Origin: a virus
Strand: one strand, 5' to 3'
Length of the DNA stretch: 24,570 bases
Virus record (IMG/VR): IMGVR_UViG_3300046559_001029
Span: 1-24,570 of that record
Shown here one piece after another: positions 1 to 24,570 of this stretch (within the stretch, counting starts at the first letter, position 1; every line of letters begins with the position of its first letter). The translations under genes were made by a program, and so were the position numbers. The notes beneath the pieces are model-generated. The model did not search any database, was not told the origin of the DNA, and saw only the letters and a program-made list of their open reading frames with translations.

Positions 1-55
1 GAACAGCAACTCGTGTTCGCAATCACAGGAACCTCAACAGTGGAGGAGGACAGAG

Positions 56-460
56 GTGGACGATCTGATTCTGAGGTTTCGAGAGCTATACCGCGCTTTC
101 GGTAGGACGAGCTTAACAGCTAAACCCGGTTACGATCAAGCTCAGATCGAGCTTTACATTCTAGCCCAGGCGCTTGGTTCGCTTTATGCGAAACAAACCC
201 AGGATCAGCTAAATGCATGCAGACGCGAGGCTATGCAACAGCTCATGGGCGAGCTCAAAAAGCTCCGCTATTCCGATGCTGTCATGGCGCCTGTAAACAC
301 AAACAGGCGGCGTATGAACTGGGCAGATATTCAGATCACGCCCGAGGTTACAATGGACCTTAGACTCATTGGCCGGGTGGTTGATAACAAGCTCGTGGCG
401 AAGCTAAATGCTCTGCGACGCAAGCAGATCTCGCAGATCCTAAGGATAGTAGGAGTCTGA
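56..460 (+). CDS. hypothetical phage protein, 134 aa
   Basis: I do not recognise this protein. It is mostly helical and basic, with many Arg, Lys and Gln residues, and has a Cys only at the RREAM helix (CRREAM). The GTG start is chosen because GGAGGAGGA lies at 42-50 with a 5-nt spacer. The same frame is open to the left edge of the window, so a start outside the window cannot be excluded. The end of an upstream gene probably overlaps this start: the first reading frame from base 1 is open to a TAG at 103-105. The next gene begins 1 nt after the stop. Function is unknown; position among early small genes suggests an accessory role. Confidence 0.75.
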   Translation: MDDLILRFRELYRAFGRTSLTAKPGYDQAQIELYILAQALGSLYAKQTQDQLNACRREAMQQLMGELKKLRYSDAVMAPVNTNRRRMNWADIQITPEVTMDLRLIGRVVDNKLVAKLNALRRKQISQILRIVGV

Positions 461-461
461 T

Positions 462-623
462 ATGTTAAACCGCTGGACTCTTAGCGCAACCTGTAAAAGC
501 TGTAAGCGAGAGCTTAAGCTTACTGGTTTTATAGAAGATGACCGAGCTGAAACAGCTAAAGAGATCGAGCGCGGTTACATGTGTGACCGTTGCAAAACCA
601 GAAGGAGGAAACTCAGTGCCTAA
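462..623 (+). CDS. small CxxC/CxxC zinc-ribbon-like protein, 53 aa
   Basis: This is a 53-residue ORF starting ATG with AGGAG at 451-455 and a 6-nt spacer. It has two CxxC pairs, CKSC at residues 11-14 and CDRC at 41-44, about 26 residues apart, and ends in a basic tail (KTRRRKLSA). That layout is typical of a small zinc ribbon that binds one Zn ion through four Cys residues. Its tail overlaps the start of the next gene by 8 nt, which indicates translational coupling. Zinc binding is inferred from the spacing of the cysteines; the partner (nucleic acid or protein) is unknown. Confidence 0.7.
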   Translation: MLNRWTLSATCKSCKRELKLTGFIEDDRAETAKEIERGYMCDRCKTRRRKLSA

Positions 624-957
624 ACACGAAGACGAGGTAGAGCTTGCAGCGAGCGTTGACGGGCTAGCGCGCAGTCGCTTCTGGCTCGAGGCTGTGAAAA
701 TCTCAGACGAGCTTGCTCATGCTTCTAATCCTGAAAAGCCATTGACTGCATTGCAGCTTTCAGGAATCATCCTCAAACTCGCAAACGAGGTCTTACTCAT
801 CCGCCCGGCGCGGAGCGCCTCCGCGTCAGAGCTACTGCGAGCCAAACCTATCTGTCAACCATGTATTGAAGATAGGCATCACGAATGTGAGGGTTGTCCT
901 TGTACCGCACGTTACAACGGAAAAAATCATGTTGATAATGATCGATCAACCACCTAA
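616..957 (+). CDS. hypothetical protein with C-terminal Cys/His cluster, 113 aa
   Basis: The start is GTG 616, because AAGGAGGAA at 602-610 lies just upstream. The longer in-frame ORF from 538 would overlap the whole preceding gene's second half without its own ribosome-binding site. The N-terminal part is helical (about residues 8-70). The C-terminus carries CQPC, then RHHECEGCPC, a dense Cys/His cluster likely to bind zinc. Similar Cys-rich tails are common in small phage proteins of unknown function. No enzymatic motif is visible. Confidence 0.7.
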   Translation: MPKHEDEVELAASVDGLARSRFWLEAVKISDELAHASNPEKPLTALQLSGIILKLANEVLLIRPARSASASELLRAKPICQPCIEDRHHECEGCPCTARYNGKNHVDNDRSTT

Positions 958-1117
958 AAATCTCCTCCCAGGCCAATATCTAACAAAAGCCTGCTGTGGT
1001 CGCGGGTGGATCATAAACGGTCCTGCCATTCCAATGCCACAGCCCACACGCAAACCCCATCGACTTCAAGCCGTCCAAACTCAGACCCGGGCCGAAGGCC
1101 CTTCGCGTGAGGGTTAA
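929..1117 (+). CDS. hypothetical protein with CCGRGW motif, 62 aa
   Basis: Short ORF overlapping the previous stop by 29 nt, with possible starts at ATG 929 and ATG 938. Neither has a clear Shine-Dalgarno sequence, so expression would rely on coupling to the gene before it. The sequence has a CCGRGW patch followed by a Pro-rich stretch and a basic, Gln-rich tail. CxGRGW-type patches occur in small phage zinc proteins, but only one Cys pair is present here. It could be a non-coding remnant; the exact abutment with the next ATG (1118) slightly supports it being read. Confidence 0.45.
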   Translation: MLIMIDQPPKNLLPGQYLTKACCGRGWIINGPAIPMPQPTRKPHRLQAVQTQTRAEGPSREG

Positions 1118-1189
1118 ATGATTGATATCATTCAATCCCTCGCAATCCTCATGTTAGCAATCGCGTGTATTTTCAACTCCCGGCGTTGA
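1118..1189 (+). CDS. possible 23-aa single-pass membrane peptide
   Basis: ATG at 1118 follows the previous TAA with no gap. The reading frame gives a 23-residue peptide, mostly Ile, Leu, Ala and Met, with one Cys and a basic C-terminal SRR. It is long enough for one membrane span. There is no Shine-Dalgarno of its own, so translation would depend on termination of the upstream ORF. Such tiny peptides are easily spurious. Confidence 0.3.
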   Translation: MIDIIQSLAILMLAIACIFNSRR

Positions 1190-1209
1190 TCTTAGCGCCC
1201 ACCTAAAAT

Positions 1210-1232
1210 GTTCAAAATCTGAAAATTTGAAC
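1210..1232. promoter_or_regulatory. imperfect palindrome upstream of sigma-54-type promoter
   Basis: A dyad runs from GTTCAAAA at the left to AATTTGAAC at the right. It is made of two overlapping, imperfect copies of the 15-bp palindrome seen cleanly at 6718, 14770 and 23484. It ends 11 nt before the -24 element of the promoter at 1244-1260. A half site (GTTCAAAA) recurs at 1274-1281, near the expected transcription start. An operator or activator site is inferred from position and repetition. Confidence 0.5.
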
Positions 1233-1243
1233 GCGGGTTCATG

Positions 1244-1260
1244 TTGGCACAGGTTTTGCA
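1244..1260 (+). promoter_or_regulatory. sigma-54 (RpoN) type -24/-12 promoter
   Basis: TTGGCAC at 1244-1250, a 5-nt spacer, then TTGCA at 1256-1260. The GG and GC dinucleotides are separated by exactly 10 nt, the invariant spacing of -24/-12 promoters. Transcription would start near 1271 and lead into the gene at 1326. It lies in the 136-nt gap between 1189 and 1326, correctly oriented. Sigma-54 promoters need an AAA+ activator, and none is seen in this window. Confidence 0.75.
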
Positions 1261-1325
1261 CTCTATATCCTGTGTTCAAAAAACGGCTGACATAAACCAG
1301 CCACAAATCAAAAGGAGAAACGGAA

Positions 1326-1613
1326 ATGCCCACGCTCGAGATTCCCAGTCAGGAACATGCCCAAACGAAGGTTGTAACCCTTAAGTGCTCCACCGGCAAG
1401 GGGGATGCGAAGAAGGAGCACGACTTCCAGGCGAAGATGCCGGCTTCTCTCGCTGACGCAATCGCGCTCGAGGGCGAGAAGGCAACGTTCAAGCGCTATC
1501 TCAATAGCCTGGCCATTGAGCTCCAGGGCACTGAGCGCGCGAAGCTCGCCCCTGAGGAAAAGAACGGTCCGGGTCGCAAGCGTGCCAGCTACCTGGAGGA
1601 GCTCGGGGTCTAA
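1326..1613 (+). CDS. hypothetical protein, 95 aa
   Basis: This is the first gene after the sigma-54-type promoter. ATG 1326 is preceded by AAAGGAG (1311-1317). The protein is soluble and charged, with a short beta-like start, a central helix rich in Ala and Glu, and a basic GPGRKR patch near the C-terminus before a short acidic helix. I recognise no family; the basic patch could contact nucleic acid. The stop overlaps the next start (TAATG), so the two genes are translationally coupled. Confidence 0.75.
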   Translation: MPTLEIPSQEHAQTKVVTLKCSTGKGDAKKEHDFQAKMPASLADAIALEGEKATFKRYLNSLAIELQGTERAKLAPEEKNGPGRKRASYLEELGV

Positions 1614-1918
1614 TGTCCGATGGTTGGCTGAGTTATGTTAACGCGCATATCTTTGGTATCGTCGTTTTCATAACCCAGCTTTACACCATCCACCTAATCA
1701 AAAAGCAAGGGAGAACAGCAGTGGCTTCAAATCAGGATATCCTCGACGAGATCACCGCCCAGAGCACGATCGAAGATAGCGTTCTCGCTCTGGTCAAACA
1801 GCTTGTGGCAGACAACGACCCCGCCTCGCGGCAGGCGATTCTCGATGGTCTGATCGCTAACAAGGCAAAGCTGAACGCAGCTATCCTCGCCGGAACGCCG
1901 CAGGCTCCGACTACCTGA
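1613..1918 (+). CDS. small membrane-anchored protein with possible internal start, 101 aa
   Basis: The N-terminal 30 residues hold one hydrophobic segment (about residues 11-28, FGIVVFITQLYTIHLI) followed by KKQGR, which predicts a single membrane span. The rest is a soluble helical domain rich in Ala, Asp and Leu, ending in TPQAPTT. An in-frame GTG at 1721 (residue 37) has its own AAGGGAGA at 1707-1714 and a 6-nt spacer. A second, membrane-free product of about 65 residues is therefore possible. Small membrane proteins with dual starts recall holin/antiholin pairs, but the evidence stops at topology. Confidence 0.7.
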   Translation: MSDGWLSYVNAHIFGIVVFITQLYTIHLIKKQGRTAVASNQDILDEITAQSTIEDSVLALVKQLVADNDPASRQAILDGLIANKAKLNAAILAGTPQAPTT

Positions 1919-1960
1919 TCACGTGTTGGGAGGTTGGGGTTGGCCACCCGTAAAACTGAT

Positions 1961-1970
1961 GCGCTAGCGC
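1961..1970. repeat. 10-bp perfect palindrome GCGCTAGCGC
   Basis: A perfect palindrome at the left end of the 248-nt gene-poor gap 1919-2166. Its right half CTAGCGC recurs at 2143-2149, inside the large hairpin downstream. It may be a protein site or a chance feature of this GC-rich gap. Confidence 0.35.
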
Positions 1971-1994
1971 TGACGTTTCCTTCCATCGGCTTTC

Positions 1995-2158
1995 ACCCTT
2001 ATCAACCAACCGCGAGACGGCCAGTGGGGGTGATAGGGTTAGAGGCTTTCAGGTTTAACTTCCAAGCTACCTGAAAGCCCCTTCCCTGATGCGCGTTAGG
2101 TTAGCCAGGCAGGGCGTAAGCCCCCCGCGTGCTTGCTGGCGTCTAGCGCGTATCAGGG
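1995..2158 (+). ncRNA. cluster of three consecutive hairpins, candidate structured RNA
   Basis: Three stems follow each other with only 4-nt linkers. Hairpin A pairs 1995-2007 with 2029-2039 (ACCCT-ATCA-CC with two bulged bases). Hairpin B pairs 2044-2054 with 2069-2079, a perfect 11-bp stem (GGCTTTCAGGT) and 14-nt loop. Hairpin C pairs 2084-2099 with 2143-2158, 16 bp with two G-U pairs. None is followed by a T-tract, so they are not ordinary terminators. The gap holds no well-supported gene. A structured leader, an RNA antiterminator or part of a replication origin are all possible; I recognise no named RNA family. Confidence 0.55.
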
Positions 2159-2162
2159 AGGG
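2084..2162 (+). promoter_or_regulatory. 16-bp hairpin with GUAA tetraloop overlapping a ribosome-binding site
   Basis: The outer stem is CCCTGATGCGCGTTAG (2084-2099) with CTAGCGCGTATCAGGG (2143-2158); the two non-Watson-Crick positions are both G-U pairs, as expected for RNA. Inside, GCCAG (2104-2108) can pair with CTGGC (2136-2140), and GGGC-GTAA-GCCC (2112-2123) forms a stem capped by a GNRA tetraloop. The last three G of the outer stem are part of the Shine-Dalgarno AGGGAGGG of the gene at 2167. Folding would therefore partly hide that site. Confidence 0.6.
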
Positions 2163-2166
2163 TTCA

Positions 2167-2424
2167 GTGGGAGATCTCAAAATCGAAACATTGCGAGCTG
2201 AGTTATCTCGGCTCGCATTGCTACGTTTAGGTTTGAAAGTTGAGATCAAAGACCTTTGGAAGCTTGCAAACGCCAAGCAAGCTGAGCTAGAAGCCACACA
2301 GATTCGTGAAGATCTAATCTCACGAATAGAATGGGAGCTGAGAAAATGCCTGAAACCGGATGTGAAAAGCACGTTGGAGATCGACAGATCAGTTGCTCAG
2401 ACTGCTGGACAAATGAGGAGCTAG
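2167..2424 (+). CDS. hypothetical coiled-coil protein, 85 aa
   Basis: The GTG at 2167 is chosen because AGGGAGGG lies at 2155-2162. The longer in-frame start at 2089 falls inside the hairpin stem and has no ribosome-binding site. The protein is almost wholly helical with a Leu/Ile heptad-like pattern (residues 4-60), so a coiled coil is likely. One Cys is present. It overlaps the next gene by about 80 nt in another frame. No known family is recognised. Confidence 0.6.
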   Translation: MGDLKIETLRAELSRLALLRLGLKVEIKDLWKLANAKQAELEATQIREDLISRIEWELRKCLKPDVKSTLEIDRSVAQTAGQMRS

Positions 2425-2558
2425 AGGGGCAGCTTAGTCAGATTCAAAGCTGTCGCATTCCATCGCCTGCAGGCACTAAATCTAAACCCAAGCGCTCAGA
2501 TCAGCCGCGCGAGAAAAGCAAAAAGCGCTCTTGGATGGATGAGCTTCTAGATGTCTGA
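2346..2558 (+). CDS. hypothetical basic protein with Cys pairs, 70 aa
   Basis: ATG 2346 has GGGAG at 2333-2337. The N-terminal 25 residues carry a Cys and then CSDC, a possible metal site. The middle and end are very basic and Pro/Lys/Ser-rich (KSKPKRSDQPREKSKKR), ending in a short acidic helix WMDELLDV. A disordered, nucleic-acid-binding tail is plausible. The 79-nt overlap with the preceding gene is large even for a phage, so one of the two starts may differ. The stop overlaps the next start by 8 nt. Confidence 0.5.
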   Translation: MPETGCEKHVGDRQISCSDCWTNEELEGQLSQIQSCRIPSPAGTKSKPKRSDQPREKSKKRSWMDELLDV

Positions 2559-2772
2559 AGATCAAACGCCCGGCCAAGATCAATTAGTCGATCTCATCTT
2601 CGACTGCGCTCTACGCGCATGTGCTGATGTTCTATTCGAGGTCGTTCTCGAAATGGAAAAGTACGGGGACCCTACCATAATGAAAATGAAAGAAAGTATC
2701 ATCCAAGCGCTTAGAAATCGCGTTATGGGCCCGGGCTTTCTCAGCGGCATCGGCTCAAACCTTCCAAAATGA
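2551..2772 (+). CDS. hypothetical helical protein, 73 aa
   Basis: An acidic N-terminus is followed by a long amphipathic helix (about residues 11-40) that holds two Cys residues, then a second helix and a Gly-rich tail. No motif is recognised. It overlaps the previous stop by 8 nt and the next start by 4 nt (ATGA), consistent with one polycistronic, coupled cluster. Confidence 0.65.
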   Translation: MSEDQTPGQDQLVDLIFDCALRACADVLFEVVLEMEKYGDPTIMKMKESIIQALRNRVMGPGFLSGIGSNLPK

Positions 2773-2936
2773 AAGCCCGAGAGGTTGAACTTCGCATAAA
2801 GGTTGTAACAAATCAACCCTTGCGGGAGTTTAAAGAACTAGCTATGTATCTAGCTCTTATTCAACCCCCATCGCTTCTATCCATTGACATTAAAGAGGTT
2901 GAGGTGTTGAGCGTAAAGCCGTTTAAGGAGGATTAA
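2769..2936 (+). CDS. hypothetical protein, 55 aa
   Basis: A 55-residue ORF starts in the ATGA overlap with the preceding gene and ends in a TAATG overlap with the next. It looks like a small alpha/beta fold: a beta-like start (VELRIKVV), a helix (residues 18-31) and a beta-like end (IDIKEVEVLSV). The last codons also contain AAGGAGG, the ribosome-binding site of the following gene. Function unknown. Confidence 0.65.
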   Translation: MKAREVELRIKVVTNQPLREFKELAMYLALIQPPSLLSIDIKEVEVLSVKPFKED

Positions 2937-3217
2937 TGTCAAAGCCAGTGACTGCTAATCGCATGCTCGCCCTAATCAACGCCCTCGACTGGTCCGGGCA
3001 TGTCGAAATTGGCGATAACGATAAAGTCTGGTTAGCGATGTCTCTAGCTGATCTCATCAGCCCTCCGCATGATAAAGCCCGTTGTGAAGCATGCGGCGTC
3101 CTTCAAACTATTGTAATCAAAACCGCGCTTGGAAGCGTATGTGAAGATTGCCTAGATGACTTCTCGACTGAGGCAGCGACCCTTCGGGAAGATATGGAGG
3201 CGGCGAATGAGTCATGA
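2936..3217 (+). CDS. hypothetical protein with CxxC...CxxC zinc ribbon, 93 aa
   Basis: ATG 2936 has AAGGAGG at 2925-2931. The N-terminal half is helical. CEAC at about residues 50-53 and CEDC at about 69-72, 16 residues apart, with beta-like sequence between (LQTIVIKTALGSV), form a classical zinc-ribbon arrangement. A Glu-rich helix follows. It is the last gene of normal base composition before the GC-rich island, and the next gene starts inside its last codons. Confidence 0.7.
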   Translation: MSKPVTANRMLALINALDWSGHVEIGDNDKVWLAMSLADLISPPHDKARCEACGVLQTIVIKTALGSVCEDCLDDFSTEAATLREDMEAANES

Positions 3218-4313
3218 AGATCCATATTGGTGGAGAGAACGTGAAGGTGTACTTCAATCGCGAATAGATGAGTGTATGGATACCATCGCCACCCTCACCC
3301 GCGAACGGGTCGAGGCGAGGGAAAATGCACGACGCGCGGACGCTGGCTGGAATCAGTGTCTCGACACGGTCCACGAACTCGCCGCCGAACGTGACCGCCT
3401 CCAGGCCGAGCTCGAGCGATTCCGCGTGTGCTCGTGCGAGAGCGGGGCGCAGGCGTCCCATGCGATTCGGGAGGCGGATGCGCTGCGGGGGGAGCTTGCT
3501 GCGGAGCGAGAAGCCCGCAACCGCATCGCGCGCGAGTTAGCGGACCGGCACGACAATTCACTCGCCCTAAAGGAAGACCGCGACAAGGAGTATGCGCGCG
3601 CCGAGCATCTACTCGTCGAAGCCGCGATGCTGGAAGTGGAACGGGACGACGCACGTTGCGCCCTCGCCGCGGCGACCGCGCGGGTGGGGGAGTTGGAGCG
3701 AGAACGCAACGGCCTTGGCGATGCACTACAAGAGACGGAAGCACGACTTCGTGAAGCGGAAACAGAAGGCTACAAGGCGAGTTGGCTCACTAAGTGCCCC
3801 GAGTGCGAAGCAGCGACCGCGCGCACGGATGAAGATGGTTGCTGCTTGTCGTGTGGCACGGACACCTCCGTTGTAGGCTCGTATGAGGGGCGGCTAGACG
3901 ACCTCCGCACCCGCCTCGCCACCGCCGAGGGGCGGGTGGCTGAGTTGGTGGCGGCGTTGGAGCGGTCCGTTGCTATCATTGAGACTTGGCACCGAGTGTT
4001 TCTTGCGTCTCCGGCGCGATGCAAGTTCGATCGGCATGACATAGGTACAACCGATCAGTTCCCAGGGTTTAGCTGCGAGGGGTGCACAACCCATTCACAA
4101 GCTCGCGCCGCCCTCGCGACCACCGATCCCAGCGGGTTGGCGGTGGTGCGGGAGGCGATCGAGTCGGCGAGCGAGATGCCGCACTGCTACGGAGCGATGG
4201 GGTTGGAGCACACGATCGAGTGCGACGAGGACATAGCGACGTGTCGATTCTGTACGGCGATGCGTGCCCTCGCGGCCCGCTTCGGCACGCCCGGGACGGG
4301 GGAGGGGAAGTAA
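3207..4313 (+). CDS. coiled-coil protein with Cys-rich zinc-ribbon region, 368 aa
   Basis: ATG 3207 is preceded by GGAGG (3196-3200), so the longer in-frame start at 3156 is rejected. Residues 10-190 are an Arg/Glu/Ala-rich heptad pattern, a long coiled coil. CPEC (197-200) and CLSC (213-216) form a zinc ribbon. A second coil (228-260) follows, then further pairs CEGC (290-293) and CRFC (346-349). The architecture suggests a scaffold or DNA-associated protein, but no family is recognised. From about codon 28 onward the base composition jumps to about 65-70% GC in sampled lines, so the gene may be a fusion of a resident start with an acquired body. Confidence 0.7.
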   Translation: MSHEDPYWWREREGVLQSRIDECMDTIATLTRERVEARENARRADAGWNQCLDTVHELAAERDRLQAELERFRVCSCESGAQASHAIREADALRGELAAEREARNRIARELADRHDNSLALKEDRDKEYARAEHLLVEAAMLEVERDDARCALAAATARVGELERERNGLGDALQETEARLREAETEGYKASWLTKCPECEAATARTDEDGCCLSCGTDTSVVGSYEGRLDDLRTRLATAEGRVAELVAALERSVAIIETWHRVFLASPARCKFDRHDIGTTDQFPGFSCEGCTTHSQARAALATTDPSGLAVVREAIESASEMPHCYGAMGLEHTIECDEDIATCRFCTAMRALAARFGTPGTGEGK

Positions 4314-4314
4314 G

Positions 4315-4494
4315 ATGGGAGCCAGTCGGCAAGCCTATGACCTTTGGCATCCAGCATGTCGTGCGGCCTTTCGTTCCGTGCTCTCACGCGCCGGTCGCGA
4401 TAGCCAGTGGCGACGTTGGTACTTCTGGCGACTCGTCATCGCCGATACATGGCAGCGGGTGTGCAGCCGACCCACCCCACGCGAGGAGGCGTAG
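4315..4494 (+). CDS. hypothetical Arg/Trp-rich protein, 59 aa
   Basis: ATG 4315 follows the previous stop by 1 nt, with a G-rich GGGGAGGGG-like site just upstream; a longer in-frame start at 4264 lies wholly in the preceding gene and is rejected. The protein is small, basic and unusually rich in Trp and Arg (WRRWYFWRLVIADTW), with two Cys residues. It could be a compact helical DNA- or membrane-associating protein. No relative is recognised. The next gene starts directly after its stop. Confidence 0.6.
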   Translation: MGASRQAYDLWHPACRAAFRSVLSRAGRDSQWRRWYFWRLVIADTWQRVCSRPTPREEA

Positions 4495-4761
4495 ATGGCG
4501 AACGAGATGGAAGCGCGGGCGCGGGCGTTGATGATCGACCTATCGCGGCGAGGGTTCGTCTCGCGCTCCGACTACGACGACTCGGCCAAGACCGCTGCTC
4601 GCGAGGTCGCCGCTTTCGCGCGGGAGGAAGTGGCGCGAGCGTTGGAGGAGGCCGTGCAGTTGGTTCGCGATGCGTCGGGCATAGCCGATACCGGCGTCGA
4701 GGACCTCTGCGCCGCCATCCTCGCCATCCGCCCCCGTCCCCCGAAAGGCGGGAAGGGGTGA
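4495..4761 (+). CDS. hypothetical helical protein, 88 aa
   Basis: ATG 4495 directly follows the preceding TAG and has GAGGAGG at 4482-4488. The protein is helical, with Arg, Glu and Ala dominant, and ends in a Pro/Gly/Lys tail. The sequence VSRSDYDDSAKTAAREVAAFAREEVARAL resembles the generic helical modules found in many actinobacterial and proteobacterial phage proteins; no function follows from that. High-GC codon use matches the rest of the island. Confidence 0.65.
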   Translation: MANEMEARARALMIDLSRRGFVSRSDYDDSAKTAAREVAAFAREEVARALEEAVQLVRDASGIADTGVEDLCAAILAIRPRPPKGGKG

Positions 4762-4766
4762 GGGCG

Positions 4767-4946
4767 GTGGACGTGGAGATGCTAGAGCAAGCGGCGCGTG
4801 AACGCATGCGCAAACTGGGTGCGTTCTTGCTAACGGCGAACGATGTACAACGCGAAGCGGTGGGCATCACGCTCGTCGCCATGGGTGCGGCGATGGCGGC
4901 AGACAACGCGCGCCGCACCCCGAGACGAGGGAGGATGCAGGGATGA
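4767..4946 (+). CDS. hypothetical helical protein, 59 aa
   Basis: Two GTG starts are possible, 4758 (4-nt overlap GTGA with the previous stop) and 4767; 4767 is chosen because GGAAGGGG at 4751-4758 is then 8 nt away. An ATG at 4779 is a third option. The product is a short helical protein (MLEQAARERMRKLGAF) with a mildly hydrophobic Ala/Met-rich stretch (ITLVAMGAAMA) and a basic tail. It overlaps the next gene by 4 nt. Not recognised. Confidence 0.5.
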   Translation: MDVEMLEQAARERMRKLGAFLLTANDVQREAVGITLVAMGAAMAADNARRTPRRGRMQG

Positions 4947-5194
4947 AGAGACGACGGCGCATCATCAACCAGTTGCGAAAGCTCTACCCCGACGAGTTGT
5001 GGCACTACGATGCCGATCTGTGCGAGTGGCAGACCGAATCGGGGTGGCGCGTCTATGCTGAGAGCCTGCTGACGCCGCGCTACGACGGCGACGACGAAAC
5101 GTGCGCGGTGCAGTATCGGCGTAGCGACACACACGAGCTGCTGTCAGTCGGGGGCTCGTTGCTGGGGTTCGCCTTGCTGGGGCTCACGGGATGA
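4943..5194 (+). CDS. hypothetical protein with basic N-terminus and hydrophobic C-terminus, 83 aa
   Basis: The start lies in an ATGA overlap with the previous gene, with GGGAGG at about 4928-4933. Residues 2-6 are KRRRR, followed by a small aromatic-rich domain (LWHYDADLCEWQTESGWRV). The last 18 residues are hydrophobic and Gly/Leu-rich and could associate with a membrane. No family is recognised. An ATGA overlap couples it to the next gene. Confidence 0.6.
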   Translation: MKRRRRIINQLRKLYPDELWHYDADLCEWQTESGWRVYAESLLTPRYDGDDETCAVQYRRSDTHELLSVGGSLLGFALLGLTG

Positions 5195-5493
5195 GAGAGC
5201 GAGCGGAGGCGAAGGCGATTGCAGCGGCGTTGGTACGCGACTGGGCCGGCAAGTTCGGCTTGGGGCAAGCCATCGCCGACGCCCTCCTCGCCGCGCACCG
5301 GGCGGGCGTAGATGCGATGAAGGAGAAGGCGGCGAAGGCCATGTGCGTTGCATGCAAGGACGGCGCGCCGTGGTGTGGGGACGATTGTTGGATTCACAAT
5401 GGCGAACGGCATCACTTCGTCTATCCGCTACATCGTCGCTGCGATGCCGCCGCGATCCGCACCCTACCCCTGGAGGACGAGCATGGCGAGTAA
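5191..5493 (+). CDS. hypothetical protein with C-terminal Cys/His domain, 100 aa
   Basis: The start is in an ATGA overlap with the previous gene. Residues 1-48 are helical and Ala-rich. The C-terminal half has CVAC, then C, C, H, HH, H and C residues, ending in CDAAAIRTL. This pattern is common in small actinobacterial and proteobacterial phage proteins of unknown function and probably binds a metal. It is the last gene of the GC-rich island; the lipoprotein gene begins inside its last codons. Confidence 0.65.
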   Translation: MRERAEAKAIAAALVRDWAGKFGLGQAIADALLAAHRAGVDAMKEKAAKAMCVACKDGAPWCGDDCWIHNGERHHFVYPLHRRCDAAAIRTLPLEDEHGE

Positions 5494-5632
5494 GCTATTC
5501 ATCTTCTTCCTTTTATCCTCATGCTCCCCTACAAACCCCTGGTGGATCAAGCATCCTAACTGTACAGTCGAATACGATACTAAAGCTAACATAGTCGCAT
5601 CCTATTGCGATCCAGATAAGGAACCTAAATGA
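5483..5632 (+). CDS. small lipoprotein, 49 aa
   Basis: ATG 5483 has GGAGG at 5472-5476 and a 6-nt spacer. The N-terminus is a short lipoprotein signal: K4, a hydrophobic run LFIFFLL, and lipobox LSSC with the modified Cys at residue 14. The mature part is only about 36 residues and contains two more Cys (PNC and SYC) that may form a disulfide in the periplasm. Phage lipoproteins of this size include outer-membrane spanin subunits and superinfection-exclusion lipoproteins such as T5 Llp; nothing here separates these. The stop overlaps the GroES start (ATGA). Confidence 0.65.
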   Translation: MASKLFIFFLLSSCSPTNPWWIKHPNCTVEYDTKANIVASYCDPDKEPK

Positions 5633-5937
5633 AATTCGAACCACTCGAAGATCGCATCCTCGTCCTCCCAGACACAGCCGATGAACAAAAAGGCTTAATC
5701 TACATTCCAGAAACCTACCGCAAGCGTCCACAGCTTGGAACGGTGATCGCTGCTCCAACTGGCATACGCAATCACGACGGTGACATGGTAGATCCCCTTG
5801 TCAAAGTCGGTGATCGGATTCTGTTCGCAAAATACACCGGAACAGAAATAAAGATTGAAGAGGTAGACTACATCATCATGCGCGAGGGCGATATCCTCGG
5901 GCGTTTACATGGAGAAACAGATGAAAAACTCGACTAG
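5629..5937 (+). CDS. groES: GroES-type co-chaperonin (Cpn10), 102 aa
   Basis: The sequence follows the Cpn10 fold from end to end. The N-terminal strand (FEPLEDRILVLP) leads into a mobile loop with hydrophobic GLIYIP in place of the usual GGIVL that docks into GroEL. Then come the GTVIAAPTG strand and the core VKVGDRILFAKYTGTEIKIEEVDYIIMREGDILGRL, matching host GroES. Length is close to the usual 95-100 residues. Phage GroES proteins replace the host lid so that GroEL can fold phage proteins, as T4 gp31 does for its capsid protein. AAGGAA lies 5 nt upstream of the ATG, and the gene is coupled to the lipoprotein gene before it. No GroEL gene is seen. Confidence 0.93.
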   Translation: MKFEPLEDRILVLPDTADEQKGLIYIPETYRKRPQLGTVIAAPTGIRNHDGDMVDPLVKVGDRILFAKYTGTEIKIEEVDYIIMREGDILGRLHGETDEKLD

Positions 5938-6058
5938 CTCCCAACTTCTCGTTGTCGCGATCGCTTGCCTGCTTTCGCTAGCTGTCTTTACATTCGCTGG
6001 AGATGATCCAACTCAGGTCGATTCTCATTCTATGCGCACAACCACCACCGTTCACTAA
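5921..6058 (+). CDS. small exported or membrane peptide, 45 aa
   Basis: ATG 5921 is favoured over ATG 5909 because GGAGA at 5910-5914 then acts as ribosome-binding site. A Lys at residue 2 is followed by a hydrophobic run (LLVVAIACLLSLAVFTFA), then GDDPTQVDSHS. This reads as a signal peptide with possible cleavage after TFA, or as a single membrane anchor with a short polar tail. It overlaps the end of groES by 17 nt. Function unknown. Confidence 0.5.
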   Translation: MKNSTSSQLLVVAIACLLSLAVFTFAGDDPTQVDSHSMRTTTTVH

Positions 6059-6088
6059 ACCCCAAAACGCCACAAGATCGGACTTTCA

Positions 6089-6709
6089 ATGTCAATGGGT
6101 TCAGATACTTCAGTAAACACTCCAGCGGCAAACTTCGGATGGAAAGATCCGAACGCTGGTCGTGGCCCTTACACCGGCTCGGGAGGTGGCGATAGCGGTC
6201 CCTATGCTGATCCTTCTAACGAAGGCGACCCACGCACTCCCCCACCAGATCGTATCGGCGACGCTCAACGCCGTCGTGCGATGCTCATGCAGCAAGCGAT
6301 GCAAGCTTTCCACCAGATCCACAGCGCTGCCCGACCCGAGCTTGCAGGTTTCCTAAACCCAAACCTGAACGCAAACGACATTTCTCACGTAGTTCCATAT
6401 CTTCACTCTCTCATTCAACAAGCTCGCCAAGGAACCTTCAACCCTAACGCCCATCTCGGCGCAGCGGCTAACACAGCCCTGCTAGGAGTCGAAAATGATT
6501 TCTCAGGCGTTCGTGATGCACGTGCTCGATTGCGTGCCACCCGTACCAGTGGGGGAGACGTGGTATCAGCACGTCGCGGGCTCGGTGCTGAGCGTCGTCT
6601 TGCAATGGCTGGCGAACATCGCCAGATGAGCCAGGCTGAGCTCGCGCAAAAAAACCCAGAGCTCTACGACCGGCTCTACGGCAGAGCGACGAAGTTTAGA
6701 ATCGGCTAA
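6089..6709 (+). CDS. hypothetical protein with disordered Gly/Pro-rich N-terminus, 206 aa
   Basis: The first 60 residues are rich in Gly, Pro, Ser, Asn and Asp and are probably disordered. Residues 60-115 are helical with a QQAMQAFHQIH stretch, and the C-terminal third is basic (ARARLRATR, GAERRLAMAGEHRQ). ATG 6089 and ATG 6095 are both possible and neither has a clear Shine-Dalgarno. The mix of disorder and helix would fit a virion-associated or scaffolding protein, but that is a guess and the gene lies in the early block. No family is recognised. Confidence 0.65.
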   Translation: MSMGSDTSVNTPAANFGWKDPNAGRGPYTGSGGGDSGPYADPSNEGDPRTPPPDRIGDAQRRRAMLMQQAMQAFHQIHSAARPELAGFLNPNLNANDISHVVPYLHSLIQQARQGTFNPNAHLGAAANTALLGVENDFSGVRDARARLRATRTSGGDVVSARRGLGAERRLAMAGEHRQMSQAELAQKNPELYDRLYGRATKFRIG

Positions 6710-6717
6710 ACGTAAAC

Positions 6718-6732
6718 GTTCAAAAATTGAAC
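6718..6732. promoter_or_regulatory. 15-bp palindrome GTTCAAAAATTGAAC
   Basis: A perfect palindrome around a central A, ending directly at the ATG of the lipoprotein gene at 6733. It is adjacent to a second palindrome, AACGT-AA-ACGTT at 6709-6720. It shares the frame GTTCA-N5-TGAAC with 14770-14784 and nearly so with 23484-23498. A binding site for a repressor or activator is inferred. Confidence 0.55.
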
Positions 6733-6945
6733 ATGCGAAGTTTAGCTTTCGCGTTGCTTCTATCTGGCTGTTCGTTCTGCCACGCTCCGATGGTTCCACC
6801 GAATATACCCCCGGGCGTTGAAACTACAGCATTCATAGATCAGCATGAGGAATGCTGGACCTTTGATCTTCGCCCGGAGGCGATCCAGGTTTTAACCATC
6901 GCTGCGTCAGTAGCTAAAATGTTCGCAGGCTCAGGCGCGGATTAG
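6733..6945 (+). CDS. small lipoprotein, 70 aa
   Basis: The ATG 6733 start gives a clear lipoprotein signal: R2, a hydrophobic LAFALLL, and lipobox LSGC with the lipidated Cys at residue 13. A further C follows at once (SFC) and another at about residue 41. The mature protein is Pro-rich at first (PMVPPNIPPG), then acidic, then helical. No Shine-Dalgarno precedes it; the palindrome at 6718-6732 occupies that space, so translation may be weak or regulated. TTG 6727 is an alternative start. It is the second small lipoprotein around groES. A spanin or superinfection-exclusion role is possible. Confidence 0.6.
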   Translation: MRSLAFALLLSGCSFCHAPMVPPNIPPGVETTAFIDQHEECWTFDLRPEAIQVLTIAASVAKMFAGSGAD

Positions 6946-6962
6946 TTGGCACGCATATTGCA
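6946..6962 (+). promoter_or_regulatory. sigma-54 (RpoN) type -24/-12 promoter
   Basis: TTGGCAC at 6946-6952, 5 nt, TTGCA at 6958-6962, with GG and GC exactly 10 nt apart. It matches the promoter at 1244 at every consensus base. It occupies the only gap between the lipoprotein gene and the nuclease gene at 7004, and transcription would start near 6973. It would therefore drive the recombination and replication genes. Confidence 0.78.
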
Positions 6963-7003
6963 ATATGTCCTATAAAGCCACAACCCGTTGAGGAGGAAGT
7001 TGA

Positions 7004-7960
7004 ATGCGGCCAAAGCCACTACAGGATCTGATAGATCGCTGTAAACAGCAGGGCATAGACGTTATGAGCTCTAGCAGAGCTGATACATTTATGCTCTGCA
7101 AACGCAAGTACTATTACCGCTACGAGCTTGGCCTAACACCCGTTAGCCATGTCGAAGCCACAAACCATGCAACTGCTCTGAACTTCGGCTCTGCCCTTCA
7201 CGCCTCCCTCGCTACTCTCTATAATGGTAGCGCGTTCGAACCCTCCACTTGCCCCTGCCCATATGAACCTACGATCGGGTGTCTTCATTGCAAGGGTGAA
7301 AAGATGCCTCGCATCCTGGCTCAGTTCCTCATCCATTACCCGGATGATCCAACCGACGAGAAAGACCCCCGGACCCGTGATCGCGGAATGCAGATCCTCA
7401 TGGCTTACATCCGCAAATATCGGAACGAGCCATTTGAGGTCATAGCGGTTGAGATACCCTTTGCTCGAGAGTTTGAGGATTTTGTTTATGTTGGAATCCT
7501 CGATCTCTTGATCAAAGAAAACGGAAAGCCAAAGCCGCTTGACCATAAATCAGCCTCGCGCTTTGGCCAGCAGTTTATGAACCAGTTCAAACTCTCCGGC
7601 CAGATGACTGGTTACATTGATGCTGTTCAAGAAATCACCCACGAACCGTGTTCTGAGGGTGATATCAATGCTATCAGAACAACCACAAAAATCGACGATG
7701 ACAGCTTCGCGCGCCTAACCACCAGCAGAACCCCGGCCGATATCGAGGAATGGAAGCTTGAAACGAAAGCGATTCATGACGATATCAAGCGCTTACGCAC
7801 CGAAGGTTTCTGGCCTCGATCAGCACCGTTTGCTTGCAGCGCCTACAATCGTGAATGTGAGTTCTATCAGATCTGCACTGTTCAAGGTGCAAGCCGCGAG
7901 CAGGTTATAAAAAACGGTTACGATCGAGCCGATGCTGATGAGATAGAAAATCTGGATTAA
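7004..7960 (+). CDS. PD-(D/E)XK nuclease, Cas4/AddB-like with Fe-S cysteines, 318 aa
   Basis: The protein has the RecB-family nuclease order: SSSRADTFMLCKRKYYYRY at 22-40, FGSALHASL with the catalytic His at 66, E150, GILDLL with D167, and PLDHKS with D180 and K182 (the D-x-K pair), then QFKLSGQMTGY. Cys32 plus Cys278, Cys285 and Cys291 have the spacing of the 4Fe-4S cluster of Cas4 and AddB nucleases. An insertion at 83-96 (CPC...CLHC) adds a second possible metal site. Such nucleases resect DNA ends in phage recombination beside annealing or strand-exchange proteins, which fits the Sak4-like ATPase and SSB-like protein downstream. AGGAGGAAG at 6991-6999 supports ATG 7004. Confidence 0.85.
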   Translation: MRPKPLQDLIDRCKQQGIDVMSSSRADTFMLCKRKYYYRYELGLTPVSHVEATNHATALNFGSALHASLATLYNGSAFEPSTCPCPYEPTIGCLHCKGEKMPRILAQFLIHYPDDPTDEKDPRTRDRGMQILMAYIRKYRNEPFEVIAVEIPFAREFEDFVYVGILDLLIKENGKPKPLDHKSASRFGQQFMNQFKLSGQMTGYIDAVQEITHEPCSEGDINAIRTTTKIDDDSFARLTTSRTPADIEEWKLETKAIHDDIKRLRTEGFWPRSAPFACSAYNRECEFYQICTVQGASREQVIKNGYDRADADEIENLD

Positions 7961-7961
7961 A

Positions 7962-8126
7962 ATGGCCGAGACATGGATTCCAGTTCTTGTGAATCTAACC
8001 CCCGAGCAAACGGAGGTTCTTCGCAAGATTACATATGAAACCAGAATCAGCCGCAACGAAATAATTCGGGCGGCTGTTGACGAATGGCTAGCAAAAAGGG
8101 AGGACAATAGGAATGTCATACTTTAG
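7962..8126 (+). CDS. ribbon-helix-helix DNA-binding protein, 54 aa
   Basis: ATG 7962 begins 1 nt after the nuclease stop. The sequence has one beta strand (WIPVLVNLT), then helix 1 (PEQTEVLRKITYET), the turn RISRNEI and helix 2 (IRAAVDEWLAKRE). This is the MetJ/Arc/CopG ribbon-helix-helix layout, in which two chains form a sheet that reads the DNA major groove. It probably binds an operator in this phage, and the 15-bp palindromes are candidate targets, though that is only inference. The 3' end overlaps the next gene by 14 nt. Confidence 0.75.
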   Translation: MAETWIPVLVNLTPEQTEVLRKITYETRISRNEIIRAAVDEWLAKREDNRNVIL

Positions 8127-8253
8127 GGATTTGAAGGATGATTTGGTGCGGCTGAAGGAGCCCGAGAGCCCAGATCTCGACCCTGACATGGAAGATCTCG
8201 AAGATGACGAGTTTGATGAGATCGACGAGGATGATGAGGAAGAAGAGGAATGA
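8113..8253 (+). CDS. extremely acidic small protein, 46 aa
   Basis: ATG 8113 lies inside the ribbon-helix-helix gene, with AGGA/AATAGG-like sequence upstream. Of 46 residues, 25 are Asp or Glu; the last 20 are almost uninterrupted acid. A short N-terminal helix (SYFRDLKDDLVRLKE) precedes the acidic tail. Phage proteins of this kind include DNA mimics that block restriction or nucleoid proteins; acidic tails also dock replication partners. The ATGA overlap with the ATPase gene suggests it works with that recombination set. Function is not shown by the sequence. Confidence 0.7.
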   Translation: MSYFRDLKDDLVRLKEPESPDLDPDMEDLEDDEFDEIDEDDEEEEE

Positions 8254-9056
8254 GCGAGCTAGCCCGAGCTGTTCCTTTAACCGAGGTTAAGGGAAACAAA
8301 AGCTATCTGTTCTATGGCCCGGGGGGAGCTGGGAAAACTTATCTAGCCTTTAAGCATCCTGGGAAGCGTAAGCTGATCATCGACATAGATCAGCGCGCTC
8401 ATGAACTTTTCCCACTTCTCACCCCCGATGAGCGATCCACCATAACCGTCTGGTCCCCTAACGAAACTCTGAATGAAACCGGAGTTTTCGTTGCCGAGGT
8501 TGATCCTAAGCGTGCCGATATGTCTAAAGGTACGCAGTTTAAAGTGGAACCTAAAGGCTATTATAAAATCGCAGCGGTTGTTAATGAGTTGCTTGCGATG
8601 CGAAAGCAAGAGTCATTTCCATATGATCTTGTGATCATGGATTCGCTCACTCGGATCATAGATCATTTGATCTACCTTGTGATGTATACTCATAAGGTAA
8701 CCAACATGACCCAAACGTTGTTCCAGGTGGAGGGGAGGAATGCAAAAGACCTTGTGCTGGGGTTCCTTGAGCTACCATGCGATCGTATCCTCATCGCGCA
8801 TTCGCATCATAAAGAGGTACGTGATAAAGACACAGGAGCGCTGGTCAAAGAGACGATCCGTCCACACGTTTTTGGCTCAGACTCGCTCCGTGAAGAATTG
8901 TCAACCTTGTTTAGTGAGGTCTATTATTTTCATGGATTCAATCCAAATACAAAAAAGTACCTCATTCAAACCGCGAATGACCGCATCCGCCCTGCTCGAA
9001 CTGCTAAGGGATTAGCGTTTGAACAGGAGGTAGAACCAACCAAAATCTTCGCATAA
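8250..9056 (+). CDS. Sak4-like P-loop ATPase (AAA_24 type), 268 aa
   Basis: Walker A is GPGGAGKT at 23-30. Walker B is LVIMD ending at D131, followed by S132. RecA-like features include IIDIDQRAHEL at 43-53 and a Gln/His-rich strand end (RILIAHSHHKEV). The size and order match the phage ATP-binding proteins annotated as Sak4 or AAA_24. These act as single-strand annealing or RecA-like recombinases and are usually found beside an SSB-like gene, as here. The ATGA overlap couples it to the acidic protein. An alternative is a helicase loader-like ATPase. Confidence 0.8.
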   Translation: MSELARAVPLTEVKGNKSYLFYGPGGAGKTYLAFKHPGKRKLIIDIDQRAHELFPLLTPDERSTITVWSPNETLNETGVFVAEVDPKRADMSKGTQFKVEPKGYYKIAAVVNELLAMRKQESFPYDLVIMDSLTRIIDHLIYLVMYTHKVTNMTQTLFQVEGRNAKDLVLGFLELPCDRILIAHSHHKEVRDKDTGALVKETIRPHVFGSDSLREELSTLFSEVYYFHGFNPNTKKYLIQTANDRIRPARTAKGLAFEQEVEPTKIFA

Positions 9057-9086
9057 GCGGGGTTTCAAAAACTAAAAGGAGATACG

Positions 9087-9503
9087 ATGTCTGAAACCGA
9101 CGATCTCTTCGTTAACGTAAATCTGGATGACGTCGATGATGGCTTGGACCCAATGCCTGATGGTCCGACTATCTGCCGCGTTCACTCTCTCGCAAAAAAG
9201 CACAAGGAAGGCTCTGACTACGCATACATCGAGGTAGTCTTGAAGCCTGCCGCAGATGTCAACCCGGATCTGGAGACCTTCAAAAACCGGAATCTGTGGA
9301 TGAACATGTCCTTTAACCCAAAGGCTCTGTTCAACATGAAGGCCTTTGCTAAGGCATGTGGCCTGGCGTGGACTAAGCAAGGCGTCAACTGGGCCGAGGC
9401 ACGAGAGAAGCTCGTGAGTGTTAACCTTGGCACGGAGCCTGCGTTCAACAACCCTGAGCGCAAGGTTAACGTTGTCAAGATGCCTTACAACGCAGTTCGC
9501 TAG
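9087..9503 (+). CDS. single-stranded-DNA-binding-like protein (DUF669 type), 138 aa
   Basis: An acidic N-terminus (to about residue 25) is followed by an OB-like domain: GPTICRVHSLAKKHKEGSDYAYIEVVLKP, the KNRNLWMNMSFNPKAL strand and helix, then an FAKACGLAW helix and a final beta segment VSVNLGTEPAFNNPERKVNVVKM. This is the layout of DUF669-type SSB-like proteins that accompany Sak4 in phages. AAAGGAGA lies at 9076-9083. The role would be coating ssDNA for the ATPase upstream. Directly after the stop comes an intrinsic terminator. Confidence 0.72.
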   Translation: MSETDDLFVNVNLDDVDDGLDPMPDGPTICRVHSLAKKHKEGSDYAYIEVVLKPAADVNPDLETFKNRNLWMNMSFNPKALFNMKAFAKACGLAWTKQGVNWAEAREKLVSVNLGTEPAFNNPERKVNVVKMPYNAVR

Positions 9504-9510
9504 ATAACAG

Positions 9511-9564
9511 AAAGGCCCTGGTAGGAGCGAAGTGAAACCCCCTCCTATCGGGGCCTTTTTGTTT
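9511..9564 (+). terminator. strong intrinsic (rho-independent) terminator
   Basis: The arm AAAGGCCCTGGTAGGAG (9511-9527) pairs along its full 17 nt with CTCCTATCGGGGCCTTT (9542-9558), two pairs being G-U. The loop is 14 nt and the stem ends in TTTTTGTTT. It lies 7 nt after the SSB-like gene, so the transcript from the promoter at 6946 is likely to end or be attenuated here before the ParB-methylase gene. Confidence 0.88.
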
Positions 9565-9573
9565 GAGGTCGAT

Positions 9574-9744
9574 ATGAATGAGAAGCGTTACTTAGGCGAC
9601 GCAGTATATGCATGTTGGTCTAATTTTGGGGACCTTATGTTAACTACAGAAGATGGTATAAACGTAACTAACAAAATATATTTAGAGCCAGAAGTTCTCA
9701 ATAGCCTTATGAATTTTATAAAGGAGACCTCAAGTGCTCGTTGA
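9574..9744 (+). CDS. hypothetical protein, 56 aa
   Basis: The ATG at 9574 with GAGG at 9565-9568 is chosen; an in-frame GTG at 9532 lies inside the terminator loop. The sequence has a beta-rich start (YLGDAVYACWSNFGDLMLTTEDGINVTNKIYLEPEVLNSLMNFI). The DGI-x-VTNKIYLEPEVL segment recurs in small phage proteins of unknown function. It overlaps the ParB-methylase gene by 11 nt and supplies its ribosome-binding site (AAAGGAG). Confidence 0.7.
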   Translation: MNEKRYLGDAVYACWSNFGDLMLTTEDGINVTNKIYLEPEVLNSLMNFIKETSSAR

Positions 9745-11119
9745 GATCAAAAGCATCAAGGTCCGAAAAGACCGTCAGCGTAAAGACTTCGGTGATATCG
9801 AAGGTCTAGCCGCCAGCATCGGCCGCATAGGTTTGATTCATCCAATCGTACTCGACGGTGAAGGCTACCTTCTAACCGGCGGCCGTAGACTCGCGGCTCA
9901 TATCCACCTCGGCAAAACTCACATCGAGGCTTTACATCGAGAGGAAGCTGACTCGATCACGCTCCAAGAAATCGAGCTTGAAGAAAACCTCCGTCGCAAG
10001 GATCTGAACTGGGTTGAGGAAGTTAGAGCGCTTCGTAGAATCTTTGTGCTAAAGCGCGAACGCTATGGCTCTGACTTCCCGGGCGCAAAGAACTTCACCA
10101 TGCGCGACGCGAGCGAGGAACTCGACAAGGCAATCGGCGGCATCTCAATGGATCTGCAACTCGCAGACGCCTTGGACAAGTACCCAGATCTCGCTGATGA
10201 GCTGACCAAGAGCGCAGCGTGGAAGAGGTTCAAGCGTGAAGAAGAAACAAAGATCAGAACCGAACAGGCCCGTCGAACCCGTGGGGATATGGAGTCGGCC
10301 GCGGATAAAGTCGATCAGAAGCTTTCCACTAGCGCAGCTGCTAGCCCCGACAAAACCTCACGCGCGGCTGACATTCGCCGCATCACGTGGAAAGGCAAGG
10401 GTATCCTCTACCTAGCAAACAGCATTGATGTTCTCAGTATCTATGCTGAGAAGTCAATCGACTGCTTGGTGACAGATCCTCCATACGCCCTCGGGATGTT
10501 CAAGGAAGGTAACACAACCGGCAACTCGCGCCTCGCGGAAAACGCCGGCCACATGTACGACGATGACCCGGCCGAGATGCTTAACATGCTCGACCAGGTT
10601 TTCATGCATGCTGCGCGTTGTTTGAAGTCCGACGGTCATGCGTACATATTCTTCCACCACACCAAATACGAAGAAATGTACCTCATGATCCGCAAACACT
10701 TCGGAACCTGTGAGGAAACTCCCATTGTCTGGATCAAAAATACGCCCGGGATCGGCGATCCGAATCGAAGCTGGGTATATGCCTATGAACCTTGCCTGTT
10801 TGTTAACCGTGGACGAGGCTTGGTTAAACCACAGGCTTTTAACTATCTCAAGTATGACACTGTCCCTCCAGGCAAAAAGATTCACCCAACTCAGAAACCA
10901 GATCAGCTCCTCAGACATATCATTTCCGCCTCATGCGTCCCCGGAGAAGTGGTCCTTGATCCATTCGCAGGATCTGGATCAACTCTTGTGGCTGCTGCTC
11001 AAGTTGGATGCCGCTTTATCGGAATCGAGCGAGAGGAAAAGTTTCATCGAGCAGCAACAGAGCGAATCGCAGAAGAGCTAGCGGCTGGAGAGGGATCTGA
11101 CAATGCGTCTACAGGATGA
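9734..11119 (+). CDS. ParB-domain / DNA adenine-type methyltransferase fusion, 461 aa
   Basis: Residues 1-110 are a ParB/Spo0J-like N-terminal domain, with TGGRRLAAH (48-56) and ELEENLRRKDL (81-91) as its two signature motifs. Residues 220-450 are a DNA methyltransferase: DPPY (248-251, the catalytic motif of N6-adenine and some N4-cytosine enzymes), HPTQKP (384-389) and the SAM-binding DPFAGSGST (409-417). The DPPY-before-FxGxG order is the beta class. It would methylate phage or host DNA, perhaps for protection from restriction or for marking replicated DNA; no restriction enzyme is nearby. The GTG start is supported by AAAGGAG at 9720. The target sequence cannot be read from the protein. 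Confidence 0.88.
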   Translation: MLVEIKSIKVRKDRQRKDFGDIEGLAASIGRIGLIHPIVLDGEGYLLTGGRRLAAHIHLGKTHIEALHREEADSITLQEIELEENLRRKDLNWVEEVRALRRIFVLKRERYGSDFPGAKNFTMRDASEELDKAIGGISMDLQLADALDKYPDLADELTKSAAWKRFKREEETKIRTEQARRTRGDMESAADKVDQKLSTSAAASPDKTSRAADIRRITWKGKGILYLANSIDVLSIYAEKSIDCLVTDPPYALGMFKEGNTTGNSRLAENAGHMYDDDPAEMLNMLDQVFMHAARCLKSDGHAYIFFHHTKYEEMYLMIRKHFGTCEETPIVWIKNTPGIGDPNRSWVYAYEPCLFVNRGRGLVKPQAFNYLKYDTVPPGKKIHPTQKPDQLLRHIISASCVPGEVVLDPFAGSGSTLVAAAQVGCRFIGIEREEKFHRAATERIAEELAAGEGSDNASTG

Positions 11120-11294
11120 TACTATAGCAGTTCATCTAAAACCCTTAGAGATTGCGCTTATCATGGCGTATAGTAAAAACAAAAGTCAATCTCTATTTGA
11201 TCTTGAAGGCGAACAGTGGAATAACATATTCATCGCTATGGTAAAAGCTCTTGCTCCGGAGGGAACGAAACGTGCCCAACCTGGTGATGCCTGA
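11103..11294 (+). CDS. hypothetical protein, 63 aa
   Basis: ATG 11103 overlaps the methylase stop by 17 nt, with GAGAGGGA (11088-11095) upstream. The protein is a helical, mildly acidic 63-residue chain with SLFDLEGEQWNNIFIAMVKAL as the central helix. No family is recognised. Its 3' end overlaps the start of the polymerase gene by 23 nt and contains the polymerase ribosome-binding site. Confidence 0.65.
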   Translation: MRLQDDTIAVHLKPLEIALIMAYSKNKSQSLFDLEGEQWNNIFIAMVKALAPEGTKRAQPGDA

Positions 11295-13596
11295 TGGAGA
11301 CCCGAACTCAAAGATTGCAATTATTGGCGCGAGACCTGCATACGATGAAGTTAGATCTGGAAAGGCATATACTGGACCCACAGGACAAAAGCTCTGGCGA
11401 TGGCTTGGCATTCCCCGAAGCGAATGCTATGTGTCTAATGTTAGACGCGATTGGGCAGATCACGATGTATCTGAGCGAGAGCTTACAGAGGCACTTCCTA
11501 TTCTTAGAGAAGAACTCTCGCACATTAAACCAAACATCCTCATTACCCTTGGACCAGCAGCTCTCACAGCAGTCACCGGCAAGCGAGGCATCACAAACTG
11601 GCGAGGCTCGATCCTCGAATCAACCATTATCCCAGGTCTCAAAGTCTTGCCCACACTGCAACCGGCCTCTGCTGATACGACTTTCAGCCTTAGGTACGTA
11701 ATCGAACTCGATCTCAGGAAAGCACGCCGTGAATCTCAATATCCAGATATCAGGCGACCTCAGCGCACCTTCCACATTAACCCCCCGTTCGAGGAAGCGT
11801 GTTCAATTTTACGATCACTGGGCGCTACTATCTCTGTTGATATCGAAACTCTTGGGAACACGATCTCATGTATCGGTATCGCTGACAGTCCAAGTCGAGG
11901 AATCTGCATTGCCTTTGTTGGCGGACCTTATACAACAGATGAGCTCATTGCTCTCTGGCGCGAGCTGGACGTTGTCCTCAGAACCCGGGCATGTCGAGGC
12001 CAGAACTTCCAGTTCGACACCACACGCCTCGAACGCTACGGTTTCAAAATCAACAACATCGCCGATGACACCATGCTCAAGCACCATCTCCTCTGGACGG
12101 AACTTGGTTCTGGTGTCAAAAGGAAGCAAGGGGATAGAGGGATAGACTCGCTCACTGGGAAGCATTCGCTAGCTTTCATCAGCTCAATCTATACAGATGA
12201 GCCATACTATAAATACGAAGCAGACTCATGCTGGAACGATCCGGGTCTTGAGCTTGGCGAGCGCTTCCATCGGTATTGGACTTATAACCTTAAAGATTGC
12301 TTCGTTACCGAAGAATCCGGCCTGGCGATGGATAAAGAACTCATCCGCTTTAACCAGGTCGAATACTTCCGTGAACATGTCCTTGGCCTCATCAGACCCG
12401 TTATGCGGATGCAAGATCGTGGATTGTTCGTTGACCACACCGCGCTTTCTACAACATCCAAAAGAACAAAACTCGAGCAAGATGTGCTTCAACAACAGCT
12501 CGATCAAGCCGTAGGCTTCCACTGCAATGTAAAAAGCCCGGCAGACATCCGCTATGTGATCCAAGAGGTCTTACATGAAAAGCTCTCTAAGCTCACAAAA
12601 AAAGGCGCAATCTCAACAGACGAAGATACTATTCGAACACTCGCTTATCGAGGGGAACACACCGAGATTTATCGACTCATTTTGGATATCAGAGAACGTC
12701 GCACTCTTCTCTCAAACTTTCTCTCGCTTGAAACTGACGGCGGACGGTATAAGGCTTCATATCTCATTCATGGAACTGACTCCGGGCGTCTATCAAGTCG
12801 TGCTGTTGGGAAGGGACCCCAGCTTCAAAACATTCCAAAACCTACTCGAAAAATATTTAAGCCCGAGCCAGGAAATGTGTATGTTCAGGGTGACCTTGCA
12901 CGCGCAGAGGCAATGTACGTCGCCTACGACGCGCAGGAGCTTGAGCTCATCAAGCTCTTTGAAGATCCTACGCGTGATCTTTACCTCGAAACAGCGGCCC
13001 GAGCTCTTGGTCGATCTGTTGGAAAAGAATCTATAGAACGCATGGTTTTTAAGCAGGTGGTTCTAGGTTCGAACTACCTTATGGGACCTATGAAACTAGT
13101 GAGCGTCCTCGGGCTCAAAGGCATCGACATCATGAAACTCCCGGTGCCCGGGAACTCTCGGAAAGCTAAAGCGGTATATGTCCAAGATGGCTACTTCAAC
13201 CTATACCCTAGACTCCGGCGCTGGCAAGCAGAAATCGGACGTGAGATACGCGAAAATCGCTGTCTTGTTGATCCTTTTGGCCGTCGCCATATGTTCCTTG
13301 GCCGTCTTGATGACAGCTCTCTTGGTATTGCGCTTAGTCGCAAACCTCAGTCAACCATCGTCGGAATTACCAATAGAGCAATTAGGCTTCTGGATCAGCA
13401 AGGGCGTTATATTTGTGCCCAAGTTCATGACTCTATTCTAACCGAATGTAAACGCGCTCAGCGCGATGAAGAAGCAAACGCCATTCGCGAAGCCATGACT
13501 TGTCCCCTGAGCGTTCATGGCCGAACGATGACCATTCCGGTTGACCTACAGTGGTCAGATCAAAGTTGGGGGGATATGGTGACGTGGCAACCTTAG
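11272..13596 (+). CDS. family A DNA polymerase with N-terminal UDG-like and 3'-5' exonuclease domains, 774 aa
   Basis: GTG 11272 is chosen because CGGAGGGA (11257-11264) precedes it. Residues 13-150 are a uracil-DNA-glycosylase-like fold: IIGARPAYDEVRSGKAYTGP, the KPNILITLGPAAL strand, and VLPTLQPAS where a family-4 UDG has a HPS/HPA motif. Residues 185-345 are a DnaQ-type exonuclease: D190 and E192 (SVDIETLG), D249 (NFQFD), Y338 and D342 (YNLKD). The polymerase follows: SGRLSS (504-509), motif A GDLARAEA with D541 and E546, motif B R590-x3-K594-x3-L598-x3-Y602, and motif C QVHDS with D720. It replicates phage DNA. UDG-like domains fused to PolA have been found in other phages. The motif-B Leu and the lost UDG His are discussed in the findings. 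Confidence 0.92.
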   Translation: MPNLVMPDGDPNSKIAIIGARPAYDEVRSGKAYTGPTGQKLWRWLGIPRSECYVSNVRRDWADHDVSERELTEALPILREELSHIKPNILITLGPAALTAVTGKRGITNWRGSILESTIIPGLKVLPTLQPASADTTFSLRYVIELDLRKARRESQYPDIRRPQRTFHINPPFEEACSILRSLGATISVDIETLGNTISCIGIADSPSRGICIAFVGGPYTTDELIALWRELDVVLRTRACRGQNFQFDTTRLERYGFKINNIADDTMLKHHLLWTELGSGVKRKQGDRGIDSLTGKHSLAFISSIYTDEPYYKYEADSCWNDPGLELGERFHRYWTYNLKDCFVTEESGLAMDKELIRFNQVEYFREHVLGLIRPVMRMQDRGLFVDHTALSTTSKRTKLEQDVLQQQLDQAVGFHCNVKSPADIRYVIQEVLHEKLSKLTKKGAISTDEDTIRTLAYRGEHTEIYRLILDIRERRTLLSNFLSLETDGGRYKASYLIHGTDSGRLSSRAVGKGPQLQNIPKPTRKIFKPEPGNVYVQGDLARAEAMYVAYDAQELELIKLFEDPTRDLYLETAARALGRSVGKESIERMVFKQVVLGSNYLMGPMKLVSVLGLKGIDIMKLPVPGNSRKAKAVYVQDGYFNLYPRLRRWQAEIGREIRENRCLVDPFGRRHMFLGRLDDSSLGIALSRKPQSTIVGITNRAIRLLDQQGRYICAQVHDSILTECKRAQRDEEANAIREAMTCPLSVHGRTMTIPVDLQWSDQSWGDMVTWQP

Positions 13597-14762
13597 ATCG
13601 AGACTCGGATGAAAGCTTCATACACCAATATGTCAAATACACAAAGGATCAGGAAAGCCCTCTTATCTTCCACATGTGGACGGCGCTTACTATTCTGGGC
13701 GTTGCTATGGGTCGTAAATGTTTCATTGATCGTGGATTCTATACGATCTATCCCAATCTATTTACTATCCTCGTTGCTGGTAGTGCTCTTTGTCGCAAGT
13801 CTACTTCAATCAATCTTGGTTTACCTCTACTTGATGGAATTCCTGGCACTCTGGTCATCAATGGAAAAATGACCCCGGAGAAACTGACTCGTGAAATCGC
13901 CGAAGCACAAGTCCTCAATATCGAAACGGGAGAGATCCATTCCCCTAATTGCCTCATATTCAGTTCTGAACTCTCGGTCTTCCTCACAAAGCAAAGCTAC
14001 GGCGAACCGGTCATTCACTTGCTTACAGACCTATTCGACTGCCCGACAAAACGCGAATTCAAAACGAAGAATAAAGGCTCAGATACACTGCACAATGTTT
14101 TTATTTCAATCCTTGCTGCCACAACACCTGACGGCGTGGCAAAGGGAATTCCTGAATCAGCACTTCAGGAAGGTTTTGCTTCTAGAATTATGTTCCCGTT
14201 CTCTGCTTCAACAGATCGAGCTAATGCATTCCCTGAGCTCAGCGAGCAAGATTTGCATTGGCTTCAGACTGCCAAAGCTACACTGACAAAGTGTTCACTT
14301 CTAAAAGGAAAATTTACCTTTAGCCTCGAAGCCCGGGAATGGTATAAATCCTGGTACGAGGACGTCCATAGAAAAAGCCAGCCGCGTGATAGACGCTTAG
14401 CTGGCTTTCATGGCCGGAAGCATGACCACGTTTCTCGCGTCGGCATGCTTATGGCAGGCTCTTTCCAACAACAGGAGATCTTAGTCGGTGACCTCGAAGC
14501 GGCGCTTATGGCTGTCGAAGATGTCGAGACTGCCGCTATGGGCGCCTTTCAGGAAATTGGCGCGACCGTTGCGTCGCAGCATTATGGTAGATTCAAAGCC
14601 TTTATGCGATCATACAAGCGAATCGCATACAGCCTGCTCCTTAAACTCATGTACCCCTGCACAGCACAAGAGTTCAAAGTCCTCCTCGAAACAGCGATCT
14701 TAAGCGGTATGGTCACACGCGATGACACTGATCCCAAGATGCTCCTATGGCTTGGGGATTAA
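13584..14762 (+). CDS. DUF3987-type helicase/ATPase, 392 aa
   Basis: The GTG at 13584 is chosen with GGGGGG at 13568-13573 upstream; the in-frame ATG 13551 would add 11 residues and lacks a ribosome-binding site. The N-terminal SPLIFHMWTALTILGVAMGRK leads into a P-loop GSALCRKST (66-74) with the nucleotide-binding Lys72, and an acidic strand LIFSSEL (124-130). Later segments (ISILAATTPDGVAKGIPESALQEGFASRIMF) match DUF3987 proteins, the helicase-like half of phage primase-helicases. The primase domain that often precedes DUF3987 is absent, so this works alone or with a separate primase. It overlaps the polymerase stop by 13 nt, consistent with a replication operon. Confidence 0.78.
   Translation: MATLDRDSDESFIHQYVKYTKDQESPLIFHMWTALTILGVAMGRKCFIDRGFYTIYPNLFTILVAGSALCRKSTSINLGLPLLDGIPGTLVINGKMTPEKLTREIAEAQVLNIETGEIHSPNCLIFSSELSVFLTKQSYGEPVIHLLTDLFDCPTKREFKTKNKGSDTLHNVFISILAATTPDGVAKGIPESALQEGFASRIMFPFSASTDRANAFPELSEQDLHWLQTAKATLTKCSLLKGKFTFSLEAREWYKSWYEDVHRKSQPRDRRLAGFHGRKHDHVSRVGMLMAGSFQQQEILVGDLEAALMAVEDVETAAMGAFQEIGATVASQHYGRFKAFMRSYKRIAYSLLLKLMYPCTAQEFKVLLETAILSGMVTRDDTDPKMLLWLGD
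14374..14408 (+). other. 35-nt perfect two-part hairpin inside the helicase gene
   Basis: AAAGCCAGC (14374-14382) pairs perfectly with GCTGGCTTT (14400-14408). Inside it GCGT (14384-14387) pairs with ACGC (14393-14396). The nine-base arm AAAGCCAGC recurs at 14821-14829 in a second hairpin. It lies in coding sequence, so chance is possible; no T-tract follows. Confidence 0.4.
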
Positions 14763-14769
14763 CTCCCGC

Positions 14770-14784
14770 GTTCAGGAATTGAAC
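14770..14784. promoter_or_regulatory. 15-bp palindrome GTTCAGGAATTGAAC
   Basis: GTTCA-GGAAT-TGAAC fills most of the 22-nt gap between the helicase stop and the next gene, ending at its ATG exactly as at 6718. It differs from the 6718 copy at two bases only. It contains AGGA, the best available ribosome-binding site for the gene at 14785, so a protein bound to the RNA or DNA here could block expression. Confidence 0.5.
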
Positions 14785-15147
14785 ATGGAAGATAGATGCT
14801 ACGTTTGTACCCAACATATAAAAGCCAGCCAGGAAACAATCTGGCTGGCTGATGAATGGGTTTATATTCACCTGCGTTGTATTATCGCATATGTGAAGTA
14901 TTACCCAGGCTATCTCTATCGAAATGTTCCGATAGTAACAACTATTTCTTTACTCCAACTCCCGTCATTATGCGGAAAAGCTCTTCCTGAGATGATTGAG
15001 CTGGTTCAACATTGGACGACTCAAGTGGAGGAAAGATCATCGAGCCAGGAAACTGCGACGACATCGCCTGCTCCGCAGGGCCCTTTGCTCGAGCTATGTC
15101 CCGGGCCAAACCAGAACCGGGAATTGCTGACGCCAGATTCGATTTAA
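14785..15147 (+). CDS. small CxxC/HxxC protein overlapping the virion block antisense, 120 aa
   Basis: The ATG at 14785 follows the palindrome. CYVC (residues 5-8) and HLRC (30-33) have the spacing of a small zinc-binding knuckle. The segment to residue 50 is aromatic and hydrophobic. The remaining 70 residues are Ser/Thr/Glu/Pro-rich and lie antisense to the last 206 nt of the 1075-residue gene. That tail is probably read through from a gene that ended earlier in its ancestor, or the two genes truly overlap. It is the last plus-strand gene in the window. No family is recognised. Confidence 0.5.
   Translation: MEDRCYVCTQHIKASQETIWLADEWVYIHLRCIIAYVKYYPGYLYRNVPIVTTISLLQLPSLCGKALPEMIELVQHWTTQVEERSSSQETATTSPAPQGPLLELCPGPNQNRELLTPDSI
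14823..14850 (+). other. 10-bp perfect hairpin at the start of the last plus-strand gene
   Basis: AGCCAGCCAG (14823-14832) pairs with CTGGCTGGCT (14841-14850) across an 8-nt loop. It begins with the same AAAGCCAGC as the hairpin at 14374. It may pause or stabilise the 3' end of the plus-strand transcript where it meets the converging virion transcript, or be a coding coincidence. Confidence 0.4.
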
Positions 15148-18100
15148 TTCGCTTCCAAGCTTCGCCTTTGATAACTTTGTCAGCGTTACCTTCTAGCACT
15201 CCGCTTTGTATATCCTGGAGCATTTGTGGAAGTGCCTTTCCAAAATCTACAATGGGTCCACCGCCGTAGTTCAAAGGCCCAAGGAAAGTCCAGCCCTTAG
15301 CATTCTCCATAACCGCTTTACCGATTCCTAACGACGCACCTGCTCCACCCATAAGCGCTAGGATTGAACCATTTGTCAAAGCCCAATCTCGAAACCACTT
15401 AGCACGTTCAACAAACGGCATATTTTTAATCGCACCGGAATACATCATCTGACGCATGTATTCCATATAGTTCATTGACCATATGCCGAACTGCCCGAGC
15501 GCTCGAGCTTTCTCACCGTTCATAACTGTAGGCCGAAACTGCGTGCGATAAACCCACTGAGTTTCTTGTGCCGCATGAACGCCACCAATAGTAGCTGCTT
15601 CAGCTATTCCTTTTTGCTTCCATGCGTTTAGAACTTCATTTTGAATTACTTCGTGATAACGGTATAAACCAGCTTTAGTCAGAAACTTAACGTCATCCTC
15701 ACCAGTCTTTGACAAGTTTCGTCCAGCTGACAAAACTCTCTCGTACATACCATTAAAGATATGCTGACGGTTATAGTCATCGATAGTGCCATAAAACTTC
15801 AACCCACGCGAAGCGATCGTACGAATAGCTTTTGTAACTGGCCCGGGCGCACCGAGCTCTCTAACAGCTGCCGCTTCATGCGCAGCTTCATCAACCATTC
15901 CTGCTAGCCTTCCACGCTCCCAACCTTCAGGGGTCATTGACTTCATAACCCCTTTCCAAAACCATGTCGGTCCAATGCGTGCAGCTCCGGTTTGCCATCC
16001 ATTAAACATGTTCTTAAAAACCGGAGCAGCTCGGAAGCCCACGAGTCCTGCATGGGTCAGCTGAATATAGTTATCAATCACATCTCTAATATCAGCCGAC
16101 TCTGCATTAACGCCCAAGCGCCGCAGAAACTGCTGATATCGTGGAGTCCACTTCTCAGCAAACGCATTATCAGTTCCACGCAAGCCACGACCCCAGTCAG
16201 CAACAAAGTCCCGATATGTCGGTGGATATGTATGATCGTTAACGATCGCACTAACCTTCTTCATGAATGGATCTAGATGCTCTTTCATAGAAAGAGATCT
16301 GATCAAACCTGCACTGAAACGATCAAACCTACGCTCATTGATCGAGAACTCATGATTAGCTGCAAACTTATCCATCTCGTTCGCGACAGTAGAAAACTTC
16401 AAAACCTCCCGATCAGTTGGCGACGCAGAACGCATTCTCGGTAACGTATCGGTCATGAATTCTTCAAACGGTGTATCGAAGTTTCTATTCCAAAGCTCTT
16501 TCAGATGATTAGTAGCTTTGTTAAGTGACTCTATATCTGAATCATCCAGCCCGAACTGATGCCGAGCGATAGCTCGCCCATTATGATCATTCGCCTGAAG
16601 ATAATCCATAAAACCATACTGCTTATCTCCAGGTGACTTTCCGATAGCTTCTTTAACTGCTAGTCCAACCTTATTAGTTTGCATTGCAGCAGTTTGCTTT
16701 GCAGCATCACCAGGCTGAAATAGTTCAGTAAAACCTTTAATCCTCCCACCAGTATCTCGCTCAACATCCATAAACACACGATCAGGCCGTTGCCAGTTAC
16801 TCCCGGCAAAGCCCTTTGTGATCCCGGTTTTAAGTCGAGCGCGTGGTGCAGCATCAAACTCACCTAGCTCCATATCGACAGCGTAGTTGCTGGGCTGCCC
16901 GCGACGGACAAACTTCATATCTCCGACAAAATCATCGGGGTTGATAGAGTCTGTATTATTTATAAAATGCTTAACAGCCGTTGCAGTCTCTCGAACATCA
17001 GGATCGCTATGAAGCCCGAGCTTGTTAAGCGTTCGCTGTGCGGCATCGCCTTGCTGACGAATGAACGTCCTACCTTTGCGCTTGATTCCTAGATCTTTGA
17101 ACAGCCCTTCCCCTTCGATTCGTAATGGTGATCCACCAAGTACGTCTACATTCAATCTATTTGAACCTGGTGGATTATAGCGAGGCATAACTCGCTCACC
17201 ACTCAGACTCTCTGTCACATAAGGAAACTCTGTAGGCCCAGGCCTAATGGGCTCACCTGCGATAAAATCTGAGCGTGTTGCAGGGACTCTCCCACTGGAG
17301 AAATCAGGAAGGAGCAGCTGACCGCTCGATTTAGAAGCTGGGATTGGAGTCTGTGTGCCCTCAGCTCCTCGGTATCTATCCCAGTCGCCACTGAATTCAT
17401 GCCAGCTTGGTAGGCTTGCTCCACTTGAGTCCTCCGCTATATTTGCAGGCTTTAGAAGTCTACCTTTAACAGCTAGCCGCTCAAGCGCTCCAGGTTTAGG
17501 TTCCTGGCCACCGAACTTAAGCCAGTGCGCTTCGGTATTATATAGCTTCCCAAAAATCGCTCCAAACGTCGCATCTAAAATCAAACGCCCTTTGCTAGCT
17601 TCACCTCGGGTTTGAATCTCCGCAGCGGCTACCGCGGCCGCAGCTCCGACAGCGGTTTTGCTCAGCTTAAATTTTGCACCAAGCTTGACAGCTGGGCCAA
17701 GTGGAACAAAGCTCGAGCCAAATAGCTGCCCAGCCCCACGGAAAAGAGCTTCGCCTGTTGTCTCAGGTTCAATACCTGGTTCGACTAACCCAAGCGAAGC
17801 TGCCTCAGTCGCACCAGCCCCGAGCTGGAATGTGTATTTAGGAAGATCTGTCCCTAGGATGCGTTTAGTATAAGAAGCATTACGCGAATCCGCAGCGTCC
17901 ATTATCTTAGCGATATCAGTCGGAATCCCATAGTACTTAGACGGACGAGAAACAACATCCATTGGATCAGGCGTTCGTGATCTAGGGATGTTAGGCGTCT
18001 CATCATAAACCTTATTCCCGACCGGCGCTAACTCAGCTGGCTTTTCAGGATCTGTATTGCTAGCAAGCATCAGCGGAACCGCACGCTTCTGTGCAGCATC

Positions 18101-18169
18101 AGCCGCAAGCTTAGGAATAGCAACAGCCTCGGGCGTAGGGTCTTTAACTATTCCAAACGGATCAGGCAT
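14942..18169 (-). CDS. large internal virion / DNA-ejection protein, 1075 aa
   Basis: This is the last and largest gene of the leftward block, directly after the 375-residue gene with a 1-nt gap. That is the position of T7 gp16, whose homologues form the DNA-ejection channel. It has an Ala-rich hydrophobic stretch at about 173-183, long helical regions through 500-900, and a Gly/Ala hydrophobic segment at about 935-952 (ILALMGGAGASLGIGKAV). I see no lytic-transglycosylase signature (no ES...GLMQ motif), so it lacks the N-terminal muramidase of gp16. The end GVGVKK resembles GAGVKK at the end of the preceding gene. Function is inferred from position, size and composition. Confidence 0.65.
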   Translation of the reverse strand: MPDPFGIVKDPTPEAVAIPKLAADAAQKRAVPLMLASNTDPEKPAELAPVGNKVYDETPNIPRSRTPDPMDVVSRPSKYYGIPTDIAKIMDAADSRNASYTKRILGTDLPKYTFQLGAGATEAASLGLVEPGIEPETTGEALFRGAGQLFGSSFVPLGPAVKLGAKFKLSKTAVGAAAAVAAAEIQTRGEASKGRLILDATFGAIFGKLYNTEAHWLKFGGQEPKPGALERLAVKGRLLKPANIAEDSSGASLPSWHEFSGDWDRYRGAEGTQTPIPASKSSGQLLLPDFSSGRVPATRSDFIAGEPIRPGPTEFPYVTESLSGERVMPRYNPPGSNRLNVDVLGGSPLRIEGEGLFKDLGIKRKGRTFIRQQGDAAQRTLNKLGLHSDPDVRETATAVKHFINNTDSINPDDFVGDMKFVRRGQPSNYAVDMELGEFDAAPRARLKTGITKGFAGSNWQRPDRVFMDVERDTGGRIKGFTELFQPGDAAKQTAAMQTNKVGLAVKEAIGKSPGDKQYGFMDYLQANDHNGRAIARHQFGLDDSDIESLNKATNHLKELWNRNFDTPFEEFMTDTLPRMRSASPTDREVLKFSTVANEMDKFAANHEFSINERRFDRFSAGLIRSLSMKEHLDPFMKKVSAIVNDHTYPPTYRDFVADWGRGLRGTDNAFAEKWTPRYQQFLRRLGVNAESADIRDVIDNYIQLTHAGLVGFRAAPVFKNMFNGWQTGAARIGPTWFWKGVMKSMTPEGWERGRLAGMVDEAAHEAAAVRELGAPGPVTKAIRTIASRGLKFYGTIDDYNRQHIFNGMYERVLSAGRNLSKTGEDDVKFLTKAGLYRYHEVIQNEVLNAWKQKGIAEAATIGGVHAAQETQWVYRTQFRPTVMNGEKARALGQFGIWSMNYMEYMRQMMYSGAIKNMPFVERAKWFRDWALTNGSILALMGGAGASLGIGKAVMENAKGWTFLGPLNYGGGPIVDFGKALPQMLQDIQSGVLEGNADKVIKGEAWKRIKSNLASAIPGSGLARDIARAKGPAEQAMSSQFPGSMIFPPLESSNVEPAQSSQEELFRIMTGVGVKK

Positions 18170-18170
18170 G

Positions 18171-19298
18171 TTACTTTTTCACTCCTGCTCCATTGTTAAT
18201 CAGTGCCTGAACTGCCATTGGGTCATTCTGAGCATGATCTAAAATATCTTCACCTGAGACTCCGGCATCGAGGTATTGCTTAACCGTCGAATCCCATTCT
18301 TCCTGGGTATGGGTAGGTGCCATTGTCTGAGGCTGATATGGGTGAGCGATAGCTTTACTTTGTGTAACAGCTTCAGGGGTTGGCTTTAGGCCTACGATAT
18401 CACTAGCCCATTCTTTCCATGTTTGTTTTTTAGGAGCTTCAACACCGAATTTAACTTTAGCTACACTATCCAGGTATGCATGCGCTGCGATCTTAGCAGG
18501 ATCGTCTTCTTTAATCTTGCTATTTCCGATGATCGCTGCTGCGTTTTTGGCCCGATCGAGTTCTTGTTTATTCTCCCGTAAACCATCCAATAGATGTTTA
18601 CGGTTGATATCATCTTGAACTTTATCTAAATTCCTATTTTTGAAAAAGTTGTTAAATTCCAGCTGGCTCATAGGCGGAGATTTACCATCCCATTTAACTG
18701 GAATCCCTTTCTCGGGATCATCAGGATTCCGCATAAACTGGGAGTTAATAGTCTGCAAAGCATCAGGACTATTTCCGCCTCCGCGAGTACCGCGATTCAA
18801 TGAAGCCTGAACACGTGCAGCGTCGATAGCTTCTATTTGATCATTATGTCTCGATTGCAAATCCATCTTTCGGTTAGCTAGATCAATCTCGCTCTGTGAC
18901 TTCGGCTTTGAGGTCATATCAGCCATGCCGAGAATGATCTCTTGCTTACGCTCAGGAGGAAGCTTATCCATAAGCGTAGAAGCCTGGGCCATGATTCGCT
19001 CATCATCGGTCTGTGGAATTACAGGTTTTCCATATTCGTCGCGAGCGAATTTAACTCCACTTAGGCGTTCAAACTCTTGTGTAATATCCGGCCCAAGCTT
19101 ACTAAACCCATACTTCCCAGCGAGCATGCCGATGGTCGCGAGCTTGGTATGTTTATCTTTCTCGAGCTGTTCGTTATACTGATTGATTTCGTGAGCCATC
19201 AGAAAAGCTGTATCACGAACTCCCTGGCTGATTGCCCGGCTTCTCTCAAGCGCAGCGTCAACTCTATACGGCCGACCATCTATGATTTGAACAGCCAT
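18171..19298 (-). CDS. putative internal virion / ejection protein, 375 aa
   Basis: The ATG has AGGAG 7 nt upstream on the minus strand. The chain is soluble, helical and charged, with many Lys/Gln/Asp residues (ALERSRAISQGVRDTAFLMAHE and SQSEIDLANRKMDLQSRHNDQIEA). Its place between two Gly/Ala-rich proteins and the 1075-residue protein parallels T7 gp15. It ends in GAGVKK, and its last codons carry the GGAG likely used by the next gene. No enzymatic motif is visible. Confidence 0.6.
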   Translation of the reverse strand: MAVQIIDGRPYRVDAALERSRAISQGVRDTAFLMAHEINQYNEQLEKDKHTKLATIGMLAGKYGFSKLGPDITQEFERLSGVKFARDEYGKPVIPQTDDERIMAQASTLMDKLPPERKQEIILGMADMTSKPKSQSEIDLANRKMDLQSRHNDQIEAIDAARVQASLNRGTRGGGNSPDALQTINSQFMRNPDDPEKGIPVKWDGKSPPMSQLEFNNFFKNRNLDKVQDDINRKHLLDGLRENKQELDRAKNAAAIIGNSKIKEDDPAKIAAHAYLDSVAKVKFGVEAPKKQTWKEWASDIVGLKPTPEAVTQSKAIAHPYQPQTMAPTHTQEEWDSTVKQYLDAGVSGEDILDHAQNDPMAVQALINNGAGVKK

Positions 19299-19310
19299 AA
19301 CTAGCTCCTA

Positions 19311-19826
19311 TTAAACAACCAGAGGTGGAAGTCCGTAACCCTGGCTAGCATCGAGAGCTTGCGTGAAACCAGGAGGCGGGCTAGTCCGGCGCAGAAAGTC
19401 CTGAAAGAACCGAGCCATTGCAGCTTCGTTCGCGCCGTATTGAAGGTTAGCTACCGATCCAACCTCGTTAGCCTGCTGGCCGCGAAGCTGAAGCTGGTAC
19501 TCGCTGGCTTTGTTGGCTAGGTTGTTGGTCAGATCAGATCGCAGGTTAGCTTGACTCGCCAACAGATCAGATCCATAACGTCCGCCTTGCGAGCCAAAGC
19601 TTTCAGTTATGTTAGCTGCGTTACGATTCGCAGCTTGAGTCGCGACCTTGTTGTATGAGCCAAAAAGCTCATTAAACCCCGGCATATCCAGAAAGCCTCC
19701 CTTGCCGAGGTTCTGCATATACTGTTGAACGATGCTCGGGATAGGTGCTCGATACTTACCTATCTGGCTCCCCAATGCCGGATCAGTCCCAGCATCAGTA
19801 AACGACGTCCCGCCTCCGGCACCCAT
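19311..19826 (-). CDS. putative internal virion protein, 171 aa
   Basis: The Gly/Ser/Thr-rich start (GAGGGTSFTDAG) is followed by a helical region rich in Asn, Gln and Ala (NKVATQAANRNAANITESF; LANKASEYQLQLRGQQANEVGSV). A TAATG overlap joins it to the preceding 151-residue gene. Together the two resemble a split version of a T7 gp14-like ejection protein. This is inferred from position and composition; no family is certain. Confidence 0.55.
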   Translation of the reverse strand: MGAGGGTSFTDAGTDPALGSQIGKYRAPIPSIVQQYMQNLGKGGFLDMPGFNELFGSYNKVATQAANRNAANITESFGSQGGRYGSDLLASQANLRSDLTNNLANKASEYQLQLRGQQANEVGSVANLQYGANEAAMARFFQDFLRRTSPPPGFTQALDASQGYGLPPLVV

Positions 19827-20281
19827 TACTTAGCCCCTCCCCAGTGATGCTTAGATCTTTGTTCGTTGAAGTTCAGATACTGTCTAAGCCACGTAGCTTG
19901 CTCGGGCGTTAGCTGTCCGCTTGCAGCTTGACTTCCAGGAACCAACGGAATCGGATGAAAGCCACGGTTTCTACCACCGTACATTAGACCCAAGCTACGC
20001 AGATCCCTAGGATTCAGCCCGGGATCTTGAAAGCCTGAGTCGAGCGTTCCACCTGAATCTACATAGCTAGCAAAGCTCGGCGGAGTTTTGCCCATGTTAA
20101 GAGCAAGATCCCTAGCTACCTGATGGTTGATTGCACTAGCATATTTAGGTAGCGGAATATATTGAGGCTGCGGTCTCCCAGCTTTAGCCGCTTGGCTCGC
20201 GCCATGCGATGAAATCGCAGCTCCTCCGATCGAGCCTGCAGCTCCGATCGCAGCAGCTGCTATAGTTGCGACTGTTGCCAT
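19826..20281 (-). CDS. Gly/Ala-zipper virion protein, likely ejection protein, 151 aa
   Basis: AAGGAGA lies 8 nt upstream of the ATG. Residues 3-25 (ATVATIAAAAIGAAGSIGGAAIS) form a Gly/Ala small-residue helix of the type that inserts in membranes, as in podovirus ejection proteins. The rest is Gly/Pro/Asn-rich, ending in a helix before HHWGGAK. The place after the GNAT genes matches T7 gp14, which enters the outer membrane during DNA injection. The start lies in the last codons of the GNAT gene upstream. Confidence 0.62.
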   Translation of the reverse strand: MATVATIAAAAIGAAGSIGGAAISSHGASQAAKAGRPQPQYIPLPKYASAINHQVARDLALNMGKTPPSFASYVDSGGTLDSGFQDPGLNPRDLRSLGLMYGGRNRGFHPIPLVPGSQAASGQLTPEQATWLRQYLNFNEQRSKHHWGGAK

Positions 20282-20757
20282 ACAAATTTCTCCTTCATGA
20301 GACCGTAGATTTCTACGTCTAGAATCTTCTCACCGCGCTTATAAGCTTTTCTAAGCGTCCCCTCGTACTCAGCTCCTACACGTCGAACATAATCCTTTGC
20401 GATATGTCTATCTTCTGTCACAAAAGAAGATACACGTGTCGCACCTAGTTCAAAAGCCCATAGACAAAGCGTGCTAGCGAGATAGATTCTATACATGTAA
20501 TCATACATAACCATCTGTATAACCGGATTAACCGTGGTTAAAAAAACTAAAGAACAAAGCCCAATACCTCTTCCAATTTCCCAAGATAGAGTTCTCTCAC
20601 TCGTTAAAAGTGTATTAAATTCATCCCGGGTTAGATTAGTATAATCATCAAACGCGCGCTTATTATTTGATATCTGAGCCCAATGGTAATCAAACCTATC
20701 CTCTTCAAGCGCAGACAGCTGAAGCGGATCTTTCTGCATATGACTTAACCGTGGCAT
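20260..20757 (-). CDS. GNAT-fold protein, second of a tandem pair, 165 aa
   Basis: ATG 20757 has GAGAGGAG 4-5 nt upstream on the minus strand. The core is GNAT-like: IGRGIGLCSLVFLTTV, a WAFELGATRVSSFVTED strand and helix, and the C-terminal VRRVGAEYEGTLRKAYKRG...DVEIYGLMKEKF. That end is close to the neighbour's (RLGFVREGVMRHALKRN...DVEIYGILREEF), so the two are tandem paralogues. The canonical acetyl-CoA loop (Q/R-x-x-G-x-G/A) is not clear. T7 gp13 and relatives, also between the nozzle and gp14 genes, have a GNAT fold and act as virion or assembly proteins rather than proven enzymes. Overlaps the next gene by 22 nt. Confidence 0.72.
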   Translation of the reverse strand: MPRLSHMQKDPLQLSALEEDRFDYHWAQISNNKRAFDDYTNLTRDEFNTLLTSERTLSWEIGRGIGLCSLVFLTTVNPVIQMVMYDYMYRIYLASTLCLWAFELGATRVSSFVTEDRHIAKDYVRRVGAEYEGTLRKAYKRGEKILDVEIYGLMKEKFVWQQSQL

Positions 20758-21196
20758 CGAACTCCTCTCGCAGAATGCCGTAGATTTCTACATCGAAAAG
20801 GGTGTCGTTTCTCTTAAGCGCATGCCGCATAACACCCTCACGAACAAAGCCCAGGCGCTGAACTAACTTTATCGCCGTCCGGCAATCATCCGCGATAACA
20901 GCGGTCATACGTCGAAGCTGAAGCTGATCAAACAGAAAACCCATCATGTCCCAGAACAATGGTTCTCGGCCACGTAGGCGCTTGTCAAACATGACCAAAT
21001 GCAGAACCATATCTAACTTCGGCCTCACACCCATCCCACATGCGATTCCAAGCCCATTCCCAATATCCAGATAGATATTGGTTTTAAGCATTAGCTTTCC
21101 GATGAAATCCTCAAAATTCCCTTTTCCGAAATCATCAAAAACCTGAGGAAAATCCTGAAGCTTTTTCCAGAGAGAGATTATGTTCTCCTCTGTCAT
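20705..21196 (-). CDS. GNAT-fold protein, first of a tandem pair, 163 aa
   Basis: The ATG at 21196 is chosen because a longer open frame (to 21349) would overlap the nozzle gene by 137 nt, and 163 residues matches the paralogue. The ribosome-binding site is weak. The core includes LGIACGMGVRPKLDMVLHLVMFD, LFWDMMGFLFDQLQLRRMTAVIADD, then IKLVQRLGFVREGVMRHALKRND and DVEIYGILREEF, a GNAT-type ending. It parallels T7 gp13 in position. It overlaps the second GNAT gene by 53 nt. Acetyltransferase activity is possible but not shown; a structural role in ejection is equally likely. Confidence 0.7.
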   Translation of the reverse strand: MTEENIISLWKKLQDFPQVFDDFGKGNFEDFIGKLMLKTNIYLDIGNGLGIACGMGVRPKLDMVLHLVMFDKRLRGREPLFWDMMGFLFDQLQLRRMTAVIADDCRTAIKLVQRLGFVREGVMRHALKRNDTLFDVEIYGILREEFDATVKSYAERSASAVCA

Positions 21197-21212
21197 CACA
21201 AACGGACCCCAT

Positions 21213-22811
21213 TCAGGCAGTAACTGTTCCGAGGAAATCTCCGATCGGGAGGTACTCGCACATATAGGACCGCCATCGGAAGAACCCGGTTGCGTTGTTT
21301 TCTCTGAATCTGTATCGGACGACGTTACCTGATTTGGTAAATTCGACAAATGAGTATCCCTGTGTAGTTGGCGTTATCTGCTTGGTAGTCCATGTCTTGC
21401 CTCGATCGAAGCTGACACCTACCTCGAAAGGTTCCTTGCTCGCGTATTCGTAGTTTAGCAGAAGTCTAACTGACTGAGCATTATCCCATGGAGTGTCGAT
21501 ATACATATCCTCGGTTTCGAGAACTCGATCGACAATCGAACCCTGACTGAAGTAGTCCCATGAGATAGTCTCATTTATATCCATCGTTACAGAATCTGTT
21601 CGCCCGGCAATGACCTCTGTTGTGGTCGCTGCAAACAAATCTGCCCAGGGGATATTCCAGTCTGTCCAGACTCCCGGTATCGTATTCCAGGTATATTCGA
21701 ACAACGGGACTTCAATTTCCCCAATAGTATATATATTAGGAAAAACATCCCGAGTCCAGTAATTCCTAAAATAGTCGTAAATGAAAACATCAAACGATCC
21801 TCGATCTGAGTCACAAAGTATAAGCCAGTATTCGTAACGAGAAAGAGAACAAAAGCCGAAATATTGGTTGAATGTGCTGCGATAGCTTAGAGACTTAAGC
21901 TCCTCATGAATCGGTTCCCCGATCGGCGTCGGCTTATTTCCATCCCACATCCAGACGTTTTGATCGTCTGCCAAAAAGAAGTGAGCTGTGCCGCTTGAAG
22001 CTAACGTCCCAGGCGCGCCTACGCCTACGCCACGGAATCTAACCTGATGGATAAATGTGGGAGAGAGTGTTCCAGTTGGAGTTAAATCTCCAATAGAATT
22101 TCGCTTATAGACTATACAACGATCATCTAGAGCTTTAACCCCTCTGATAGCCTCAGCGCCTTCTTCGTTCAGATCCATGAACCCAGCGCCGAGCTGCTGA
22201 GTCTCATTCCACTTTCTGAAATCTCCGTTGTAGGGCCACCTGAGTCTATTTGCAAGAATCGTGCCACCCTCGGTCACATTGCCTAAGAGCACACGCCCAT
22301 TGAAGTACTCGAGAAACCTAGCTGTAGGAGCATGCGCCGGGTTAGCGCCCGTTCCCTCGAAGCCTGCAACTGACGAGATCATATCGAATGGATGAGTTGT
22401 GTCACCATCCCAATATGCGATCTCATCTGCGCTGTTAGAGAAAAAGAACTTATCTTCCCCAACACAAAATCCCCAGCGGTGAAAGATAGTTGGGGTGAAT
22501 GTTCCGTTGATCTTGGTCCAGTTACGAGAGTCACCTGGAGATAGATTTCCTAAACGAAATAACTTGTTATCTGTCAAAAGTAGCGGCCAGATAGTTCCAT
22601 TAGACATGGAGAAGTTGGTTATGGCAAGAGCCTTCTGGCCCGCTACATCCCCATCAAACAGCGATCTCCCAGGCGTTGGCCTAACCTCACCGAATCTAAA
22701 TCTAACGTTAACTGCATTTGGCGAGTAGTCCTGACCTATCATATCCGCGGGCCAGGCCGTGCGCCTGCCTTTTAGCGGCATAGGTTTCTGGATACGCTTG
22801 GGAGTTGCCAT
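21213..22811 (-). CDS. beta-rich tail nozzle / stabilisation protein, 532 aa
   Basis: The chain is nearly all beta: repeated short strands such as FRLGNLSPGDSRNWTKINGTFTPTIFHRW and FCVGEDKFFFSNSADEIAYWDGD, with WDGN/WDGD repeats typical of beta-propeller blades. This recalls phage nozzle and DNA-stabilisation proteins (P22 gp10, T7 gp12). The PMPLKGRRTAWPADMIGQDYSPNAVNVRF start is also typical of that group. Its TAATG overlap with the gene upstream couples the two; no strong ribosome-binding site is present. An exact sigma-54 promoter match lies inside the gene. It would plug the tail and hold packaged DNA. Confidence 0.72.
   Translation of the reverse strand: MATPKRIQKPMPLKGRRTAWPADMIGQDYSPNAVNVRFRFGEVRPTPGRSLFDGDVAGQKALAITNFSMSNGTIWPLLLTDNKLFRLGNLSPGDSRNWTKINGTFTPTIFHRWGFCVGEDKFFFSNSADEIAYWDGDTTHPFDMISSVAGFEGTGANPAHAPTARFLEYFNGRVLLGNVTEGGTILANRLRWPYNGDFRKWNETQQLGAGFMDLNEEGAEAIRGVKALDDRCIVYKRNSIGDLTPTGTLSPTFIHQVRFRGVGVGAPGTLASSGTAHFFLADDQNVWMWDGNKPTPIGEPIHEELKSLSYRSTFNQYFGFCSLSRYEYWLILCDSDRGSFDVFIYDYFRNYWTRDVFPNIYTIGEIEVPLFEYTWNTIPGVWTDWNIPWADLFAATTTEVIAGRTDSVTMDINETISWDYFSQGSIVDRVLETEDMYIDTPWDNAQSVRLLLNYEYASKEPFEVGVSFDRGKTWTTKQITPTTQGYSFVEFTKSGNVVRYRFRENNATGFFRWRSYMCEYLPIGDFLGTVTA
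22251..22266 (-). promoter_or_regulatory. intragenic sigma-54-type match on the minus strand
   Basis: Read on the minus strand: TGGCAC, 5 nt, TTGCA, with GG and GC exactly 10 nt apart. It lies inside the nozzle gene and points toward the GNAT and ejection genes. The position in coding sequence makes it weaker than the two intergenic matches at 1244 and 6946. Confidence 0.4.
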
Positions 22812-23473
22812 TAAAATGCAATAGCGATTAGCTGTCTATTAACCGCCGTTAAGCCCGCTGTCGAGATCCCATCGACCTGGTATTTTACGATATGGTTACC
22901 TTCAGTCAAACCAAACCCAGCGTCGTAAATTCCCATTATTATCGGAGACGTAATCGGGATATTGTTTCCAGAACTCATATTAAACACAGTAGATCTAGTC
23001 GGAACTATCGTAACCCCATCTACATCAAAACGATGCTGCAAGATCAGTGTCTGACTTCCTGCGCTGATAGGAACATTTACGTCAATTTGCCCGACCATCA
23101 AAAGCTTCGTTCCAAAAGTCGTTACGATAGCTAGCGATGCCAGATCCTGAAACCCGGCCCCGGAAAGCGGAATAGCACTAGCCGCAAACGCATTCACCAC
23201 ATGAATCGCATGTAGGATAGTCCAGATGTTAGCAAGCTGCTGCTCGAGCGTCTCACGCTCTGTATCAATAAAGATACGCCCATCTTGCCCAGCAATCGCT
23301 CCGGGCCGAGCCGCAGCAACACCTTGTGGAAGTCTATGCGTTCCATCAAGATAATGCTCAGTTGCGAAGCTGTTTATGATCGCATCTCGCTCTTGCCGCA
23401 TCCGCTGAGCGCCAAGCGCAACAGCTTCGGTATCCGGTGGCTGAGCCGGGTTTAGTGTGTCAAGCTTTGCCAT
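22811..23473 (-). CDS. putative fiber or virion protein, 220 aa
   Basis: The ATG has GGGGAGA upstream on the minus strand. The N-terminus (TEAVALGAQRMRQERDAIINSFATEHYLDGTHRLP) is a helix plus tail-fiber-like HYLDGTH linker. Residues 60-95 are helical, and the rest is beta-rich (LLMVGQIDVNVPISAGSQTLILQHRFDVDGVTIV). This fits a small trimeric fiber or head fiber attached near the neck. The position between the adaptor and nozzle genes agrees. No enzymatic motif. Confidence 0.6.
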   Translation of the reverse strand: MAKLDTLNPAQPPDTEAVALGAQRMRQERDAIINSFATEHYLDGTHRLPQGVAAARPGAIAGQDGRIFIDTERETLEQQLANIWTILHAIHVVNAFAASAIPLSGAGFQDLASLAIVTTFGTKLLMVGQIDVNVPISAGSQTLILQHRFDVDGVTIVPTRSTVFNMSSGNNIPITSPIIMGIYDAGFGLTEGNHIVKYQVDGISTAGLTAVNRQLIAIAF

Positions 23474-23483
23474 ACTCTCCCCT

Positions 23484-23498
23484 GTTCAAAATTTGAAT
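23484..23498. promoter_or_regulatory. palindrome GTTCAAAATTTGAAT between two virion genes
   Basis: The central 13 bases, TTCAAAATTTGAA, are a perfect palindrome, and the left end matches the GTTCA of the copies at 6718 and 14770. It fills the 24-nt gap between the adaptor stop and the fiber gene, just upstream of the fiber gene's ribosome-binding site. The same kind of placement (short gap, directly before a start) is seen in all copies. Confidence 0.5.
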
Positions 23499-24130
23499 TA
23501 AACCCTTGGGATGATCGTTGCTTCGACAGTTGTTTCGGAGTCGAAGTCTTCCAGACCTGGGACATCGATTCGGGATGAGAACATGCCCTCGAGAAGCTGT
23601 CTAGCACCCGCGGCTTCTTCTTTGAGCTGTAGAGCTTCGAAGCCCTTGATGGAAGCTAGTGTTATGATCGGCTCTTCCCACTCTGTGCCGAGGTTGATGA
23701 AGTCAGTTCCGTTGGTTAGATCAGGCGGTCTGCGACGATACCGAACCTGAATCACATACGTCGCATCTGGAATCGGCTGCATCACAAACCCATTTCCAAA
23801 TCGATAGTACCGAATCGGCATTCCTTGAAAGCGGGTGATCTTGTCGATATATGACCAATGCGTCCTGCGAAGCTTTCGCTCGTTGGTCATGTCTCGAATG
23901 TCGAGAATGAACCACATGTCGACGATTTTGATACCTTCGAAGGTATATGTATCCTGACCCTGGATGGTATCAAAAACCGGAGCTGCTGTATCAAGCTCGA
24001 AAAATTGAAACCTAGGGTTCATTAAGATCTCAAAATACGCATAGTTAAGCCATCGGTTCATTCGAGCATCCAGATCCGCCCGGTTTCCTAGGCGAAGCTG
24101 AAGCTCCATTTTGAGATCATTAAAATTCAT
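23498..24130 (-). CDS. head-tail adaptor (gp11-like / SU10-type), 210 aa
   Basis: The start helix MNFNDLKMELQLRLGNRADLDARMNRWLNYAYFEIL is typical of podovirus adaptor proteins, as are a central PIRYYRF and YVIQVRYRRRPPDL beta region and the closing helices EPIITLASIKGFEALQLKEEAAGARQLL. Adaptors form the ring between portal and nozzle, like T7 gp11. AGAGGA lies upstream of the ATG. It starts 1 nt after the stop of the partial gene at the right edge. Confidence 0.72.
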   Translation of the reverse strand: MNFNDLKMELQLRLGNRADLDARMNRWLNYAYFEILMNPRFQFFELDTAAPVFDTIQGQDTYTFEGIKIVDMWFILDIRDMTNERKLRRTHWSYIDKITRFQGMPIRYYRFGNGFVMQPIPDATYVIQVRYRRRPPDLTNGTDFINLGTEWEEPIITLASIKGFEALQLKEEAAGARQLLEGMFSSRIDVPGLEDFDSETTVEATIIPRV

Positions 24131-24131
24131 G

Positions 24132-24570
24132 TTATTCCTCTAGTAGAACTAGAACTAACGGTGTTACATCATCTGCAGTTAATGCACCGGTCGTCGCAGG
24201 TGGATTCCCAGCTACGCAAGCGTTCGCACCATGCCCGAGGAACGTTCCACTCTGATTAAACATCGGCGCAAAATATGGAGTTCCTGAAACGCTTTTATGC
24301 CCAGATTCCATTGGAGGTGCGTTTGATACATTATCAGTACAATAGCAGACGCGGTAGAGCGTACCTGCAACGACTGTTATAGACAGACCAGATGCGGTTA
24401 CATTAGTCCCAGCCCCACCATCAGATACAACGGCAGCTACTACTTCACCTAACTCGGATCCAGCATCGGCATCTACGTAAACAGCATAGCCTGCATTTGC
24501 ACTTCCCCCCGCTGCTACTGTACCTGTAAGTTTAGTTGCAGTAAGAGATAAAGTAGCAGGTACCCGTTCA
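24132..24570 (-). CDS. partial virion protein (3' end only), beta-rich
   Basis: An open frame of 145 codons runs from the right edge to TAA at 24132-24134; the start is outside the window. It is rich in Gly, Ala, Thr, Ser and Val with a beta pattern (SLTATKLTGTVAAGGSANAG, TNVTASGLSITVVAGTLYRV) and ends LVLVLLEE. Such AG-x-LYRVCY segments occur in virion surface and fiber proteins. Its place before the adaptor gene suggests a head or fiber protein. The right edge truncates it. Confidence 0.6.
   Translation of the reverse strand, partial: ERVPATLSLTATKLTGTVAAGGSANAGYAVYVDADAGSELGEVVAAVVSDGGAGTNVTASGLSITVVAGTLYRVCYCTDNVSNAPPMESGHKSVSGTPYFAPMFNQSGTFLGHGANACVAGNPPATTGALTADDVTPLVLVLLEE

Follow-up and report, generated by a model that had tools for sequence, protein, structure and literature searches.

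The site at positions 1244-1260 of the window (the whole stretch of DNA analysed here, a 24,570-nucleotide IMG/VR contig of an uncultivated virus) is best explained, taken as a whole, as a sigma-54 (RpoN) promoter that has at least two counterparts in this phage and is served by factors of the host, a reading to which we assign a probability of about 0.8. The strongest evidence comes from sister sites, which were missing from the preliminary description of this DNA: in the 42.5 kb of the phage that could be read from overlapping contigs, three near-identical TTGGCAY-N5-TTGCA sites are located just before genes, at 1244 and 6946 of the window and at 2550 of contig L001. Contig G001 is identical to window positions 1-5290 and runs 17.9 kb further left, G002 begins at window position 8571 and runs on rightward, and L012, which comes from another sample, differs from G001 by one base in 14.3 kb. 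In its gene order the phage is similar to podovirus-like records of ~44 kb, with the replication genes on a plus-strand arm and the terminase, portal and structural genes on a minus-strand arm. The phage also encodes a GroES-like co-chaperonin (window 5629-5937).

On the plus strand, TTGGCACAGGTTTTGCA extends from T1244 to A1260 and matches the -24/-12 consensus, with the GG-N10-GC spacing kept (GG at 1246-1247, GC at 1258-1259). The sequence and coordinates reported in the preliminary description are exact, and the position that it gave to the site, intergenic, correctly oriented and 66 nt from a gene with a Shine-Dalgarno sequence, was confirmed: the ATG at 1326 lies 66 nt past 1260 and is preceded by AAGGAG (1312-1317, +), which ends 8 nt short of it. 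This first gene (1326-1613, +) encodes a protein of 95 aa without a family match. With the C of the GC set at -12, the sigma-54 spacing rule predicts a transcription start at 1271 (+). The promoter is found ~3.4 kb inside the plus-strand arm, away from the arm start. The proposal that it heads an early operon is plausible because the gene at 1326 belongs to the plus-strand replication arm, opposite the structural arm, although the timing is deduced from gene order only.

The second site (6946-6962, +) is TTGGCACGCATATTGCA, a complete match to YTGGCACGNNNNTTGCW. It begins immediately after the preceding gene's stop codon and is separated by 42 nt from the ATG of an exonuclease gene at 7004, which has its own Shine-Dalgarno sequence, GAGGAGG (6990-6996, +). 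The genes that follow (7004-14762, +) encode the PD-(D/E)XK exonuclease, a ribbon-helix-helix protein, a Sak4-like ATPase, a ParB-methyltransferase, the DNA polymerase and the primase; in the product of 9734-11119, a DNA methyltransferase is fused to a ParB-like domain. The third site (L001:2550-2566) is placed ahead of a CHAP lysin gene and has the core TGGCAT-N5-TTGCA at L001:2551-2566. Within L001:2550-2583 the predicted start falls ~3 nt ahead of the lysin ATG; since this ATG would be at ~+4, the transcript would be nearly leaderless, with no ribosome-binding site left. The consensus scores of the phage sites are 24.5-26 of 26.

We asked how often such sequences arise by chance. In 42,497 nt of phage sequence, TGGCAY-N5-TTGCW was found four times, against a mean of 0.09 and a largest count of 2 in 300 dinucleotide shuffles, and TTGGCAY-N5-TTGCA three times, against 0.01 in the shuffles. 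The same pattern with any of ten other spacers (1-4 and 6-11) was found zero times in the phage. TTGCA stands at the sigma-54 distance from three of the 13 TTGGCA hexamers of the phage, and these are precisely the three intergenic ones. The window contains the core TGGCAC-N5-TTGCA without mismatch at three positions (1245+, 6947+ and 22251-); the last of these, a fourth exact core for the phage (22251-22267, -), lies within a structural gene in the sense direction and was set aside because it is intragenic, being probably a chance match. Hence three of the four TGGCAY-N5-TTGCW sites are intergenic, on the coding strand and ahead of start codons, two of them with a strong Shine-Dalgarno sequence. 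The core at 22251 indicates that chance matches may occur, but the intergenic position of the three other sites and the Poisson probabilities at the shuffled rates (~3e-6 for the four sites, 2e-7 for the three strict ones) make a functionless chance match at 1244 very improbable. The features of -24/-12 promoters are thus found together: GG and GC exactly 10 nt apart, a frequency above chance, dependence on the spacing, and a position on the coding strand before genes.

TTGGCA differs by one base from TTGACA, and the sites could be ordinary sigma-70 promoters in which TTGGCA is the -35 box and TTGCA lies in the spacer by chance. At a distance of N16, a -10 hexamer is offered by TATCCT at 1244, a weak fit (4/6), and by CATAAT at L001:2550, a fairly good one (5/6), but the best candidate at 6946 reaches 3/6, a score attained by ~48% of random positions, so that -35 and -10 hexamers 16-18 nt apart are not a property common to all the sites. 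Moreover, a sigma-70 promoter leaves unexplained why TTGCA is at the exact distance in three of three sites and absent from the other ten TTGGCA hexamers, and in relatives the TTGC is kept, the -10 hexamer not; we consider this explanation unlikely. That TTGGCAY-N5-TTGCA is bound by another protein, a regulator of the phage or of the host, and is no promoter core would agree with its recurrence beside other repeated sites such as TGTTCA-N5-TGAACA and with the ribbon-helix-helix protein encoded by the phage. The sequence is, however, non-palindromic, its three intergenic copies all face genes, and sigma-54 promoters share its consensus, its spacing and its distance from the start codon, an arrangement that recurs on many other virus contigs; we judge such a role quite improbable. 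The sigma-54 promoter originally proposed at 1244-1260 is therefore the reading that we retain, at the level of a prediction that is reinforced by the repetition of the site in the phage, its spacing specificity, its location before genes and its parallels in relatives and in IMG/VR.

The preliminary description had also pointed to an operator-like palindrome upstream of 1244. The palindrome is real (TGTTCAAAATCTGAAAA, 1209-1225), but a role as operator is one candidate beside enhancer or other functions. The phage has seven copies of TGTTCA-N5-TGAACA, this one included, when up to one mismatch is allowed, and 0.1 are expected, a comparison that is partly post hoc because the motif was defined after viewing the sequence. 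In window coordinates the copies are at -8227, -2524, -1534, -1379, 1209, 6717 and 14769; by contig, they are found at 1209, 6717 and 14769 of the window, at 1151, 2141 and 2296 of L001, and on G001 (window coordinate -8227). They are distributed over both arms, several at gene starts, and those at 6717 and 14769 lead straight into a gene ATG (TTGAACATG). Relative to the three promoters, palindromes are located near -54, -248 and -273, the second being CGTTCAAAAATTGAACA at 6717-6733, which precedes the start predicted for promoter 2 by ~248 nt. Sigma-54 enhancer sites usually lie 80-200 nt upstream; the palindrome of 1244, centred near -54, is close for a classical enhancer, and no clear enhancer at the standard distance was found for 1244. 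The palindromes may be activator sites, a phage operator or another type of site. The half site noted near the start point, TGTTCA at 1273-1278, is indeed present, but this hexamer alone is common (18 copies, ~10 expected) and constitutes weak evidence.

If 1244-1260 is a sigma-54 promoter, host RNA polymerase and host sigma-54, assumed to be present in the host, would form a closed complex on it, and transcription would start near 1271 only once an ATP-driven enhancer-binding protein of the host has remodelled this complex. Expression of the small gene (1326), of the exonuclease and replication genes (from 7004 on) and of the CHAP lysin gene would be turned on from the three promoters and would thereby follow the state of an activator in the host; binding, start points, activator and timing are here inferred from sequence. 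A search of the window contig for RpoN gave no match, nor did a search of three phage contigs for AAA+ activators, as is expected of a phage of the YuA type; since neither gene was found on the contigs searched, the host would supply both. With three near-identical predicted sigma-54 promoters before genes, the phage seems to rely on a host transcription apparatus whose activator is driven by ATP, a strategy recorded to date in very few phages. No sigma-54 transcription takes place until a regulator that consumes ATP has been activated, and replication genes placed under such control would make infection depend on a particular signal in the host, which may be nitrogen, envelope stress, motility or another; the link to nitrogen or stress state put forward in the preliminary description is one of these candidates.

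The sites share with the bacterial promoters of the RpoN regulon, whose -24/-12 consensus is reportedly given by Barrios et al. 1999, the TGGCAC-N5-TTGCA core, the GG-N10-GC spacing and the position just before genes, with the difference that here they are carried by a phage. Sigma-54 use by phages is already known from YuA, which depends on host sigma-54 according to a passage of PMC5053324 (citing Ceyssens et al. 2008) that names one such phage and calls this use rare. Three -24/-12 promoters are annotated in the GenBank record of YuA (NC_010116), with high measured activity. YuA and the window phage would both employ host sigma-54 at several promoters, which is proven in YuA, for late genes, and predicted here. 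However, in YuA the sites are found among genes for the virion and for lysis, a pattern that is seen in the window phage only at the CHAP lysin site, its other sites preceding genes for replication and further non-structural functions. By the score applied here, the YuA sites also fit the consensus poorly (best plus-strand scores 16.5-18.5 of 26, and none >16 for one of the three), compared with 24.5-26 in the window phage. A near-perfect consensus before mostly non-structural genes sets the window phage apart, and its predicted use of sigma-54 is well supported at the sequence level. YuA was absent from the best matches of the DNA polymerase and TerL searches.

We wondered whether related phages carry similar promoters. 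Searches with the 95-aa protein, the exonuclease, the DNA polymerase and TerL yielded further contigs of this phage and, beyond them, distant relatives only; no close relative in which the conservation of the sites could be compared was found among the matches. The structural protein and the promoter-region DNA gave no match among isolate phages, and a scan of genome collections for hosts recovered only metagenome bins with distant polymerases. A DNA polymerase alignment search yielded 80 loci, nearly all distant, and 92 loci with other relatives included. Family-wide enrichment of sigma-54 sites was absent from these 92 loci, with eight sites at the right spacer versus 0-8 at others, so the trait is patchy. 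Nevertheless, four of these eight sites occupy the same place in one clade, which a protein search extended to six contigs of uncultivated phages (L055, L058, L062, L071, L112 and L113) with a DNA polymerase of the same family at ~28% identity. As in the window phage, a consensus sigma-54 promoter leads there to a Shine-Dalgarno sequence and an ATG upstream of replication genes, and in all six contigs the core TGGCAY-N5-TTGCW is kept while the flanks have changed.

In this clade, two TCAGAWWTCTGA-type palindromes are present 68 and 125 nt upstream of the consensus promoter in six of six contigs, that is, near -88 and -145 from the predicted start, a region where sigma-54 enhancers usually lie. 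A second pair occurs ~1.8 kb further upstream in five of the six (L071 has one pair only); ~142/210 nt after it comes a TGGCAC-type site that is weaker but keeps the GG-N10-GC spacing. Clear palindrome pairs were seen in this clade only: its palindromes are paired and at fixed, enhancer-like distances, whereas those of the window phage differ in sequence and lie at variable distances. Before the gene of the consensus promoter, the clade also has repeated units of ~64 nt (AATAAAAACAA..ACTTA) with TCAGAWWTCTGA palindromes. MW202554, the nearest isolate record by TerL, has one sigma-54-type site just ahead of a Shine-Dalgarno sequence and ATG, and another that is intragenic. In L018:32005-34542, the MW202554 terminase gene is split by extra sequence between two matching parts, possibly an intein. 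Weak AAA+ matches in some relatives were considered as activators and are probably other ATPases.

The IMG/VR collection was then surveyed for TTGGCACG-N4-TTGCA followed by AGGAG within 18-48 nt, the same pattern with one extra spacer base serving as control. The 93 stretches found, compared with 16 for the control, are an indication and not a census, since there are near-duplicates and virus contigs may carry host DNA. An ATG frame of at least 40 aa begins at Shine-Dalgarno distance in 47 of the 83 matches listed, near-duplicates included (40 distinct proteins), and in none of the 16 control matches. Sixteen records picked for carrying such a site contain 27 sites, three records having three each, against one match of a reversed control. 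These counts (93 versus 16, with reading frames as expected) suggest that sigma-54 use is commoner among uncultivated phages than the literature implies. We would give even odds to the broader proposal that the use of host RpoN is a recurrent transcription strategy across uncultivated phage lineages, with host-takeover or replication genes under consensus promoters and, in some cases, paired enhancers of their own; if true, the course of infection in several lineages would follow the condition of an enhancer-binding protein of the host. The survey provides named contigs and sites. Most proteins downstream of the IMG/VR sites have no known function. A PHROG match to 'Srd anti-sigma factor' under a sigma-54 promoter in L148 was discarded, as it covers only the endonuclease VII-like domain. 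Two groups of similar-looking small proteins of no known function recur immediately downstream of consensus sigma-54 promoters on separate virus contigs, one on L143, L151, L169 and L182 and the other on L160, L173, L185 and L203.

Follow-up and report, generated by a model that had tools for sequence, protein, structure and literature searches.

The sequence at positions 6946–6962 of the window, by which we mean the whole 24,570-base stretch of viral DNA analysed here, an IMG/VR virus record, raises the question of whether a phage places its recombination and replication genes behind a promoter for the alternative sigma factor of its host, sigma-54 (RpoN). RNA polymerase carrying sigma-54 cannot initiate alone and requires an ATP-driven AAA+ enhancer-binding protein that answers a cellular signal. 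If the promoter is genuine, phage growth would be coupled to the physiology of the host by a defined switch that awaits a host signal. To simplify the presentation below, we will refer to this sequence as site 2.

6946–6962, plus strand: site 2, predicted sigma-54-type promoter (TTGGCACGCATATTGCA), from sequence and geometry

The −24 element of site 2 reads TGGCACG and its −12 element TTGCA, with the GG at 6948–6949 and the GC at 6960–6961, so that the two dinucleotides have the 10 bp between them that is characteristic of −24/−12 promoters. Compared with the extended consensus TGGCACG-N4-TTGCW, site 2 matches at 12/12 positions, both invariant dinucleotides being present. A short ORF ends with its stop codon (6943–6945) immediately before the site, which lies in an intergenic gap of 58 nt and is followed by an A/T-rich stretch and then, at the usual distance, by a start codon. 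This is the ATG of a nuclease gene at 7004, 41 nt beyond the site, and the exact intergenic copy that the original prediction had placed before this gene is there. As sigma-54 transcripts start about 19 bp past the motif centre (PMC4591121), this geometry predicts a transcript start near 6973. No consensus match to an IHF site was found near site 2.

The genes behind site 2 are as follows.

7004–7960, plus strand: PD-(D/E)XK nuclease, the first gene behind site 2 (PF12705, 8e-19; phrog_1218 exonuclease, 1e-22)
8250–9056, plus strand: Sak4-like ssDNA annealing protein / AAA_24 ATPase (phrog_124; PF13479)
9087–9503, plus strand: 138-aa protein, no family match; similar short ORFs in the same block of 4 relatives
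9734–11119, plus strand: ParB N-terminal domain fused to an N6/N4 DNA methylase (profile matches)
11251–13596, plus strand: DNA polymerase family A with an N-terminal uracil-DNA glycosylase domain (PF00476, PF03167; phrog_17)
13551–14762, plus strand: DUF3987 primase/helicase-like protein (PF13148; phrog_14296)

These form one same-strand block from the nuclease to the DUF3987 protein, and their earlier description as recombination and replication genes is right. A GAGGAGG ribosome-binding sequence lies just 5' of the nuclease ATG, and the 138-aa protein may, from its position, be SSB-like. Structural genes have the opposite orientation from about 14.9 kb on, and complete relatives of 40–44 kb, among them Desulfofustis phage LS06-2018-MD01 and Microcystis phage Mel-JY34, share this layout. 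One contig, L001 (18,774 bases), has an identical overlap with the window and continues for about 2.8 kb beyond its right-hand end; besides this contig, searches of IMG/VR with the nuclease, polymerase and structural protein gave no near relatives, and at megablast sensitivity the INPHARED collection gave no DNA match to the window. Elsewhere, the window encodes a GroES co-chaperonin (PF00166) at 5629–5937, and the segment 3001–5500 has a GC content of 61–66%, against about 49% for the genome, with positive skew, and is probably a mosaic insertion.

Three exact copies of the 11-base pattern TGGCAC-N5-TTGCA are present in the window, at 1245–1260 (+), 6947–6962 (+) and 22251–22266 (−), compared with 0.007 expected on both strands under an order-2 Markov model of the window. 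The Poisson probability is 2.6e-5 for at least two copies and 6e-8 for at least three. The original prediction had put the chance expectation at about 0.01 copies per window, which agrees with the Markov estimate, and had argued that two well-placed copies are hard to ascribe to chance, which the probability for at least two copies bears out; both of the exact copies that it reported are present, although its count falls short in that the third was overlooked. When up to two mismatches are allowed, there is a mild excess (12 in the window against 6.6 expected), and the signal therefore resides in the near-perfect copies. The other two copies, and the gene behind the first of them, are as follows.

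1245–1260, plus strand: site 1, predicted sigma-54-type promoter (TGGCACAGGTTTTGCA), 65 nt before the ATG at 1326
1326–1613, plus strand: 95-aa gene, the first behind site 1, no Pfam match
22251–22266, minus strand: third exact copy (TGGCACGATTCTTGCA), inside a 532-aa structural gene

Site 1 matches the extended consensus at 11/12 positions and would serve the preceding early block; read-through from it could also express the nuclease and replication block. The third copy is on the sense strand of the 532-aa gene, with the next same-strand start (21349) about 0.9 kb on, and is possibly an intragenic promoter. A chance match, or a poised binding site that plays no part in infection, could apply to this third copy, but as an account of site 2 we consider it most improbable in view of the expected number of exact copies and because two of the three are rightly placed and oriented.

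Sites 1 and 2 both start with TTGGCA, and each might instead belong to an ordinary sigma-70-type promoter in which this hexamer is a −35 element that overlaps the −24-like sequence by coincidence. At site 1 it is followed 16 nt on by TATCCT, giving 9/12 matches. However, site 2 lacks a good −10 element at 16–18 nt past TTGGCA, with a TATAAA starting about 24 nt past it, and sigma-70-like sites are in no clear excess in the window (15 against 10.5 expected). Moreover, the relatives described below fix TTGC at the sigma-54 spacing, and we regard a sigma-70 promoter as distinctly unlikely.

Comparison with relatives spans considerable distances, as the polymerases of distant relatives are about 26–33% identical to that of the window, and six aligned nuclease orthologues are about 21–28% identical to the window protein. 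There is no exact site in most of 50 longer family records. Five contigs (L040, L043, L047, L056 and L111) form a clade, with polymerases about 28% identical to that of the window, that carries TGGCA[CT]G-N4-TTGC[AT] 46–49 nt before the first early gene; in L056 the −24 and −12 elements are kept and the bases 3' of the site have diverged. A further relative, L017, has CGGCACGTAGATTGCA 40 nt before a gene upstream of its nuclease. The original prediction had named absence of the pattern upstream of the same genes in relatives as evidence against it, and this is borne out in part, as the site is not conserved directly 5' of the nuclease orthologues in about 47 relatives, although these are very distant and another clade has such a site at its first early gene instead. 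Putative sigma-54 sites are common to some lineages of the family, without one fixed position.

The strongest family-level test of the sigma-54 reading is a spacing control. Across about 1.6 Mb of sequence from the window, its relatives and related phages, noncoding positions ahead of a gene hold 6 sites with 11/12 or more matches at the sigma-54 spacing, compared with 0–1 at each of 11 other spacings (0 at eight and 1 at three). Noncoding status, here and in the collection scan below, was assigned by a home-made ORF caller in place of a trained gene finder; it treats real and control sites alike, and single placements may err in either direction: inspection puts one of the six, in L048, inside a gene, and two genuine gene-upstream sites, at 1245 in the window and in L047, were skipped by the crude caller. 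At a threshold of 10/12 the contrast is weaker, with 9 at the sigma-54 spacing against 0–7 elsewhere; the family counts were made at both thresholds and with two caller versions. Enrichment in the intergenic gaps of relatives, which had been suggested as a check, is found as a spacing-specific excess in promoter-like places.

A similar preference is apparent among the matches listed in a scan of IMG/VR. For TTGGCACG-N4-TTGCAA, 53 of the 131 matches listed (in 119 stretches) are noncoding, compared with 11 of the 120 listed for the off-by-one N5 control (Fisher P 5e-9; 7e-8 with duplicates removed), where the contigs matched may partly hold host DNA and not all matches need be viral genes. Several records carry many sites. 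The 217-kb record G074 (IMGVR_UViG_3300021399_000099) has 40 exact copies of TGGCAC-N5-TTGC, and G089, G095 and G078 have 10, 10 and 9 respectively, with the backward-read control giving 0 in each of the four. Between 28 and 62 kb of G074, a span of 34 kb, there are 33 plus-strand sites and 0 on that strand at the other spacings from 0 to 13, and this set looks like a sigma-54-type regulon. A TATAGTATAG-like element is seen after most of the G074 sites (loci L341 and L342).

In other records the arrangement is different. Sigma-54-like elements occur in noncoding DNA as tail-to-tail dyads (L211, L104) and in tandem every 26–29 bp (L128, L144), and these could be a decoy array or the sites of a different binding protein. 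Such layouts, unlike those of ordinary promoters, lend some weight to the idea that site 2 too is the target of another phage or host protein, for example a replication or packaging element or a repressor site, that resembles the sigma-54 consensus. The same may be said of the five-contig clade, in which the site closes an origin-like region of iterated repeats and AT-rich tracts. At L043 2450–2960, and at the same place in L040, L047, L056 and L111, copies of TAAGTYYAATAAAAACAAYRACTTA recur every 64–75 bp or so together with these tracts directly 5' of the sigma-54-like site, and they may mark either an origin of replication or binding sites for an activator. However, the copies in the window and in this clade are single, face genes and lie 41–65 nt before a start codon, and we think a site for some other protein unlikely, with the sigma-54-type promoter remaining our preferred reading.

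Such a promoter would require an activator. Searches of 50 family records for the Sigma54_activat domain (PF00158) gave weak AAA matches only, one of them, in a relative, just over the cut-off, and searches of 49 records for RpoN (PF04552), among which L001 and L043 are the only ones of this family, gave no match. Two over-cut-off matches among the wider hits look, on one reading, like ClpB-type AAA proteins. Because the phage DNA searched yielded no activator or sigma-54 gene, with the window and L001 together representing roughly half the length of a typical family genome, we infer that the activator is a host protein, which is a simpler reading than a phage-encoded one. As to the host itself, only five relatives were found in genome bins, and the bins are unrelated and uninformative.

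A candidate site for an activator or other regulator lies upstream of site 2, and a similar dyad lies upstream of site 1.

6718–6732, no strand assigned: palindrome GTTCAA-N3-TTGAAC, about 214 nt 5' of site 2, candidate activator or regulator site
1210–1232, no strand assigned: inverted repeat GTTCAAA-N9-TTTGAAC, 12 nt 5' of site 1, with a further half-site at 1274

The pattern GTTCAA-N(0–14)-TTGAAC occurs only at these two places in the window, 5' of sites 1 and 2, compared with 0.05 expected, although this expectation is to be discounted because the pattern was chosen post hoc, the dyad having been seen before it was counted.

Because of the sequence and geometry of site 2, the excess over chance, the conservation within lineages elsewhere in the family and the collection-wide noncoding enrichment, we propose that 6946–6962 is probably a sigma-54 (RpoN)-type −24/−12 promoter that would be used by host sigma-54 with an AAA+ activator, presumably also of the host, and would serve the nuclease and replication block. 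From these observations we infer sigma-54 binding, the position of the start site, the activator and a role in timing. In this model, host RNA polymerase with host sigma-54 would wait at 6946–6962 as a closed complex until an AAA+ enhancer-binding protein remodelled it, with initiation near 6973. The transcript would cover the nuclease and then, by read-through, the recombination and replication block to about 14.8 kb, and a host activator would make the genes of the block responsive to a host signal. A role for host sigma-54 activity in timing phage replication is plausible and fits the anatomy of the locus. The claim of a sigma-54 promoter in control of this block is supported in part, in its exact −24/−12 geometry, in the identity of the block and in the presence of sites in relatives, but not in conservation before the nuclease orthologues.

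More tentatively, and with slightly less than even confidence, we suggest that many, mostly undescribed, uncultured phages rely on host sigma-54 for part of their gene expression. In some this would involve a regulon of dozens of sites, as with the 40 in the 217-kb record, and in the family of the window it would involve the early and replication block, with infection responding, by way of a host enhancer-binding protein, to a signal of stress or nutrient supply in the host. The spacing-controlled enrichment makes the question of which phages depend on host RpoN both testable and countable.

In the open literature, with most subscription journals outside its scope, our search found no direct description of phage sigma-54 promoters. 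There is nevertheless a precedent in the record of Pseudomonas phage YuA (Yuavirus, NC_010116), which lists promoters that have reporter activity and a '-24/-12 consensus sequence'. This implies that YuA uses host sigma-54, and phage use of sigma-54 is therefore already known in kind. What is new is a near-perfect site before a recombination and replication block in an uncultured phage family, along with an indication, controlled for spacing, that uncultured viruses commonly carry such sites. The YuA promoters are at structural genes, whereas the two near-perfect gene-upstream sites of the window precede genes of the early and replication side, and the annotated YuA promoter stretches are poor matches to the consensus, unlike the sites in the window. 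In the window, the exact copy at 22251 (−), a possible promoter, lies inside a structural gene and on its sense strand. Bacterial sigma-54 promoters have the same TGGCACG-N4-TTGCA sequence as site 2, with GG and GC 10 bp apart, but site 2 is situated in a phage genome before recombination and replication genes, and its enhancer is only a candidate. Within the family, the five-contig clade has the same site and spacing upstream of the first gene of its early block, although the downstream gene is a different one and TAAGTYYAATAAAAACAAYRACTTA repeats take the place of the GTTCAA/TTGAAC dyads.
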